Assembly: GCF_039535785.1 (NCBI RefSeq)
Contig: NZ_BAAAXV010000009.1
Span: 682,001-746,000 of the forward strand
Origin: Nonomuraea helvata
GTDB taxonomy: Bacteria > Actinomycetota > Actinomycetes > Streptosporangiales > Streptosporangiaceae
Direction of reading: 5' to 3'
DNA: 64,000 bases
Shown here: piece by piece, positions 1-64,000 of the stretch
Numbering within the stretch: position 1 is the stretch's first letter
Layout of the letters: each line of letters begins with the position of its first letter
The notes under the pieces: model-generated
Told to the model about the DNA's origin: nothing
What the model saw: the letters and a program-made list of their open reading frames with translations, nothing else
The model's database searches: none
Made by a program: the position numbers and the translations under genes

Positions 1-265
1 CCTCGCGGGCTGCCTCGGCACGGTCACCGGTCGCGAAGACCAGGACCCGGGCGGTCTTGCCGGTGCCGTGCGGGAGGTTGACCGTGCCGCGCACGATCTG
101 GTCGGCCTTGCGAGGGTCGACGCCCAGCCGCAGCGCGACCTCCACGGTGGCGTCGAACTTGGTGGTCGACGTCTCCTTGGCCAGCTTCGCGGCCTCGACG
201 GGCGAGTAGAGCTTGTCGCGGTCGACCTTGGCGGCCGCGTCCTTGTGCGCCTTGCTGCGCTTCAT
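1..265 (-). CDS. rplA: 50S ribosomal protein L1 (partial, N-terminal part)
   Basis: This is the N-terminal 88 codons of ribosomal protein L1, a component of the large-subunit stalk base; the rest lies beyond the left edge. The start [20 protein letters not shown] and the stretch [20 protein letters not shown] are typical of bacterial L1. It follows rplK by 63 bases in the same direction, as in the usual L11 operon. In many bacteria L1 represses this operon by binding its mRNA, but I did not identify that site. The ATG start is unambiguous. Confidence 0.97.
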
Positions 266-328
266 GCTTTTGACTCCTGAGTGGTACGGCGAGCCCGTGC
301 GAAGGGCCCTCCCACGGTTGCGAAGAAC

Positions 329-760
329 TTAGTCGGCGACGGTGATGCCCATCGACCGGGCGGTGCCGGCGATGATCTTCTCGGCCGCCTCGATGTCGTT
401 GGCGTTGAGGTCGGGCATCTTCGTCTCGGCGATGCTGCGCAGCTGCTCGCGGCTGAGCTTGCCCACCTTGTCGCGGTGCGGGACCGCGCTGCCCTTGTCG
501 AGACCGAGGGCCTTCTTGATCAGCTCCGGCGCCGGCGGCGTCTTCGTGATGAAGGTGAAGCTGCGGTCCTCGAAAATGGTGATCTCAACGGGGATGATGT
601 TGCCCCGCTGGGACTCCGTCGCAGCGTTGTACTGCTTGACGAAGTCCATGATGTTGACGCCGTGGGGACCGAGCGCGGTACCCACCGGCGGCGCCGGGGT
701 GGCCTGGCCAGCGGGGAGCTGGACCTTCACCAACGCGGCGATCTTCTTCTTCGGAGGCAT
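329..760 (-). CDS. rplK: 50S ribosomal protein L11
   Basis: L11 (143 aa, the normal length) forms the stalk base with 23S rRNA and contacts elongation factors. The start [20 protein letters not shown], the motif [14 protein letters not shown] and the C-terminal [12 protein letters not shown] are diagnostic. The ATG at 760 was chosen because it matches family N-termini and is preceded by GGAGAAGG two bases upstream; a longer in-frame extension to 841 has no family support. It lies between nusG and rplA in one transcription unit. Confidence 0.98.
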
Positions 761-886
761 TTGTCCTTCTCCGGGTCCTGATTGCGATGCCTGTCGGGGG
801 CGCGGATTGCGGCCCTGACATGTCGGAGGCCGCCCAGCCAAGAAGCGACAGGCGGCCGACCGAACGTCTAAGTGTATGTGATCGTC

Positions 887-1651
887 TTAGATCTTCGAGA
901 CCTGGTTGAACGAGAGCTCGACCGGAGTCTCGCGACCGAAGATCGAGACGAGCACCTTGAGCTTCTGCGACTCGGGGCTGATCTCGCTCACCGAGGCGGG
1001 CAGCGTCGCGAACGGGCCGTCCATGACCGTGACGGACTCGCCGATCTCGAACTCGACCGCCGGGCCCGTGGCCGTCTTGGCCGCGGCCTTCTTGGTCTCC
1101 TCGGTCGGCTCGGGCGCCAGCAGCTTGGCGACCTCGTCGAGGCTGAGCGGGCTCGGCTTGTTGGACAGGCCGACGAAGCCGGTCACACCGGGCGTGTTAC
1201 GCACGGCGGCCCAGGACTCGTCGGTGAGCTCCATGCGCACCAGCACGTAGCCGGGCAGCACACGCTCCTTGACCGGCACCTTCTTGCCGCTCTTGAACTC
1301 CTGGACGGTGTGCGTCGGCACCTCGACCTGGTAGATGTAGTCCTCCATGTTGAGCGAGACGTTGCGGCTCTCGATGTTGGACTTCACGCGGTTCTCGTAA
1401 CCGGCGTAGGAGTGAATGACGTACCACTCGCCGGGAAGGCCGCGCAGCGAGCTCTTGAACTCCTCGACGGGGTCGACGTCGGGAAGGACCTCACCGTCTT
1501 CGACGGCGGAAGCCTCGGCGTCGGCTGCCTCGTCGCTCTCCGCGACCTCGGCCTCCTGAAGCGCCGACTCGGCGGCCTCCTCAGCGGCCTCTTCCAGCTC
1601 GTCGCCCCACTCCTCGCGGGACTCGTCCGCCGGAACTGAAGGATCGGACAC
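887..1651 (-). CDS. nusG: Transcription termination/antitermination factor NusG
   Basis: NusG (254 aa) binds RNA polymerase and links transcription with Rho and translation. The acidic, Glu/Ala-rich N-terminal extension of about 85 residues is common in actinomycete NusG. The NGN domain follows ([37 protein letters not shown]), then a KOW domain near the C-terminus ([13 protein letters not shown]). The GTG at 1651 has GAGGAAG seven bases upstream and is preferred to an in-frame start further upstream at 1720. It sits between secE and rplK, as in most bacteria. Confidence 0.97.
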
Positions 1652-1735
1652 GGTGACTCTTCCTCTTTCGTCTCTTCGCGATTCGGCTCGTACCGAAATG
1701 GCGACCCCCTCAAGCGACACCGGCTGACGGCTGGA

Positions 1736-1981
1736 TCAGCCGCCGCCGAAGACCTTGAGGATCACCCATCCCAGAGCGGTGTCAAACCCGTACACGATCC
1801 CGACCATGATCAGAACGAATACCAGGACGACCGTGGTATAGGTGATGAGGTCCTTGCGTGTCGGCCAGATGACCTTGCGAAGCTCGTTGACGACCTGCCG
1901 GTAGAAAAGGGCAGGTGAAGTGCGTGTCTTCTTCTCGCCACTCGGCTTGCCTGCGGTCTCGCCGCGCGTGTCGATCGCCAC
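1736..1981 (-). CDS. secE: Preprotein translocase subunit SecE
   Basis: SecE (81 aa) is the small clamp subunit of the SecYEG channel. It has a hydrophilic N-terminus, the conserved amphipathic motif [16 protein letters not shown], and one C-terminal membrane helix ([16 protein letters not shown]). The GTG at 1981 has GTGAGGA just upstream and gives the usual length. The open frame extends up into the tRNA gene, but that extension cannot be coding. The gene is cotranscribed with nusG 84 bases downstream. Confidence 0.96.
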
Positions 1982-2060
1982 AGTCCTCACCCGAAATCTG
2001 TCGTATCCAACGCAGTTTTGCGGCGCGCTTACACGCCCATTATTGCGCGGACCGCACTCG

Positions 2061-2133
2061 CAGGGCACGAGGGACTCGAACCCCCAACCGCCGGTTTTGG
2101 AGACCGGTGCGCTACCAATTGCGCCAGTGCCCT
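2061..2133 (-). tRNA. trnW: tRNA-Trp (anticodon CCA)
   Basis: A 73-nt cloverleaf reads on the minus strand. The acceptor stem is AGGGCAC paired with GTGCCCT, the anticodon loop is TCTCCAAAA with anticodon CCA, the T-arm contains GGTTCGAGTCC, and the discriminator base is G. The 3' CCA tail is not encoded. It lies directly upstream of secE in the same direction; a tRNA-Trp at this place is typical of actinomycetes. Confidence 0.97.
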
Positions 2134-2304
2134 ATGTCGTTAGACCAGACTACCCTGATCGACCCACTGCCCGGACCGAACCGCTCACCGACATGCGGTG
2201 CGGAAGGACCAGCCGAAAGCATACGGGGGATTGCCCGGCACGTCGAACCGAATACCGATCGCCCAGGTCACGACCGCGCAACGGTCGCGTGGGAGCATGG
2301 ACGC

Positions 2305-3513
2305 ATGTCCACCCGACCTCGTATCTCCGCAAGAATCTCCGCGATTTCCGAGTCCGCCACGCTCGCCGTGGACGCCAAGGCCAAGGCGATGAAGGCGGCG
2401 GGCCGTCCCGTCATCGGCTTCGGCGCGGGCGAGCCCGACTTCCCGACGCCCGGCTACATCGTCGAGGCGGCGATCCAGGCGGCGCGCGAGCCCCGCTTCC
2501 ACAAGTACACGCCGGCGGGCGGCCTGCCCGAGCTCAAGCAGGCCATCGCCGACAAGACGCGGCGCGACTCCGGGTACGCGGTCGAGGCGTCGCAGGTGCT
2601 GGTCACCAACGGCGGCAAGCAGGCGGTCTACGAGGTGTTCGCGACGCTGCTCGACCCGGGCGACGAGGTCCTGGTCGTGGCCCCGTACTGGACCACCTAC
2701 CCCGAGGCGATCAAGCTGGCCGGCGGCGTGCAGGTCGACGTCGTGGCCGACGAGTCCACCGGCTACCTGGCGAGCGTCGAGCAGCTCGAGGCCGCGCGCA
2801 CCGAGCGCACGAAGGTCCTGCTGTTCGTCTCGCCGTCCAACCCGACGGGGGCCGTCTACTCCCGCGAGGAGACGGAGGCGATCGGCCGCTGGGCCGCCGA
2901 GCACGGCCTGTGGGTGGTCACCGACGAGATCTACGAGCACCTCGTGTACGGCGGCGCCGAGTTCACCAGCATCGCCACGGCCGTCCCCGAGCTGGGCGAC
3001 CGGGTCGTGATCCTCAACGGCGTGGCCAAGACGTACGCGATGACCGGCTGGCGCGTGGGCTGGCTGATCGGCCCGTCCGACGTGGTCAAGGCCGCCACCA
3101 ACCTGCAGTCCCACGCCACCTCCAACGTCTCGAACGTCTCCCAGATGGCCGCGCTGGCCGCCGTGTCCGGCGACCTGTCGGCGGTGGCGGAGATGCGTGC
3201 GGCGTTCGACCGGCGCCGCCAGACGATCGTCAAGATGCTCAACGAGATCCCGGGCGTGTTCTGCCCGGAGCCGAAGGGGGCGTTCTACGCGTATCCCTCG
3301 GTGAAGGAGCTGATCGGCAAGGAGCTGCGCGGCAAGCGGCCGCAGTCGTCGGGCGAGCTGGCCGAGCTGATCCTCGAGGAGGCCGAGGTGGCGGTGGTGC
3401 CGGGCGAGGCGTTCGGCACGCCTGGTTACTTCCGGCTGTCGTACGCGCTGGGCGACGACGACCTGGTCGAGGGCGTCAGCCGCATGGGCAAGCTGCTGTC
3501 GGAGGCCCGCTGA
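2305..3513 (+). CDS. aspC: Pyridoxal-phosphate aspartate aminotransferase
   Basis: This is a 402-aa class I aminotransferase that probably interconverts aspartate/2-oxoglutarate and oxaloacetate/glutamate. Visible features are the cofactor Lys242 ([16 protein letters not shown]), Asn179 in SPSNPTG, Asp207 and Tyr210 in [10 protein letters not shown], and the substrate motif GAGEPDF near residue 41. The ATG at 2305 has GGGAG upstream and matches relatives; upstream in-frame codons run back through the tRNA region. It points away from secE, with the tRNA promoter region between them. Closely related aminotransferases for other amino acids cannot be excluded from sequence alone. Confidence 0.92.
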
Positions 3514-3528
3514 GATCCGCGGCGGCCG

Positions 3529-4035
3529 TCAGGGCGCGGGGCTGAGTGCGACCCTGGCGGCGATCCGCCGGATCTCGCCGACCAGCCCGGGCGTCGCGCC
3601 GATGTAGACCGCGGTGCCCGGCCGCTCCAGCCACATGAAGTTACGCAGGCCGGTACGCGTGTTCCAGCGCAGTGCCGGCCTGCCCTTGTACGCCGTCAGC
3701 GTCGACCTGGCGACCAGCGTGGCGAACTGCTCGGCCGTCCGCACCCCGCAGACGACGCCGACGTACAGCTCCTCGTCGTTCTCCCGCCAGATCAGGCCGC
3801 TGACCTCGAACCGCCTGGTGAGCGACTCCAGCCGGGCGAACGAGCCCCTCCTGGTCAGCCCCTCCCGCATCGCCGGCAGCCGCACGTCGGTCGGCCCGCA
3901 GGCCAGCGTGCGACCCTCGTGCGGTACGGGCGTGGGCGGCGGCATGGCGTGGGACTCGGGCTCGGACACGGGCGTGTCGCCACTGCCACACCCCGCCAGC
4001 GCGAACACGAGGAGCACCGCTGCCAGACGCCGCAT
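3529..4035 (-). CDS. Small lipoprotein of unknown function
   Basis: This 168-aa protein begins with a clear lipoprotein signal (MRRLAAVLLVFALAGCGSG; lipobox LAGC with Cys16), so it should be anchored outside the membrane. A Pro-rich linker follows. The C-terminal half has the pattern GRPALRW, then FMWLERPGTAVYIG, then GEIRRIAARV, resembling the C-terminal segments of the next two upstream genes. I do not recognise the function. It is 32 bases downstream of the membrane protein gene ending at 4068 and probably belongs to the same transcription unit as the ECF sigma gene at 6023. Confidence 0.8.
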   Translation of the reverse strand: MRRLAAVLLVFALAGCGSGDTPVSEPESHAMPPPTPVPHEGRTLACGPTDVRLPAMREGLTRRGSFARLESLTRRFEVSGLIWRENDEELYVGVVCGVRTAEQFATLVARSTLTAYKGRPALRWNTRTGLRNFMWLERPGTAVYIGATPGLVGEIRRIAARVALSPAP

Positions 4036-4067
4036 CGGACCCCCCCAAGAAACGCACGGAAAGGCTC

Positions 4068-4598
4068 CTAGTCTCCTACAGGACCTTTGGCGGAAGCGGC
4101 AATCGCGACCAGTTCGCGGCCGAGCGGCTCGCTGACCCGGACCAACGCGCCGGTGCCCGCGCGTTCCAGCCAGACGATCAAAAGGCCGCCTCCCGGATAT
4201 CTGCCCGCCACGGCGGGCCTGCCGCGCACGATGGTGGCGCGGGCGTCCGCGACCTGCCTGCGGTAACTCGCCCAGTCGGGGGCGGGCTCGATCCTGGCCT
4301 CCACGAACCGGTCGCCCGAGCCGAACCTGGCCCACGCCCCCGCCGCCCCGATCGCTCCCCCGCCGCTGCGCGCCAGCCCGGCGGGCAGGTAGGTGAGCCA
4401 GAAATCGTGGGAGACGACCGCGAGGCCGGCCTCCGGCGGGGTCCGTACGGGGACGGCGGCGGCCACGGCGGCGGGCCGTGGGCGCCCGAAGCCCGAGGAG
4501 AAGAGCAGGTAGATGATGCCGGCCGCCACCCCGAACGCCAGCGCCGCGAGCACCGCACGCCGGCCCTCCCCGATGCGGCCGGGATCCTCAGGGATCAT
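4068..4598 (-). CDS. Single-pass membrane protein of unknown function
   Basis: This 176-aa protein has a short cytoplasmic N-terminus, one membrane helix (about residues 16-35, VLAALAFGVAAGIIYLLFSS) and an extracytoplasmic domain. The domain ends with GRPAVAGRYPGG, LLIVWLERAGTGALVRV and RELVAIAASA, a pattern shared with the neighbouring lipoprotein. That suggests duplicated DUF4367-like sensor domains of the kind found in anti-sigma-associated proteins. It lies between the PASTA-containing protein gene and the lipoprotein gene, all in one direction. Confidence 0.78.
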   Translation of the reverse strand: MIPEDPGRIGEGRRAVLAALAFGVAAGIIYLLFSSGFGRPRPAAVAAAVPVRTPPEAGLAVVSHDFWLTYLPAGLARSGGGAIGAAGAWARFGSGDRFVEARIEPAPDWASYRRQVADARATIVRGRPAVAGRYPGGGLLIVWLERAGTGALVRVSEPLGRELVAIAASAKGPVGD

Positions 4599-4641
4599 GC
4601 CTGGTTGATCCCCCGTTCGGCCCCGTCCGTACCGCCAGGGT

Positions 4642-5526
4642 TCAGTTGATCGCCCGGATGCCTCTCGCGATCTTCTTCAGCTCGGAATGGTTGCCGACCG
4701 CCATCTCGTAGTCGGGGCTGACGGTCAGTCTGACGGCCAGGCCGTCGCGGAGCTTCCAGGCCATCGTGAGCGTGCTCTTGTCGGTGAAGAACGGTTCGAC
4801 CTCGCCTGCCTCGCTGAGGTTGGCCAGCCACGCCTTCTTGCCGTTGACGTCCACGATCTCCGCCCCCTTTGGGACATCGATGTAGCGCCCCTTGGCGGCC
4901 TCACCCTCGAACACGGTCACTTGGACCCAGAACAACCGCTCGTCGGTGGCCGACTTGTCGAAGCTCGTCGCGTAGCTGTGCACGCCGAACCCGTCCTTGC
5001 CCGACCACCTGCCCCATTTGAATCCATCCGGCAGATAGCTCAGGCGGATGCCGCCGAACTCCCGCCCGTCGCCCAGGTCGCCCAGGTCTCGCAGCGGCGG
5101 ATCGACACGGATCTCGACGTGGGTGCGGGGAGCGACCTTCTCCCCCATCCCCGGGCTCTGACTGTTCACCAGGCCGTTCCGCAATTCGATGCTGGGGGCG
5201 TCGACCGCCAACCCGGCGTCGCGGAGTTCCATCACCGCCTCGGCGGCGCGCTTGCCCGTCACCCTCGGAACGGTGACGCCGCCGGTCTCCGCCACGGAGC
5301 GGTCCCGGCCGCCGGCGGTGTTCGCGGTGCCCGCGAGCTCGGCAGAGTTCAGCGTCACCGGCACGGCCACCGCCAGCGCCGCCGTGACGAGCGCGGCGCC
5401 CGCCACGCGGGACCGGACCACGCGGGAGCGGTGCCGGCGCCGTACGGACCGGCCCAGGTCCGGCGGGGCCTGTACGTCGGCGACGTGCGCCTCCATGGCG
5501 TCCGCGAGGTCTTCTTCGATCATCAT
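4642..5526 (-). CDS. Membrane-anchored PASTA-domain protein, probable partner of the upstream ECF sigma factor
   Basis: This 294-aa protein has a cytoplasmic N-terminus (about 35 residues, acidic then Arg-rich), one membrane helix at about 41-58 and an extracytoplasmic part. A PASTA-like segment (about 84-146; VTVPRVTGKRAAEAVMELRD to HVEIRVDPPL) suggests binding of cell-wall fragments. The C-terminal domain ends with GKKAWLANL, LTMAWKLRDGLAVRLTV and ELKKIARGIR. Its start overlaps the sigma-factor stop as ATGA, so it is translationally coupled and may act as an anti-sigma or sensor protein. No classical zinc anti-sigma motif is visible. Confidence 0.82.
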   Translation of the reverse strand: MMIEEDLADAMEAHVADVQAPPDLGRSVRRRHRSRVVRSRVAGAALVTAALAVAVPVTLNSAELAGTANTAGGRDRSVAETGGVTVPRVTGKRAAEAVMELRDAGLAVDAPSIELRNGLVNSQSPGMGEKVAPRTHVEIRVDPPLRDLGDLGDGREFGGIRLSYLPDGFKWGRWSGKDGFGVHSYATSFDKSATDERLFWVQVTVFEGEAAKGRYIDVPKGAEIVDVNGKKAWLANLSEAGEVEPFFTDKSTLTMAWKLRDGLAVRLTVSPDYEMAVGNHSELKKIARGIRAIN

Positions 5527-6023
5527 CCGATCACTTCCTTGGCGAGATTCAGGTTTTCGCGGATCCTGGCGAGCCCCCGTGCCGCCTGGCTCTTCACGGT
5601 CCCGGCCGAGCAGCCGAGCAGGGCCGCGGTGCTCTCCTCGCTCTGGTCCTCCCAGTAGCGCAGGACGAGAACGGCCCGCATGCGGGGCGGCAGCCTGCGC
5701 AGCTCCTGGATGAGCGTGTCGCGCAGGTCGAGGTCGGGAGAGTCGGCGGCGGTCTCCGGCGGGCGGGCGAAGGTGATCTCCTGGACGATCTTTCGCCGCC
5801 GCGCCTTGCTGATCGCCGCGTTGATGACGATCTTTCTCGCGTACGCCTCGGGGTTGTCGCCCCTGATCCGCGGCCAGTGCCGGTAGACCTTCTCCAGCGC
5901 GTGCTGGACCAGGTCCTCGGCGTCGTGCCTCGTCGCCCCGCAGACCAGGATCGCGGTACGCAGCAGCGACGTGCTCCGAGCGGCGAGGAACTCGTCGAAC
6001 GCCGCTTCGTCGTCATCTGTCAT
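5523..6023 (-). CDS. ECF sigma factor, SigE-family type
   Basis: This 166-aa sigma-70 family protein has region 2 (ILVCGATRHDAEDLVQHALE, then YRHWPRI and AYARKIVINAA) and region 4 (LPPRMRAVLVLRYWEDQS, then LLGCSAGTVKSQAARGLARI). It should direct RNA polymerase to a small regulon, possibly including this unit. The ATG at 6023 starts MTDDDEAAFDEF, as in relatives, with GGGGA nine bases upstream. The downstream PASTA protein gene overlaps it by four bases. Confidence 0.92.
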   Translation of the reverse strand: MTDDDEAAFDEFLAARSTSLLRTAILVCGATRHDAEDLVQHALEKVYRHWPRIRGDNPEAYARKIVINAAISKARRRKIVQEITFARPPETAADSPDLDLRDTLIQELRRLPPRMRAVLVLRYWEDQSEESTAALLGCSAGTVKSQAARGLARIRENLNLAKEVIG

Positions 6024-6086
6024 GAGTGAGGGTCCCCTTTCGCCCTCCCCAACGCGCGAGTCCCGCCCGAGGTTGAGTGGCAAGAT

Positions 6087-7115
6087 ATGCAGATGGCAAG
6101 GCCCCTGATCGCGCTACCCAAGGCCCACCTTCACCTGCACTTCACCGGATCGATGCGGCATTCCACGCTGATCGAGCTGGCCAGGGACCAGGGGCTGCAC
6201 CTGCCCGACGCGCTGGAGCAGGACTGGCCGCCCAAGTTGCGGGCCACCGACGAGCGCGGGTGGTTCAGGTTCCAGCGGCTGTACGACATCGCCAGGTCCG
6301 TGCTGACCCGGCCCGAGCACGTCTACCGGCTGCTGCGTGAGACGGCCGAGGACGAGGCGGCGGCCGGGTCGCGGTGGCTGGAGATCCAGGTGGACCCGTC
6401 GGGGTACGCGCAGCGCTTCGGCGGCCTGACGGCCACGCTGGAGCTGACGCTGGACGCGGCGCGCCAGGCCGCCGAGCACGCGGGGATCGGGATCGCGGTG
6501 GTCGTGGCGGCCAACAGGACCCGCCATCCGCTCGACGCCAACACCCTGGCCAGGCTCGCCACCCAGTACGTCGGCCAGGGCGTGGTGGGGTTCGGGCTCT
6601 CCAACGACGAGCGGCGGGGCGCGGCCAGGGACTTCGAGCGGGCGTTCAGGATCGCCAAGCGCGGCGGGCTGCTGGCCGTGCCGCACGGCGGCGAGCTGAT
6701 GGGGCCGCGGAGCGTGGCGCAGTGCGTGGACGACCTGGGAGCCGACCGCGTCGGGCACGGCGTGCGGGCGGCGGAGGACGAGCGGCTGATGGAGCGGCTG
6801 GCCGACCGGCAGATCTGCTGCGAGGTCTGCCCCACCTCCAACGTCGGGCTGGGAGTGGCCGAGGAGCCCGCCGGCGTGCCGGTGCGGCGGCTGTTCGACG
6901 CGGGGGTGCCGCTCGCTCTGGGGTCCGACGACCCGCTGCTCTTCGGCGCGCGGCTGTTGCGGCAGTACGAGCTGGCTCGCGAGGTTTACGGCTTCAGCGA
7001 CGCGGAGCTGGCCGAGCTGGCCCGCCAGTCCATCCGGTCGTCCGCGGCCCCCGATCCGGTACGCAAGGAGCTGCTCAAGGGCGTGGACGACTGGCTGACG
7101 GGCTCACTGGAGTGA
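6087..7115 (+). CDS. add: Adenosine deaminase family enzyme
   Basis: This is a 342-aa metal-dependent deaminase. Zinc ligands are visible as His16/His18 in HLHLHFTGS, a His in DRVGHGVRA and the Asp in LGSDDP; the catalytic Glu is in PHGGELMGP. It probably deaminates adenosine or a related nucleoside. Because actinomycetes often make menaquinone through futalosine, aminodeoxyfutalosine is an alternative substrate, and this subfamily (HFTGSM instead of the usual HLDG) leaves that open. The start may be ATG 6087 or ATG 6093. The 3' end overlaps the convergent gene by 12 bases. Confidence 0.88.
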   Translation: MQMARPLIALPKAHLHLHFTGSMRHSTLIELARDQGLHLPDALEQDWPPKLRATDERGWFRFQRLYDIARSVLTRPEHVYRLLRETAEDEAAAGSRWLEIQVDPSGYAQRFGGLTATLELTLDAARQAAEHAGIGIAVVVAANRTRHPLDANTLARLATQYVGQGVVGFGLSNDERRGAARDFERAFRIAKRGGLLAVPHGGELMGPRSVAQCVDDLGADRVGHGVRAAEDERLMERLADRQICCEVCPTSNVGLGVAEEPAGVPVRRLFDAGVPLALGSDDPLLFGARLLRQYELAREVYGFSDAELAELARQSIRSSAAPDPVRKELLKGVDDWLTGSLE

Positions 7116-7922
7116 CGTGGCGACGCGGACGGCCTCCTCCTTGGTCCTGAGGCCCTCCAGGCGGTAGTTCACCGCGTCCTGCTGCCAGATGAGGGTGGGT
7201 CCGGCCTGGCGCAGGGGGACCTCGGTGCCGTCCTGGCGCACGATGTAGCCGAGAGGGTGCTTTCCTGGGATCCACCAGGCCTCGTGCAGGCCGACCCTGG
7301 CGTAGTCGGGCCACGGCGGGCCGAGCTTCTTGAAGATCACCGGGTCCAGGCTGCCGTCGAACTGGTCGAGCCGGACGCCGTCCGGCCAGAACATCGACAC
7401 CACCCTGCCGTTGTCGGCGACCGTGACACTCTTCGGGTCGCCGAGTGCCTTCACCGTCTTGACCTGGAACTTCACCTGGCCGCTGACCTTGTCCGGCTGC
7501 ACGGTGTGCTCGCCCGGCATGGGCGCCGTGGTGGTGACCGGCGGCGGGGTGGTCTCGCCTACCCGGAGCTCGATCCCGGCGAAACGCAGGATCCGCACCA
7601 CGGCCGCCCTGCCCTGGGGAGTGGCCGCCGTGATGGCGATGACCACGAGGACGACGGCCGTGACGATCTTCCACCTCGCCCGCCGGCCACGTCCCGCCGG
7701 TGGCCGCCGCCCGTCGTCCCGCCGCCCCGGCGCCCGGGGATGCGGTCGGACGGAGGCGTCGAAGGGACCATGCGCTGGATCGGGGGTGTCGTGGGCCTCC
7801 GCCTCGAGGCGGGCGCGGACGGCGGAGGCGACGTCGGCAGGCGGTGGGGTGGGGACGTCCAGGAGGTCCCCGAGCGCCAGGAGTTCGGCCTCCAGGTCGT
7901 CGAAAGGCTCACGCGAGTTCAT
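7104..7922 (-). CDS. Membrane-anchored protein coupled to an ECF sigma gene, probable anti-sigma or sensor
   Basis: This 272-aa protein has an acidic N-terminal region (about 30 residues, DDLEAELLALGDLLDV), an Arg-rich linker, one membrane helix (about 84-105, WKIVTAVVLVVIAITAATPQ) and an extracytoplasmic domain. The domain ends with GTEVPLRQAGPTLIWQQD, YRLEGL and EEAVRVATSL, the pattern of DUF4367-like domains. Its start lies 14 bases inside the upstream sigma gene, so the two are coupled. It probably controls that sigma factor; no HxxxCxxC zinc motif is present. Confidence 0.82.
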   Translation of the reverse strand: MNSREPFDDLEAELLALGDLLDVPTPPPADVASAVRARLEAEAHDTPDPAHGPFDASVRPHPRAPGRRDDGRRPPAGRGRRARWKIVTAVVLVVIAITAATPQGRAAVVRILRFAGIELRVGETTPPPVTTTAPMPGEHTVQPDKVSGQVKFQVKTVKALGDPKSVTVADNGRVVSMFWPDGVRLDQFDGSLDPVIFKKLGPPWPDYARVGLHEAWWIPGKHPLGYIVRQDGTEVPLRQAGPTLIWQQDAVNYRLEGLRTKEEAVRVATSLQ

Positions 7923-8448
7923 TGCCCACCTCCTCCCTCAGCCGGGCCAGCCCCCGATGCGTACTGGACTTGACGGTGCCGACGGGCCAGTCGAGCACCT
8001 GCGCCGTCTCCGCCTCGCTCAGCTGTAAGAAGTACCGGCACACGACGGCCTGGCGTTCCCGATCCGGCAGCCGCCGTACCGCCTCCAGCAGGCGGGAGCG
8101 CCGGTCGGTGGCTACCGCCGCGCCCTCCGGGTCGTCGGGGGCGGCCACGGAGGCCGTGGCGCCCAGCCGCAGCGTCAGCTCGGAGCGGCGGCCCCGCGAC
8201 CGGGTCAGGTTGTGGGTCTCGTTGGCCACGATCCGCAGCAGCCACGGGCGGAAGGGCGCGTCCCTGCGGAAACTCGCCAGGTGCCGGAACGCCTTGACGA
8301 ACGCCTCCTGCACGACGTCCTCGGCTTCGTCCCCCGCCCCGAGCATGGAAGCGGTACGGTGGGCGAGCGCGCTGTAGCGGGCGACCAGCGCCTCATAGGC
8401 GGCCAGGTCACCGGCGAGCGAGCGCTCGATCGCCTCGTCGTCGTTCAT
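7909..8448 (-). CDS. ECF sigma factor (RpoE-like)
   Basis: This 179-aa sigma factor has region 2 (YEALVARYSALAHRTAS, DEAEDVVQEAFVKAFRHL, RPWLLRIVANETHN) and region 4 (LPDRERQAVVCRYFLQLS, VLDWPVGTVKSSTHRGLARL). It is the second ECF sigma gene within 3 kb and is followed by a single-pass membrane protein gene overlapping by 14 bases. Transcription diverges from the methyltransferase gene at 8575 across 126 bases. Confidence 0.93.
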   Translation of the reverse strand: MNDDEAIERSLAGDLAAYEALVARYSALAHRTASMLGAGDEAEDVVQEAFVKAFRHLASFRRDAPFRPWLLRIVANETHNLTRSRGRRSELTLRLGATASVAAPDDPEGAAVATDRRSRLLEAVRRLPDRERQAVVCRYFLQLSEAETAQVLDWPVGTVKSSTHRGLARLREEVGNELA

Positions 8449-8574
8449 GACGAGTCAGATTTCACCCCATCCGAGGGGCCTCGCGGAAGGGTCTTTCACG
8501 CATCAGGTGACCCTCACCGGTGATCGGGGCATTAGACTCGGGCAATCCATGAGCCCCCTTGAAGGAACTGGACA

Positions 8575-9318
8575 ATGTCTTCTGGGTATGACCGTGTAGT
8601 ACAACCGGCCGCCGGTGACGAGGCCTTGGAGAACCACCTGGGTGGCGACGAGGCCAAGAACTATCGGCAGTACGAGTTCGACATGGTCGCCCCGCATGTC
8701 GGCCGTTCGATGCTGGAGATCGGCTCGGGCCTCGGCCACTTCGCGGAGCAGTTCCTGCCGCGCCTCGACAGACTCGTCGTGAGCGACTTCGACCCCTACT
8801 GCGTCGAGCAGCTGGGCAAGCGCTTCGCGGACCGCGACGACATCAGCGTCCTGCAGTTCGGCCTGCCCACCGACATCCCGCTCGAGGACAAGGTCGACAC
8901 CGTCGTCATGATGAACGTCCTGGAGCACATCGAGGACGACGCCGAGGCGCTGCGCTCGCTGGCCCGCGTCACGCTGCCGGGCGGGCGGATCATCATCTGG
9001 GTGCCGGGCTACCCGCAGCTCTACGGAGACTTCGACCGCAAGGTCGGCCACGTCCAGCGCTACACGCCCAAGACGCTGGGTGCCACGGTCGCCAGGGCGG
9101 GCCTCGACATCGAGGTGCTCAAGCCGATCAACTTCCTGGGCGGCATCGCCTGGTGGGCGGCCGTGCGCCGGGGCGGCGTCGGCTACCCCGACCCGCGGCT
9201 GGTCAAGATCTACGACCGCACGGTGGTCCCGACGACCCGCTTCATCGAGCGGTTCATCAGGCCACCGTTCGGTCAGACCGTCTTCTGCGTGGCGCGGGTC
9301 CCGAAGCCGCTCACTTGA
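8575..9318 (+). CDS. Class I SAM-dependent methyltransferase
   Basis: This 247-aa protein has the Rossmann SAM-binding motif I (SMLEIGSGLGHFAEQFL), an acidic residue at the end of strand 2 (LVVSDFDPYCVEQL) and motif IV (VVMMNVLEHIEDDAEALRSL). The C-terminal part contains GHVQRYTPKTL, seen in methyltransferases next to polysaccharide genes, so a glycan or lipid substrate is possible but not shown. The ATG at 8575 has AAGGA upstream. Its 3' end overlaps the convergent permease gene by 8 bases. Confidence 0.85.
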   Translation: MSSGYDRVVQPAAGDEALENHLGGDEAKNYRQYEFDMVAPHVGRSMLEIGSGLGHFAEQFLPRLDRLVVSDFDPYCVEQLGKRFADRDDISVLQFGLPTDIPLEDKVDTVVMMNVLEHIEDDAEALRSLARVTLPGGRIIIWVPGYPQLYGDFDRKVGHVQRYTPKTLGATVARAGLDIEVLKPINFLGGIAWWAAVRRGGVGYPDPRLVKIYDRTVVPTTRFIERFIRPPFGQTVFCVARVPKPLT

Positions 9319-10195
9319 TGGAGCCGGCCGTCAGGCCGCCGACCACCTTCCGCTCGATCAGCGCGAAGAGAATGATCACGGGGATGGTGGCGATCACCGA
9401 GCCGGCGAACAGGTTCTGCCAGTCGACCTGATACTGGCCGATGAACGAGTTGAGAGCCACCGTGAGCGGCTGGTTCTCCGGCGTCGTGGTCAGCGTCAGC
9501 GCGACCACGAACTCGTTCCACGCGGCGATGAACGTGAAGATCAGCGCCGTGATGACGCCGGGCATGGCCAGCGGCAGCGTGATCCGGAAGAGCGCGCCGA
9601 AGCGCCCGTTCCCGTCGATGAAGGCGGCCTCCTCCAGCTCGCGCGGGATCGAGGCGAAGTACGCGTTCAGGATCCACACCGCGAACGCCAGGTTGAACCC
9701 GGCGTTGACCAGGATCAGCGACCAGACCGAGTCCACCAGCCCGAACTGGTAGAACTCGCGGTAGATGCCGACCAGCATGGCCGTCGGCTGGAACATCTGG
9801 GTGATCAGCACCAGGATCAGGAACGCCGTGCGCCCTCTGAAGTCGTGCCTGGCCGAGTAGTACGCGGCGGGCAGCGCCACCAGCAGCACCAGCACGGTGG
9901 AGCCGCCGGCGACCTTGAGCGTCACCCACAGGTTCCCCGCCAGTCCGCTGGTCCAGAAGTTGGCGAGGTTGGACCAGACCCACTCCTTGGGCCAGAACGT
10001 CACCTCACGCAGGGAGTCCTGGGCGCGCAGCGAGGTGAGCAGCATCACCACGTACGGGAACAGGAAGATCAGGGCGATGACGTACGCGGCGGCCGCGACG
10101 AACACCGTCTTGAGACGCGGCATCCTGCGCGGGGCGACCGGCCTGACGTGCTGGTGCGATGTGGTGGCCGCGGGGCGCGCGGTGTTCACGGCCAT
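9311..10195 (-). CDS. Carbohydrate ABC transporter permease, MalG type
   Basis: This 294-aa protein has six predicted membrane helices and the EAA loop that docks the ATPase (LEEAAFIDGNGRFGALFRIT). It is the second permease of a sugar importer. The ATG at 10195 overlaps the stop of the first permease as TGATG; a GTG three bases upstream is an alternative. The unit contains no ATPase gene, so the importer probably uses a shared ATPase such as MsiK encoded elsewhere, as known for several Streptomyces sugar importers. Confidence 0.93.
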   Translation of the reverse strand: MAVNTARPAATTSHQHVRPVAPRRMPRLKTVFVAAAAYVIALIFLFPYVVMLLTSLRAQDSLREVTFWPKEWVWSNLANFWTSGLAGNLWVTLKVAGGSTVLVLLVALPAAYYSARHDFRGRTAFLILVLITQMFQPTAMLVGIYREFYQFGLVDSVWSLILVNAGFNLAFAVWILNAYFASIPRELEEAAFIDGNGRFGALFRITLPLAMPGVITALIFTFIAAWNEFVVALTLTTTPENQPLTVALNSFIGQYQVDWQNLFAGSVIATIPVIILFALIERKVVGGLTAGSIK

Positions 10196-11079
10196 CACGC
10201 CACCTCCTTGTTCCAGCGTGAGACCCTGAGGAAGATCGCGGTCAGGATGATCACCATGCCGAAGTTGACGACGGACATGGCCGCCGATTCGCCGATGTTC
10301 GAGCCCTTGAGGATGAACATGAGGATCGTCGAGGTAGCGGTGGAGTAGCCCGGCTGGCCGTGCGTCATGGCCCAGATGATCGGGAAGCTGTTGAAGACGT
10401 TCATGACGTTGATGAGGGCCGCCACGGTGAGCGCGGGGCGCAGCAGCGGCAGCGTGATCGACCAGTACGTACGCAACCGTCCGGCTCCGTCCATCTTGGC
10501 CGCCTCATAGACGTCGGCGGGGATCGTCGCCAGCCCGGCCAGCAGCGCGTACGTGGTGAACGGCACCGACACGAAGACGGCCACGAACACCAGCCACGGC
10601 ATCGCGGTGGAGGCGTCGCCGAGTTGGTCGGCCGAGGCCCCGCCCATCGCGTCGATCAGCCCCAGCTTCAGCCGGATCTGGTTGATCACGCCGACCTCGG
10701 GGTCGAGCATCCACTTGAAGATGATCGCCGTCATCAGCACGGACGCGGCCCACGGCGCGATCAGCGCCCACCTGGCCACCTTGCGCAGCGGGAAGCGCTG
10801 GTTGAACAGCTGGGCGAGGGCCAGCGAGATCAGCACGGTGAACGCGACGACCGCGACCACCCAGACCACGCTGCGGACCATGATGTCGGCGAAGTCCTTC
10901 TCGCCGAACAGCTTGTCGTAGTTCGCGAGCCCGTTGCTCCCCTGGACCACGCCGAACCGGCTGATCTTGAGGAACGACGACCTGATCATCTCGATCACGG
11001 GCCAGAGCACGACCAGCGCGATCAGCACCACGGCGGGTCCCACCCACGCGAGGGGCTCGAGGACGCGCAACCTTCTCAT
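10195..11079 (-). CDS. Carbohydrate ABC transporter permease, MalF type
   Basis: This 294-aa integral membrane protein begins with a hydrophobic helix (WVGPAVVLIALVVLWPVIEM) and carries the EAA-loop motif (VYEAAKMDGAGRLRTYWSIT). It forms the channel with the MalG-like protein. The ATG at 11079 has GGAAGG six bases upstream; the in-frame TTG at 11085 overlaps that ribosome site and is unlikely. It follows the binding-protein gene after a stable hairpin (11098-11131). Confidence 0.93.
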   Translation of the reverse strand: MRRLRVLEPLAWVGPAVVLIALVVLWPVIEMIRSSFLKISRFGVVQGSNGLANYDKLFGEKDFADIMVRSVVWVVAVVAFTVLISLALAQLFNQRFPLRKVARWALIAPWAASVLMTAIIFKWMLDPEVGVINQIRLKLGLIDAMGGASADQLGDASTAMPWLVFVAVFVSVPFTTYALLAGLATIPADVYEAAKMDGAGRLRTYWSITLPLLRPALTVAALINVMNVFNSFPIIWAMTHGQPGYSTATSTILMFILKGSNIGESAAMSVVNFGMVIILTAIFLRVSRWNKEVA

Positions 11080-11097
11080 GAGCAACCTTCCAAGACG

Positions 11098-11131
11098 GTG
11101 CGGCCGGCACCGGTGACAGCGCCGGCCGCAC
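11098..11131 (-). promoter_or_regulatory. Intercistronic stem-loop between binding protein and permease genes
   Basis: GTGCGGCCGGC and GCCGGCCGCAC form a perfect 11-bp stem with a 12-base loop. It sits after the binding-protein stop (11146) and before the permease start (11079). By analogy with other binding-protein operons it may protect the upstream message or partly terminate transcription, giving more binding protein than permease; this role is inferred. Confidence 0.7.
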
Positions 11132-11145
11132 GGGCCCCCGATCGA

Positions 11146-12429
11146 TCAGCCGGCCGACTCGGCGGTCTTCTGGAGCTCACCGAGGACCTTGGCCGGGTCG
11201 TCCTTGACGGCCCCGCCGATGGTCTGCTTGATCGCCGGGTTCACCTCGGCCCACTTGGGGTCCTGGAAGGGGTAGAAGCTGGCGTTCGGCAGCGCGTCGA
11301 GGAACGGCTTGAGCTTCTCGTCGCCCTCGAGCTTCTTGATGCCGCCGTTGGTGACGGGCAGCAGCTTGTAGGTGTCGGAGATCTTCTGCGCGGCGCTGCC
11401 GGTGTAGAAGAAGTCGAAGAACTTCTTGATCTCGGCGGCGTGGCCGTTCTTGTTGAACGCCATGATCCAGTCCATGACACCGAGCGTGGTGTCGAGCGGG
11501 CCGGCCTTGCCGGGGATGGGCGCGACGCCGTAGTTCTTCAGCCCGGCCGCGTCGAAGATCGGGATGGACATGGGGCCGCCGTTCACCATGCCGACCTTGC
11601 CCGCGCCGAAGTCCTCCCAGACCGTCTTACGGTCCTTGGTGCCCGGGTTGGGGGTGGTCAGGCCCGCGTCGACCAGGCCCTTCATGTACGTGAACGTCTC
11701 GACGTTCTGCGGCGAGTTGATCGCCCACTTGCCGGAGGCGTCCTTGTAGCCGCCGCCGTTGCCGAGCATCCACAGGAACGACTCGCCCTGGGCCTCCTCC
11801 TGGCCCAGCGGCAGGCCGAACGGCTGCGTGACGCCGGCCTTCTTCAGCTTCTCGGCGTCGGCCTTGAGCTCGTCCCACGTCTTCGGCGGCTCGGCGATGC
11901 CGGCCTTCTGGAACAGGTCCTTGTTGTAGAACAGGGCGCGGGCGGAGGAGACGAACGGGATGCCGTACGCGGTGCCGTCCACCTTGCCGAACTCGGCGAA
12001 CTTCTGCAGCATGTCGCCGGAGACGTTCGGCGACAGCACCTCGTCCACCTTGTAGAGCAGCCCGTCCTTGACGAAGCCGGAGTAGTCGCCGGTCTGCAGG
12101 ATGTCGGGCACCTGGCCGTTCTGGACCATGGTGGCGACCTGCTTGTCGATGTCGTTCCAGTTGATGACCTGGACGTCAACCTTGATGTTCGGGTTGGCCT
12201 TGGTGAACTCGTCGGTGACGCCCTTCCAGAACGTCTCCCCCGAGTTCGGCTTGCCGGGGCCGTCGCCGTAGTCGGCGGCGACCATCTTCAGCGTGACCTG
12301 CCCGCCGCCCGCCGCCTTGTCGTCACCGCCGGAGCCGCCCGAACCGCCGGAGCCGCCCGAACCGCAGCCGGACAGGACCAGCATCGTGGCAAGGCCGAGA
12401 GCGGCGCCGCCCACAAGCTTCATGTTCAC
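11146..12429 (-). CDS. Extracellular sugar-binding lipoprotein of an ABC importer
   Basis: This 427-aa protein has a lipoprotein signal (LATMLVLSGCGSG; lipobox LSGC) followed by a Gly/Ser linker. A solute-binding family 1 domain follows (ANPNIKVDVQVINWNDIDKQ, GIPFVSSARALFYNKDLFQK, KTWDELKADAEKL). It should capture a carbohydrate for the two permeases downstream. The GTG at 12429 is eight bases from AAGGCGG; ATG 12423 is an alternative. The palindromes at 12554 and 12613 just upstream resemble DasR sites, so an amino-sugar or chitooligosaccharide ligand is a reasonable guess, not a demonstrated one. Confidence 0.92.
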   Translation of the reverse strand: MNMKLVGGAALGLATMLVLSGCGSGGSGGSGGSGGDDKAAGGGQVTLKMVAADYGDGPGKPNSGETFWKGVTDEFTKANPNIKVDVQVINWNDIDKQVATMVQNGQVPDILQTGDYSGFVKDGLLYKVDEVLSPNVSGDMLQKFAEFGKVDGTAYGIPFVSSARALFYNKDLFQKAGIAEPPKTWDELKADAEKLKKAGVTQPFGLPLGQEEAQGESFLWMLGNGGGYKDASGKWAINSPQNVETFTYMKGLVDAGLTTPNPGTKDRKTVWEDFGAGKVGMVNGGPMSIPIFDAAGLKNYGVAPIPGKAGPLDTTLGVMDWIMAFNKNGHAAEIKKFFDFFYTGSAAQKISDTYKLLPVTNGGIKKLEGDEKLKPFLDALPNASFYPFQDPKWAEVNPAIKQTIGGAVKDDPAKVLGELQKTAESAG

Positions 12430-12553
12430 TGGAGATACCGCCTTCTCGCCGGGCGGGTCGCTGGTCCGTACCAGCTGACGACCCCGCCCTGGGGGATGAG
12501 GCGCGCGAGCACGCGGCCCGACGCGTTTGCGCCAGCGTAAGCCTGGCTCGCGC

Positions 12554-12571
12554 AGCCGGTCTATACCGGCT
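12554..12571 (-). promoter_or_regulatory. GntR/DasR-like operator overlapping the -10 of the sugar ABC operon
   Basis: AGCCGGT and ACCGGCT are 7-bp arms around a 4-base centre; the core GGTCTATACC is one base from the DasR core GGTCTAGACC. On the minus strand the site contains TATAGA, which with TTTTCA 16 bases upstream makes a plausible -10/-35 pair. A bound repressor would cover the -10. The promoter assignment is inferred. Confidence 0.6.
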
Positions 12572-12612
12572 CGTATCAGTTTGAAAACATCGAGGGCCTA
12601 CAAACCTCACAA

Positions 12613-12626
12613 CCGGTCTAGACCGG
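12613..12626. promoter_or_regulatory. Perfect 14-bp GntR/DasR-like palindrome
   Basis: CCGGTCTAGACCGG is a perfect palindrome containing GGTCTAGACC, the core of known DasR responsive elements. It lies three bases past the stop codon of the upstream acyl-CoA dehydrogenase gene and about 57 bp, centre to centre, from the second palindrome at 12554. Two sites on the same upstream region suggest cooperative control of the sugar importer. Confidence 0.65.
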
Positions 12627-12629
12627 GCG

Positions 12630-14501
12630 TCAGAGGATCTTTCTCCGGACGCTCTCCCCGCCCTGCGGCGTGCCGATCCACGGGCCCTCGACGGACGGGT
12701 CGAGGATGCCCTCCTCGAGGAAGCCGTAGCGGCCTTCGAGGACGTACTCGGCCAGCCGCACGTCGCCCGCGTCGGTGTTGTCCCAGAGCCGATCGAACAG
12801 CGAGTCCACGCGCTGTCTTGCCTGGTGGCAGAAGGTGTCGGCCAGCTCGTACGGCCGGCGTCCCAGGTCCGCGGAGTCCTCCTCCGCCTTCACGCAGGCG
12901 GCCGTCATGGCGAACAGCTCGGCCCCGATGTCCACGATCCGGCCGAGGAACGACTGCTTGTGCTCCAGCCTGCCCTGCCAGCGGGACATGCCGTAGAAGG
13001 TGGACCTGGCCAGCTTCCTGCTGGTCCGCTCCACGAAGCGCAGGTGCTGGGCGAGCGGGCCGAAGTCGCCGTACGACGTGGGCAGGTTGCCGGTGCCGGC
13101 CACCAGCGTGGGCAGCCACTTGGCGTAGAAGCGACTGGCTCTGCGCAGGGCCTGGGCGCGTTCCTGGCGCGACGCCTCCGGGTTGACCAGCTCCCCCGCG
13201 GCCGACAGGTGCGCGTCCACCGCCTCGCGCGTGATCATCAGCCGCATGATCTCCGAGGAGCCCTCGAAGATGCGGTTGATGCGGGAGTCGCGCAGCATCT
13301 GCTCGGCGGGCACGCCGCGCTCGCCGCGCGCCACGAGCGAGTCGGCGGTCTCGTAGCCGCGCCCGCCTCTCATCTGGACCAGTTCGTCGAGCGCCTGGTA
13401 CGACATCTCCGACGCATAGAGCTTGGCCAGCGCCGCCTCGATCCTGATGTCGTTGCGCTGGTCGTCGGCCAGGCGGCTGGTGAGCTCGCTGACGGCCTCG
13501 AGCGCGTACGCGGTGGCCGCGATGAAGGAGATCTTCGTGGCCACGGCCTCGTGCCGGCCGACCTTGCGCCCCCACTGCACGCGCTCGTTGCCCCACTCGC
13601 GGGCGATCTTCACGGCCCACTTGGCGTTGCCCGCGCAGGTGGCCGGGAGCGACAGGCGGCCGGTGTTGAGCGTGGTGAGGGCGATCTTCAGCCCCTGGCC
13701 CTCGCGCCCGACCATGTTCTTGGCAGGCACCCTGACCTGGGTGAACTCGGTGACCCCGTTCTCGATCCCGCGCAGCCCCATGAAGCCGTTGCGCCGCTTG
13801 ACCGTGATGCCAGGAGAGTCGGCCTCGACCACGAACGCGCTGATCGACTTGCCGGTCCTGGCCATGACCACGAGCAGGTCGGCGACGACGCCGTTCGTCG
13901 TCCACAGCTTGACGCCGTCGATCACGTAGTCGTCGCCGTCGCGGACCGCGGTGGTGGACAGGCGGGCCGGGTCGGAGCCGACGTCGGGCTCGGTCAGCAG
14001 GAAAGCGGAGATCTCGCCCCGTGCGCATCTCGGCAGGAACTCCCGCTTCTGCTCCTCGGTGCCGAACAGCTTGAGCGGCTGCGGCACCCCGATCGACTGG
14101 TGCGCCGACAGCAGCGTGGCCAGCGCCGGGCAGTACGAGCCGACGAGCATGAGAGCGCGGCAGTAGTACAGGTAGGGAAGGCCGAGGCCGCCGTACTCCT
14201 CGCTGATCGTGATCCCGAACGCGCCGAGCGCCGCCAGGCCTTTCACCACCTCGTCGGGCACCTGGGCGGTCCGCTCGATGAGCGCCGGATCGACGTTCGC
14301 GTCGAGGTAGCGTCGTACCGCCCTGACGAACTCCTCGCCTCGCATGGTCGCCTCGTCGGACAGGGACGGCACGGGGTAGACCAGGTCCAGCCGGAAGTCG
14401 CCGAGGAAGAGCTGCTTGGCGAAGCTGGGCCGCGTCCACTCCTTCTCGCGGGCCTGCTCGCCGACCTCTCTGGACTCCGCGTACTTGGCGTGCTCGGTCA
14501 T
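12630..14501 (-). CDS. Acyl-CoA dehydrogenase, long (about 620 aa) form
   Basis: This 623-aa FAD enzyme should oxidise acyl-CoA to 2-enoyl-CoA. Its acyl-CoA dehydrogenase core contains FGITISEEYGGLGLPYLYY, LLTEPDVGSDPA, DGVKLWTTNG, and FEGSSEIMRLMITREAV near the catalytic Glu region. It carries an extra C-terminal domain of about 150 residues, as in large FadE-type members. The ATG at 14501 has GGGAGGT five bases upstream. The gene follows the amino-acid permease gene in the same direction, but the 65-base gap and unlike functions argue against a shared role. Confidence 0.93.
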   Translation of the reverse strand: MTEHAKYAESREVGEQAREKEWTRPSFAKQLFLGDFRLDLVYPVPSLSDEATMRGEEFVRAVRRYLDANVDPALIERTAQVPDEVVKGLAALGAFGITISEEYGGLGLPYLYYCRALMLVGSYCPALATLLSAHQSIGVPQPLKLFGTEEQKREFLPRCARGEISAFLLTEPDVGSDPARLSTTAVRDGDDYVIDGVKLWTTNGVVADLLVVMARTGKSISAFVVEADSPGITVKRRNGFMGLRGIENGVTEFTQVRVPAKNMVGREGQGLKIALTTLNTGRLSLPATCAGNAKWAVKIAREWGNERVQWGRKVGRHEAVATKISFIAATAYALEAVSELTSRLADDQRNDIRIEAALAKLYASEMSYQALDELVQMRGGRGYETADSLVARGERGVPAEQMLRDSRINRIFEGSSEIMRLMITREAVDAHLSAAGELVNPEASRQERAQALRRASRFYAKWLPTLVAGTGNLPTSYGDFGPLAQHLRFVERTSRKLARSTFYGMSRWQGRLEHKQSFLGRIVDIGAELFAMTAACVKAEEDSADLGRRPYELADTFCHQARQRVDSLFDRLWDNTDAGDVRLAEYVLEGRYGFLEEGILDPSVEGPWIGTPQGGESVRRKIL

Positions 14502-14566
14502 AGCACCTCCCGACGATGCGCCGTCTGTGCTATGAGTACTGCCCGCCTGACAGCGCCCTGCGCTGT

Positions 14567-15796
14567 TTATAGCCGGAATTTGTACGAACGCCGAGCATTC
14601 GCTTTCAGCGCCCCGAGCGCCACCAGAGCCAGCACGGCGGGCACCACCAGATAGACCCCGCAGAACGCCAGCGCCACGAGCGACAGTCCGGCGCCCACGA
14701 CGGCGGTGGTCCGGTGCCGTCCGGCGGGCAGCATCCGCACGGCGGCAGCCACGCCCGCGACCGTGACAGCGGCCAGGCATGCCGAGGTGGCCCGCATGAG
14801 CAGGTCCAGGTCCACCGCCCACACCAGCACGGGCACGCTCAGCACGGCGAGCAGCCCAAGGCTCCGGTACGGCGTCATGCCCGGCGACCCTCCCCTGGCG
14901 AACCAGCCCGGCAGCGCCCCGTCCCTGGCCAGGGCGGCGCCCAGCCGGGCGGCCCCGGCGATGTAGGTGTTGACGGCCCCGAAGGTGAGCAGCACCGCCA
15001 CCACCCCGGTGACCGGCCGCGCCGCCGGGCCGATGCCGATCTCCAGCATGGCGGTGAGCGGCACGCCGGGCATGTGGGCGCCGAGCACGCCCACGGAGAC
15101 GACGGAGACGCCCACGTACAGGAGGGCGATCACGACGAGGGTCACCACGGTGGCTCTGACCAGGCCGTTCTTGCCGCCGGCGAACTCGGCCGACAGGTGG
15201 CTGGCCGCCTCCCAGCCGACGAACGCGAACATGAGCACGCCTGCCGCGCTGGCCACGCCCGCTGCGCCGTACGGGGCGAAGGGGGTGAAGGCGGCCGGGT
15301 CGGCGTGCGGCGCGGCGGTGATCACGGCCGTCGCCAGCAGGGCGACGAGCAGGGCGACGAAGCCGATCTGCAGCCGCCCCGAGGTACGCAGCCCGGCGGC
15401 GTTGGCGGTGAAGGCCGCGGCCAGGATCAGGCAGGCGGCCAGGGTGGCGTTCACGCCCAGGGTGGCCTCGACGTACTGGCCGCCGATCAGCGCGCCCGCG
15501 ACGGTGCCGATGGGGACGGCTCCGTAGAACCACCAGCCGACCACGGCGGCGGCGTGCCGGCCGAACGCCAGCCCGGCGAAGCTCGCCACTCCGCCGCCGT
15601 CGGGGTACCTGGCGCCGAGCGTGGCGAAGGTGAGCGCGACGGGCACGCTGAGCGCGAGCAGCCCCGCCCAGGCCAGCACGGACGCGGGCCCCGCGGCGGA
15701 GGCGGCGAGGTGCGGCAGCACCAGCATCCCCGGCCCCAGCACCGCTCCGACCAGCATCGCCGTGCCCTGACCCGCTCCTATGCGATGTTCCGTCAT
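14567..15796 (-). CDS. APC-superfamily amino-acid transporter, YjeH-like
   Basis: This 409-aa protein has about twelve membrane helices and starts with a family-typical motif (GAGQGTAMLVGAVLGPGMLV). The GPGMLVLPHLAA stretch resembles YjeH-type exporters of hydrophobic amino acids. It is divergent from an Lrp/AsnC regulator gene with an 81-base shared promoter region, a common pairing for amino-acid exporters under control of the adjacent regulator. The substrate is unknown; an importer role is possible. Confidence 0.85.
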   Translation of the reverse strand: MTEHRIGAGQGTAMLVGAVLGPGMLVLPHLAASAAGPASVLAWAGLLALSVPVALTFATLGARYPDGGGVASFAGLAFGRHAAAVVGWWFYGAVPIGTVAGALIGGQYVEATLGVNATLAACLILAAAFTANAAGLRTSGRLQIGFVALLVALLATAVITAAPHADPAAFTPFAPYGAAGVASAAGVLMFAFVGWEAASHLSAEFAGGKNGLVRATVVTLVVIALLYVGVSVVSVGVLGAHMPGVPLTAMLEIGIGPAARPVTGVVAVLLTFGAVNTYIAGAARLGAALARDGALPGWFARGGSPGMTPYRSLGLLAVLSVPVLVWAVDLDLLMRATSACLAAVTVAGVAAAVRMLPAGRHRTTAVVGAGLSLVALAFCGVYLVVPAVLALVALGALKANARRSYKFRL

Positions 15797-15818
15797 AGGG
15801 GTGAAATTAGTGCATTCA

Positions 15819-15844
15819 TTCGGCTCGGCTAGGCATCAGCCGAA
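15819..15844. promoter_or_regulatory. Inverted repeat in the permease/Lrp divergent promoter
   Basis: TTCGGCT and AGCCGAA are perfect 7-bp arms separated by 12 bases. The repeat lies between the divergent transporter and Lrp-type regulator genes, the expected place for an autoregulatory Lrp site. The binding protein is inferred from position only. Confidence 0.5.
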
Positions 15845-15877
15845 CGCACGGCCGGAAGATCATGCGAGGATCCACGC

Positions 15878-16333
15878 ATGGACGAACTAGATTCGGAGAT
15901 CGTGCGGCTCCTCCAAACGGATGCTCGGCAGTCCAACAGAGAGCTCGCGCGTCAGCTCGGCATCGCGCCCTCCACGTGCCTCGAGCGGGTCAGGGCGCTC
16001 ACCCGGCGCGGCGTCATCCGCGGCTACCACGCCGACATCGACCCGGCGGCGCTCAACCGGAGCGTCCAGGCCATGGTCATGGTCCAGGTACGGCCGCTGA
16101 GCCGGGCGGTGATCAACGCCTTCAAGTCGTCGGCGGCGGCGATGCCGGAGGTGCTCAGCGTGTTCGTGCTGGCGGGCGGTGACGACTTCCTGCTGCACGT
16201 GGCGGTGCAGGACCTGGACCACCTGCACTCGTTCCTGCTCGACCGGCTGAGCAAGCGCAAGGAGATCGTCGGCTTCCGCACGTCGGTGATCTTCCAGCAG
16301 GTGCACAACACCGTCCCCGAGCGGCTGACCTGA
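15878..16333 (+). CDS. Lrp/AsnC-family transcriptional regulator
   Basis: This 151-aa protein has an N-terminal winged helix (LDSEIVRLLQTDARQSNREL, then GIAPSTCLERVRALTRRGVI) and a C-terminal ligand-binding RAM domain (MVMVQVRPLS, LSVFVLAGGDDFLLHVAVQD). It should sense an amino acid and control the divergent transporter at 15796. The ATG at 15878 is preceded by GAGGATCC. The 3' flank holds a short CCTGAC/GTCAGG hairpin at 16329-16344 that could be a weak terminator. Confidence 0.92.
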   Translation: MDELDSEIVRLLQTDARQSNRELARQLGIAPSTCLERVRALTRRGVIRGYHADIDPAALNRSVQAMVMVQVRPLSRAVINAFKSSAAAMPEVLSVFVLAGGDDFLLHVAVQDLDHLHSFLLDRLSKRKEIVGFRTSVIFQQVHNTVPERLT

Positions 16334-16402
16334 CTTTCGTCAGGGTCGGTACTGGACGGTCGGCCGATCCGGCAGGGGGTGGTCTCTTTCTAGGTTTCTC
16401 CC

Positions 16403-17794
16403 GTGAACACCTTCCTGATCAGCCTTTTCACGGCGGCGACCCTCAGCGCCCCGACGCCCTCCATCGCCCCCGCCACCATCGACGCCTACGTGCGCGGCGC
16501 CGTCGAATCCACTGGACTGCCCGGCGTGTCCGTGGTCGTCACCCACAACGGCCAGGTGGTGCACGCCGCCGGGTACGGCCACGACTCCGAAGGCCACGCG
16601 GTCACCCAGAACACTCCGATGCGGGTGGCCTCGGTGAGCAAGTCGTTCACCGCGATGGCCGTGATGACGCTCGTGGAGCGCGGCAAGATCGACCTTGACG
16701 GGCCGCTGGCCGCGCAGCTGCCCGGTTTCCGGATGGCGGACCCGCGTGCGGCGAAGATCACCGTACGGCAGCTGCTGAACCAGACCTCCGGCCTTTCGGA
16801 CACCACAGTCGACATCGCCGCGGTGGAGAACGCCACCTCGCTCGCCGACTACACCTCCCGGCTGGCCGACTCCGAGCTCCGCGCCGACCCGGGCACCCAC
16901 TGGGAGTACTGCAACGTCAACTACGACCTCGCCGCCAGGCTCGTGGAGGTGGCCTCCGGGCAGCGGTTCGGCGACTATCTGCGGGACCGGGTGTTCGGCC
17001 CGCTCGGCATGAAGTCCAGCGCCGTCAGCGACCAGGTCGTCAAGCCGGCCGACGGCTACAACTCGATCTTCGGCGCCTGGCTCCCGCGCCCCGAGCTGTC
17101 CGGCTTCCTCAACGACAGCGGCTCGGGCGGGGTCATCACCACCGCCGCCGACATGGGCCGATGGCTGATCGCCCAGACCGGCGACGGCCGCCCGCTGGTC
17201 AAGCGGCAGAGCCTCGACGTCATGCACACGCCCATCAAAACCAGGGACTACGGCATGGGCTGGGGCGTGGATCAGGACACCGGGCTGCTCACGCATTCGG
17301 GGAACCTGTTCACGTACAACGCCGTCGAGGCCATCTCCCCCAAGACCGGGTACGGCTTCGCCGTCATGGCCAACGGCGCCGCCCTGACCGACGACACGTA
17401 CGCCATCATGGAGGGTTTGGCCGCGCTGAGCGAGGGCCGGAGCCCCGAGACGCCCGGCGGTGACCGGCAGCTCTACGAGCTGGTGCTGGGCGCGATCGCG
17501 GTGGTCGCGGCGGGCCTGGGTGCCATGGGCGTGCTGCGCGCCCGGCGCTGGGCGGCCAGGCGACCGCGCCGGCCGTGGCTGCGGCTGGTGCCGCTGCTGC
17601 TGCCCGCGGTGGTGCTCGCTGCCTACCCGGATCTGATCTCGTTCCTCATGAACGGGCGGGCGGTGACGTGGGCCCAGCTCACCTACTTCGCCGCGCCTCT
17701 GTCGATCATGCTGCTCGTGACGGCGCTCGCGGGGATGGTTGCGACGGTGACCCGCATTTGCGTACTGTGTAAGCTTACGAGGTACACAAACTAG
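16403..17794 (+). CDS. Secreted/membrane serine hydrolase of the beta-lactamase (class C/PBP4*) family
   Basis: This 463-aa protein has a signal-like N-terminus, a serine beta-lactamase-type domain and three C-terminal membrane helices. Catalytic motifs are SVSK (SxxK), YCN (YxN) and HSG in LTHSGNLF. Members are D-aminopeptidases, esterases or penicillin-binding-like hydrolases; the substrate cannot be read from the sequence. GTG at 16403 gives an N-terminus ready for export. The next gene starts 10 bases after its stop, and a TetR gene follows, so the three probably form an operon. Confidence 0.88.
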   Translation: MNTFLISLFTAATLSAPTPSIAPATIDAYVRGAVESTGLPGVSVVVTHNGQVVHAAGYGHDSEGHAVTQNTPMRVASVSKSFTAMAVMTLVERGKIDLDGPLAAQLPGFRMADPRAAKITVRQLLNQTSGLSDTTVDIAAVENATSLADYTSRLADSELRADPGTHWEYCNVNYDLAARLVEVASGQRFGDYLRDRVFGPLGMKSSAVSDQVVKPADGYNSIFGAWLPRPELSGFLNDSGSGGVITTAADMGRWLIAQTGDGRPLVKRQSLDVMHTPIKTRDYGMGWGVDQDTGLLTHSGNLFTYNAVEAISPKTGYGFAVMANGAALTDDTYAIMEGLAALSEGRSPETPGGDRQLYELVLGAIAVVAAGLGAMGVLRARRWAARRPRRPWLRLVPLLLPAVVLAAYPDLISFLMNGRAVTWAQLTYFAAPLSIMLLVTALAGMVATVTRICVLCKLTRYTN

Positions 17795-17804
17795 AGGAGC
17801 AGCC

Positions 17805-18236
17805 GTGCACACGATCGCGATCGTCGTCCCCGTCTTATGGCTGGCCTGGCTCGTCGTCACCGAATGGGTGCCGATGTTCCCGCTCAACGACCTCACCGGC
17901 GGCAACGTCCGTCGCCGGGTCCTGGCGGCCGCGATCAACTACCCGTTCCCGCTGCTGATCGCGGCCGGCATCGCGCTGGGCCGGACCTGGTCGCTCGTCA
18001 CCGCCACCGCGCTCTGCGTGCTGATCCTGATCGGACACGTCACCAACTGGTGGTTGCCGTACTTCGGCGTCAGCACCGCCGAACAGCGGGCGACCTACCA
18101 GCGGGACTACAGCCGCACGCTGAAGCTCCTGCCCACCGAGGGCCACGACGTCGTGATCGACGTCCAGCACATGGTCGTGGGCGCCCTGTCCCTGATCATG
18201 ATGGCGACCACGCTCGTCGTTACGCTGGCCGGGTGA
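17805..18236 (+). CDS. Small integral membrane protein of unknown function
   Basis: This 143-aa protein has about four membrane helices (for instance AIVVPVLWLAWLVVTEWVPM and LIAAGIALGRTWSLVTATAL) and a conserved-looking loop (NWWLPYFGVSTAEQRATYQR). I do not recognise a named family. The GTG at 17805 has AGAGGAG just upstream. It lies between the serine hydrolase gene and the TetR gene, and its stop overlaps the TetR start as GTGA, so all three are probably coordinated. Confidence 0.8.
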   Translation: MHTIAIVVPVLWLAWLVVTEWVPMFPLNDLTGGNVRRRVLAAAINYPFPLLIAAGIALGRTWSLVTATALCVLILIGHVTNWWLPYFGVSTAEQRATYQRDYSRTLKLLPTEGHDVVIDVQHMVVGALSLIMMATTLVVTLAG

Positions 18237-18847
18237 ACGAAGGCAGGAGACGCGCGGGACGGCCCGCGGTGCTCACCACCGACCGTGTCGTGACCGCGGC
18301 CATCGAGGTCCTGGACGCCGAGGGCCTGGACGCGCTGACCATGCGCCGCCTCGGCGCGCGGCTCGGAGTCGCAGCCATGTCGCTCTACCGCCACGTTCCC
18401 AACCGGGAGGCGCTGCTCGCGGAGATCGTCAACCGGCTGTTCGCGGAGGCCGTGACCGGCTACGCGCCCGCGGCGGCCTGGCCGGAGGCGCTGGCGGGGT
18501 TCGCGGTGGCGTACCGGCGGGTCCTGCTCGCACACCCGCACGCCGTGCCGCTGCTCGCCACCCACCCTGTGGACGTCGATCTCGGGAAGGAGCTGCTCGC
18601 TGGGCTGCTGGCCCGCTTCGAGGCCGGCGGGATCCCGCAGGAGGACGTGATCACGGCTGTGCAGTCGGTCGCCGTGTACGTGCTCGGCCACGCGCTGGCC
18701 CAGGTCGGCACCCCGCCCGGCGGCACGCCCGCGCCCGCTGACGAGACTGCCACAGCCTTCTACGACCAGTGGTTCGACGCGGGCCTGGCCGCCATGGTGA
18801 CCGGATTCGAGCGCCGGCTCACCGGCGACGGTTACCCACACCAATAG
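18233..18847 (+). CDS. TetR-family regulator (TetR class C-terminal domain)
   Basis: This 204-aa protein has an N-terminal helix-turn-helix (LTTDRVVTAAIEVLDAEGLD, then TMRRLGARLGVAAMSLYRHV) and a C-terminal ligand-binding domain similar to the tetracycline-repressor class. GTG at 18233 overlaps the previous stop by four bases. Its targets are probably the hydrolase and membrane protein genes upstream. Confidence 0.9.
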   Translation: MNEGRRRAGRPAVLTTDRVVTAAIEVLDAEGLDALTMRRLGARLGVAAMSLYRHVPNREALLAEIVNRLFAEAVTGYAPAAAWPEALAGFAVAYRRVLLAHPHAVPLLATHPVDVDLGKELLAGLLARFEAGGIPQEDVITAVQSVAVYVLGHALAQVGTPPGGTPAPADETATAFYDQWFDAGLAAMVTGFERRLTGDGYPHQ

Positions 18848-18931
18848 CCGATCATGTGAACTCCGCCTAAACGATCTCCGCTGCTCTGATATCCATGAGA
18901 TCTCCAAAAACTACCGACAAGGAGATCGCAA

Positions 18932-19333
18932 GTGTCCTGGCCGGCCCCCGACCAAGATCAAGAATACCTTGAACAGGTTCTCCAGCAGACGAGGGACGCG
19001 ATGCGCCACCTCCGCGAGGCCAAGCGCGTGATCGGCGAGATCGAAGGCAAGGGCGAGGCCGCGGACGGGATGATCCTCGCGACGACCGACGCGGGCGGCT
19101 CCATACGGCGCATCGACATCAACCCCCGTGCGCTACGCCTCGACACGACGACGCTCAGCCGCGAGGTGATCCGGGCGATCCAGGCCGCGCAGGAAGCGTC
19201 CGCCCGGCAGGCCAAGGAGATCGTGGACGGTGTCGCCGGCCACGTCGGGCTGCTGCCCGAACCGCTGGACGAGACGTTCGTGCAGCATCGCATCGAGGCC
19301 GCGGCCCGCGATCTGTACTCGGGAGGGCTGTGA
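18932..19333 (+). CDS. YbaB/EbfC-like protein, first gene of a secretion/toxin-like cassette
   Basis: This 133-aa protein resembles the YbaB/EbfC nucleoid-associated fold: an N-terminal helix (YLEQVLQQTRDAMRHLREAK), a strand-rich middle (GMILATTDAGGSIRRIDINP) and a long C-terminal helix (VIRAIQAAQEASARQAKEIV). Such proteins recur in type VII secretion-linked loci of actinomycetes (EspL is related). The GTG at 18932 has AAGGAG upstream. A paralogue follows with a four-base overlap. Its role may be as a chaperone or adaptor for the downstream WXG-like proteins. Confidence 0.82.
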   Translation: MSWPAPDQDQEYLEQVLQQTRDAMRHLREAKRVIGEIEGKGEAADGMILATTDAGGSIRRIDINPRALRLDTTTLSREVIRAIQAAQEASARQAKEIVDGVAGHVGLLPEPLDETFVQHRIEAAARDLYSGGL

Positions 19334-19719
19334 TGCCGGGCTACAGGCTCGACCCCAGCAACATCCGGTCCCAGGACATCGACCGGGCCACGCGGCAGGC
19401 GCAGCAGGCCGAGGCCGTGCTCGGGGACGTGGACGAACTGCTGGCGGAGATCAGCGGGACGGGTGAGGCCGACGGCGGCCACGTCAAGGCGAGCGCGACC
19501 GCCGAGGGCCGGATCCTGCAGGTCCTCATCGGACAGCAGGCGGTACGCCAGGGCAGCAAGGAGCTCTCCGAGCAGATTCTCGCGGCCGTGAGCCGGGCCC
19601 AGGACGACGCCCGGCGTCAGGTGGAGGCCCTGCTGCGGGAGCAGTTCCAGCAGGCCGTCCCGGATGCCGGCATCGATCCCGTCGCTCTCCAGCAGCACGT
19701 GGACCGCCTTCTCGAGTGA
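19330..19719 (+). CDS. Second YbaB/EbfC-like protein
   Basis: This 129-aa paralogue of the preceding protein has the same layout: a helix (DIDRATRQAQQAEAVLGDVD), a strand region (GGHVKASATAEGRILQVLIG) and a C-terminal helix (SEQILAAVSRAQDDARRQVE). It starts at GTG 19330, overlapping the previous stop as GTGATG; ATG 19333 is an alternative. Tandem YbaB-like genes before a WXG-like gene suggest a heteromeric partner set for that protein. Confidence 0.82.
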   Translation: MMPGYRLDPSNIRSQDIDRATRQAQQAEAVLGDVDELLAEISGTGEADGGHVKASATAEGRILQVLIGQQAVRQGSKELSEQILAAVSRAQDDARRQVEALLREQFQQAVPDAGIDPVALQQHVDRLLE

Positions 19720-19768
19720 GATCGGCACATCACCCTCAACCGTCACAAGAGGGCGCTAAGGTCTCCCT

Positions 19769-20074
19769 ATGAATTCGGGGTTCGAGATCGCGAAGGAGAC
19801 GCTGCGGCTCGAAGCGTCTCGCATGCGGGGCCACGGGGATGACTACGAGGCGGCTGTGCAGCGACTGCAGGAGCGAAACGGGCGGTGGGGCGACGACGGT
19901 CTCTTCGCCGAGATCGAGATGGCCTGGGTCGAGTGCCGCCAGACCGTGCTCGCCGCCGTTCCGAGCCTGGGCGGCATGATCGGCCGCATGAGCCACGGCA
20001 TGCACGCGGTGTCCGCGAACATCGACGCGGCCGACGCCGCCAGCACCCTGCCGGAGACCGCCGCATGGCAATAA
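19769..20074 (+). CDS. WXG100/EspC-like small helical protein
   Basis: This 101-aa protein is predicted to be two helices around a turn containing GRWGDDGLFAEIE, reminiscent of WXG-type type VII secretion proteins. Its C-terminal helix (MSHGMHAVSANIDAADAAST) matches the EspC/DUF2580 pattern. It probably pairs with the next gene product for export. Its stop overlaps the next start by ten bases. Confidence 0.75.
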   Translation: MNSGFEIAKETLRLEASRMRGHGDDYEAAVQRLQERNGRWGDDGLFAEIEMAWVECRQTVLAAVPSLGGMIGRMSHGMHAVSANIDAADAASTLPETAAWQ

Positions 20075-20937
20075 TGCTGCCGCCGATGCTGGACACGACG
20101 CTGGAGCTGGCCGGCCTCTGGTTTCCCAACATCAACGAGGACGAGATCCACGCGGACGCCCAGGCCGCGCGCGTCGTGCAGGCCGGCACCACGCTGGCGG
20201 GCGCCGAGGCCGACGCCACGGTCCGCGGCACCTCGGCCGTCTACCGGGGCGAATCCGCCACCGAGATGCAGCGCTCCTGGCAGGCCAACGACAGCAACTC
20301 CGGCCACCTGGCGCAGGCCTCGTCCGCGATGAAGGTCGCCCCGGTGGCGCTGGACGGCCTGGGCACCGTGGTGACGGCCACCAAGGTCGCGGTGGGCACG
20401 ATCGCGGCCGTCGGCACCGTCCGCCTGGTCTACAGCGCGCTGGCGGGCGGCCCGACGGCGGGGCTCGCGCAGAGTCTGGTCCTGCTGGCCGTCCGGCGCG
20501 CCGGCACGAAGGTCTTCCGGCAGGCGGCCGAGGGCAGCGGCCGTCACCTGGCCACCGGGTTGCGGACACTGGCCACGCGACGCCTGCACGAGATCATGGA
20601 GAGGCTGCGTCCGCCGGGCGGGCCCGGCGGCACGGCCCTCGCGGGCGTCGGCCATGGTCCTGGGCGGATGCCGCTCTCCACCGGCAAGAACGCCTTCGAC
20701 CGGTCCCCCGGGATCCTGCAGCGCGGCGGCAGAGGCGGTCGCGGCGGCGGCCGCGGCGGGAGCACCGAGGGCCAGGCCAATCTCAACCAGGCAGAGCAGG
20801 CGGCGCTGGAGGCCAAGCAGAAGGGGCAGCCTTACGACCAGAAGGCCGCCAAGGCCGCCGAGTCCAAACAGAACAAGGCGCAGAAGTTCTTGGGCACCAG
20901 AAACGCTCAGAAGAGGGCGAACAACAAGAGGAAGTAG
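20065..20937 (+). CDS. Candidate polymorphic toxin with WXG/CpnT-like N-terminus
   Basis: This 290-aa protein starts with a helical domain (LELAGLWFPNINEDEIHADA near residue 13, then TEMQRSWQAN near 67) like the N-terminal domain of CpnT-type exported toxins. A hydrophobic stretch lies at about 95-145. A Gly/Arg linker (about 219-232) leads to a very basic, Lys/Gln-rich C-terminal segment (236-290, ending KFLGTRNAQKRANNKRK), the place of a variable toxin tip. No known toxin fold is recognised. ATG 20065 has GGAGA seven bases upstream; ATG 20074 overlapping the previous stop is an alternative. Confidence 0.72.
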   Translation: MAIMLPPMLDTTLELAGLWFPNINEDEIHADAQAARVVQAGTTLAGAEADATVRGTSAVYRGESATEMQRSWQANDSNSGHLAQASSAMKVAPVALDGLGTVVTATKVAVGTIAAVGTVRLVYSALAGGPTAGLAQSLVLLAVRRAGTKVFRQAAEGSGRHLATGLRTLATRRLHEIMERLRPPGGPGGTALAGVGHGPGRMPLSTGKNAFDRSPGILQRGGRGGRGGGRGGSTEGQANLNQAEQAALEAKQKGQPYDQKAAKAAESKQNKAQKFLGTRNAQKRANNKRK

Positions 20938-21195
20938 ATGTCCGACCAGCTTGGATTCCAGACCCGGCACTTCTCGCTGAACAATCCTCAGGGCGAAGGC
21001 CAGGAAGACGTGCCCAACCTGCTGCGCAGGCTCGCCAGCACGCTGGAGGAGATGGGCAGGATCGAGATCCGCGATCTGGTCCTGCACGACGACACCGACG
21101 ACGAGGGCGATCCCTGGCCGTACGTGACGGTCTACTACGACTACGTGCAGGACGAAGAGCAGCCGCCGCAGCCCACCGCCTACGGCCAGTTCTGA
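20938..21195 (+). CDS. Small acidic protein, candidate cognate immunity protein
   Basis: This 85-aa acidic protein begins immediately after the stop of the candidate toxin gene. Visible segments are FQTRHFSLNNPQ, a helix (NLLRRLASTLEEMGRIEI) and a strand region (DLVLHDDTDDEGDPWPYVTV). Acidic charge, small size and tight coupling to a basic C-terminal tip fit an immunity protein, but similar small proteins may occur without toxins, so this is inference. A strong hairpin follows. Confidence 0.65.
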   Translation: MSDQLGFQTRHFSLNNPQGEGQEDVPNLLRRLASTLEEMGRIEIRDLVLHDDTDDEGDPWPYVTVYYDYVQDEEQPPQPTAYGQF

Positions 21196-21197
21196 CC

Positions 21198-21230
21198 GCC
21201 GTGGCGCCCCGGCGACCGGGGCGCCACGGC
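21198..21230. terminator. Perfect 15-bp hairpin between convergent genes
   Basis: GCCGTGGCGCCCCGG and CCGGGGCGCCACGGC form a perfect 15-bp stem with a three-base loop. It lies two bases after the stop at 21195 and seven bases before the end of the convergent thiolase gene. It has no T-run in either direction, as is common for actinomycete terminators, and should stop transcription from both sides. Confidence 0.85.
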
Positions 21231-21237
21231 CGTCGGC

Positions 21238-22383
21238 TCAGAGGCGCTCGATGATCGTGACGTTGGCCTGGCCGCCGCCCTCGCACATCGTCTGCAGCCC
21301 GTACCGGCCGCCCGTGCGCTCCAGCTCGTGCAGCAGCTTGGTCATGAGGATGGCGCCCGTGCCGCCGAGCGGGTGTCCGAGCGCGATGGCGCCGCCGTTC
21401 GGGTTGACCCTGGCGGGGTCGGCGCCGAGCTCGTGCGTCCAGGCCAGCGGCACCGGGGCGAACGCCTCGTTGATCTCCACGACGTCGATGTCGTCGATCG
21501 ACATGCCGGCCTTCTCCAGCGCCCGCCGCGTGGCGGGGATCGGCGCGGTCAGCATGTAGACGGGGTCGTCGCCCTTGAGTGCCAGCTGGTGGATGCGGGC
21601 CCGCGGCGTCAGGCCGTGGTCCCTGACCGCCTGCTCGGAGGCGATCAGCAGCGCGCCCGAGCCGTCCGAGATCTGCGAGGAGGTCGCGGCGGTGATCTGG
21701 CCGCCCTCCTTCAGCGTCTTCAGCGAGGCCATCTTCTCCAGCGTGGTGTCGGCCCTCGGGCCCTCGTCGTCCTCGACGCCGTTGACGGGAGCGATCTGGT
21801 CCTTGAAGTGGCCGTTCGCGATGGCCTTGGCGGCCCGTTGGTGGGACTCGAGCGCGTACTGCTCGAGCACGTCCCTGGTGTAGCCCCACTTCTCGCACAT
21901 CAGCTCCGCGCCGCGGAACTGCGAGATCTCCTGCTTGCCGTACCGCTCGACCCACTTCTCGCCGAACGGGAACGGCATGCCCTTCTCCAGCGCGGCCGTG
22001 ATCGAGGAGCCCATGGGGACGATGCTCATCGACTCGACGCCGCCCGCCACCACCAGGTCCTGGGTGCCGGACATGACGCCCTGGGCGGCGAAGTGGATCG
22101 CCTGCTGCGAGGAGCCGCACTGCCGGTCGATCGTGACACCGGCGGTGGTCTCGGGCAGCCCCGCCGACAGCCAGGCATTTCGCGCGATGTCCATGCTCTG
22201 GGGGCCGAACTGCATGACGCACCCCAGGATGACGTCCTCCACCGCCGCGGGGTCGACGCCGGTGCGGTCGATCAGCGCCTTCAGGGTATGAGCTGCCAGG
22301 TCAGTGGGGTGGACGGTGGAAAGGCCGCCCTTTTTCTTGCCGACCGGGGTGCGGACCGCCCCGACGATGTACGCCTCTGCCAC
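21238..22383 (-). CDS. fadA: Acetyl-CoA acyltransferase (thiolase)
   Basis: This 381-aa enzyme should cleave 3-ketoacyl-CoA with CoA, or condense acyl-CoAs. The acylation Cys is in DRQCGSSQQA (near residue 88), the His in NPNGGAIALGHPLGGTGA, and the second active Cys in MCEGGGQANVTI. It is a complete degradative-type thiolase. The GTG at 22383 is preceded by AGGAGG. A good -35/-10 promoter and two palindromes lie upstream (22396-22447), indicating specific regulation. Whether it acts on fatty acids or sterol side chains is not decided by the sequence. Confidence 0.93.
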   Translation of the reverse strand: MAEAYIVGAVRTPVGKKKGGLSTVHPTDLAAHTLKALIDRTGVDPAAVEDVILGCVMQFGPQSMDIARNAWLSAGLPETTAGVTIDRQCGSSQQAIHFAAQGVMSGTQDLVVAGGVESMSIVPMGSSITAALEKGMPFPFGEKWVERYGKQEISQFRGAELMCEKWGYTRDVLEQYALESHQRAAKAIANGHFKDQIAPVNGVEDDEGPRADTTLEKMASLKTLKEGGQITAATSSQISDGSGALLIASEQAVRDHGLTPRARIHQLALKGDDPVYMLTAPIPATRRALEKAGMSIDDIDVVEINEAFAPVPLAWTHELGADPARVNPNGGAIALGHPLGGTGAILMTKLLHELERTGGRYGLQTMCEGGGQANVTIIERL

Positions 22384-22395
22384 AGTGCCTCCTGA

Positions 22396-22414
22396 AACCG
22401 AGCATTATTCGGTT
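22396..22414. promoter_or_regulatory. Inverted repeat covering the thiolase -10
   Basis: AACCGA and TCGGTT are perfect arms around a 7-base spacer. The repeat overlaps the -10 box (AATAAT on the minus strand, 22404-22409), the classical position for a repressor, plausibly a TetR-type fatty-acid or CoA-ester sensor. The regulator is not encoded next to the gene. Confidence 0.55.
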
Positions 22415-22432
22415 ACTAAGGGCAGACTACAA
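22404..22432 (-). promoter_or_regulatory. Sigma-70-type promoter of the thiolase gene
   Basis: On the minus strand TTGTAG (22427-22432) and AATAAT (22404-22409) are separated by exactly 17 bases. The -10 matches the consensus at five of six positions and the -35 at four. It is the clearest vegetative promoter I saw in the window and lies 20 bases before the GTG start. Confidence 0.7.
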
Positions 22433-22447
22433 CAGAACGACGTTCTG
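22433..22447. promoter_or_regulatory. Perfect 7-1-7 palindrome abutting the thiolase -35
   Basis: CAGAACG and CGTTCTG flank one base. The half-site resembles KstR (AGAAC) and LexA (GAAC) half-sites, but the spacing does not fit either consensus. It touches the -35 from upstream, so the bound factor could activate or repress. Confidence 0.55.
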
Positions 22448-22464
22448 CTCATCCGGGCGGGGCC

Positions 22465-23142
22465 TCAGGCGTCCTCAGACGTCCTGGGCGGGACCAGATC
22501 CTCCGCGGCGTCCACCCTGAACCGCCACCGGTCGACGACCAGCCCGTTCAGCGCCTCGGCCAGCTCGAGGGCCAGCGCGCCGAGCTTGGCGGGCTCGTCG
22601 CCGCGCAGCTCGATCGCGGTCAGCTCGGTGGCGAACGGCAGCAGCTCCTGCACGGCCGGCGGCTGCCCCTTCTGCGGTACGAGCGCGGCCCGGATCTCGC
22701 CCGCCGTGAAGGTGAACTCGTCGTCCTCGTCCGGCTCCAGCAGGGGCGCCAGCTCCTCGGCGGTGGGACGTACCGGGAGGATGACGGCGGGGCCGCTCTC
22801 CTGATCGTCGGCCGGATCGGTCACCTCGCCCCGGCACACCGCGAGCCCCTTGAGCCGGAAGGCCAGGCCCTCGGCGAGGAAGCGGTCGAAGAAGTCCAGC
22901 GGCAGCGGCCCCTCGGCGACCACCCGGACCGCCCACACCTTCTCCAGCTCCCCGCCGGTCAGCTCGGTGTCGGCCTCGACGGGCGCGCACACCCGCACGT
23001 CGGTGGCCACGATGTCGTCACCGTCCTGCCGCGCGCCCGGGTCCGCGAGCCGCACGACGCGCAGCAGCTCGGCCGGGTCCGGTTTCGCCGGCAGGGCCGC
23101 CGTCGGGCCAGTACGCAGTCTCCGCTTCGCCATCCAGCCCAT
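22465..23142 (-). CDS. Conserved hypothetical protein
   Basis: This 225-aa acidic, probably cytoplasmic protein has no signal peptide or membrane helix. Features are an N-terminal basic stretch (GWMAKRRLRTG), a region with ELLRVVRLADPGA, and a C-terminal WRFRVDAAEDLVPP. I do not recognise the family. A nearer in-frame ATG nine bases downstream (MAKRRLRTG) may be the true start. It lies between the thiolase gene and the first sortase pair without evident functional link. Confidence 0.72.
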   Translation of the reverse strand: MGWMAKRRLRTGPTAALPAKPDPAELLRVVRLADPGARQDGDDIVATDVRVCAPVEADTELTGGELEKVWAVRVVAEGPLPLDFFDRFLAEGLAFRLKGLAVCRGEVTDPADDQESGPAVILPVRPTAEELAPLLEPDEDDEFTFTAGEIRAALVPQKGQPPAVQELLPFATELTAIELRGDEPAKLGALALELAEALNGLVVDRWRFRVDAAEDLVPPRTSEDA

Positions 23143-23167
23143 AGCCCGCCTCCGCGCTTCAGCTTCT

Positions 23168-23935
23168 TCAGCTTCGATAGGAGCTCGTCATCGTCGCATA
23201 GACGATGATGTTGTCCACGTAGTGCCCGATGCTGTGATCGTAGGTGCCACCACAGGTGATCAGGTGCAGTTGGGCGTTCTCCTGCGGCCCGTAGACGCGC
23301 TGGGTCGGGAACGTCTTCTTGCTCGCCTGCTCGACCCCGCCGACCGTGAACACCGCGGTGGTCTTGTCCTGACGCTTGACCTCGATGGTGTCGCCGTTCT
23401 TGATCTCGAACAACCGGCTGAACACGGCGCTGCGCGTCCTGGTGTCCTTGTGCCCGAGCATCACCGCCGGGCCGGCCTCGCCCGGGGTGGACATGTTCCG
23501 GTACCAGCCGACCAGGTTGGGGTTGGTCACCGGGGGCACCTCGATCGTCCCGTCCTTGGCCAGCCCGACCGACTCGACCGGCGCGTTGATCCCCAGCCGC
23601 TTGATCACGATCCGCACGGGCGTGGAGGGCATCATGGGGGGCGCCGGGTTGATCTGCGGCAGCGGCGGCGGCACGTCGGGAGCGGCCTGGAAGAGCGCCT
23701 GCTCCGGCTGCCCGCTCGCCTTCCCATTCGGCTGGGCCTGCAGGTTGAGTGCGTCGCGGTTGGCGGCCAGGCCGTATTCGTCGGGGGACTTGAGCACGAT
23801 GAGCAGCCCGGCCACGACGGTGACGACACCGGCGATGGCGGCCACGATCAGCACGGTCCTGAGCGCCGTGCTCCCTTTGTCCTCAGGCGGCGGCACGGTC
23901 CCACCGCCACCTCCATACGGATAGTGCCCCGACAT
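23168..23935 (-). CDS. Class F sortase (first copy)
   Basis: This 255-aa protein has a Gly-rich cytoplasmic N-terminus, one membrane helix (about 26-48) and a sortase domain. Catalytic residues visible are His162 (VMLGHKDT) and Cys228 (HLITCGG). No Arg follows the Cys until residue 254, so the third residue of the classical His-Cys-Arg triad is not evident. It should attach the neighbouring surface protein to the envelope. ATG 23935 has GGAG nine bases upstream; TTG 23944 is too close to that site. The gene is six bases downstream of the surface-protein gene. Confidence 0.9.
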   Translation of the reverse strand: MSGHYPYGGGGGTVPPPEDKGSTALRTVLIVAAIAGVVTVVAGLLIVLKSPDEYGLAANRDALNLQAQPNGKASGQPEQALFQAAPDVPPPLPQINPAPPMMPSTPVRIVIKRLGINAPVESVGLAKDGTIEVPPVTNPNLVGWYRNMSTPGEAGPAVMLGHKDTRTRSAVFSRLFEIKNGDTIEVKRQDKTTAVFTVGGVEQASKKTFPTQRVYGPQENAQLHLITCGGTYDHSIGHYVDNIIVYATMTSSYRS

Positions 23936-23940
23936 GTGCG

Positions 23941-25272
23941 TCAACTCCGGATGGAACGCCGACGCATGATCAGCCCGCCTACGGCGGCGGCCGCGATCAG
24001 CGCGGTGCCGGTCAGGATGAACAACCGCCCGTCGGGCCCCATCTCACCGCCGCCACCCGTGTCGGCACCGGCCTTGGGGGTCTTGGACTTGGTGGTCTTC
24101 TTGCTGGAGGGGGTGACGGTCACCGTGTGGGTGCTGGTCTTGGTCGGCTTGGGCGAGGTGGTGGTCGGGGTGGGGGTGGGAGTCGGGGTCGGCGTGGTGC
24201 TGGAGGAGCCCACCGTGAAGGTGAAGGTCTTGAGCCCGGACGTGGGAGCCGCGCACTTGATCGCCGCCGAGGTCGAGGAGCTGCCGAAGGCCAGGTCGCC
24301 TGCGGTCAGTGTCACAGTGCCCGTGGTAGTGGGCTTGACCTTGATGGTGACGCTGGGGAGCGTCGCGATGTTCGAACCGACCGTGACGCCAGTGAGTGCG
24401 GCTTCCCCGCTTGGGGGTGTAGTTGTCGAGACCCCGGCCCCGCTAGCCTTGATGCTGACGAAGATCTTGGGACTGGTCGTGGGGAATCCGGTGGGGGCCT
24501 TCAGCGGATCGCCGGTGTTCTGAATCGTGCCGGTCCAGGTGATAGAAGCATCCGCATTGGCGGAGGCGCTGGTCGGCGTGGTCATGGTGACCTTGATATC
24601 GACGTTGGCCGGGTAGTCGGCGTCGCCGCCGCTGGTAAGCGTGCAGTAGTACTCCACTGTCTCGGTGTCGGTGCCGCCGCCAGCGCCGGTCTTCACGTCG
24701 ATGGAGATGCCCGTGGTGGGCGTAACAGAGGAGTAAGTGCAGTCAGCGGTGTCCATGCCGACCTTCAACTGCAGCGGGGCGGCGGTTGAAGCGGTCGCTG
24801 GCATCAGAGTGACAGTGCCCGCAGTCGATGGCGCGGTAAGCGTCGCGGTCATCTCTGGCGGTGTGAAATCACCCTGCGCCTGAATACCGCCTGCAGGCAC
24901 GGTTCCAGTGCCGGTCCCCTTCAAGGGAGTCGGCGTCCCCCCGCCCGTGATCGTAAGGTCGCCACCGCTCGAGCTCGTCTGCAGCGATGCGGTCAACGCC
25001 TTCGCCGCCTTCATCACGGAGAACTTCCACTTGACAGTCGCCGTCTTACCGGGCTCCACAGCATCCGGCACTGTGACGGTCGCCTTGACGTCCCCCGCCG
25101 TCAGCGCCGTGCCCCCACTACATCTGTAGGTGATCTCCATAGTCTTGTCGACGGCCGCCTGGGCCGGCGACGAGAGGGCTAACACGGAGCCAACAAAGAG
25201 GACGAGCGTGCTAATAAGCCCCACGGCCGACATCTTCTGGGCGAGGCGGCGCCACGCCTGGGCCATAAGCAC
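23941..25272 (-). CDS. Secreted surface protein with sortase-type C-terminus (first copy)
   Basis: This 443-aa protein has an N-terminal signal (LISTLVLFVGSVLALSSPAQA), several Thr/Ser-rich repeated domains beginning TMEITYRCSGG, a Thr-Pro spacer and a C-terminal sorting-like end. That end carries the motif PKAGADTGGGG, a hydrophobic helix (FILTGTALIAAAAVGGLIM) and RRRSIRS. It is the likely substrate of the adjacent class F sortase. Its first domain resembles that of the second surface protein (NYRCTGG). GTG 25272 has GGAGA seven bases upstream; ATG 25266 is also possible. Confidence 0.85.
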   Translation of the reverse strand: MLMAQAWRRLAQKMSAVGLISTLVLFVGSVLALSSPAQAAVDKTMEITYRCSGGTALTAGDVKATVTVPDAVEPGKTATVKWKFSVMKAAKALTASLQTSSSGGDLTITGGGTPTPLKGTGTGTVPAGGIQAQGDFTPPEMTATLTAPSTAGTVTLMPATASTAAPLQLKVGMDTADCTYSSVTPTTGISIDVKTGAGGGTDTETVEYYCTLTSGGDADYPANVDIKVTMTTPTSASANADASITWTGTIQNTGDPLKAPTGFPTTSPKIFVSIKASGAGVSTTTPPSGEAALTGVTVGSNIATLPSVTIKVKPTTTGTVTLTAGDLAFGSSSTSAAIKCAAPTSGLKTFTFTVGSSSTTPTPTPTPTPTTTSPKPTKTSTHTVTVTPSSKKTTKSKTPKAGADTGGGGEMGPDGRLFILTGTALIAAAAVGGLIMRRRSIRS

Positions 25273-25406
25273 GGGTCCATCTCCGATCAAAGCCAGTATC
25301 AACAGTCGTGCCAGAATTCCAGCCGTTGGTCACGGTTAGGTTGAGATCCTACGAACTGATCCTGTCAACTTCTCGTAAAACGCCAAATCGGCCAAGCCTT
25401 AACCCC

Positions 25407-26192
25407 TCAAACCTTCTTCTTCGACAACGTCGCGTACACAACAATGTTGTCCGTGTAACTGTGCGCCGCCTGGTTGAAGACCCCACCACAGGTGATGAGC
25501 CTCAGCTGAGAGTCCTTGGTGTTCCCGTACACCCGGGATGTCGGGAACGACGTCTTGCTCGCCTGCTCGATCCCGCTGACCGTGAACCGGGTGACCTTGC
25601 CGTCCGACCGGTACACGTAGATCTGGTCGCCCTTGGCCAGTTCGCGCAGGCGGTCGAAGACGGCGGGGCCCTTGCGGGTGCTCACGTGGCCGTTGATGAT
25701 CGCGGGGCCGATCTCGCCGGGCACCGGCGAGTCGCGGTACCAGCCCGTCTGGCTGGGCTTGGACAAGGGTGGGGTGCCCAGTTTGCCCTTGGTGTCCAAG
25801 GTGACGGCGCCGATGGGCGCGTTGACCTTGATCTTGGGGATCTTGATGCGGGTCGGCCTGGCCCGGGCGGTCTTGGCCTTGGCCGTGGGGATCGGGGCCA
25901 CGACCGGGACCGCCGCGAGGGGCGGAGGTGCGTCGGGGCGGGCCGGGGTGAGGGGGACGTTCTTGCCCCCGGGGCCCACGGTGGGCGGGAGCACGAACGC
26001 GCCCGCGTTCGCCATCTCCTGCACCGGCGTCGGCCTGTCCTGCGCCGCCGCGGGCAGCGAGGCTGAGCCGTCGTCCATGCTGGGCACCAGCGAGAGCAGG
26101 GTCACCATGACCATGCCGACGCCGCCCAGCGAGCCCGCGATCAGCAGCCCGGGCTGCGCCCGCTGCATCGGTGTCTTCTGCTGTTCGGTCAT
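25407..26192 (-). CDS. Class F sortase (second copy)
   Basis: This 261-aa sortase has one membrane helix (about 14-36), a Pro/Ala-rich linker and a catalytic domain with His169 (IINGHVST) and Cys235 (RLITCGG). No Arg occurs anywhere after Cys235 (tail TDNIVVYATLSKKKV), so the usual triad Arg is missing or supplied from elsewhere. The start overlaps the stop of the surface-protein gene as TGATG, showing tight coupling. Confidence 0.9.
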   Translation of the reverse strand: MTEQQKTPMQRAQPGLLIAGSLGGVGMVMVTLLSLVPSMDDGSASLPAAAQDRPTPVQEMANAGAFVLPPTVGPGGKNVPLTPARPDAPPPLAAVPVVAPIPTAKAKTARARPTRIKIPKIKVNAPIGAVTLDTKGKLGTPPLSKPSQTGWYRDSPVPGEIGPAIINGHVSTRKGPAVFDRLRELAKGDQIYVYRSDGKVTRFTVSGIEQASKTSFPTSRVYGNTKDSQLRLITCGGVFNQAAHSYTDNIVVYATLSKKKV

Positions 26193-27556
26193 CAGTGAAC
26201 TCCTCCCGCGTGCGCGGCCCTGCGCCGGCGCAGCAGCAGCCCGCCGCCCGCGCCGGCCATCACGAGTGCCGCCATCAGCCCGTACGGCCGGGTCTCAGGA
26301 TCCGGCGCCTCGCCGCTGTCCACGCCGCCCTTGGGAGTCTTGGCCACCTGCGCCTTGTAGTACTTGGTCGCGGTCGGCCCGGTGCTCTTGGGCGTGGCCG
26401 AGGCGGAGTTGGTGCCGGTGGCGCTGGGCATCACGATCACGTGCCCGAGGCCGCCGTCGTTGGAGCGGCCGTTCGGTGTGGTGTTGGTCGCGGTGGGCGT
26501 CGATGTCGGTGTGTTGGTCGGCGTGTTCGTCGGGGTGTTGTCGGGGGTGGGGCTGGTCGTGGGGCTGCCCGTCGGCGTCGGGCTGCCCGTCGGGGTGCTG
26601 CCGGGGAGGGTGATGTCGATTGCGCCGGGGTCGCCCTGGAGCGTGCAGGTGGCCTGGTTGTAGATCGGCGGCTCTTCCAAGTCGCCGGTGGTCACCCTGA
26701 ACGCGTCCACATAGGCGTCCTTGGCCTCGGTGTTGATGACCTCGAGCGTGTGCGGCCCGTACTTGAGCTGCGGAGACTCCCAGAGGACCTGCTGGCCCTC
26801 GGTGCCCGTCATGTCCGTCCCGTTGCGGTCCTTGCCCGGCTCGACCAGGGGGTCGGTGACGGGCTCCCCGTCGAGTTTCACCTGGATCGCGCCGAGGCCC
26901 GGTGCGCGCCTGCCGATGTAGGCGACCTTCGTGCCGGTGAAGTCGAGCGTGGCCTTGGCGTTCTGCGCGCTGGTCTTGTGCACGTCGTTGAGGAAGTCCT
27001 TGTACTCCTCCTCGGTGTGCTCCCGCGACCAGCCGGCCGAATAGGTGATGGCCGGCTTGTGGTTGTTGACCATCACCTCGCCCTTGGCGGGCGTGAAGCG
27101 CACGTACAACGCGCCGGGCTTGAAGCGGACCTTGCCCGTACGACTGATGGAGCCCTGGTCGGACAGGCCCTCGGGGAGGTCGAGGTACTCGCCTGGCACC
27201 AGCTCGCGCTGGTCCTTCCCACCCCGGGGCCGGAGCTGGCCGATCCAGGCGCCGCTGATGTCCACGACCCCCTCCAGGTCCAGCGAGGAGCCTTTGGGGA
27301 AGAAGCCCGGCGAGCCGAATTTCCGCACGCTCTTGTACGACATGTCCCAGCGGACTCTCATCAGCCCGCCCGACTCGATCTGCGGGGTCATGCGGGCTTC
27401 CAGGTCCACCCCCGCGCCCGCGATGCCGCCGGTGCACCGGTAGTTGGCCACCAGCGAGGCTTCGGCCTGGCCCGGGAGCGAGGATGTCGCGACTAACGCC
27501 GCAGACGCGGCCACCCCCACCGATGCGGCGATCAACGCCGTACGCCAGCGACTCAC
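26192..27556 (-). CDS. Secreted surface protein with sortase-type C-terminus (second copy)
   Basis: This 454-aa protein has a signal peptide (LIAASVGVAASAALVATSSL, ending near GQAEA), a domain starting with NYRCTGG, a middle beta-rich region, and a Thr-Pro-Ser tract (about 325-360). The C-terminus has PKGGVDSGEAPDP, a hydrophobic helix and RRRR. The PK-x-G-[AV]-D-[ST]-G motif is shared with the first copy. GTG at 27556 has GGAG six bases upstream. It is the likely substrate of the sortase encoded immediately downstream. Confidence 0.87.
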   Translation of the reverse strand: MSRWRTALIAASVGVAASAALVATSSLPGQAEASLVANYRCTGGIAGAGVDLEARMTPQIESGGLMRVRWDMSYKSVRKFGSPGFFPKGSSLDLEGVVDISGAWIGQLRPRGGKDQRELVPGEYLDLPEGLSDQGSISRTGKVRFKPGALYVRFTPAKGEVMVNNHKPAITYSAGWSREHTEEEYKDFLNDVHKTSAQNAKATLDFTGTKVAYIGRRAPGLGAIQVKLDGEPVTDPLVEPGKDRNGTDMTGTEGQQVLWESPQLKYGPHTLEVINTEAKDAYVDAFRVTTGDLEEPPIYNQATCTLQGDPGAIDITLPGSTPTGSPTPTGSPTTSPTPDNTPTNTPTNTPTSTPTATNTTPNGRSNDGGLGHVIVMPSATGTNSASATPKSTGPTATKYYKAQVAKTPKGGVDSGEAPDPETRPYGLMAALVMAGAGGGLLLRRRRAAHAGGVH

Positions 27557-27742
27557 GGGAGACTCCGATCACGCCACAAAATAGACCGAGGGTAGATCTT
27601 AGAGTCGAAAACACCCGCAACACATACCGAACGCGGCAACGACCGACACTTGTGATGAAGCCGTGTCCCCAGGCTCCCGCCATGCGCGGAAAACGGGTAT
27701 ACCTCCCAGTAACAGAACTCTATTCGGGAGGCGAGGCGACCG

Positions 27743-28888
27743 ATGCGGCGAGACCTCTTCGACGAGGAGCACCTGCTCTTCCGCGAGACCGTGCGCGAGT
27801 TCATGGCCCGCGAGGTCGTGCCGCACCACGCTGAGTGGGAGAAGGACGGCATCGTCCCGCGCGAGGTCTGGAAGAAGGCCGGGGAGCTGGGGATGTTCGG
27901 GTTCTCGGTGCCGGAGGAGTACGGCGGTGCGGGGGTCAAGGACTTCCGGTACAACGCGGTCATCGTCGAGGAGATCATCCGGCATGGCGCCTCCGGGCTC
28001 GGGTTCTCGCTGCACAACGACGTCATGGCGCCGTACCTGGTGGATCTGACGAACGACGAGCAGAAGCAGCGGTGGCTGCCCGGCTTCGTCGGCGGCGAGC
28101 TGATCACGGCGATCGCGATGAGCGAGCCGGGGGCCGGGAGCGACCTGCAGGGGATCAGGACCACGGCCATCCGCGAGGACGACCACTACCTGGTGAACGG
28201 CCAGAAGACGTTCATCACGAACGGCGTCAACGCCGACCTCGTCGTCGTCGTGGCCAAGACCGATCCCGCCGCGGGCGCCAAGGGGACGACCCTGGTCGTG
28301 GTCGAGCGCGGCATGGAGGGCTTCGGGCGAGGGCGGAACCTCGAGAAGATCGGGATGAAGGCGCAGGACACGGCCGAACTGTTCTTCGAGAACGTACGGG
28401 TGCCCGTCGCCAACCGCCTCGGCCCCCGCGACGGCGAGGGCTTCTTCCAGCTCATGAACAACCTGCCGCAGGAGCGCCTGTCGATCGCCGTGGCGGCGGT
28501 GGCCGCGGCGGAGGCCGTCCTGGAGGAGACCATCGAGTACTGCAGGACCCGCAAGGCGTTCGGGCGGAGCATCGGCTCGTTCCAGAACACCCGGTTCGTC
28601 CTGGCGGAGCTGACCACCGAGACCGAGATCGCCCGCCACTACGTGGACAAGTGCGTCCTGGCGCTCAACGCCGGCGAGCTGACGGCGGTGGACGCGGCCA
28701 AGGCCAAGTGGTGGACCACCGAGCTGCAGAACAAGGTCATCGACCGCTGCCTCCAGCTCCACGGCGGGTACGGCTACATGACGGAGTACCCGGTCGCCAA
28801 GGCGTGGCTCGACAGCCGGGTCCAAACGATCTACGGCGGCACCACGGAGATCATGAAGGAGATCATCGGCCGGTCGTTCGGGTTCTGA
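27743..28888 (+). CDS. Acyl-CoA dehydrogenase (standard length)
   Basis: This 381-aa FAD enzyme should introduce the 2,3-double bond into acyl-CoA. Motifs include GMFGFSVPEEYGGAG, AIAMSEPGAGSDLQG, VNGQKTFITNG, and CLQLHGGYGYMTEYPV, with the Glu-containing YGGTTEIMKEIIGRS at the end. The length is normal. The ATG at 27743 is preceded by GGGAGGCGAGG; a complementary CCTCCC at 27702 could pair with GGGAGG. It stands alone on the plus strand, divergent from the sortase locus. Confidence 0.93.
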   Translation: MRRDLFDEEHLLFRETVREFMAREVVPHHAEWEKDGIVPREVWKKAGELGMFGFSVPEEYGGAGVKDFRYNAVIVEEIIRHGASGLGFSLHNDVMAPYLVDLTNDEQKQRWLPGFVGGELITAIAMSEPGAGSDLQGIRTTAIREDDHYLVNGQKTFITNGVNADLVVVVAKTDPAAGAKGTTLVVVERGMEGFGRGRNLEKIGMKAQDTAELFFENVRVPVANRLGPRDGEGFFQLMNNLPQERLSIAVAAVAAAEAVLEETIEYCRTRKAFGRSIGSFQNTRFVLAELTTETEIARHYVDKCVLALNAGELTAVDAAKAKWWTTELQNKVIDRCLQLHGGYGYMTEYPVAKAWLDSRVQTIYGGTTEIMKEIIGRSFGF

Positions 28889-28913
28889 CCGCGCGCGAAG
28901 GCGGCCCGCACCT

Positions 28914-28919
28914 CATACT
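28914..28919 (+). promoter_or_regulatory. -10-like box for leaderless transcription of the small membrane protein gene
   Basis: CATACT ends seven bases before the ATG at 28927, the spacing expected when transcription starts at the start codon itself. No Shine-Dalgarno sequence precedes that ATG. Confidence 0.4.
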
Positions 28920-28926
28920 GGACACC

Positions 28927-29088
28927 ATGGACAGCGGCCTGATCCTCCTGGTTTTCCTGGCGTTGCTGTTCGCCTGGGGCCTCAACCGCGTGCGCCGGGC
29001 GTTCCGCCTGGGACCGGTCGGCTATGCCGGCGTGATGATCGTCTTCATCATCGCCATGCTCCTCGTCTGGGGTCAGACCAAGGTGTAG
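28927..29088 (+). CDS. Small two-helix membrane protein (53 aa)
   Basis: This 53-aa protein consists of two hydrophobic helices (LILLVFLALLFAWGLN and AGVMIVFIIAMLLVWGQ) joined by a basic loop (RVRRAFRLGP). It lies 38 bases after the acyl-CoA dehydrogenase gene and has its own likely leaderless start. The function is unknown; the coherent membrane topology and codon use make it likely to be real. Confidence 0.6.
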   Translation: MDSGLILLVFLALLFAWGLNRVRRAFRLGPVGYAGVMIVFIIAMLLVWGQTKV

Positions 29089-29223
29089 ACGTGAACGCCC
29101 CTAGCTGTGCGCGGGCGGGGCAGGCTCCAACGGTCGTAGGCCCGCCATTCCAAGATCGGCAGCGGGGAGGAGGGCGAGCGGGCCCTGGCGCCGGTTCACC
29201 CCGGCAGGCCGAACCAACCCGGC

Positions 29224-29889
29224 TCAGCTCGGTGACGGAGCTGTCCAGGACGCCTCGGACGACGCGAAGGCCAGGATGTGCGGGACCGCCTCGCGCAAAC
29301 TGGCGAAGTGGCGATGCACGCCCTCCACCGCGACAGCGGCGTTCACGCCCCACACCGTCATCCCGGCCCGCAGCCCGGACCGCACTCCGGACGGGGCGTC
29401 CTCGATGACCAGGCAGTCGCCCGGCTCGGCGCCGAGTGCTTCAGCGGCCCGCAGGTACGGGACGGGAGAGGGCTTGCCCTCCTCGACAGCGGCGGCGTCC
29501 ACGATCACGCCCGGCACCGGCAAGGCCGTCCGCAGGAAACGGCCGCGCACCCGGTGCTCGTAGTTGGAGGTCACCAGCGCCCAGGAGCCCGGCGACAGGC
29601 CGTGCAGCAGATCTGACGCGCCGTCGAAAGCCGCATAGACACCGGACCGGACGTCCTCGTCCTCCAACTCGTGCAGCGTGGCCAGGCACTCGCGCGGATC
29701 TCGGTCCGCGGCAACCTGGGCGAACGTCTCCATCGGCCGCGTCCGCAGAGCCACCTGGTAGACCTCGTCCGCATCCAGCCCGTACCGCTCCGCCCACGTT
29801 CCCCAGACCCGGCGCTGGTTGCTCAGCGCGTCGATCAGCGTGCCGTCGACGTCGAACAGGACATACTTACCGCGCGGTCCACCGGTCAC
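29224..29889 (-). CDS. HAD-superfamily phosphatase (beta-phosphoglucomutase-like)
   Basis: This 221-aa hydrolase shows all four HAD motifs: DVDGTLID (nucleophile Asp), VTSNYE (Ser/Thr), the Lys in EEGKPSPVPYL, and VIEDAPSGVRSG. The alpha-helical cap type suggests a small phosphorylated sugar or similar substrate. GTG at 29889 (VTGGPRGKYVLF) has AGGAT upstream and is preferred to the longer frame from 29916. It lies downstream of a MarR gene in the same direction. Confidence 0.88.
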   Translation of the reverse strand: MTGGPRGKYVLFDVDGTLIDALSNQRRVWGTWAERYGLDADEVYQVALRTRPMETFAQVAADRDPRECLATLHELEDEDVRSGVYAAFDGASDLLHGLSPGSWALVTSNYEHRVRGRFLRTALPVPGVIVDAAAVEEGKPSPVPYLRAAEALGAEPGDCLVIEDAPSGVRSGLRAGMTVWGVNAAVAVEGVHRHFASLREAVPHILAFASSEASWTAPSPS

Positions 29890-29922
29890 GCATCGATCCT
29901 GCCAGGCCCCAGCCAAGCGACT

Positions 29923-30351
29923 CTAGCCGGGCATGCCCTCGACGAAACGGGTGAGCAGCCTGGCGAACTCCGCCCGCTCCTCCGCCGTCCACCCCTCCGT
30001 GGCCGCCGCGAACGCCGCCTGCCTGCCGTGGTGGGCCTGCTCCAACGCCGCCCGGCCCGCGTCGGTCAGCACGAGCCACGCCCTGCGCCCGTCAGCCTGA
30101 TCGGCCTCCCGCCTGACCAGGCCCGCCGTCACGGCCGCCGCCACGAGCCGGCTGGCCCTCGGCTGATCGACGTTGAGCGCCTGCGCGACCGTGGAGACGG
30201 TGACGGCCTCGCCGGCGCCCTCGATCACGTCGAGCACCTCGAACTCCGGCCCCGTGGCGCCCTGCTGCCGCGCAAGCGCCCGCCTGCTCTGCCGCCGCCT
30301 GATCGCGACCATCGCCCGCTCGATCGCGGCAATGTCCTTGTCTTTATACAT
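29923..30351 (-). CDS. MarR-family transcriptional regulator
   Basis: This 142-aa protein has a winged-helix domain (EFEVLDVIEGAGEAVTVSTV, VDQPRASRLVAAAVTAGLVR, then DGRRAWLVLTDAGRAALEQA). Only 20 bases separate its ATG from the divergent gene at 30372, and that gap contains a short palindrome, so it probably represses both directions. Confidence 0.9.
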   Translation of the reverse strand: MYKDKDIAAIERAMVAIRRRQSRRALARQQGATGPEFEVLDVIEGAGEAVTVSTVAQALNVDQPRASRLVAAAVTAGLVRREADQADGRRAWLVLTDAGRAALEQAHHGRQAAFAAATEGWTAEERAEFARLLTRFVEGMPG

Positions 30352-30362
30352 ATAGTTGCTAT
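30352..30362. promoter_or_regulatory. MarR-type operator in the 20-bp divergent gap
   Basis: ATAG-TTG-CTAT is a short perfect inverted repeat squeezed between the two start codons (30351 and 30372). It overlaps a plausible plus-strand promoter: TTGTCT, a 16-base spacer, then TATCCT (30360-30365), itself placed for leaderless transcription of the gene at 30372. Binding of the adjacent MarR protein is inferred. Confidence 0.5.
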
Positions 30363-30371
30363 CCTACATTC

Positions 30372-30722
30372 ATGGACAAACCGATTGGCCACTGGCTGAA
30401 GCATCTCGACAACCTGTTGGAAGACGCCATGGAGCAGGCGCTCCAGTCCACGACCCGACGGGAGTGGCAGGTGCTCAACCGGGCGGCCCAGGAAAGCACT
30501 TACACCATGCCGTTCACCGGCGTGGACGAAGCCGTGGAGCGGCTCACCGCCAAGGGCTGGCTGGCGGATGGCAAGCTCACCGACGCGGGCAGGGCCGCGC
30601 ATGAGGAGATCTCCGAGAAGGTCGGGCATTTCAGGCAGCAGGTGCTCGTCGGCGTGAGCTCGCAGGAGTATCTGGCCACCGTCGACGTGCTCCGCCGCAT
30701 GTCCGCCAATCTCACGAAGTAG
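30372..30722 (+). CDS. Small winged-helix (MarR-like) protein
   Basis: This 116-aa protein resembles MarR-type winged-helix proteins: an N-terminal helix (LEDAMEQALQSTTRREWQVL), a turn with EAVERLTAKGWLADGKLTDA, and a C-terminal helix (YLATVDVLRRMSANLTK). It is divergent from a full-length MarR gene with a 20-base gap. It may be a second regulator under control of the first. The 3' end overlaps the convergent hydrolase gene by 11 bases. Confidence 0.78.
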   Translation: MDKPIGHWLKHLDNLLEDAMEQALQSTTRREWQVLNRAAQESTYTMPFTGVDEAVERLTAKGWLADGKLTDAGRAAHEEISEKVGHFRQQVLVGVSSQEYLATVDVLRRMSANLTK

Positions 30723-31464
30723 CGCTTGCTTCCAGGATGACGCGGGCCACGAGCTCCGGATCGTCGCTCATCGGCACGTGACCGCAGCTCTTCAGCAGCT
30801 TGACCCGCTGCCCCGACCACCGGGCCGCGCGTACGGCCTGGCGGCGCAGCAGGAGCCGGTCGCGCTCGCCCCACGCGATCGTGATGGGCGACTTGGGCGG
30901 CGCGGGCGGCATCAAGCCGGCGAACGACTCAAGCGTCTCGTCGAAGCCGCTCGCCCCGCTCAGCGCCTGCGCGGCCGCCGCCAGCGCCTGCGGCTCCAGC
31001 CTGGACGGGTGGGCGACGAGAATCCCGGCGGACGCGCCGCTCAGGAACGGGGTGGCGCCGAACCTGGTCCCTGCCTTCAGGGCACGCAGCACAGCTTGGG
31101 CGTAGCGCAGCTCGGGGCGGGACCAGAAGCCGACGGGCGAGAGCGCCGTCGCCGAACGCACGACGCCACGCGAGGCCAGCTCGAGCGCGATGTAGCCGCC
31201 GAGCGAGTTGCCCGCTACATGCGGCTCGCGGACGCCGAGCCGCGCGCAGAACGACTCGACCGCGTCGGCCAGCGACTCCGCGGTGTAGGGGATGCCCTCA
31301 GGCAGCCCCGGCGAGACTCCGAAACCGGGCAGATCGATCGCGATCACCGTACGCGAGGCGGCGAGCCGGTCCATCACCGGCAGCCAGGCCTGCCAGTGGT
31401 GACCGATCCCGTGAATGAGGATCAGCGGCGCACCGGTGCCTCGTCGCTCGAACGCCAGCTCCAT
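30712..31464 (-). CDS. Alpha/beta-hydrolase
   Basis: This 250-aa hydrolase has the oxyanion motif LIHGIGHHW, the nucleophile Ser in GNSLGGY (near residue 108), an acid in WGERDRLL and the His in CGHVPMSDDPELV. It is cytoplasmic (no signal peptide). It belongs to the broad family that includes lactonases, esterases and C-C hydrolases; the substrate is unknown. Confidence 0.88.
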   Translation of the reverse strand: MELAFERRGTGAPLILIHGIGHHWQAWLPVMDRLAASRTVIAIDLPGFGVSPGLPEGIPYTAESLADAVESFCARLGVREPHVAGNSLGGYIALELASRGVVRSATALSPVGFWSRPELRYAQAVLRALKAGTRFGATPFLSGASAGILVAHPSRLEPQALAAAAQALSGASGFDETLESFAGLMPPAPPKSPITIAWGERDRLLLRRQAVRAARWSGQRVKLLKSCGHVPMSDDPELVARVILEASATS

Positions 31465-31480
31465 AGGGCCAGCTAATCAC

Positions 31481-33697
31481 TCACCTGCCGCGTGTGGGAA
31501 TCTCGAACCAGACGGCTTTGCCTTCCCTGGTGGGACGCGATCCCCAGCGTCTGGCCAGCTGGTCGACGAGGTAGAGGCCGCGCCCGCCCTCGTCGTTCTC
31601 CCCCGCGCTGCGGATGCGCGGCAGGCGCAGGTCCTGGTCGAACACCTCGACCCAGACCGACTCGTCGCCCCTGCGCAGCCTGAGCGTGAACTCCTTGTCG
31701 CCGACCACCTCGTCCTCGAAGCCCGGCACGTCCCAGGACTCCTCGAACGGCAGCGGCGGCCCCTCCACGACCAGCTCCCTGCGCGGGATGCTGGCGGTGG
31801 CCGCGTGGAGCACGACGTTGGTCACGACCTCGGAGACGAGCAGGCAGGCCAGCTCGGCCCGCTCCTCGGGGACGTTCCAGCTCGAGAACGCCTCCGACGC
31901 CATGCGGCGCGCCTCGCCCACCATGATCGGCTGGGCGGGGAACGTGCGCTCCTCGACGGCGAGGTCGACGTCGCTGGAGCGGACGACCAGGATCGCCATG
32001 TCGTCGTCGATCTCGCCCGGTACGGCCACCGTGGCGGTGTCGGCGATGCGCTCGACCTCGGCGCCGGACATCTTGGCGAGCTCTTCGCAGAGCACGCCGA
32101 GCGTCTCCTCCTCGCTCGGCGGCCGGCCGTCGCGGCCCGGGCGGCGGTCGACCAGGCCGTCGGTGTAGAGCAGCAGCGCGGCGCCCGGCGGGAGGGTGCG
32201 CGTCTCCTCCTTGTAGACCAGGTCGGCGTGCAGGCCCTTGGCGCGGACGCCGAGCGGCTGGCCGACCTCCTCGATGTCGAGCTCGACGCACTGGCCGTCG
32301 ACCAGCAGCAGCGGCGGGGCGTGGCCCGCGTTGGCGAACGACAGCTGGCGCGACCAGGCGTCGTAGACCAGGTACTGGCAGGTCACGATGGGCGGGATGC
32401 TGACCTCGGCGCCGTTGTCGTCGTGCTCGGGCGTGGCGATGATGCGGGTCCACTCGTCGAGCCTGGCCAGGATGTCGGCCGGCGACTTGTCGTCCTGGGC
32501 GAAGGCCCGCAGCGCCGCCCTGAGCTGGCCCATGATGGCCGCCGCCTTGGCGCCCCTGCCCTCGACGTCGCCGATCACGATGCCGACCCGGCCGGCCGAG
32601 AGCGGGATCACGTCGTACCAGTCGCCGCCGACCTGGGTCTGGATGCCCTGCCCGTGGGAGGCCAGCGGGGCCGCCGGGTAGTAGCGCACCGCGATGTCCA
32701 GGCCGTCGAGCTGCGGCAGCGCCCGGGGCAGCAGGTATTTCTGGAACGACTCCGCCGTGTGGCGCTCCTCCTCGAACAGCAGCGCGTTGTCGATGGCGAG
32801 CGCGACCCTGGTGGCGATGGCGCCCACGAAGTCGCGGTCGAAGGCGTCGTAGTGGGGGCTGCGCCGGTCGGTGAGGTTGGACAGGCCGAGGTACATCAGC
32901 CCGAGCGTCTCGCCGCGCACCAGCAGCGGAGCGACGATGGCGGAGGTCATGCCGATCTCACCGCACAGCCGCGCGCTGCCCTCGCTGGGGGCCGGGTAGC
33001 TGTTGGAGGCGAAGCTCTCGACCAGGATCGTCTCCTGGCGGCGCAGCGCCGTGTCCGCGTAGTGGCCGGCGGGGTAGCGGATCTCCGCGCCCACCGGCTT
33101 CCATGTGCCCGACGGCGGCGCCCACCCCTGCACGTGCTGCGAGACCCGGCGGACGAGCCTGTCGCCCTCCATCAGCTCGATGAAGCAGTGGTCGGCGAAC
33201 TGCGGGACCAGCATCTCGGCGACCCGCTTGAGCGTCTCCTCGACGTAGAGGGAGCCCGCCAGCCGCTCGCCGATGCGCTCGAGCAGGCCGAACCGGTCTT
33301 TCTCCCGCTCGTTGCTGCGCAGCGCCTCGCGGGCCATGATCACGATGCCGGTCACCGAACCCGAGGGGTGGCGCAGCGGCACGGCCTGGGCGCGTACGTA
33401 GACGATGGTGCCGTCCCCGCGCCGGACGTCGAACGTGCCCTCCCACACGCCGCCCTTGAGCACGTGCTTGGCCAGGTCGATGGCGAGCGGGTGGTCCTTC
33501 TCCAGAATCCCGAGGGACAGGAGGTGGGTGTCACGTGCCGGCGACTTACGGCCGAAGAGCTTCTCGGCGAACGGGTTCCAGTAGAGGAGATTGCTGAAAC
33601 GGTCGGTGACGACCACGGCCATCTCGGTGTGGTCAAGCACAGATCCGGCATCAAGGTGATCAGCCGTTTCTTGTGACAGATCCCCCCAACGGTTCAT
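31481..33697 (-). CDS. PAS-GAF-PP2C (SpoIIE) phosphatase with C-terminal anti-sigma kinase-like domain
   Basis: This 738-aa signalling protein has a PAS domain (about 15-125; MAVVVTDRFSNLLYWNPFAE), a GAF domain (about 150-320), a SpoIIE-type PP2C phosphatase (about 345-565; GGDWYDVIPL, VIGDVEGRGAKAA, ALLLYTDGLVDRR, DDMAILVV) and a C-terminal HATPase of the RsbW type (SEVVTNVVLHA, GRGLYLVDQLARRWG). It probably senses a signal through PAS/GAF and controls an anti-sigma antagonist by dephosphorylation. The ATG at 33697 has GAGGAG ten bases upstream. A STAS antagonist is encoded at 45753 but is not adjacent. Confidence 0.92.
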   Translation of the reverse strand: MNRWGDLSQETADHLDAGSVLDHTEMAVVVTDRFSNLLYWNPFAEKLFGRKSPARDTHLLSLGILEKDHPLAIDLAKHVLKGGVWEGTFDVRRGDGTIVYVRAQAVPLRHPSGSVTGIVIMAREALRSNEREKDRFGLLERIGERLAGSLYVEETLKRVAEMLVPQFADHCFIELMEGDRLVRRVSQHVQGWAPPSGTWKPVGAEIRYPAGHYADTALRRQETILVESFASNSYPAPSEGSARLCGEIGMTSAIVAPLLVRGETLGLMYLGLSNLTDRRSPHYDAFDRDFVGAIATRVALAIDNALLFEEERHTAESFQKYLLPRALPQLDGLDIAVRYYPAAPLASHGQGIQTQVGGDWYDVIPLSAGRVGIVIGDVEGRGAKAAAIMGQLRAALRAFAQDDKSPADILARLDEWTRIIATPEHDDNGAEVSIPPIVTCQYLVYDAWSRQLSFANAGHAPPLLLVDGQCVELDIEEVGQPLGVRAKGLHADLVYKEETRTLPPGAALLLYTDGLVDRRPGRDGRPPSEEETLGVLCEELAKMSGAEVERIADTATVAVPGEIDDDMAILVVRSSDVDLAVEERTFPAQPIMVGEARRMASEAFSSWNVPEERAELACLLVSEVVTNVVLHAATASIPRRELVVEGPPLPFEESWDVPGFEDEVVGDKEFTLRLRRGDESVWVEVFDQDLRLPRIRSAGENDEGGRGLYLVDQLARRWGSRPTREGKAVWFEIPTRGR

Positions 33698-33820
33698 CCG
33701 GAGACCACTCCTCGGGGTGGCATGCACGCAAAGCGGACCACGGGCGCTCCTGCAACAGTCTTGGCCAGGGGAGAGTGGAGGGCCTCCCAGGAGGGATTCA
33801 ACCAAGCAGCCGCGCGCGCG

Positions 33821-34525
33821 TCAGCGCTTGGAGACAAATACGTGCGCGGCGACATCGCGCGGAAGCTCCGCGGGAGTGTCGTTCGCGTCACCGTCACCTG
33901 TCACCCGCACACCGTCGTCGCTCGCCGCGAGCGTCACCTCGCGTCCGGGTTGTATCCCAACTTGCTTGAGTTTAAGCATCACAGCAGGATCGCTTTGCAC
34001 TTGTTCGCTAATTCGCCGCACGACGACAGGTGTGTCTCTCGGGCCTGCCAGCTCCGACATCGAGGTCAGCGCGTTGGCACCGCCCTCGGCGACCTCCTTG
34101 GCGCCCAGCTCGCCCAGCCCCGGGATGGGGTTGCCGTGGGGGCAGACCGTGGGGTTGTCGAGCAGCGTCACCAGGCGCGACTCGACCGACTCCGACATGA
34201 CGTGCTCCCAGCGGCACGCCTCGATGTGCACTTCTTCCCACGGAAGGCCGATCACCTGGGTCAGCAGGCACTCGGCGAGCCGGTGCTTGCGCATCACGCG
34301 CGTGGCCAGCGTGCGGCCCAGGTCGGTCATCGACAGATGCCGGTCGCCCTCGACGCGGACGAGGCCGTCGCGCTCCATGCGGGCGACGGTCTGGCTCACG
34401 GTGGGCCCGCTCTGCTGCAGACGCTCCGCGATGCGAGCGCGAAGGGGGACGATGCCCTCCTCTTCGAGCTCGTAAATCGTGCGGAGGTACATCTCCGTGG
34501 TGTCGATCAGGCCGTGTGCGGTCAA
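33821..34525 (-). CDS. DtxR/IdeR-family metal-dependent regulator
   Basis: This 234-aa protein has the DtxR winged helix (LIDTTEMYLRTIYELEEEGI, ARIAERLQQSGPTVSQTVAR), a metal-binding dimerisation domain (ACRWEHVMSESVESRLV, with CPHGNPIPG) and a C-terminal SH3-like domain. It senses Fe2+ or Mn2+. The only well-placed start is TTG 34525, with GGGAGGA five bases upstream. It is divergent from udgX, and a palindrome lies between them. IdeR (iron) is more likely than MntR, given the length. Confidence 0.93.
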   Translation of the reverse strand: MTAHGLIDTTEMYLRTIYELEEEGIVPLRARIAERLQQSGPTVSQTVARMERDGLVRVEGDRHLSMTDLGRTLATRVMRKHRLAECLLTQVIGLPWEEVHIEACRWEHVMSESVESRLVTLLDNPTVCPHGNPIPGLGELGAKEVAEGGANALTSMSELAGPRDTPVVVRRISEQVQSDPAVMLKLKQVGIQPGREVTLAASDDGVRVTGDGDANDTPAELPRDVAAHVFVSKR

Positions 34526-34548
34526 GGCAGTCCTCCCAAGTAAATGGT

Positions 34549-34562
34549 ACGCCGGTCGGCGT
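34549..34562. promoter_or_regulatory. Palindrome between dtxR-type gene and udgX
   Basis: ACGCCG and CGGCGT are perfect 6-bp arms around two bases. It lies in the divergent intergenic region. It does not match the iron-box consensus (TTAGGTTAGCCTAA-like), so any regulator is unknown. Confidence 0.35.
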
Positions 34563-34626
34563 GGGACTGAGCCCGTCCGCAGCGGGCACAGGAGTCACAG
34601 GAACCCTATTGGGAGAACGACCGACG

Positions 34627-35244
34627 ATGGATAAGGACGGCAACAAAGGGGCGGCCGAGTTCCTTCCCGACCGGCTCGATCTCGACTCTCTTCGCCACGC
34701 GGCGGCCGGCTGCGAGGGCTGCGGTCTTTACCGGAACGCCACGCAGACCGTGTTCGGCGAGGGTCCGAAGGAGGCCAGGTTCATGCTCGTGGGCGAGGTG
34801 CCCGGGGACCAGGAGGACCGGCAGGGGCACCCGTTCGTGGGCCCGGCGGGACGCCTTCTGGACAAGGGGCTGGAGGAGGCCGGCATCGAGCGCGACGACG
34901 TGTACGTCACCAACGCGGTCAAGCATTTCTCCTTCACGCTGCGCGGCAAGCGGCGCATCCACCAGAAGCCGACGGCCGCCGAGATCACCGCCTGCCACCC
35001 GTGGCTCGACGCCGAGTTGTCCGTGGTGCGGCCGGAGGTGATCGTGGTGCTCGGGGCGACGGCGGCCAGGTCGCTGCTGGGGCGGGAGTTCCGGGTGACC
35101 CGGCAGCGGGGCGAGCCGGTGCCGCTCGGGGACGCGCTCGCCGTGGCCACCGTGCACCCGTCGGCCGTGCTGCGCGCGCCCGACAGGGACCTCGCGTACA
35201 AGGGCTTCCTGGCCGACCTGAGGGTCGCGGCCACCCTCGCCTAA
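34627..35244 (+). CDS. udgX: UdgX-type uracil-DNA glycosylase
   Basis: This 205-aa glycosylase of the UDG superfamily has motif A as GEVPGDQED (residues 56-64), the extra loop KRRIH (108-112) and motif C as VHPSAVLR. The KRRIH loop with its His (His112) is the hallmark of UdgX, which forms a covalent bond with the abasic site after uracil removal. Candidate Fe-S ligands are Cys29, Cys32 and Cys123. It is cytoplasmic and acts in DNA repair. ATG 34627 gives the family length, with GGGAG eleven bases upstream. Confidence 0.93.
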   Translation: MDKDGNKGAAEFLPDRLDLDSLRHAAAGCEGCGLYRNATQTVFGEGPKEARFMLVGEVPGDQEDRQGHPFVGPAGRLLDKGLEEAGIERDDVYVTNAVKHFSFTLRGKRRIHQKPTAAEITACHPWLDAELSVVRPEVIVVLGATAARSLLGREFRVTRQRGEPVPLGDALAVATVHPSAVLRAPDRDLAYKGFLADLRVAATLA

Positions 35245-35253
35245 CGGGCAGCG

Positions 35254-36489
35254 CTAACGGGCCCGGTAATCACGGAAGCCGGTCACCGAGAGGCCGACGG
35301 CCAGCACCACGACGGCGCAGGCGATGCCGCCGCCCACCCAGGCCCCGCTCAGCCCCAGCGCGGTCGCCGTGGCCCCGGCCCGCAGGTCGCCGAGGCGCGG
35401 CCCGCCGGCCACGACCACCATGAACGCCCCCTGCAGCCGCCCCCGCATCTCGTCGGGCGCGTACAGCTGCAGGATGGACTGCCGCCACACCGACGAGATC
35501 ACGTCCGCCACGCCGCCCACGGCCATGAACGCCACCACCAGCCAGAGCTCGTGCGCGAGCCCCGCGGCGGCCACGGCCAGCCCCCAGACGGCGATGACCA
35601 CGACGAGCGCCACACCCTGCCGCGACACCCGGCCCACCCAGCCGGAGAACAGCGCACCGGCGACCGAGCCGATGGCCATGGCGGAGGTCATCATGCCGAG
35701 CGCCAGGCTCGAGCCGCCGAACCGCTCGGCGGTCAGCTGGGGGTAGAGCGCGCGGGGCATGGCGAACACCATCGCGATGACGTCCACCACGAACGACATC
35801 AGCAGCACCGGGCTGCTGACGATGAAGCTGAGCCCCTCGAGCACCGCCCGGGCACCCGGACGTGTCACCTCGCCCAGCGGGGGCAGTGAGGGCAATCTGA
35901 GCGCCGCGTAGAGGCTGCCGGTGAAGAGCAGGGCGTCCAGTGCGTACGCCGCCGCGTACCCGCCGGTGGTCAGCGCGACCGCGCCGATCATCGGGCCCAC
36001 CACCGCGCCCATGCTGAAGACGAGCGAGTTGAGCGCGTTGGCGGCGGGCACCAGCTCCTTGTCCAGGATCCTGGGGATGATCGCGCCCCTGGTCGGGCTG
36101 GTGATCGCGAAGCCGGTGGCGTTCACGGCGACCGCGGCGAAGATCAGGTAGATGTTCCCCAGGTGGAGCAGCGCCTGGGCGAGGATGAGCAGCGTCGCCG
36201 CCCAGGCGATGAACGAGCCGATGATGAGCAGCTTGCGCCGGTCGACCGCGTCGGCGACCGCCCCGCCCCACAGGCCGAAGACGATCAGCGGGATCAGGTT
36301 GGCCATGCCCAGCAGCCCGACGTAGAACGACGAGTGGGTGAGCTGCCAGACCTGCTGTCCGACCGCGACGACGGTCGCCGCGACGCCGACGTGCGAAACG
36401 GACTGGCCCAGCCAGAGCCGCCGATAGTCCCGCACACCCAGCGGACGGGTATCTACCAGATGTCGCTTGACCAGCTCCGCAATTGCCAC
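35254..36489 (-). CDS. MFS transporter, EntS-like exporter group
   Basis: This 411-aa protein has about twelve membrane helices and the MFS loop motif GGAVADAVDRRKLL between helices 2 and 3. The N-terminus (DYRRLWLGQSVSHVGVAATV) is typical of the group that includes the siderophore exporter EntS. The substrate is unknown; nearness to an iron-type regulator gene is suggestive only. The start is GTG 36489 (GTG GCA ATT GCG). It is convergent with udgX, 9 bases apart. Confidence 0.88.
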   Translation of the reverse strand: MAIAELVKRHLVDTRPLGVRDYRRLWLGQSVSHVGVAATVVAVGQQVWQLTHSSFYVGLLGMANLIPLIVFGLWGGAVADAVDRRKLLIIGSFIAWAATLLILAQALLHLGNIYLIFAAVAVNATGFAITSPTRGAIIPRILDKELVPAANALNSLVFSMGAVVGPMIGAVALTTGGYAAAYALDALLFTGSLYAALRLPSLPPLGEVTRPGARAVLEGLSFIVSSPVLLMSFVVDVIAMVFAMPRALYPQLTAERFGGSSLALGMMTSAMAIGSVAGALFSGWVGRVSRQGVALVVVIAVWGLAVAAAGLAHELWLVVAFMAVGGVADVISSVWRQSILQLYAPDEMRGRLQGAFMVVVAGGPRLGDLRAGATATALGLSGAWVGGGIACAVVVLAVGLSVTGFRDYRAR

Positions 36490-36499
36490 TCAATGAACA

Positions 36500-37153
36500 T
36501 TAAGGCGCAAGCCTTTCCAGGGCCCAGCCGGGTCTCGTGCGCCGGTAACGGAGCCGATCATGCATCCGGTCGAGCTGTCCCTGCCAGAACTCCACCTCGA
36601 TCGGATGGACCCGGAAACCGCCCCAGAAGTCGGGCACCGGCGGATCCTCCGGCCAGCGCGCCGCCAGCTCCGCGTAACGGTCGTCCAGCTCCTCCCTGGA
36701 GCGCACGACCGCCGACTGACGCGACGCCCAGGCCCCGATGCGCGAGCCGTAGGGGCGGGAGTTGTAGTACGCGGCCGACTCCTCGTGGGAGATTCGCGTC
36801 ACAGTCCCCTCGACACGTATCTGGCGCCGGATCGGGTGCCAGGGGAAGAGCAGCGACGCGCGGGCGTTCTCGCCCAGGTCGCGGCCCTTGCGCGACTCGT
36901 AGTTGGTGTAGAAGACGAAGCCGCGTTCGTCATAGCCCTTCAGCAGGACCGTCCTGGCGCTGGGCCGGCCGCCGGCGGAGGCGGTGGCCAGGACCATGGC
37001 GTTGGGTTCGGGCAGGCCGGCGTCGAGCGCGTCCTGGAACCACATGGTGAATTGCTCTATCGGGTCGGACGCGAGGTCGGATTCGAGCAGCGGCTCGCCC
37101 TCGTACGTACGGCGAAGCCCCGCCAGCACGGGCGGGCGCGGGGTGGCATCCAC
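36500..37153 (-). CDS. pdxH: Pyridoxamine 5'-phosphate oxidase
   Basis: This 217-aa FMN enzyme oxidises pyridoxine or pyridoxamine phosphate to pyridoxal phosphate. Motifs include GRPSARTVLLKGYDERGFVF, TNYESRKGRDL, and the C-terminal RVHPIEVEFWQGQLDRMHDR with RLAP at the end. GTG 37153 gives the usual length, but there is no clear ribosome site. An in-frame GTG at 37195 or the frame opening at 37204 are alternatives. It is divergent from citrate synthase. Confidence 0.93.
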   Translation of the reverse strand: MDATPRPPVLAGLRRTYEGEPLLESDLASDPIEQFTMWFQDALDAGLPEPNAMVLATASAGGRPSARTVLLKGYDERGFVFYTNYESRKGRDLGENARASLLFPWHPIRRQIRVEGTVTRISHEESAAYYNSRPYGSRIGAWASRQSAVVRSREELDDRYAELAARWPEDPPVPDFWGGFRVHPIEVEFWQGQLDRMHDRLRYRRTRPGWALERLAP

Positions 37154-37336
37154 GAGACGGTATTCTTGCGCGCTTGTGTGGTAGATCCCATGCACCCCCC
37201 TCACCAGCGGGTTTGGCCTTACAGCGGGTCCGGAGACCGAGCACCACCTGGGAAGGGGTTAAATTGACCCGCCGGTATCTCGACATCAAGGCATCGCATT
37301 GCCGAAACATGGCAAGGGAAAGGGAGGCGGCCGAGT

Positions 37337-38443
37337 ATGTCCGACTTCAAACCCGGACTCGAAGGCGTCGTAGCTTTCGAGACCGAGATCGCGGAACCGG
37401 ACAAAGAAGGGGGCGCCCTTCGATACCGGGGCGTCGACATTGAGGAACTGGTCGGCCGTGTCCCGTTCGGGGCTGTCTGGGGCCTGCTGGTCGACAACAC
37501 GTTCCAGCCGGGCCTGCCTCCGGCGGAGCCGTACCCCATCCCTGTCCACTCCGGTGACATCCGCGTAGACGTACAGAGCGCGCTGGCCATGCTCGCTCCC
37601 GCCTACGGCTTCAAGCCTCTGCTCGACATCAGCGACGAGGAGGCCCGCGACCAGCTCGCCCGCGCCTCCGTCATGGCTCTCTCGTTCGTCGCGCAGTCCG
37701 CGCGCGGCCTCGGCCTGCCCATGGTGCCGCAGAGCCGGGTCGACGAGGCCAAGACCATCGTCGAGCGCTTCATGATCCGCTGGCGCGGTGAGCCTGACCC
37801 GAGGCACGTCAAGGCCATCGACGCTTACTGGACCTCCGCGGCCGAGCACGGCATGAACGCCTCGACGTTCACCGCCCGCGTCATCGCCTCCACCGGGGCC
37901 GACGTGGCCGCTGCGCTCTCCGGCGCCGTCGGCGCCATGTCGGGCCCGCTGCACGGCGGCGCCCCGGCCCGCGTCCTGCACATGATCGAGGGCGTCGAGC
38001 AGCTCGGCGATGCCAAGAAGTACGTCCAGAGCGAGCTCGACAAGGGCAACAGGCTCATGGGCTTCGGGCACCGCGTCTACCGCGCGGAGGACCCCCGCGC
38101 CCGCGTGCTCCGCCGCACCGCCAAGGAGCTCGACGCGCCCCGCTACGAGGTCGCCGCGGCGCTGGAGCAGGCCGCGCTGGAGGAGCTGCACGCGCGCAAG
38201 CCCGACCGGGTGCTGGCCACCAACGTGGAGTACTGGGCGGCCGTGGTGCTGGACTTCGCCGAGGTGCCGTCGCACATGTTCACCTCGATGTTCACCTGCG
38301 CCCGCACGGCCGGCTGGGCCGCGCACATCCTGGAGCAGAAGCGCACGGGCCGGCTCGTCCGCCCGAGCGCCAACTACGTCGGCCCCGCCTCGCGTCCCCT
38401 GAGCGACGTGCCCGGCGCCGCCGAGGTCACCGGCACGTTCTGA
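37337..38443 (+). CDS. gltA: Citrate synthase (type 2-like, about 370 aa)
   Basis: This 368-aa enzyme condenses acetyl-CoA and oxaloacetate. Catalytic His residues lie in SGPLHGGAP and LMGFGHRVYRAEDPR. The substrate-binding segment SRPLSDVPG is at the C-terminus. It matches the shorter actinomycete citrate synthase 2 group; 2-methylcitrate activity is possible. ATG 37337 is preceded by GGGAGG. The intergenic region upstream (37154-37336) holds TTGACC at 37264-37269 as a possible -35, without a convincing -10. Confidence 0.93.
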   Translation: MSDFKPGLEGVVAFETEIAEPDKEGGALRYRGVDIEELVGRVPFGAVWGLLVDNTFQPGLPPAEPYPIPVHSGDIRVDVQSALAMLAPAYGFKPLLDISDEEARDQLARASVMALSFVAQSARGLGLPMVPQSRVDEAKTIVERFMIRWRGEPDPRHVKAIDAYWTSAAEHGMNASTFTARVIASTGADVAAALSGAVGAMSGPLHGGAPARVLHMIEGVEQLGDAKKYVQSELDKGNRLMGFGHRVYRAEDPRARVLRRTAKELDAPRYEVAAALEQAALEELHARKPDRVLATNVEYWAAVVLDFAEVPSHMFTSMFTCARTAGWAAHILEQKRTGRLVRPSANYVGPASRPLSDVPGAAEVTGTF

Positions 38444-38462
38444 CGGGATCGGCCCCGGCGCG

Positions 38463-42332
<3,870 letters not shown>

Positions 42333-42339
42333 CTCGTCC

Positions 42340-42361
42340 GGCGGCTCCTGTGGGAGCCGCC
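42340..42361 (+). terminator. Hairpin after serC (first)
   Basis: GGCGGCTCC and GGAGCCGCC form a perfect 9-bp stem with a TGTG loop, seven bases after the serC stop. It lacks a T-run but is well placed for termination. Confidence 0.75.
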
Positions 42362-42375
42362 TCGACGCTCTGCGC

Positions 42376-42410
42376 GACCCGGCCGGCAGCCTGCCGTTGC
42401 CGGCCGGGTC
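42376..42410 (+). terminator. Hairpin after serC (second, stronger)
   Basis: GACCCGGCCGGCA and TGCCGGCCGGGTC form a perfect 13-bp stem with a nine-base loop. Two hairpins in tandem between serC and the next plus-strand gene suggest a firm transcription boundary. Confidence 0.8.
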
Positions 42411-42443
42411 CGCCACGCCCGGCTCGAATAGCTAGGAACCTTC

Positions 42444-43049
42444 TTGTCCGACATGCTCAGACCCGGCCGGAGGACCACCCGGCCGAAGAGCCTCGGCTAT
42501 CTGATGTTCGCCAGCCGATGGCTCCAGGTCCCCCTCTACCTGGGCCTCATCGTGGCCCAGGCGGTGTACGTGTGGCAGTTCGCCCTGGAGCTCTGGCACC
42601 TGATCGAGACGGTGCTCCTCCACTCCGGGCCGGCCCCCGAGGCGGCGCCCTCCTCCGAGGTCGTGGTCATGCTCACCGTCCTGGGGCTCATCGACGTGGT
42701 GATGATCTCCAACCTGCTGATCATGGTGATCGTCGGCGGCTACGAGACCTTCGTCTCCCGCATCCGGCTCGAGGACCATCCCGACGAGCCGGAGTGGCTC
42801 TCCCACGTCAACGCGAACGTGCTGAAGGTCAAGCTGGCCACGGCGATCGTCGGCATCTCGTCGGTGCACCTGCTGCAGACGTTCATCCGGGCCCAGACGA
42901 CGCCCAACGACAAGATCATGTGGCAGACGATCATGCATCTGGCGTTCGTGGCCTCGGCCATCGGCCTCGCCTACATCGACCGCCTGCTGTCCTCCTCGCC
43001 CGCGGAGCACACGCGGGCGCACTCGCTGGCCGGCACGAGTCCTGACTAG
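42444..43049 (+). CDS. UPF0114 (YqhA-like) membrane protein
   Basis: This 201-aa protein of the UPF0114 family has about four membrane helices (YLGLIVAQAVYVWQFALELW and LTVLGLIDVVMISNLLIMVI) and the conserved loop IVGGYETFVSRI with HPDEPEWLSHVNANVLKVKL. The biochemical role of the family is not established. TTG 42444 has AGGAA about five bases upstream; ATG 42453 is an alternative. The 3' end overlaps the convergent rhomboid gene by four bases. Confidence 0.88.
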   Translation: MSDMLRPGRRTTRPKSLGYLMFASRWLQVPLYLGLIVAQAVYVWQFALELWHLIETVLLHSGPAPEAAPSSEVVVMLTVLGLIDVVMISNLLIMVIVGGYETFVSRIRLEDHPDEPEWLSHVNANVLKVKLATAIVGISSVHLLQTFIRAQTTPNDKIMWQTIMHLAFVASAIGLAYIDRLLSSSPAEHTRAHSLAGTSPD

Positions 43050-43666
43050 TACGCGGGGATCTCGCGCCTGCGCCGCAGCACCCAGCCGGCCACCACGCCG
43101 CCGATGAGGCCGAACAGGTGGCCCTGCCAGGAGATGCCCTGCTGGTTGGGCAGCAGGCCCGCCAGGATCCCCCAGTACGCGAACCCCACGCCGATGGCGA
43201 TGACGATGTCCAGCAGCCTGCGGTCGAACAGGCCGCGGGCCAGGATGAAGCCGAAGTAGCCGAAGACCAGGCCGCTCGCGCCGACCGTGTAGACGCCGGG
43301 GCTGGTCAGCCAGGTGCCGAGGCCGCCGATGAGGATGATCAGCACGCTGGCCCACAGGAACTTGCGCAGGTCGCGGAGCCCGGCCAGGAAGCCCAGGATC
43401 AGCAGGGGCAGCGAGTTGGCCATGAGGTGGCCGAATCCGCCGTGCAGGAACGGGGCGAACAGGATGCCGATCAGGCCGTCGGGCTCCCACCCGATGATGC
43501 CGAACTCGCGGTCGAGCGCGCCGTTGAGGAAGTAGTCGACGCCCTCGACGACCCACATGACGGCGAGCATGGCGATCACGACGGCGAGGGCGCTCAACGC
43601 ACCGGAAAGGAGAGCACCGGCGCCGCGCTTGGCCGACTCGAACCTGGAACCCGAATAGTCCCTCAT
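43046..43666 (-). CDS. Rhomboid-family intramembrane serine protease
   Basis: This 206-aa protein has about six or seven membrane helices. The catalytic Ser is in VGASGLVFGYFGF (GxSG) and the His in SWQGHLFGLIGG, with HGGFGHLMANSLPLLIL upstream. It cleaves substrates within the membrane; targets are unknown. It is complete. It is transcribed towards the UPF0114 gene. Confidence 0.9.
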   Translation of the reverse strand: MRDYSGSRFESAKRGAGALLSGALSALAVVIAMLAVMWVVEGVDYFLNGALDREFGIIGWEPDGLIGILFAPFLHGGFGHLMANSLPLLILGFLAGLRDLRKFLWASVLIILIGGLGTWLTSPGVYTVGASGLVFGYFGFILARGLFDRRLLDIVIAIGVGFAYWGILAGLLPNQQGISWQGHLFGLIGGVVAGWVLRRRREIPAY

Positions 43667-43788
43667 GCGCCTCTCCTGGTGGGTTGCTTTCCCTTTCTTT
43701 ACCGTAGCCAGGAAGCCTTATGCGCGCGCTAAAGGCGCTCTCGTCGCGCCGCACGTCGCCGGGCCGCGCGGGACTCCTTCAGTGCTGC

Positions 43789-43815
43789 GGGAGGGCGCCG
43801 GCGGGGCGCCCTCCC
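43789..43815 (-). terminator. Hairpin ending the crotonase/SDR unit
   Basis: GGGAGGGCGCC and GGCGCCCTCCC form a perfect 11-bp stem with a five-base loop. It begins four bases beyond the enoyl-CoA hydratase stop on the minus strand. Confidence 0.8.
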
Positions 43816-43819
43816 CGTG

Positions 43820-44584
43820 TCATTCGCCCTTCCACCGAGGCGGGCGCTTCTCGGCGAAGGCGGCCGCGCCCTCCATGGCGTCCTTGGAGCCGAAGACCGG
43901 CCCGACGATCGCGCTCTGCTTGGCGAACATCTCCTCCAGCGACCAGTCCGCGGACTCGATGATCACCTTCTTCGTGGCGGCGAGGGCCAGGGGCGCGTTG
44001 CCGGCGATCTTGCGGGCCAGCTCCAGCGCTCCCTCGAGCGCCTCTCCCGGCGGCGTGATCCGGTTCACCAGTCCCAGCTCGTACAGGCGTGCGGCCGGGT
44101 AGTGGTCGCCGGTCAGGGCGATCTCCATGGCCACGTGGTACGGGATCCGGCGCGGCAGCCGCATGATGCCGCCCGCGCCCGCCACCAGCCCGCGCTTCGG
44201 CTCCGGCAGGCCGAACGTGGCCTCCGACGACGCCACGACGACGTCGCACGACAGCGCCAGCTCGAACCCGCCCGCGAGCGCGTACCCCTCCACGGCGGCC
44301 ACCAGCGGCTTCTTCGGCGGCGACTCGGTCAGCCCGCCGAAGCCGCGCCCCTCGACCACCGGGAAGTCGCCGGACAGGAAGCCCTTGAGGTCCATGCCTG
44401 CGGAGAAGGTGCCACCGGCACCGGTCAGGACATAAGCGGAAATGTCGGGACGAGCGTCCAGCGTGTCCAGCGCCTCGGCGATCCCCCGCGCCACTGCCCC
44501 ATTCACGGCATTGCGCGCTTTGGGGCGATTTATCGTGATGATGGCGACGTTCTCGGACTCCTCGACGAGCACTTCGTCAGACAA
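43820..44584 (-). CDS. Enoyl-CoA hydratase/isomerase (crotonase family)
   Basis: This 254-aa crotonase has the oxyanion-hole motif FSAGMDLKGFL (near residue 60), AVEGYALAGGFELAL (near 100) and LPEPKRGLVAGAGG, the place of the catalytic Glu. It probably hydrates 2-enoyl-CoA. TTG at 44584 has GAGG five bases upstream and begins seven bases after the SDR gene, so the two form one unit acting at successive beta-oxidation steps. Confidence 0.92.
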   Translation of the reverse strand: MSDEVLVEESENVAIITINRPKARNAVNGAVARGIAEALDTLDARPDISAYVLTGAGGTFSAGMDLKGFLSGDFPVVEGRGFGGLTESPPKKPLVAAVEGYALAGGFELALSCDVVVASSEATFGLPEPKRGLVAGAGGIMRLPRRIPYHVAMEIALTGDHYPAARLYELGLVNRITPPGEALEGALELARKIAGNAPLALAATKKVIIESADWSLEEMFAKQSAIVGPVFGSKDAMEGAAAFAEKRPPRWKGE

Positions 44585-44591
44585 CGAGACC

Positions 44592-45365
44592 TCACTTGGG
44601 CTGGAAGCGGATGCCGCCGTCGAAGCGGACGACCTCGGCGTTCATGTAGTCGTTCTCGATCAGCGACCGCACCAGGTGCGCGAACTCGTCGGCCCGCCCC
44701 ATGCGCTTGGGGAACACCACCGGCGCCACCAGCTTGGCCTTGAACTCGTCCGCGTTGGCGGAGAAGCCGTAGATCGGGGTGTCGATGATGCCCGGGCAGA
44801 TCGTGTTCACCCGTACGCCGATCGCGGCCAGGTCGCGCGCCGCGGGCACCGTCATGCCCACGATGCCGCCCTTGGAGGCCGAGTACGCGAGCTGCCCCGT
44901 CTGGCCCTCGAGCGCGGCCACGGACGCCGTGTTGATCACCACGCCCCGCTGGCCGTCGGCGTCGGCCGGCTCGGTCTTGGCGATCGCGGCGGCGGCGATG
45001 CGCATGAGGTTGAACGTGCCGATCAGATTGATCTCGATGACCTTGCGGTAGGTCGCCGAGTTGTGCGGGCTGCCGTCGCGGTTGACCGTACGCTCGGCCC
45101 AGCCGATGCCGGCGCTGTTGACCACCACGCGCAGCGGCTTGCCGGTGGCCACGGCGGCGTCCACGGCCGCCTGCACCTGGTCGTCGTCCGACACGTCGGT
45201 CCTGACGAACACCCCGCCGATCTCGTCGGCGACCGTCTTGCCGCGCTCCTCGTTGAGGTCGGCGACGACCACGGTGGCGCCCACGCGGGCCAGCTCGCGG
45301 GCCGTGGCCTCGCCGAGGCCGCTGGCGCCGCCGGAGATGATTGCTGCAGATCCGTTCACGTCCAT
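44592..45365 (-). CDS. Short-chain dehydrogenase, 3-hydroxyacyl-CoA dehydrogenase type II-like
   Basis: This 257-aa SDR has the cofactor motif [15 protein letters not shown], Asp-containing VVVADLNEE (favouring NAD), NSAG, the catalytic Ser in [12 protein letters not shown] and the Tyr-Lys pair in AYSASKGG. The C-terminal [14 protein letters not shown] resembles HSD17B10-like 3-hydroxyacyl-CoA dehydrogenases. The ATG at 45365 has no Shine-Dalgarno but a TAGGGT box seven bases upstream, so it is probably leaderless. It is followed by the crotonase gene. Confidence 0.9.
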
Positions 45366-45372
45366 ATTCCGG

Positions 45373-45378
45373 ACCCTA
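45373..45378 (-). promoter_or_regulatory. -10-like box for leaderless SDR transcription
   Basis: TAGGGT on the minus strand ends seven bases before the ATG at 45365. No ribosome-binding site is visible, so the transcript probably starts at the ATG. Confidence 0.45.
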
Positions 45379-45414
45379 ACCCGCAGACCGAATGAAGTTC
45401 TACTCGGGGTGCGG

Positions 45415-45753
45415 TCAAATCTCGCCCACGGCACTGTCCACGTCGGAGTAGACCTTGATCCGCCGGTCGAGCCCGGTCGTGCGCAGAATGCGCGCCACGG
45501 GCGCCTGAGGCGCCGCCAGGGACACACCTCCGCCCTCTCCGGTCGCCAGCCGCCAGGCCTCGATCAGCACCGACAGGCCGCTGGAGTCCATGAACGACAA
45601 CTGCTGCAGGTCGAGCACGAGCTTGGCGCCGTCCTGCTTGATGGCGTCACGCACCTCGTCCCGCAGGAACGGTGCGGTGAACAGGTCGAGCTCACCCTCA
45701 ACGGCCACCACCACGGCATCGCCAAGAGCGTGTCGCGCAAGCCGCAGCTTCAT
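45415..45753 (-). CDS. STAS-domain anti-sigma factor antagonist
   Basis: This 112-aa protein has the STAS fold: VVVAVEGELDLFTAPFLRDE and the phosphorylation-site motif SFMDSSGLSVLIEAW. It would bind an RsbW-type anti-sigma kinase, be phosphorylated on Ser and be reactivated by a PP2C phosphatase such as the one at 31481-33697. ATG 45753 has GAGGAGG upstream; a longer frame to 45810 is not supported. Confidence 0.9.
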   Translation of the reverse strand: MKLRLARHALGDAVVVAVEGELDLFTAPFLRDEVRDAIKQDGAKLVLDLQQLSFMDSSGLSVLIEAWRLATGEGGGVSLAAPQAPVARILRTTGLDRRIKVYSDVDSAVGEI

Positions 45754-45848
45754 TTGGCCCCTCCTCGATGAGCCACTGTACTTCGACATCCCCGGATACT
45801 GGGCACGCACAAACTACGAAGATGCGGACAAGCTGCCTTGAATAGGCC

Positions 45849-46583
45849 TCATACCACGGGGATGGCGAAGCCGTACGGAAGCTCCAAGCGGTGCTCTGCC
45901 AGCAGTTCCGCGTCGGAGAGCAGCTCTCGCGTGGGGCCGTCGGCGGCGATCACGCCGCCGGAGAGGATCAGCGAGCGTTCGCACAATTCCAGCGCGTACG
46001 GAAGATCGTGCGTGACCATGAGCACCGTCACGTCGAGCGAGCGCAGGATCTCGGCCAGCTCCCTGCGGGCCGCCGGGTCCAGGTTGGACGAGGGCTCGTC
46101 GAGCACCAGGATCTCCGGCGACATGGCCAGCACCGTCGCCACCGCCACCCTGCGGCGCTGGCCGAACGACAGGTGGTGCGGCGGCCGGTCGGCGAACTCC
46201 AGCATGCCGACCCGCTCCAGCGCGTCCTTGACGACGCGGTCGAGGTCCTCGCCGCGCACGCCCGCGTTGGCCGGGCCGAAGGCGACGTCGTCCCTGACCG
46301 TGGGCATGAAGAGCTGATCGTCCGGATCCTGGAAGACCAGGCCGACGCGCTGCCTGACCTCCTTGAGCGTGTCCTTGCGCACCGGGGTGCCGGCCACGGT
46401 GACGCTTCCGTGACCGGCGGTGAGAATCCCGTTGAGGTGCATGACGAGGGTGGTCTTGCCGGCGCCGTTCGGGCCGAGCAGGGCCACGCGCTCGCCGCGG
46501 GCGATCGACAGGTCCACGCCGAACAGCGCCTGCGTGCCGTCGGGATAGGCGTAGGCGAGCTGCCGTACTTCGAGAGAGTTCAC
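45849..46583 (-). CDS. cbiO: Cobalt ECF-type importer ATPase CbiO
   Basis: This 244-aa ABC ATPase has Walker A (LLGPNGAGKTTL), the Q-loop (VGLVFQDPDDQLF), the signature HLSFGQRRRVAVA (a variant of LSGGQ), Walker B (EILVLDEPSSNLDP) and the switch His in VTHDL. It powers the CbiMQ importer. GTG 46583 overlaps the CbiQ stop as GTGA; ATG 46598 is an alternative. It is the last gene of cbiMQO. Confidence 0.93.
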   Translation of the reverse strand: MNSLEVRQLAYAYPDGTQALFGVDLSIARGERVALLGPNGAGKTTLVMHLNGILTAGHGSVTVAGTPVRKDTLKEVRQRVGLVFQDPDDQLFMPTVRDDVAFGPANAGVRGEDLDRVVKDALERVGMLEFADRPPHHLSFGQRRRVAVATVLAMSPEILVLDEPSSNLDPAARRELAEILRSLDVTVLMVTHDLPYALELCERSLILSGGVIAADGPTRELLSDAELLAEHRLELPYGFAIPVV

Positions 46584-47335
46584 CAGGAGAGTCCCCATAC
46601 TGCGAGGGCCAGGGCCGGGAGGGCTAGGGCGATGCCCCATTGGCGGGCAGATGCCGAAAAATCTTGAATAATCGGCATCTGTCCTGAGTATCCCCGACTG
46701 AGCATCGCCAGATGCACGCGCTCACCTCGCTCGTACGACCGGATGAACAGCGCACCGGCGGACCGGGCGATCACTGGGATGTGCCGGAAATTTCGTGCTT
46801 CGAACCCCCGGGACTCCCGGGCCACCCGCATCCGCCGCATCTCATCCACGATCACGTCCATGTACCTCAGCATGAACATGGCGATCTGCACCAGCAGGCT
46901 CGGCAGTCGCAGCCGCTGTGCCCCGACGAGGATCACCCGCGGCTCGGTGGTGGCCGCGAGCAGGATGGAGGCGATCACGCCGAGCGTGGCCTTGACCAGG
47001 ATGTTCCACCCCGCCCAGAGCCCGGGCACGCTCAGCGAGACGCCCAGGACGCTGGTCCGCTCCCCCATCCCGACGATCGGGATGAGGAACGCGAACAGCA
47101 CGAAGGGCACCTCGATCACCATCCGCCGCAGGACGTACGTCACCGGCACCTTCGCCGCCACCGCCACGGCCCCCAGCAGCGCGGCGTAGACCGCGAAGGC
47201 CCAGAACCGCTCCCGCGGCGTGGCCACCACGACGATCGCGAAGGCGAAGACGGCCAGCAGCTTGCACTGCGGCGGCAGCCGGTGCACCACCGAGGCGCCC
47301 GGCAGGTAGAGCTGGTGATGGTGACCCGCGCTCAT
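46580..47335 (-). CDS. cbiQ: Cobalt importer transmembrane protein CbiQ
   Basis: This 251-aa membrane protein of the ECF transporter T-component family starts with SVVHRLPPQCKLLAVFAFAI. It has the conserved coupling motif RESRGFEARNF with a second Arg-Gly motif (AMLSRGYSGQM) that contacts the ATPase. It lies between cbiM and cbiO with almost no spacing. Confidence 0.93.
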   Translation of the reverse strand: MSAGHHHQLYLPGASVVHRLPPQCKLLAVFAFAIVVVATPRERFWAFAVYAALLGAVAVAAKVPVTYVLRRMVIEVPFVLFAFLIPIVGMGERTSVLGVSLSVPGLWAGWNILVKATLGVIASILLAATTEPRVILVGAQRLRLPSLLVQIAMFMLRYMDVIVDEMRRMRVARESRGFEARNFRHIPVIARSAGALFIRSYERGERVHLAMLSRGYSGQMPIIQDFSASARQWGIALALPALALAVWGLSW

Positions 47336-47338
47336 GGA

Positions 47339-48340
47339 TCAGGCCTCGACCTTGGTACGGCTCCGCGCGGCGTAGGCCACGGCACCGGCGATGATCAGCA
47401 CGAGCCCGACGCCGACGATGCCGGCCACGCCGACGGGGATGCCGCCCACCTCGCCGTAGTCGGCCAGCCCCCACGTCACCACGTGGTCGCCCGCCTGCGA
47501 GAGGAAGCCCTTGTTCTCCGCGACCGCCTCCAGCCCGTCGGGTGAGGAGGAGGCGAAGAACGACACGACCCCGGCCAGCACCAGCGTCAGACCGACCCCG
47601 CCGAGCAGGAACGGCCTGAGCCTGCCGGGCGCGGCCGCGGCGGGCTCCGGCTCGTCGACAGTGGTGCTGGTGCCCTCCGCACCGCGCAGGACGAGGGGCT
47701 TGGCCAGGCCGCGGGCGCCGTACACGAGGTCGGGCCGGACCGCGAGCACCGCGCCGACCGTCACCGCGGTGATCAGCGCCTCGCCGATCCCGATCAGCAC
47801 GTGGACGCCGCCCATGGCCGCCGCCACCGCGCCCACCTGGATCGGCGCGGTCCCGCCGATCCAGAACAGCAGTGAGAACACCAGCGCGGAGGAGGGCACC
47901 GAGACCAGCGCCCCCAGGAACGCCGCCACCACGACCTTGCCTCTGGCCAGCCTCATGACCAGCCGGAAGATCCCCCACCCGACCAGCACGGTGACGATCC
48001 CCATGATCGTGATGTTGATCCCGAGCGCGGTGAGCCCGCCGTCCGCGAAGAACACCCCCTGCACGAGCAGGACCACGGCCATGCACAACACGCCCGTATA
48101 GGGCCCGACGAGTATCGCCGCCAGTGCCCCGCCCAGCAGGTGGCCGCTGGTGCCGGCGGCGACGGGGAAGTTGAGCATCTGGACGGCGAAGATGAAGGCC
48201 GCGACGAGGCCGGCCATGGGTGCGGTCCTGTCGTCGAGTTCGCGCCGCGCCCCGCGTAGACAGACCGCGACACCGGCTGCGGCCACGACTCCGGCCGAGA
48301 CGGATGTCGCCGCATCGAAGAAGCCATCGGGTACGTGCAC
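47339..48340 (-). CDS. cbiM: Cobalt importer CbiM with fused PDGLE (CbiN-like) domain
   Basis: This 333-aa protein begins VHVPDGFFDA, matching the CbiM N-terminus (MHIPDG) whose N-terminal amine and His bind the metal. About seven helices follow. The C-terminal part (about 240-333) contains SSPDGLEAVAEN and two flanking helices, the PDGLE domain that replaces a separate CbiN. GTG 48340 has GGAGG six bases upstream; a TTG six bases further up is unlikely. Ni2+ rather than Co2+ transport is possible. No cobalamin riboswitch was found; TGTGCA/TAAAGT with a 17-base spacer is a possible promoter. Confidence 0.92.
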   Translation of the reverse strand: MHVPDGFFDAATSVSAGVVAAAGVAVCLRGARRELDDRTAPMAGLVAAFIFAVQMLNFPVAAGTSGHLLGGALAAILVGPYTGVLCMAVVLLVQGVFFADGGLTALGINITIMGIVTVLVGWGIFRLVMRLARGKVVVAAFLGALVSVPSSALVFSLLFWIGGTAPIQVGAVAAAMGGVHVLIGIGEALITAVTVGAVLAVRPDLVYGARGLAKPLVLRGAEGTSTTVDEPEPAAAAPGRLRPFLLGGVGLTLVLAGVVSFFASSSPDGLEAVAENKGFLSQAGDHVVTWGLADYGEVGGIPVGVAGIVGVGLVLIIAGAVAYAARSRTKVEA

Positions 48341-48411
48341 GGCCAACCTCCTGCAAGAGCCAAACGGTCCCTACTTTAGGACATCGTCTTGCACCTGCAC
48401 ATAGATGGCAA

Positions 48412-50250
48412 TTAGCGCGTGATCCTTCTGATGATCGTCCGCGCCGTCAGCCGCCGCACCACCGTGCTCAGCCGCCCCTTCCCCGAGGTCGCGTACGGCC
48501 GCACGGTCCTGAGCACGGCCGCGCCCAGCCACCTGCGCGGCGCCGCGACCGTCTCGGCGTCGGTCTCGATCCTGAACCGCGCGGGCGGCCCGCCCAGATC
48601 GAGCTCCAGGTACGCGTCCCAGGTCCCCGGCGGCAGCCAGCCGATCGCGACCCTGGCCGCGAAACCGCCGCCCGGCAGCGCCAGCACGCCCTCGGTCCGC
48701 TCGCGTCCGGTGCGCCGCTCGCGCCAGACGATCTGCTTGACCGCCGAGACCGCCGGGGCGGTGCCGACGACGCTGACCTCGCCGTCGATGAGCAGCCGGT
48801 GCCCCAGCCCCCATCTCGTCCTGATGAGGCGCGCCGTGCCGGGCACCGCGACCACGTGGCCTCCGACGTCGATGCTGAGGTTGCCGTTGTCCCTGGTGAA
48901 GTAGGGCAGGGCCACCACGCCGTCGATCAGCCGGGACGGCGGGAGGGCGAGGCCGCTGTCGCGCTCGGCCCCGAGCCTGCCGAACCGCACCACGCCCTCG
49001 AGCTCGACCGCCACCCGCAGATCCCAGATCCCCGAGGCGAGCGCGGAGACGTCCACCCGCACGGTGAAATCGCCCCCCTTCCGCTCGGCCGGGATGACGA
49101 TCTCGGCGGCCGGGTCGTGCCGCGCGCGCAGCACCACGGCCAGGCCGTCGTCACTGCTGATGCCGTCCAGCCGGGCGGAGCCTGTCACCACCAGGCGGTC
49201 GCCGTCCCAGCGCAGCCCGGTCAGCCTGCGCCGCACGGTGGCGTTCTCGATGCGGGCTAGGCGGACCAGGCGGTCGATGTCCCCGAGCGCGGTCGCCCGC
49301 TGCCGGTCGATGCTGTTGAGCAGCTCGTGCACCCCGGGCGTGTACCACTCGTCGCAGAGTGCGGCCACCTCCCTGGCGATGTCCTTGCGCCGTATGTCGT
49401 CGCTCTCCAGGAACACCGCCCCGAGCTGCGCGAACGCGTCGAGCCTGAAGTGCCTGCGGAGCAGGTGGTCGCGGAGCGGGCCGGGCTCGACGTGCTCGGC
49501 CATGAGCCGGATCGGCCGCCTGATCATGGCCAGCCAGGCCAGCGGGTCCCTGCTGCCCTTCTGCTGCATGATGCTGCTGCCGTCGGGCCTGGACACGAGG
49601 TGGTAGCAGTCGTAGTCGGCCACCACGGAGATGACCCGGGCGTGGCAGTAGGCGTGGACGGTGAAGACGATGTCCTCGCCGACGAGCATGCCCTCGCCGA
49701 ACCTGATGCGGTGGCGTTCGAGCATCTCCCGCCTGAACAGCTTGAAGCAGCACAGGCTGTTGTAGACGTTGCTGTCGCCGAGGCCCACGCGGTTGGCGCT
49801 CTGCTGGAACATCGAGACCGGCGCGCGCCGGCCGTGCCCCACGATCTTGCCGAGGACGATGTCGGAGCCGTTCCTGTCGGCCATGGCGACCATGCGCTCC
49901 AGCGCCTCGGGGCCGAGGTAGTCGTCCGCGTCGCAGAAGAACACGTACCGGCCGGTGGCGTGCTCGATGCCGACGTTGCGCGGCCGGCCCGCGCCGCCGC
50001 TGCACTCGATGTGGACGACCTTGATGCTGTCCTTGTGATAGGTGGCGTAGAGGTCGAGCAGCTCGCCGCTGCCGTCCGTGGAGCCGTCGTCGACGACGAC
50101 GATCTCCTTCTTCACGCGCTGCACGAGCGCTGAGGTGAGGCATCTGTCGAGGTATGCCCGGCAGTTGTGCGCGGGGATGACGACGCTCACGTCAACCGCG
50201 TCGTCTTCGTTCCCCGTTGCCGACATCGCCACCACCGCCGCCTGAGTCAC
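48412..50250 (-). CDS. Family 2 glycosyltransferase with C-terminal beta domains
   Basis: This 612-aa protein starts with a GT-A domain (DVSVVIPAHNCRAYLDRCL, EIVVVDDGSTDGS, VFFCDADDYLG with the DxD-type acids, GEDIVFTVHAY). About 300 further residues follow, rich in beta strands (TGLRWDGDRLVVTGSARL). That layout resembles wall-teichoic-acid glycosyltransferases of the TarS type. It may decorate a cell-wall polymer. GTG 50250 gives the full frame; ATG 50226 (MSATGNEDD) is also possible. Confidence 0.86.
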   Translation of the reverse strand: MTQAAVVAMSATGNEDDAVDVSVVIPAHNCRAYLDRCLTSALVQRVKKEIVVVDDGSTDGSGELLDLYATYHKDSIKVVHIECSGGAGRPRNVGIEHATGRYVFFCDADDYLGPEALERMVAMADRNGSDIVLGKIVGHGRRAPVSMFQQSANRVGLGDSNVYNSLCCFKLFRREMLERHRIRFGEGMLVGEDIVFTVHAYCHARVISVVADYDCYHLVSRPDGSSIMQQKGSRDPLAWLAMIRRPIRLMAEHVEPGPLRDHLLRRHFRLDAFAQLGAVFLESDDIRRKDIAREVAALCDEWYTPGVHELLNSIDRQRATALGDIDRLVRLARIENATVRRRLTGLRWDGDRLVVTGSARLDGISSDDGLAVVLRARHDPAAEIVIPAERKGGDFTVRVDVSALASGIWDLRVAVELEGVVRFGRLGAERDSGLALPPSRLIDGVVALPYFTRDNGNLSIDVGGHVVAVPGTARLIRTRWGLGHRLLIDGEVSVVGTAPAVSAVKQIVWRERRTGRERTEGVLALPGGGFAARVAIGWLPPGTWDAYLELDLGGPPARFRIETDAETVAAPRRWLGAAVLRTVRPYATSGKGRLSTVVRRLTARTIIRRITR

Positions 50251-50543
50251 GTTGCGCTGTTGTCCGGTCTCAGTATGTGACCGCCAACGGTCTTCATGGG
50301 GGCGGATCGGGCGTCTTCATCCCCGGCTTTTGCCGAGAGCGGAGATTTACGGCATTCCACTAATAGCCGATGAAGTACCGCATTTGGCCTGGACCGAACG
50401 AGTTTCAGGGACGAGGTTTTCCTACCGAGGAATAGAAACCTTTCCACCAGGATCATTGAGATACCCCCGCACGTCGGCGGGTGATCCGCCTCCGAGAGTT
50501 GCGCGTCTACAGTTAGGCATCCTTGACCGGGAGGTGGCGGTAA
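50251..50543. other. Intergenic region between divergent genes, relatively AT-rich
   Basis: This 293-base stretch is the longest gene-free segment of the window. It is noticeably richer in A and T than its surroundings around 50330-50460. A CATACT box (minus strand, 50272-50277) could serve the glycosyltransferase gene and TACAGT near 50511 the plus-strand gene, but I found no convincing -35 boxes and no strong hairpin or open frame. Confidence 0.5.
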
Positions 50544-50885
50544 ATGGGATCGGATCTCCGCAGGCGGGCGGCGTACGAGTCGCCCGAGCACTCTGCCGAG
50601 TTCATTGCCTCGGCGGCTCGACTGGAAGAGCTGCACGAGTGCTCCGCACTGCTTCGCCGTACGAGGATGCGGGCCGAAGAGATCGTGGACGAGGCGCGTG
50701 CCCTCCTGGCGGAGGCCGAGCAGCGCGGCGAGGAGGACCGCGTCCTGGAGCTGCGCGTCCAACTGGAGCAGGCGCGCGGGCTGTACCGCAAGGTGCTGAA
50801 CGCGTACGTGACGATCTGCCACAACATCACCGAGGAACGCCAGGAGATCTTGCGGGAGCACATGGGGTTGTCAGGAGCAGCCTGA
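50544..50885 (+). CDS. Coiled-coil protein of unknown function
   Basis: This 113-aa protein is mostly helical and charged: EFIASAARLEELHECSALLR, RAEEIVDEARALLAEAEQRG and RVQLEQARGLYRKVLNAYVT form likely coiled coils. No domain is recognised. The ATG has GGGAGGTGG upstream. It precedes the zinc-finger protein gene by 18 bases in the same direction, so the two may work together. Confidence 0.75.
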   Translation: MGSDLRRRAAYESPEHSAEFIASAARLEELHECSALLRRTRMRAEEIVDEARALLAEAEQRGEEDRVLELRVQLEQARGLYRKVLNAYVTICHNITEERQEILREHMGLSGAA

Positions 50886-50903
50886 CGATAGTAGTGTCAG
50901 GCC

Positions 50904-51266
50904 ATGCCTGACTGGAAGGAAAAGATCCGCTGCTCTTTCTGTCACAAGAAGAGCGCGGAGGTGACCAAGATGGTTGCCGGTCCTGGTGTGCACATTTGCG
51001 ACGAATGCATAGGACTGTGCAATGACATCCTCGAAGGGGAAAAGCTTTCCTCCACCGAGCCCCGGCTCCCGATGTGGGAGTCGATGACCGAAGAGCAGAT
51101 ACTCGAGCACCTCCCGAAAATCGCCGCCGTGCAAGCACAGGTGGACGACAATCTGCGCGACTGGGTGGCGCACCTGCGCACCAGGGACGTCAGCTGGGAA
51201 CGCATCGGCACCTCGCTCGGCATGACGCGGCAGTCCGCGTGGGAACGTTTCAGGACCGAGACCTGA
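50904..51266 (+). CDS. ClpX-type C4 zinc finger protein with C-terminal helix-turn-helix
   Basis: This 120-aa protein has a ClpX-like zinc-binding domain at the N-terminus ([19 protein letters not shown], then [13 protein letters not shown]; two CxxC pairs). The C-terminal half contains a likely DNA-binding turn ([20 protein letters not shown]). The AAA+ ATPase of ClpX is absent. In ClpX the zinc domain recognises substrates and adaptors, so this protein could be a regulator or an adaptor; neither role is shown. It lies between the coiled-coil gene and a 48-aa ORF. Confidence 0.85.
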
Positions 51267-51317
51267 TCCGTGAACCGTTGTGGCGCGTGGGACGTCCTAT
51301 AGCCAGGGAGGCCCAAC

Positions 51318-51464
51318 ATGCGCGCGCTCGACGGTCTCGCGGCGCCCGATCTCCAGGAGCTCCAACTGGAGCTGCTGCTGATCCTGGCGCTGCATGAAGA
51401 GGCGGAGAAACGGGCTCCAGCTCCCCGGGACACACCCGGGGAGCTGGAGCAGGGGGACGGGTGA
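51318..51464 (+). CDS. Very small protein (48 aa), Leu/Glu-rich
   Basis: This 48-codon frame starts at ATG 51318 with a strong AGGGAGG six bases upstream. It encodes a helix rich in Leu and Glu (LQELQLELLLILALHEEAEK) and a Pro/Gly/Glu tail. Its last third coincides with a perfect 16-bp inverted repeat. It follows the zinc-finger gene by 51 bases. The good ribosome site argues for translation; function unknown. Confidence 0.55.
   Translation: MRALDGLAAPDLQELQLELLLILALHEEAEKRAPAPRDTPGELEQGDG
51414..51450 (+). terminator. Perfect 16-bp stem-loop inside the 3' end of the 48-aa ORF
   Basis: GCTCCAGCTCCCCGGG and CCCGGGGAGCTGGAGC pair without mismatch around an ACACA loop. No T-run follows. It may end the transcript from 50544, or attenuate it while ribosomes translate the small ORF. 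The following gene has its own -10 box at 51486. Confidence 0.65.
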
Positions 51465-51485
51465 GAGCGCCTGCCGGACGCCTCG

Positions 51486-51491
51486 TAAGAT
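51486..51491 (+). promoter_or_regulatory. -10 box for leaderless dehydrogenase transcription
   Basis: TAAGAT lies seven bases before the ATG at 51499; no Shine-Dalgarno is present. The box is close to the TATAAT consensus and its spacing fits a leaderless message. Confidence 0.55.
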
Positions 51492-51498
51492 TCCGGCC

Positions 51499-52443
51499 AT
51501 GCTGCGCTGCGCCGTGCTTGACGACTACCAGGGAGTGGCTCTCGGCCTGGCCGACTGGTCCAGGGTGCGGGCCACGAGCTTCCGCGGCCACTTCACCGGC
51601 CGGGACGAGCTCGTGGCCGCACTCCACGACTACGAGATCGTGGTCGCCATGCGGGAGCGCACGCCGCTCCCGGCCGAGGTGCTCGACCGGCTGCCCAATC
51701 TCCGGCTGCTCATCACCACGGGCATGCGCAACGCCGCCATCGACCTGGACGCGGCGCGGGCGCGCGGCGTCACGGTCTGCGGCACGGGCAGCAGCTCGAC
51801 CCCGCCGGTCGAGCTCACCTGGGCGCTGATCCTCGGCCTCACCCGCCATCTGGTGCCGGAGGCGACGGCCCTGCGCGCGGGCGGCCCCTGGCAGAGCACG
51901 CTGGGCACGGACCTGCACGGCCGCACGCTCGGGCTGCTGGGGCTCGGCAAGATCGGGTCCAGGATGGCGGAGATCGGCCGGGCGTTCGGCATGGACGTCG
52001 TGGCCTGGAGCCGGAACCTGACCCAGGAACGTACGGACGCCCTCGGGGTGCGGCTCGCCCCGGGCAAGGACGCGCTGCTGGCCGAGGCCGACATCGTCTC
52101 CGTCCACCTCGTGCTGAGCGAACGGACGCGGGGACTCATCGGGGAGCGTGAGCTGTCGCTGATGCGGCCGGACGCGTACCTGGTGAACACCTCGCGGGCG
52201 GCGATCGTCGACCAGGAGGCGCTGGCGGCGGCGCTGCAGGCGGGGCGGATCGCGGGGGCCGGGCTGGACGTGTTCGAGACCGAGCCGCTGCCCCCCGGCC
52301 ACGAGCTGCGCACGCTGCCCAACGTGCTCGCCACGCCGCACCTGGGTTACGTGACGGAGCTGAACTACCGTACGTACTTCCGCGAGGCGGTCGAGGACAT
52401 CGACGCCTTCCTCGCCGGCGCCCCCATCCGCCGGCTGGCGTGA
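51499..52443 (+). CDS. D-2-hydroxyacid dehydrogenase family protein
   Basis: This 314-aa NAD-dependent oxidoreductase has the dinucleotide motif GLGKIGSRMAEIGRAFGMDV (near 150-170). The catalytic Arg is in LVNTSRAAIVDQ, the Glu in DVFETEPL and the His in ATPHLGYVTELNY. Relatives reduce 2-keto acids or act as phosphoglycerate-dehydrogenase-like enzymes; the precise substrate is open. ATG 51499 starts the usual domain and is probably leaderless. It is convergent with the CGNR gene. Confidence 0.9.
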   Translation: MLRCAVLDDYQGVALGLADWSRVRATSFRGHFTGRDELVAALHDYEIVVAMRERTPLPAEVLDRLPNLRLLITTGMRNAAIDLDAARARGVTVCGTGSSSTPPVELTWALILGLTRHLVPEATALRAGGPWQSTLGTDLHGRTLGLLGLGKIGSRMAEIGRAFGMDVVAWSRNLTQERTDALGVRLAPGKDALLAEADIVSVHLVLSERTRGLIGERELSLMRPDAYLVNTSRAAIVDQEALAAALQAGRIAGAGLDVFETEPLPPGHELRTLPNVLATPHLGYVTELNYRTYFREAVEDIDAFLAGAPIRRLA

Positions 52444-52445
52444 CC

Positions 52446-53012
52446 TCAGGCCCTGCTCCTGGCCCGGAAAGCGGCCGTCTTGACGCGGTTCTGGCAGGCC
52501 GTGGAGCAGAACCTGCGGGTGCCGTTGCGTGACACGTCCACGTAGACGCGGTCGCAGTGCGGCGCCGTACAGACGCCCAGGCGGTCGCTGAACTCGCCGC
52601 CCAGCACGATCGCGAGCCCGGTGGCGCAGCTCGCCCCCCACTCGCCCGCCAGGGTGCCGCCGCGGCCGTGGAAGTGCAGGTGCCACGGCTCGCCGTCGTG
52701 CCGCTGGAGCATGGGCCTGGCGTGGGTCTCGTCCAGCAGCGCGTTCACCTGTCCTGCCGCCGTGTCGATGTCGCCGGCGGCCACGGCGGCGAAGACCGTC
52801 CGCAGGCGGGCGGCCACCTCGGCCAGCTCGGCGCCCTCCGGCTCGGCGACCTCGCGATGGTTCGGATAGACGGTACGCAGGCCCTCAGTGGCGGCGGCGC
52901 CGGGCCTCCCGGGCGCCGGATGGTCGCGCCCCCGCCTCTCACCTGGGGTGAGGGCGTTGACGAGCGCCACCGCTGCTCTGACCACTCCATCGGCGTGACT
53001 GTTGAAATCCAC
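52446..53012 (-). CDS. CGNR zinc-finger (ABATE-domain) transcriptional regulator
   Basis: This 188-aa protein has an N-terminal ABATE-like ligand domain starting VDFNSHADGVVRAAVALVNA and a C-terminal zinc finger (LGVCTAPHCDRVYVDVSRNG, then RRFCSTACQNR). The CGNR signature is changed to CQNR. It probably controls the divergent methyltransferase gene. GTG 53012 gives the canonical start; a longer frame up to TTG 53054 would run into the inverted repeat at 53040-53075. Confidence 0.85.
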   Translation of the reverse strand: MDFNSHADGVVRAAVALVNALTPGERRGRDHPAPGRPGAAATEGLRTVYPNHREVAEPEGAELAEVAARLRTVFAAVAAGDIDTAAGQVNALLDETHARPMLQRHDGEPWHLHFHGRGGTLAGEWGASCATGLAIVLGGEFSDRLGVCTAPHCDRVYVDVSRNGTRRFCSTACQNRVKTAAFRARSRA

Positions 53013-53039
53013 TTGACCGGTTACACCTTCGTGTTCTAG

Positions 53040-53075
53040 CTTGTGACTGCCCAAAGCTTAGACGACAGTTACAAG
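53040..53075. promoter_or_regulatory. Inverted repeat between CGNR regulator and methyltransferase genes
   Basis: CTTGTGACTG (53040-53049) and CAGTTACAAG (53066-53075) pair at nine of ten positions with a 16-base spacer. The repeat covers the region just upstream of the methyltransferase ribosome site. It is a good candidate for the CGNR protein's binding site. Confidence 0.5.
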
Positions 53076-53084
53076 GAGCCGTAC

Positions 53085-53843
53085 ATGCTCACTCACGATG
53101 CCGCATCGCAGTGGATGGCGCGCTGGGACCGTCAGCAGGAGGGCTACCTGCCGGATCGCGAGGAGCGGTTCACCGCTCTGATCGACGCCGTGGAGGCGCT
53201 GGGGCGGCCGGATCCGGTGGTGATCGACCTGGGCTGCGGCCCCGGCTCGCTGTCCGCCCGGCTGCTCGACCGCCTCCCGGAGGCGAGGGTGATCGCGGTG
53301 GACGCCGACCCGCTGCTGATCGGGCTCGGGCGTACCGCGTACCCGCAGATCACGTTCGTCTCGGCGGACCTCCGTACCGGCGGGTGGACGGATCTGCTCG
53401 GGCTGGACGGACCCGCCGACGCCGCGATCAGCACGACGGCACTGCACTGGATCTCCGCCGCCGACCTCAAGGGCATGTACGGGGAGGTCGCGGCCGTGCT
53501 GCGGCCGGGCGGGCTGCTGCTCAACGGCGACCATCTGGACACCGACGACGCCACCCCGGCCCTCGCGCGCCTGGAGCACGCCGTCCACGACAGGGAGACG
53601 GAGCGGAGGTTCGGCGCGAACCCGCCGGAGGACTGGCGGGCCTGGTGGGACGCGGTCCAGGCGGATCCCGCCTTCGCCGAGCTCCATGAGGAGCGGCGCA
53701 CCACGGCCGGGGCCTCCCACCACGGCTCCGAGTCCCGGCTCCTGTCGGAGCACGTCCAGGCGCTCCGGGAGGCCGGCTTCTCGGAGATCGGCACGCTCTG
53801 GCAGCGGGGCAACAACCGCCTGCTGTGCGCCGTACGCGGCTGA
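53085..53843 (+). CDS. Class I SAM-dependent methyltransferase
   Basis: This 252-aa methyltransferase has motif I VVIDLGCGPGSLSARLL (near residue 45), VIAVDADPLLIGLGR, DAAISTTALHWIS and LRPGGLLLNGD. It is most like small-molecule methyltransferases of the trans-aconitate/UbiE-type group. ATG 53085 has AAGGAG six bases upstream and is preferred to a GTG at 53043. The divergent CGNR regulator probably controls it. Confidence 0.88.
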   Translation: MLTHDAASQWMARWDRQQEGYLPDREERFTALIDAVEALGRPDPVVIDLGCGPGSLSARLLDRLPEARVIAVDADPLLIGLGRTAYPQITFVSADLRTGGWTDLLGLDGPADAAISTTALHWISAADLKGMYGEVAAVLRPGGLLLNGDHLDTDDATPALARLEHAVHDRETERRFGANPPEDWRAWWDAVQADPAFAELHEERRTTAGASHHGSESRLLSEHVQALREAGFSEIGTLWQRGNNRLLCAVRG

Positions 53844-53857
53844 CCTCTATACAGTCA

Positions 53858-53871
53858 ACCAAGCGCTTGCT
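53858..53871 (+). promoter_or_regulatory. KstR2-type TetR operator before the cholesterol-oxidase unit
   Basis: ACCAAGCGCTTGCT matches the published KstR2 consensus AnCAAGnnCTTGnT at every fixed position; its core CAAGCGCTTG is a perfect palindrome. It lies between TATACA (53848-53853, a possible -35) and TACGCT (53871-53876, a possible leaderless -10 six bases before the ATG). A bound repressor would block the promoter. Many TetR proteins use similar cores, so the cognate regulator is unproven. Confidence 0.6.
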
Positions 53872-53882
53872 ACGCTCCGGCC

Positions 53883-54941
53883 ATGATGTCCACGGTCGTC
53901 TGGGGCACCGGCAACGTCGGCCGCGCGGCCATCCGCGCCGTCGCAGCCCACCCGGAGCTGAAGCTCTCAGCCGTACTCGTCAACGATCCGGGCAAAGCGG
54001 GCCGGGACGCCGGGGAGCTCGGCGGGCTCGGCCACCCGCTCGGGGTCGCGGCGACCGACGACGTCGAGGCGGTGCTGGCCGCGAGCCCCAGAGCCGTGGT
54101 GTACGCGGCCTCGGGCGACCTCCGCCCCGACGAGGCGCTCGCCGATGTCACCCGGGCGATCCGGGCGGGGGCCGTCGTCGTCACCCCCTCCCTGTACGCG
54201 CTCTACGACCAGCGCGGCGCCCCGCCGGAGCTGCGCGAGCAGGTGCTGGCCGCCATCGGCGAGGGCGGCGGCTCGCTGTTCGTCTCAGGCATCGACCCCG
54301 GCTGGGGCAACGACGTGCTGCCGCTGCTGGTCAGCGGGCTCGGCACCGCCATTGACGCGATCCGCTGCCAGGAGATCTTCGACTACTCCACGTACGACCA
54401 GCCGGACTCGGTCCGGTACCTGGTCGGCATGGGCCAGCCGATGGAGTACGAACCGCCCATGATCGCGCCGACCGTCCCGACGATGGTGTGGGGCGGGCAG
54501 ATCCGCCTGATGGCCAGGGCGCTCGGCGTCGAGCTCGACGAGATCCGCGAGAGCCGGGACCGGCGCCCGCTCGACGCCACCGTGGGCGAGTACGAGGCGG
54601 GGACCCAGGGCGCGGTGCGGTTCGAGGTGCAGGGCATCGTCGGGGGCGAGCCCCGCATCGTCATCGAGCACGTCACCCGCATCCACCCGTCCTGCGCGCC
54701 GGACTGGCCGACGCCCCCGAACGGCGTGGGCGCGCACCGCGTGATCATCGAGGGCCGTCCGCGCATCGAGGTCACGGTCGAGGCCACGGACGAGGGCGGC
54801 AACGGCTCCGCAGGCGGGAACGCCACCGCGGTCGCCCGGCTGGTGGGCGCCATCGGCTGGCTCGCCGACGAGGAGCCAGGACTGTACGACGCGCTCGACG
54901 TCCCGCTGCGCCCCGGCAGACTCGGAGGTGACCGGCCGTGA
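53883..54941 (+). CDS. NAD(P)-binding dihydrodipicolinate reductase-like oxidoreductase
   Basis: This 352-aa protein has an N-terminal Rossmann motif (STVVWGTGNVGRAAIRAVAA) and a C-terminal substrate domain; GIDPGWGNDVLPLLVSG is conserved in the group related to 2,4-diaminopentanoate dehydrogenase. Relatives are often found in sterol and steroid catabolic clusters. It is the first gene of a unit with a CMD-like protein gene (GTGA overlap) and cholesterol oxidase. The substrate is unknown. Confidence 0.85.
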   Translation: MMSTVVWGTGNVGRAAIRAVAAHPELKLSAVLVNDPGKAGRDAGELGGLGHPLGVAATDDVEAVLAASPRAVVYAASGDLRPDEALADVTRAIRAGAVVVTPSLYALYDQRGAPPELREQVLAAIGEGGGSLFVSGIDPGWGNDVLPLLVSGLGTAIDAIRCQEIFDYSTYDQPDSVRYLVGMGQPMEYEPPMIAPTVPTMVWGGQIRLMARALGVELDEIRESRDRRPLDATVGEYEAGTQGAVRFEVQGIVGGEPRIVIEHVTRIHPSCAPDWPTPPNGVGAHRVIIEGRPRIEVTVEATDEGGNGSAGGNATAVARLVGAIGWLADEEPGLYDALDVPLRPGRLGGDRP

Positions 54942-55418
54942 ACATCGACATCCCCCAGGACAGGGACCCGATCGCGTACGTGTGGGGCGAGATGGTGCCC
55001 GGCATCGGGATCGCCGCCTCGAAGTTCTCGATGGCGGTGTACGCCCACAGCACGCTCGGACTGCGCGAGTTCGAGGCGGCCCGGCTGCGCATCGCCCAGA
55101 TCAACGGGTGCGCCTTCTGCCTCGACTGGCGTACCGAACGTGACGGGGAGAAGGTCGAGGAGGAGTTCGCCGAGTCGGTGACGCAGTGGCGCACCACCGA
55201 CGCCTTCGACGAGCGCACCCGCCTGGCCGCCGAGTACGCCGAGCGGTACACCCTCGACCACCACGGGCTCGACGACGAGTTCTGGGCGCGGATGACCGCG
55301 CACTACAGCCAGCTCGAGATCGTGGAGCTGAGCATGTGCCTCGGCTCATGGCTGGCGTTCGGCCGCCTCAACCACGTGCTTGGCCTCGACACCGCCTGCA
55401 CGCTGACCGGCGGCTCCT

Positions 55419-55444
<26 letters not shown>
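54938..55444 (+). CDS. Carboxymuconolactone decarboxylase (AhpD-like) family protein
   Basis: This 168-aa helical protein has the CxxC motif CAFCLDWRTERD within the CMD fold (FEAARLRIAQINGCAFCLDW). The His usual after the CxxC is Arg here, so a peroxidase-type mechanism is doubtful. GTG 54938 overlaps the previous stop by four bases. Its linkage with the oxidoreductase and cholesterol oxidase genes suggests a role in steroid breakdown. Confidence 0.82.
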
Positions 55445-57115
<1,671 letters not shown>

Positions 57116-57123
57116 ACCGGACG

Positions 57124-57148
57124 GGCAGCCCCGCGACGCGGGGCTGCC
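57124..57148. terminator. Hairpin between cholesterol oxidase and SMR genes
   Basis: GGCAGCCCCGC and GCGGGGCTGCC form a perfect 11-bp stem with a three-base loop, between two convergent genes; it should work in both directions. Confidence 0.8.
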
Positions 57149-57161
57149 GTTCTCCGGTGGG

Positions 57162-57482
57162 TCAGGCTCCGGCGGCCAGTTTGAGGGTGATGGCGCCGAG
57201 GATGATGGCGGCGAACGACAGCACCTTGGGCAGAGTGATCTTCTCCTTGTAGATCAGAGCACCCAGGATGACGGTGCCGATGGAGCCCAGACCGGTCCAG
57301 ACGGTGTAGCCGACGCCCACGTCCAGGGTCCTGAGCGCCAGGCTGAGGGTGAAGATGCCGCCCGCGGCGGCCAGCAGGGTGAAGACCGAGGGCCACAGCT
57401 TGGTGAAACCCTGGGTGGCGTTGGTGCCGAGCGCGAAGGCGATCTCGAAGACGATGGCGATCGCCAGGTAGATCCAGGCCAT
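57162..57482 (-). CDS. SMR-family multidrug efflux subunit (second of pair)
   Basis: This 106-aa protein has four membrane helices and the essential Glu13 in IAIVFEIAFALGTNATQGFT, followed by LDVGVGYTVWTGLGSIGTVI. It is an EmrE-like proton-coupled exporter. It lies 31 bases downstream of a paralogue with 114 aa; paired SMR genes (EbrAB or YkkCD type) usually form heterodimers. Quaternary cations are likely substrates. Confidence 0.92.
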   Translation of the reverse strand: MAWIYLAIAIVFEIAFALGTNATQGFTKLWPSVFTLLAAAGGIFTLSLALRTLDVGVGYTVWTGLGSIGTVILGALIYKEKITLPKVLSFAAIILGAITLKLAAGA

Positions 57483-57513
57483 GACGGTGTGCTCCTTGAT
57501 CGAGGGTGAGTGG

Positions 57514-57858
57514 TCAGCCTGCGGTGGCCTGATCCTTGGTGAACGTGTCGGCGAGCTTGAGCCCCAGGACGCCGCCGATGATGAGGACGAAGGCGAGCGC
57601 CTTCCAGATGTTCATCGACTCATGGAAGATCACGGTCCCGAACACCACCGTGCCGACCGAGCCGATGCCCGTCCACACGGTGTAGCCGACGCCCACGTCC
57701 AGCGTTCTCAGCGCCTGGCTGAGGAAGAAGATGCCACCGGCGGCGGCCGCGGCGGTGAGCAGGGACGGGCCGAGTTCGGTGAAGCCGTTGGTCGCGTTGG
57801 TGGCCAGGGCGAACACCACCTCGAAGACCGAGGCGATCAACAGGTAGATCCAGGCCAT
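57514..57858 (-). CDS. SMR-family multidrug efflux subunit (first of pair)
   Basis: This 114-aa four-helix protein has Glu13 in IASVFEVVFALATNATNGFT and the same central motif (LDVGVGYTVWTGIGSVGTVV) as its partner. It is transcribed divergently from a MarR-type gene, and the region between holds repeated sequences, so drug-induced expression is plausible. No guanidine riboswitch is visible. Confidence 0.92.
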   Translation of the reverse strand: MAWIYLLIASVFEVVFALATNATNGFTELGPSLLTAAAAAGGIFFLSQALRTLDVGVGYTVWTGIGSVGTVVFGTVIFHESMNIWKALAFVLIIGGVLGLKLADTFTKDQATAG

Positions 57859-57875
57859 GTGAGCTGCTCCAAAGT

Positions 57876-57930
57876 AGTTGCATGTATGTACAAGTAATCC
57901 CGACTCGAAAAAGTATGCATGTACAAGTAA
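57876..57930. promoter_or_regulatory. Direct repeats between the SMR pair and its MarR gene
   Basis: ATGTACAAGTAA occurs at 57886-57897 and 57919-57930, 33 bases apart, about three helical turns. Each copy is preceded by GCATGTA. TTG...CAA half-sites make each copy weakly palindromic. They lie between the SMR start (57858) and the MarR start (57962) and are likely MarR binding sites. Confidence 0.6.
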
Positions 57931-57961
57931 ACTCGTGTCAATCGCCGCCGAAGGAGACCAC

Positions 57962-58441
57962 GTGACGTCGTCAACCGCTCAGATCGCCCCGAGCGACACC
58001 GGGGATGGGCTCATGTGGAACCACATGCTCAGCTTGTACGCGCATGTCGAGCACAGCCTCGGCACCGCCCTCCAGCGCCGGCACGGTCTCGGCCTGTCCG
58101 AGTACCGCGCGCTCGACCTCCTGGCCGGCGCTCACGACGGCGAACTCCGCATGCAGGACCTGGCGGCGCGCCTGGGGCTGAACCAGAGCTCGGTCACCCG
58201 CCTGGTCAGCCGGCTGAACGCCGCAGGATACACGTACCGCGACCTGTGCCCCGACGACAAGCGGGGCGTCTACACCGTCATCACGGATGCCGGCCGCGCC
58301 CGCCACCGCGAGGCGCGGAGCACCTACGCCCAGGTCCTGTCAGCCGCCCTGGACGCAGCCGCGCAGCAGAACCCGCTGCTCAGCACCCTGCTGACCACCG
58401 CCAGGCCGCTGTTCACCACCAGTCCTCAGGACGGGCACTGA
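57962..58441 (+). CDS. MarR-family transcriptional regulator
   Basis: This 159-aa protein has the MarR winged helix (LSEYRALDLLAGAHDGELRM, then LNQSSVTRLVSRLNAAGYTY and DKRGVYTVITDAGRARHREA). GTG 57962 has AAGGAG five bases upstream; the longer frame from 57878 would start inside the operator repeats. It probably represses the divergent SMR pair. Confidence 0.9.
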   Translation: MTSSTAQIAPSDTGDGLMWNHMLSLYAHVEHSLGTALQRRHGLGLSEYRALDLLAGAHDGELRMQDLAARLGLNQSSVTRLVSRLNAAGYTYRDLCPDDKRGVYTVITDAGRARHREARSTYAQVLSAALDAAAQQNPLLSTLLTTARPLFTTSPQDGH

Positions 58442-59091
58442 CCGTCCAGAGCGCTGATCACCCCGTCGATGAACACCTGTGACTTGGGTTCGTCGGCATG
58501 GGCCACCCCGGCGAACTCGGCCCTGCACCACACCCCGTCGATGACGTCGTTGCGCGTCTCGTCGAGCGAACTCGCCAGCAGCGTGTACCGGACCGGGTCG
58601 GGGGTCGGGTCGCCGCTGTTGAGCCGGCTGAGGAAGGTGCTGGAGGGGCACATCTGCCCGCCCTGGTTCGCCGGCAGGAGGCAGGCAGGCCAGTAGCCGC
58701 GCTGACCGGTGCCCATCGAGACGTAGCTCAGCGTCGCGTCGGCGCCGCCGAGGAACTTCAGGTAGTGGCGCGCCGACAGTCCTCCCATGCTGTGCCCGAC
58801 GAGGCTGACCTTCCCACCGCCGTGCTCCTGCCGCACCTGCGTCACCAGGTTCCTGATGGCTTCGGCGTTGGCGACGTTGTCCCCGCCCGGCAGGGTGATC
58901 GCGTACGCGGGATGACCGTCCTGCTCCAGCGCCGCCTTCATCTGGGTGAACTCGGTCGGCGAGCCGTTCCAGCCGTGGATCAGGATGACCGGCTCCCGCT
59001 CCGCGGCCTGGGCCGCGTGAGCGGTGCCCGACCCGGCGAGCAAGGTGCCCGCGACGACTAACACTCCGATGTGCCGGCGCTGCCATGACAT
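58426..59091 (-). CDS. Secreted lipase/esterase (class 2 lipase-like)
   Basis: This 221-aa protein has an N-terminal signal peptide (IGVLVVAGTLLAGSGTAHAA) and an alpha/beta-hydrolase domain with LIHGWNGSPTEF and the nucleophile Ser in LVGHSMGGLSARHYL. The acid and His probably lie in the C-terminal part (RNDVIDG, and AGVAHADE). It resembles small LipA/EstA-type lipases. ATG 59091 has GAGG six bases upstream. A TetR gene is divergent, with an operator between them. Confidence 0.88.
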   Translation of the reverse strand: MSWQRRHIGVLVVAGTLLAGSGTAHAAQAAEREPVILIHGWNGSPTEFTQMKAALEQDGHPAYAITLPGGDNVANAEAIRNLVTQVRQEHGGGKVSLVGHSMGGLSARHYLKFLGGADATLSYVSMGTGQRGYWPACLLPANQGGQMCPSSTFLSRLNSGDPTPDPVRYTLLASSLDETRNDVIDGVWCRAEFAGVAHADEPKSQVFIDGVISALDGQCPS

Positions 59092-59119
59092 GGGCCACCT
59101 CGCCAATCCAGAGGGACTT

Positions 59120-59143
59120 CACTTAGCGAGTGCTCGGTAAGTG
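59120..59143. promoter_or_regulatory. TetR operator between lipase and TetR genes
   Basis: CACTTA-CGAG and CTCG-TAAGTG form a 24-bp near-perfect palindrome; mismatches occur only at one pair in each arm and at the two central bases. It lies between the divergent starts and is the probable binding site of the adjacent TetR protein, covering both promoters. Confidence 0.7.
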
Positions 59144-59149
59144 ATGCGC

Positions 59150-59155
59150 TAGATT
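59150..59155 (+). promoter_or_regulatory. -10 box for leaderless TetR gene transcription
   Basis: TAGATT lies seven bases before the GTG start at 59163, with no Shine-Dalgarno between; a leaderless message is likely. Confidence 0.5.
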
Positions 59156-59162
59156 TAACACT

Positions 59163-59783
59163 GTGCCCCGGAGTAGGCAAGACCCAAGCAGGCAGGAACG
59201 CGCCCGCCTGCGGCGAGAAGAGATCATCGCGGTGGCCGCGGAGATGTTCGCGCGCGGCGGCTACCGCGGCACATCTCTGGCCGACATCGCGGCCCGGGCG
59301 GGCATCAGCGAGCCCGGCCTCCTCCACCACTTCGGCAGCAAGGCCGGTCTGCTCCTGGCGGTGATCGAGCGGCGCGACCTCGACAGCGAGATGTTCGCGA
59401 TGGAGCTCCTGGGCATGGAGCCCACCGGGCGGCTGCGGGCCCTGCCGGAGTTCGCGCGCCGCAACAAGGACCGGGTGGGGCTGGCCAAGCTGTTCACCGT
59501 CCTGGTCGCGGAGAGCCTCGAGCCCGGCGCTCCCGGCCATCAGCACTTCGTCGACCGCTACCGCGCGATGCGCGCCATCGTGGCCGACAGCATCCGTTCC
59601 GCACAGGCCGCCGGCCTCACCCGCGCGGACATCGACCCCGCGGCCAAGGCGGCCGAGATCATCGCGACCCTCGACGGCCTGCAGACCCAGTGGCTGCTCG
59701 ACCCCGACATGATCGACATCGTGGCCGGCGTCGAGTCCTACGCCCGCACCCTGGAGCACGACCTCACATGCGGCCTCCCATGA
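59163..59783 (+). CDS. TetR-family transcriptional regulator
   Basis: This 206-aa protein has a TetR DNA-binding domain (RREEIIAVAAEMFARGGYRG, SLADIAARAGISEPGLLHHF). The C-terminal domain is of the type common in regulators of lipid or drug genes. GTG 59163 is probably leaderless. It likely represses itself and the divergent lipase through the palindrome at 59120. The 3' end overlaps the convergent lyase-kinase gene by 46 bases. Confidence 0.92.
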   Translation: MPRSRQDPSRQERARLRREEIIAVAAEMFARGGYRGTSLADIAARAGISEPGLLHHFGSKAGLLLAVIERRDLDSEMFAMELLGMEPTGRLRALPEFARRNKDRVGLAKLFTVLVAESLEPGAPGHQHFVDRYRAMRAIVADSIRSAQAAGLTRADIDPAAKAAEIIATLDGLQTQWLLDPDMIDIVAGVESYARTLEHDLTCGLP

Positions 59784-61081
59784 AACCGTGAAAGCGCTTC
59801 ATGTACGGCGGCCGCGGGCGGGCGCTCGGCGGGGTCGTCGGCGAGCAGGGCCGTCACCAGCCTGCTCACCTCGGCGGGCGCCGCGATCCCGTCCAGAAGC
59901 TGCCGGAGGACCGCGCCCAGCGCGTACAGGTCCTGTTCGACCACCAACGTGGTGAACGGCCACTCCGGCGGCACATGCCCGGGGCTGCCCCACGGCCACG
60001 GGTCGGGGTCGCTGATCGGACACGCCCCCTCGAGGTCGATGGCCCGCACCCCGTCCGGCGCCGCGATCAGGTTGGTCACCTTGCAGTCGCGCCACGCCCA
60101 GCCTGCTGCATGGATGCCGGCCACCACCTCGGCCACGCCCGCGGCGGCCCCTACCCGCTCGCGTTCACCCGGCAGCTCCAGCAGCCCGGGACCGTCGAGA
60201 TGCTCCATGACGATGTAGTGGTTCTCCTCCCACGCGAAGGAGTCCAGCAGCACCGGCACGGGGGCGCCGGCGGCTGACAGTTCCGCCAGCACCCGGGCCT
60301 CGTGCGCGACGCGGTCGCGGCCGTCGCGCCCGTCGAAGTCGGTCTCGCCGTGCCTCCTGCCCTCCTTGAGCACCACGCGTTCGGCCGGTGACGATCTCAG
60401 GTCGAGCGCGCGGTACGTGCCGCCCTTGCCGCGCTGCGCGATGGACTCGTAGGCCAGGTAGGTACGGGCGAGCGGACCTCGCGGCGGCTCCGGCGGCGCC
60501 GCGGGGAACAGGTCCTCCACCCAGCCGGGCACCGCCTCGGCGCGCCGGTCGGGCTGCAGCTGACCGTCGGGGGTGACCAACGCGTCCACCTGCACGCCGT
60601 CCACCTCGACCTGGCTGACCGGATGGAACGCTCCATAGCGGTAATGCACCACGCTGCCCGGCCGCAGCCGGCGGTCGAAGGGCACTCGGGGGCCGGGCAC
60701 ACCGCGCAGCTCGACGTCCAGCCTGCCGGCCAGCGACCTGGCCCGGTCGGCGTCACCGGCGTACGCGGTGATCACCTTGCCGATCTGCGTGTAGCCGTAG
60801 AACAGGCCCGAGTTCAGGCGGCGGATGTCGACCATGGACCCCGGCGCCTTCCACAGCACCGACATCTCGGCCAGCACCGGAGCCACCCTGCGAAGCACGT
60901 CGGCGGCCGAGCGCGAGGTCGCCGACACGTGGAGCTTCCAGCCCTGTGTGCCGTCGGCCTGAGAGCTGGACGGCCGGTTGAACCGCCAGATCGACTCCGG
61001 CGCGGCGTGTGGCAGATGCTCTGCCACCAGCGCGCGCCACTCCTGCTCGGCGCCGGCGATGACGTCCTTCGGGGCGATCAC
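59738..61081 (-). CDS. Lanthipeptide-synthetase-like lyase-kinase without a cyclase domain
   Basis: This 447-aa protein has an N-terminal domain (about 25-155; APESIWRFNRP, GWKLHVSA, LNSGLFYGYTQIGKVITAY, VVHYRYG) like the phospho-Ser/Thr lyase part of LanKC/LanL enzymes. A kinase-like domain follows (about 205-440) with Lys239 (VVLKE), Arg331-Asp332...Asn337 (RDCKVTN) and Asp349 (IDLEG). The LanC cyclase present in classical class III and IV synthetases is absent. It should phosphorylate and eliminate Thr/Ser in the peptide encoded just upstream. GTG 61081 overlaps that gene's stop as GTGA. Confidence 0.85.
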   Translation of the reverse strand: MIAPKDVIAGAEQEWRALVAEHLPHAAPESIWRFNRPSSSQADGTQGWKLHVSATSRSAADVLRRVAPVLAEMSVLWKAPGSMVDIRRLNSGLFYGYTQIGKVITAYAGDADRARSLAGRLDVELRGVPGPRVPFDRRLRPGSVVHYRYGAFHPVSQVEVDGVQVDALVTPDGQLQPDRRAEAVPGWVEDLFPAAPPEPPRGPLARTYLAYESIAQRGKGGTYRALDLRSSPAERVVLKEGRRHGETDFDGRDGRDRVAHEARVLAELSAAGAPVPVLLDSFAWEENHYIVMEHLDGPGLLELPGERERVGAAAGVAEVVAGIHAAGWAWRDCKVTNLIAAPDGVRAIDLEGACPISDPDPWPWGSPGHVPPEWPFTTLVVEQDLYALGAVLRQLLDGIAAPAEVSRLVTALLADDPAERPPAAAVHEALSRFHGRPHVRSCSRVRA

Positions 61082-61386
61082 TCGTTGACCACCTGAACGG
61101 CCGTGGTCGTGGTCGTGGTGGTGGTCGTCGTGGTGATCGTGCAGGCCGCCGTGGTGGTCGTGGTGGTCGTCGTCACCGTCAGCGAGGTCGTTCCCGCATC
61201 CTCGTCGCTCGCCGTCGGAGCCAGCTGCGCCAGCGCGTCGGGCGACTGCGCGAAGTACCCGATGAGCTCCTGCCACGCCGCGCCGGCGAACCCCTCCCTG
61301 GCCACAGCCATGCTCTTGTCACGCAGTTCCTCCGCGAAGGCGGTGTCCTGGAGGGCGCGGTCGATGACTTCGTCGATCTTGGACAT
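61078..61386 (-). CDS. RiPP-type precursor peptide with poly-threonine core
   Basis: This 102-aa peptide has a helical acidic leader (residues 1-65; MSKIDEVIDRALQDTAFAEE, FAGAAWQELIGYF, ALAQLAP) and a core of 37 residues. The core contains Thr66-67, Ser68, Thr70, eight Thr (72-79), Ala-Ala-Cys82, Thr83-Ile, eleven Thr (85-95) and the tail AVQVVNE: 23 Thr, one Ser and one Cys. The Thr codons mix ACC and ACG, so the tract reads as selected protein rather than simple codon slippage. ATG 61386 has AAGGAG nine bases upstream. Its stop overlaps the modifying-enzyme start. Confidence 0.85.
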   Translation of the reverse strand: MSKIDEVIDRALQDTAFAEELRDKSMAVAREGFAGAAWQELIGYFAQSPDALAQLAPTASDEDAGTTSLTVTTTTTTTTAACTITTTTTTTTTTTAVQVVNE

Positions 61387-61452
61387 GGTGTCTGTCTCCT
61401 TTCTGCCCTCAGGGTCGTCCGCCTGCCGCGACATCGCATGAGTAACCCGTAC

Positions 61453-62724
61453 CTAATCGGCGAGCCGGGCGAGGAACGGCGTCAGCGTGTTCAGCATGGT
61501 GTTCTTCGCGGGGGCCGCCAACAGCGGGTCCAGATGGGTCATGGCGCTGTCCTCGGCATACGTCACGTCGGTGATCCGCGACTGCGCCGCCACCCACGCG
61601 GCGGCCTTGTTGACGGTGCCGTGCGTCAGACCGCTCTGGAAGGAGTACAGCGGTACGTCGATCTCGCGGGTGTGCGTGAGGCGCAGCCCCAGCTTCCGGG
61701 CGACCGAGGTGTCGTCGAACGGGTCGGCTGCCTCGAGATCGAGGCTGAGCCGGTTCGGCCAGTACCACTCGAACAGGGCGGGCACGGGGCCGGCCAGCGC
61801 GCGGGCAAGGGTGGCGGTCGAGGTGTAGGCCGGATTCACGCTGATGTCCGGCACCAGCGGATGGGTGGCGAACAGCCACTCGACCAGCCCTTCGTTGGTC
61901 ACCTTCGCCGGTGGACGCAGCTGGTCCGGCAGGTGGCCGGCCACCGCCGAGGGTTCGTCCGCGAGTGCCGCCGCGTACTTGCCCGCGAGCTGCTGCAGGA
62001 TCGCGAACGTCTCGGTCCGGCCCATGGTGAGCGACTTGTCGAAGACCTCGCCATCCGCGATCTTGGCGAGCCGGGCATCCGCCTGGTCGGCGGTGAGCCG
62101 GTAGGTGTAGCCCTCCCCGGCGAAGGCGTCGTGCACGCCGCCGTCGATCAGCGCCAGACCTGACAGGTCGCGGTATCCGGGGTGACCGTCGAAGTCCCAG
62201 CCGGCGTACGCGAGCGCGGTGGTCGCGCCCCACGAGTGCCCGCCCAGGATCACCCGGCGGCGTCCGCCGTCGGCTGCCGCGAGCACCACCTTCCGCAGGT
62301 CGGCGAGTTCGACGCCGAGACCCCACGTCCCGACGTACGGCACGCTCTGTGGCGTCCGCGCCCGGTAGCGCCCGCCGAGGTAGTAGTCGGCGGCGCGGTC
62401 CGGCGGGCGGCGGAACCCGCGCAGATCGGCCAGGTTCTGCTCCCGGCGATCGACGGCCCAGACCTGGGTGCCGGGCAGCCGGGCGGCCAGCTCCCTGGCG
62501 AGCGGACCGAAGCCGCCCGCGGCCCCGAACTGCCCGGCCACCAGCACCACGACCTGCCGGGCGTCGGCGGAACCGACTTTCAGCACATGGACCCGGTCAT
62601 CGGCGGCGGGGCCCGGCGCGTCGGCCCCGGGCATCGACACGTAGGCCTCCCGGACCTTCCCTGTGGCGGCCCCCGTGGTGAGGGCCAGGGCCATCGTGAT
62701 CGCACAGATCCACGGAACTCTCAT
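61453..62724 (-). CDS. Secreted alpha/beta-hydrolase upstream of the poly-Thr peptide
   Basis: This 423-aa protein has a signal peptide (MRVPWICAITMALALTTGAA) and an alpha/beta-hydrolase fold with the nucleophile Ser in ILGGHSWGATTALAYAG. The His is probably in SAMTHLDPLLAAPAKN near the C-terminus. It is secreted, so its substrate is outside the cell or in the membrane. It lies 66 bases upstream of the precursor gene in the same direction; it could process or act on the mature product, or be unrelated. ATG 62724 has AAGGAGG upstream. Confidence 0.85.
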   Translation of the reverse strand: MRVPWICAITMALALTTGAATGKVREAYVSMPGADAPGPAADDRVHVLKVGSADARQVVVLVAGQFGAAGGFGPLARELAARLPGTQVWAVDRREQNLADLRGFRRPPDRAADYYLGGRYRARTPQSVPYVGTWGLGVELADLRKVVLAAADGGRRRVILGGHSWGATTALAYAGWDFDGHPGYRDLSGLALIDGGVHDAFAGEGYTYRLTADQADARLAKIADGEVFDKSLTMGRTETFAILQQLAGKYAAALADEPSAVAGHLPDQLRPPAKVTNEGLVEWLFATHPLVPDISVNPAYTSTATLARALAGPVPALFEWYWPNRLSLDLEAADPFDDTSVARKLGLRLTHTREIDVPLYSFQSGLTHGTVNKAAAWVAAQSRITDVTYAEDSAMTHLDPLLAAPAKNTMLNTLTPFLARLAD

Positions 62725-62904
62725 CGCTTCCTCCTTGTGGGTGTCTCGACCCGGAAGAGCGCTCGGACCGCCCGGACGTTCCACGTGTTCTGCGTCACAG
62801 GGCCCGCTGAAGATGGCATGGAACCTCAGCGGCGGAGAGCGCCTCTTCCTGGTTGACGTCGCCCGGCAGAGGCGGCCCGACGAGCTGCTGACAGGATGCA
62901 TCAA

Positions 62905-63387
62905 GTGAACGAGCTGGTGAGGGCGGCGCAGCGCGGCGACACCATGGCGATGAACGAGCTGCTCGACCTGCTCACGCCGTACGTCACCCGGATCTGCGGC
63001 CCGATCGCGCTGGCCGATGGGCCGGACGCGGCGCAGGAGGCGCTGATCGCGATCTTCAAGGGTCTGCGCGGCCTGCGCGAGCCCGCCGCACTGTACGGCT
63101 GGGCCAGGGCGATCGCGGTGCGTGAGGCGGTGAGGGTGGCCAGGCGGAGCCGTCACACGGTCGAGTTCGAGGACGACCTGCCCTCACCCACTGACCTGGA
63201 GCAGGCGGCGGACATCAGGGACCTGCTCGCCCGGCTCTCGCCGGAGCACCGGGCGGTGCTGATGCTTCGCGACGTGGAGGGACTCGACGAGCGGGCGGCG
63301 GCCGAGCTGCTCAAGGTGCCGGTGGGGACGGTCAAGTCGAGGCTGTTCAGAGCCAGAGACAACTTCAGGAAGGCGTGGTCGTCATGA
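62905..63387 (+). CDS. ECF sigma factor (short, RpoE-like)
   Basis: This roughly 160-aa sigma factor has region 2 (VRAAQRGDTMAMNELLDLLT, PDAAQEALIAIFKGLRGL, YGWARAIAVREAVR) and region 4 (LSPEHRAVLMLRDVEGLDER, LKVPVGTVKSRLFRARDNFR). GTG 62905 gives the family-like start VNELVRAAQRGD, with AGG about nine bases upstream; ATG 62896 is an alternative but sits on that site. It overlaps the next gene as ATGA. Confidence 0.9.
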   Translation: MNELVRAAQRGDTMAMNELLDLLTPYVTRICGPIALADGPDAAQEALIAIFKGLRGLREPAALYGWARAIAVREAVRVARRSRHTVEFEDDLPSPTDLEQAADIRDLLARLSPEHRAVLMLRDVEGLDERAAAELLKVPVGTVKSRLFRARDNFRKAWSS

Positions 63388-63836
63388 GTGGTTCGTGGCC
63401 GGTGGCCGAGCTTGACCCCGTCCGCAGGCTGCACGTGCTCGCCTCGGCGATATCGGGGGCGGCGGTGGCGTCCCGGGTCATCTCCGCGCCGTTCGAGCAG
63501 GTGTGGCAGGTGGCGGGCGACCTGGAGCGGGGGCTCGGCACGTTCGAGCCGGACATGCGATCCGTGCGCGTCGAACAGACCGAATCCGGACTTGTCGCCC
63601 ACGCTCGCAGCCGGTACGGCTTCCGCGCCCGCTTCGAGGTGGACCTGCGGCCGGGCTGGGTCTGGATGCAGAGCCGGTTCCTGCTGATCGGGCTCGCGGC
63701 CGTACCCGTCGCCGGGGGGACGCTGTTCGCGGCGACGGGCGGCGTACGCGTGCCCGGTCGCGCCGGCCTCGTCCCCCTCCTCGTACGGCGGGCCAACGAG
63801 CGCGCGCTCGATCGCCTGGCCGCCCGGTTCAGCTGA
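63384..63836 (+). CDS. SRPBCC-like protein coupled to the ECF sigma gene
   Basis: This 150-aa protein has a polyketide-cyclase/START-like pattern (ASRVISAPFEQVWQVAGDLE, GFRARFEVDLRPGWVWMQSR). ATG 63384 overlaps the sigma-factor stop by four bases, so the two are translated together. It may bind a small hydrophobic ligand and influence the sigma factor, which is a guess from context. No signal peptide is present. Confidence 0.8.
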   Translation: MSGSWPVAELDPVRRLHVLASAISGAAVASRVISAPFEQVWQVAGDLERGLGTFEPDMRSVRVEQTESGLVAHARSRYGFRARFEVDLRPGWVWMQSRFLLIGLAAVPVAGGTLFAATGGVRVPGRAGLVPLLVRRANERALDRLAARFS

Positions 63837-63866
63837 AGGGAGCCAGCAGTCAGCGGGTGAAGGGGG

Positions 63867-64000
63867 TCAGCGGCTGTCGCGCCGCCAGCGCTCGACCTCC
63901 TCCTCCAACGCCTGCTCATCCAGCTCCGGCACGAACACACTGGTCGCCCACTCCACGAGGAGCCGCACGAACTCGGCATCCTCGTCGTCGGTCCGGCCGT
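63867..64000 (-). CDS. Hypothetical protein, C-terminal fragment (runs off the right edge)
   Basis: An open minus-strand frame enters from the right edge and ends at the TGA at 63867-63869. It encodes at least 44 residues ending in VPELDEQALEEEVERWRRDS followed by Arg, acidic and helical. It lies 30 bases beyond the stop of the convergent SRPBCC gene. The family cannot be told from this piece. Confidence 0.6.
   Translation of the reverse strand, partial: GRTDDEDAEFVRLLVEWATSVFVPELDEQALEEEVERWRRDSR

Follow-up and report, generated by a model that had tools for sequence, protein, structure and literature searches.

The window, a 64,000-nucleotide stretch of contig NZ_BAAAXV010000009.1 of Nonomuraea helvata, carries on its minus strand two overlapping genes, one for a small threonine-rich peptide and one for a stand-alone lyase-kinase (Table 1). 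The GTG start codon of the enzyme gene sits inside the stop codon of the peptide gene (GTGA overlap).

Table 1. Coordinates of the two-gene locus and its parts (window positions).
Feature	Position	Strand	Basis
Precursor peptide gene, 102 aa	61078..61386	(-)	ORF, homologs and alignment
Leader, residues 1-64, predicted helical, weakly NHLP-clan-like	61195..61386	(-)	Alignments, structure model, NF038399
Poly-Thr core, residues 66-95 (23 Thr, 1 Ser, 1 Cys)	61102..61191	(-)	Sequence
Thr79-Ala-Ala-Cys82 (T-x-x-C), candidate methyllanthionine site	61141..61152	(-)	16-peptide alignment
Upstream stretch common to the second Nonomuraea, with AAGGAG (ribosome-binding-site-like)	61387..61456	(-)	DNA comparison
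Stand-alone lyase-kinase, 447 aa, without cyclase domain	59738..61081	(-)	Pfam, NCBIfam, structure comparison
Lyase (RamC_N) domain, residues 28-198; K49, H51, K78, K102, D136, R148, R180	60488..61000	(-)	
Ser/Thr kinase domain, residues 202-437; K239, E261, WRDxxxxN D332/N337, DLE D349	59771..60478	(-)	
Whole conserved cassette, 1.66 kb	59795..61456	(-)	DNA match to second Nonomuraea

The Thr residues of the precursor (P0001) include runs of eight (residues 72-79) and eleven (85-95), and the single Cys is residue 82. The 23 core Thr are encoded by 11 ACC and 12 ACG codons. The pattern (ACN)8 occurs at one place besides the precursor gene in the 11.26-Mb genome, and the reversed control pattern gives two matches. 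A start at 61434 (118 aa) agrees less well than 61386 with the AAGGAG site and with the homologs, and was rejected. Predicted leader helices span residues 3-13, 15-31, 36-45 and 49-55 (AlphaFold model). By eye, an LxLQ-type leader motif is absent from the precursor and from the family consensus. NF038399, the Os1348 NHLP-clan model, matches 10 of 14 members of the precursor family, weakly throughout (best E 0.0017). Its score for the window precursor is 15.3 bits against a cut-off of 40, which places the peptide outside the NHLP-clan (proteusin-type) precursors as the curated leader model delimits them.

The closest relative of the enzyme, P0004 of Nonomuraea sp. NBC_00507, starts at the corresponding residue, in support of the GTG start. 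Pfam reports RamC_N (PF25816) above the cut-off (E=3.2e-36) and Pkinase just under it (E=5e-7; 29.8 bits, cut-off 31.7), and the kinase domain resembles kinase folds in the PDB. A LanC-like domain (PF05147), HopA1 and APH gave no Pfam match up to E=1. Of the NCBIfam LanL and LanKC models, only the N-terminal halves align (positions 5-394 in a profile of 851 and 40-449 in one of 833), and the scores, 285 and 227, fall short of the respective cut-offs, 650 and 575. The enzyme has the RamC_N lyase and the kinase of class III/IV lanthionine synthetases, but not their LanC-like cyclase domain. A sequence-only reading of this DNA had described a 102-residue precursor with 23 Thr, in runs of eight and eleven, and one Cys, as well as a LanKC-like lyase and kinase whose start overlaps the precursor stop. 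Coordinates, strand and content of the former agree with the present analysis, as do RamC_N, Pkinase and the GTGA overlap for the latter. At its C-terminal end, the enzyme overlaps the 3′ end of a convergent TetR gene (59163-59783, plus strand) over window positions 59738-59783, and the tail past about residue 430 diverges from the second Nonomuraea copy.

Of the eight lyase residues that have been named for ThurKC, the window enzyme has seven, and each of the seven is conserved in 24 or 25 of the 25 enzymes aligned. A counterpart of ThurKC Lys108 is absent: the window enzyme has Gly92 there, and all 25 aligned enzymes have Gly. Kinase residues E261, D332, N337 and D349 are identical in all 25. 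K239 is found in 21, and is replaced by Arg in the other four (P0005, P0006, P0007 and P0009), all of them closer relatives. These residues bear on whether the product might be a poly-phosphothreonine peptide, made by an active kinase together with a weak or inactive lyase. The missing Lys108 counterpart is compatible with this, and the ThurKC lyase variants H67A and R191A give phospho-intermediates, according to passages of the ThurKC study (PMC10604976). However, the near-complete retention of the seven lyase residues makes such a product very unlikely.

Three matches were found with the single precursor sequence and 50 with a profile to which two Acidobacteriota precursors contributed. Of the 50, 13 are Thr-rich in the core, where some stretch of 30 residues contains 18-24 Thr, and 37 are of a non-Thr type (at most nine Thr in any 30 residues). 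These proportions are no estimate of frequency, since Thr-rich cores were part of the query profile. The 37 leader-related non-Thr peptides (among P0126-P0171), many with a conserved core Cys-Gly, represent a second core type. The 13 Thr-rich matches, two Salipiger peptides and the query make up 16 Thr-type precursors, found in Nonomuraea, Streptomyces, a Salipiger plasmid and other database entries. Their leaders align, with columns D14, A18, L21, A46, P49 and L52 invariant in all 16, and the peptides are therefore homologs and more than merely Thr-rich. Leader, Thr-rich core and T-x-x-C are conserved across the 16 related peptides.

The most constrained part of the core surrounds the last Cys. 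Ser or Thr occupies positions -3 and -4 in 16 of 16 peptides and position -2 or -1 in none; the residues found at the latter are Ala, Val, Leu, Pro, Gly, Phe, Ile and Met. After the Cys, all 16 have Thr at +3 and +5, and 15 have it at +1. Of the 22 core positions tested, those other than -2 and -1 (20 positions) are Ser/Thr, nearly all Thr, in about 84% of cases across the 16 peptides. When each core was shuffled 20,000 times, both -2 and -1 were free of Ser/Thr in at most six of 16 peptides, against 16 observed. With close relatives collapsed into nine groups, a grouping by similarity made by the author, the figure was at most four of nine, against nine observed. Thirteen cores have a single Cys; P0125 has a second one, in the N-terminal arm of the core.

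A four-residue methyllanthionine ring, such as ring B of nisin, has just this Thr-x-x-Cys spacing. The fixed motif by itself only suggests a (methyl)lanthionine crosslink in the product. The sequence-only reading had considered the core to be unlike the compact Ser/Thr-Cys patterns of known lanthipeptides, and this needs correcting: because (S/T)(S/T)-x-x-Cys, with non-Ser/Thr residues at -2 and -1, is fixed throughout the family, the core points as strongly to one methyllanthionine ring as to a linear poly-dehydrobutyrine (poly-Dhb) chain. Dehydration might be confined to one Thr, or a few, close to the Cys, so that a single ring forms and the Thr arms stay unmodified, being beta-rich or solubilising. 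The high constraint on T-x-x-C would fit this, as would the AlphaFold model of the unmodified core, which has two predicted strands (67-79 and 84-96) and a turn at Ala-Ala-Cys. However, the model derives from 14 sequences, with a mean pLDDT of 67 overall, 77-80 for residues 71-90 and 52-56 at the outer ends, and it matched no solved fold (best E 5.6). A single ring also leaves the abundance of Thr at the other core positions unexplained, and the family is paired, where seen, with a Ser/Thr dehydratase. Restriction of dehydration to the ring is thus considered unlikely.

A Thr-type precursor is followed directly by the enzyme gene in three of three loci readable as DNA, which include the homologous peptide-enzyme pairs of a second Nonomuraea and of a Salipiger plasmid. 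Precursor and cyclase-less class III/IV-type lyase-kinase are linked genetically in both Actinomycetota and Alphaproteobacteria. Contigs of equal length (4918) hint that the Thr-rich P0154 and the enzyme P0098 also lie together, a pair left out of the count. The sequence-only reading would have been refuted by a lack of homologous pairs in other genomes, and such pairs exist; the gene pair and the RiPP architecture it proposed are supported by this recurrence of the same design. The plasmid of Salipiger sp. CCB-MM3 (L032) has two tandem precursors of 94 and 91 aa (5170-5454 and 5566-5841), directly preceding an enzyme 43% identical to that of the window. Their cores are shorter, with 12 Thr and three Cys each. 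In the plasmid record the first precursor is not annotated; an overlapping frame (5382-5576) covers its end instead. A class I SAM methyltransferase follows the enzyme (7780-8610).

A search with the enzyme that admitted proteins of 0.55-1.75 times its length gave 1009 matches at E<=0.001. Cyclase-less lyase-kinases are thus not few, but the number says nothing on their frequency relative to full-length synthetases (about 850 aa), which were left out by design. Among the matches listed (120 of 1009), lengths are 435-531 aa, both Pfam domains are present and a LanC domain is lacking, as judged by eye; Pyrinomonadaceae, Fictibacillus and Leptolyngbya are among their named sources. Enzyme loci were also retrieved from Acidobacteriota and Verrucomicrobiota. 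No Thr-rich peptides were found beside six other enzyme loci. Two Acidobacteriota loci (L014 and L016) resemble the window in having precursors with a related leader, which keep leader columns W38, F45, P49 and L52, and an enzyme directly downstream with no cyclase; they differ in that the cores have no Thr tracts. Since enzymes of the same family adjoin non-Thr precursors, the family as such does not require poly-Thr. No leader-related ORF was seen by eye upstream of the enzyme at L018, and L015 starts at a contig edge. At two Verrucomicrobia loci, unrelated small ORFs lie just upstream of stand-alone lyase-kinases (L017, 5576-5892; L019, 5694-5882) and have the common pattern RLDDLIPxQDVTGGRQLLFGV. 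Perhaps they represent another substrate type of the lyase-kinase family.

Viral contigs contained no relative of the precursor and one weak partial match to the enzyme. Among plasmids, the window precursor had no match and the Salipiger precursor matched only its own record. The enzyme matched seven plasmid records, of which only that of Salipiger is stand-alone; five others are annotated lanthionine synthetases (LanL, LanKC or LanC family), and the Embleya record has no annotation there.

The two genes behave as a discrete unit. Within window positions 50001-64000, only the cassette matches the 17-kb locus of the second Nonomuraea, at 87.6% identity. There its neighbours encode a GNAT acetyltransferase and a luciferase-like monooxygenase; in the window they are the TetR regulator and a gene whose similarity to alpha/beta-hydrolases is weak and below the cut-off. 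At least ten other Nonomuraea genomes, which lack the precursor, have the left flank (58426-59779) at nearly full length. The unit therefore consists of the two genes and about 70 bp upstream. No protease, transporter or immunity gene lies within the conserved cassette, nor do any linaridin dehydration enzymes, its length being filled by precursor and lyase-kinase. Farther off, two adjacent minus-strand ORFs (57162-57482, an SMR protein by Pfam, and 57514-57858, similar by eye) adjoin a MarR-type regulator.

The cassette is rare. It was found in two of 54 genomes of the genus. In a family sample (one of 150) and a phylum sample (one of 396), searched with the precursor profile and with the enzyme at E<=1e-60, the only hit was the window's own genome. 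Likewise, the enzyme was found at E<=1e-60 in one of 247 Acidobacteriota genomes, the centre genome itself. The precursor was in none of 392 genomes of the genus taken for Streptomyces, a set without positive control, yet P0142 is named Streptomyces.

Codon changes between the two Nonomuraea species, although small in number, bear on the origin of the Thr tract. Core residues 65-95 differ by two amino-acid and four silent changes, and leader residues 1-64 by 14 and 13. These counts are in line with selection on the protein, which had been proposed from the sequence alone. The repetitive ACC/ACG DNA might otherwise be viewed as a functionless triplet expansion (ACS repeats). The mixed codons and the predominance of silent changes in the core argue against this, as do the Thr-rich cores with the Cys motif in peptides 31-53% identical to the window precursor overall (poly-Thr included). 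Such an expansion is hardly credible, and a triplet-repeat artefact was rejected on the basis of conservation across genera and phyla.

It seems fairly probable that the locus is a minimal RiPP cassette, in which a leader-bearing poly-Thr precursor is acted on by a cyclase-less lyase-kinase that dehydrates many Thr, and in which the Cys may close a ring. The enzyme would bind the helical leader, its kinase would phosphorylate core Ser/Thr, and its lyase would eliminate phosphate to leave Dhb at many core positions; conversion of Thr to Dhb by kinase and then lyase is proposed because it is the known chemistry of the family. As positions -2 and -1 are never Ser/Thr, a Dhb would lie at -3, where Cys could add to it. 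Cys82 would close on Dhb79 to form a single four-residue methyllanthionine ring flanked on each side by a Dhb-rich arm; closure would be spontaneous or aided by another host LanC-type protein. Since the cassette encodes no function for leader removal or export, both would depend on the host. The patchy, cassette-like distribution prompts the guess that the product is an antagonistic or signalling peptide.

Several points count against this reading. These are the lack of Lys108, which is needed for dehydration in ThurKC, the change of K239 to Arg in four of 25 enzymes, and the concerted action of the three domains of ThurKC (PMC10604976). In addition, the CcaM dehydratase fails without its cyclase domain, the pairing with a Thr-type precursor is seen in DNA at three loci only, the other Thr-rich precursors being sequences with no genomic context, and enzymes of the same family adjoin peptides without Thr tracts at L014 and L016. 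In its favour, the study that describes CcaM also cites excised CurKC and SgbL dehydration domains as active without cyclases (PMC10676384).

The genome has seven LANC_like places, four in LanC-bearing RamC_N proteins and three further ones, and a host cyclase may act in trans. This raises the question of whether the peptide is a classical lanthipeptide that acquires several rings or C-terminal crosslinks from a separate LanC-type cyclase. The three Cys of each Salipiger peptide would suit such a product. However, 13 of 16 cores are single-Cys, no LANC_like place lies in the window, and none of the eight scanned ORFs of L030 or the 11 annotated Salipiger features is a LanC. A classical lanthipeptide of this kind is considered improbable.

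The cassette may be compared with known systems. It resembles LanKC/LanL systems (ThurKC, CuvL) in its lyase and Ser/Thr kinase, catalytic residues, fold and adjacent precursor gene. It differs in the 447-aa enzyme without a LanC-like domain, where solved synthetase chains have about 830-870 residues, and in the poly-Thr core, usually with one Cys. Class V lanthipeptides (LxmK/LxmY, kintamdin KinCD) also rely on kinase phosphorylation and lyase elimination without a fused cyclase. They are defined by a HopA1-like lyase and an APH-like kinase as separate proteins, whereas the window has one RamC_N and Pkinase polypeptide, and the families differ. Compared with the precursors of class III/IV systems, the leader is longer, helical by prediction and weakly NHLP-like, and it has no LxLQ motif, which a 2020 survey gives for class III (PMC7268733). 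Linaridins (cypemycin, corynaridin) would be similar in outcome, if the proposed chemistry holds, in being largely linear with many dehydrated Thr. They are functionally the nearest described products known to us, and all of their Thr/Ser may be dehydrated, according to passages of the corynaridin report (PMC9927463). In the same passages, corynaridin has seven Thr and one Ser dehydrated, against 23 Thr in the window core, and the suspected dehydration genes are crdG, crdE and crdL, in place of which the window has a lyase-kinase (PMC9927463). By their defining features, the conserved cassette is neither a linaridin nor a class V system, nor does it have a class III LxLQ precursor.

No description of a poly-Thr precursor with a cyclase-less lyase-kinase was found in the open-licence PMC literature. 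Dehydrated RiPPs are already known; what appears new is a system in which a class III/IV-type dehydratase without a cyclase is combined with a helical, NHLP-like leader and a core of poly-Thr. Such enzymes and their precursors fall outside the 2020 lanthipeptide survey because, according to parts of its text, clusters were sorted from proteins with a LanC-like domain (PMC7268733). Tentatively, and with less confidence than for the cassette itself, the system may be viewed as a separate, horizontally moving RiPP class, known so far from Actinomycetota and Alphaproteobacteria at the least. The stand-alone lyase-kinase would convert most of the Thr of a core, which number 12-26, into a near-continuous Dhb chain with a central methyllanthionine ring formed without a cyclase. 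Such a product, if real, would be a rigid foldamer of ribosomal origin, rich in electrophiles, and the literature searched describes no natural counterpart. If the core is dehydrated, the two genes would constitute a ribosomal route to long dehydrobutyrine oligomers; they would also allow cyclase-free ring closure to be tested and would supply peptide engineering with a dehydratase.
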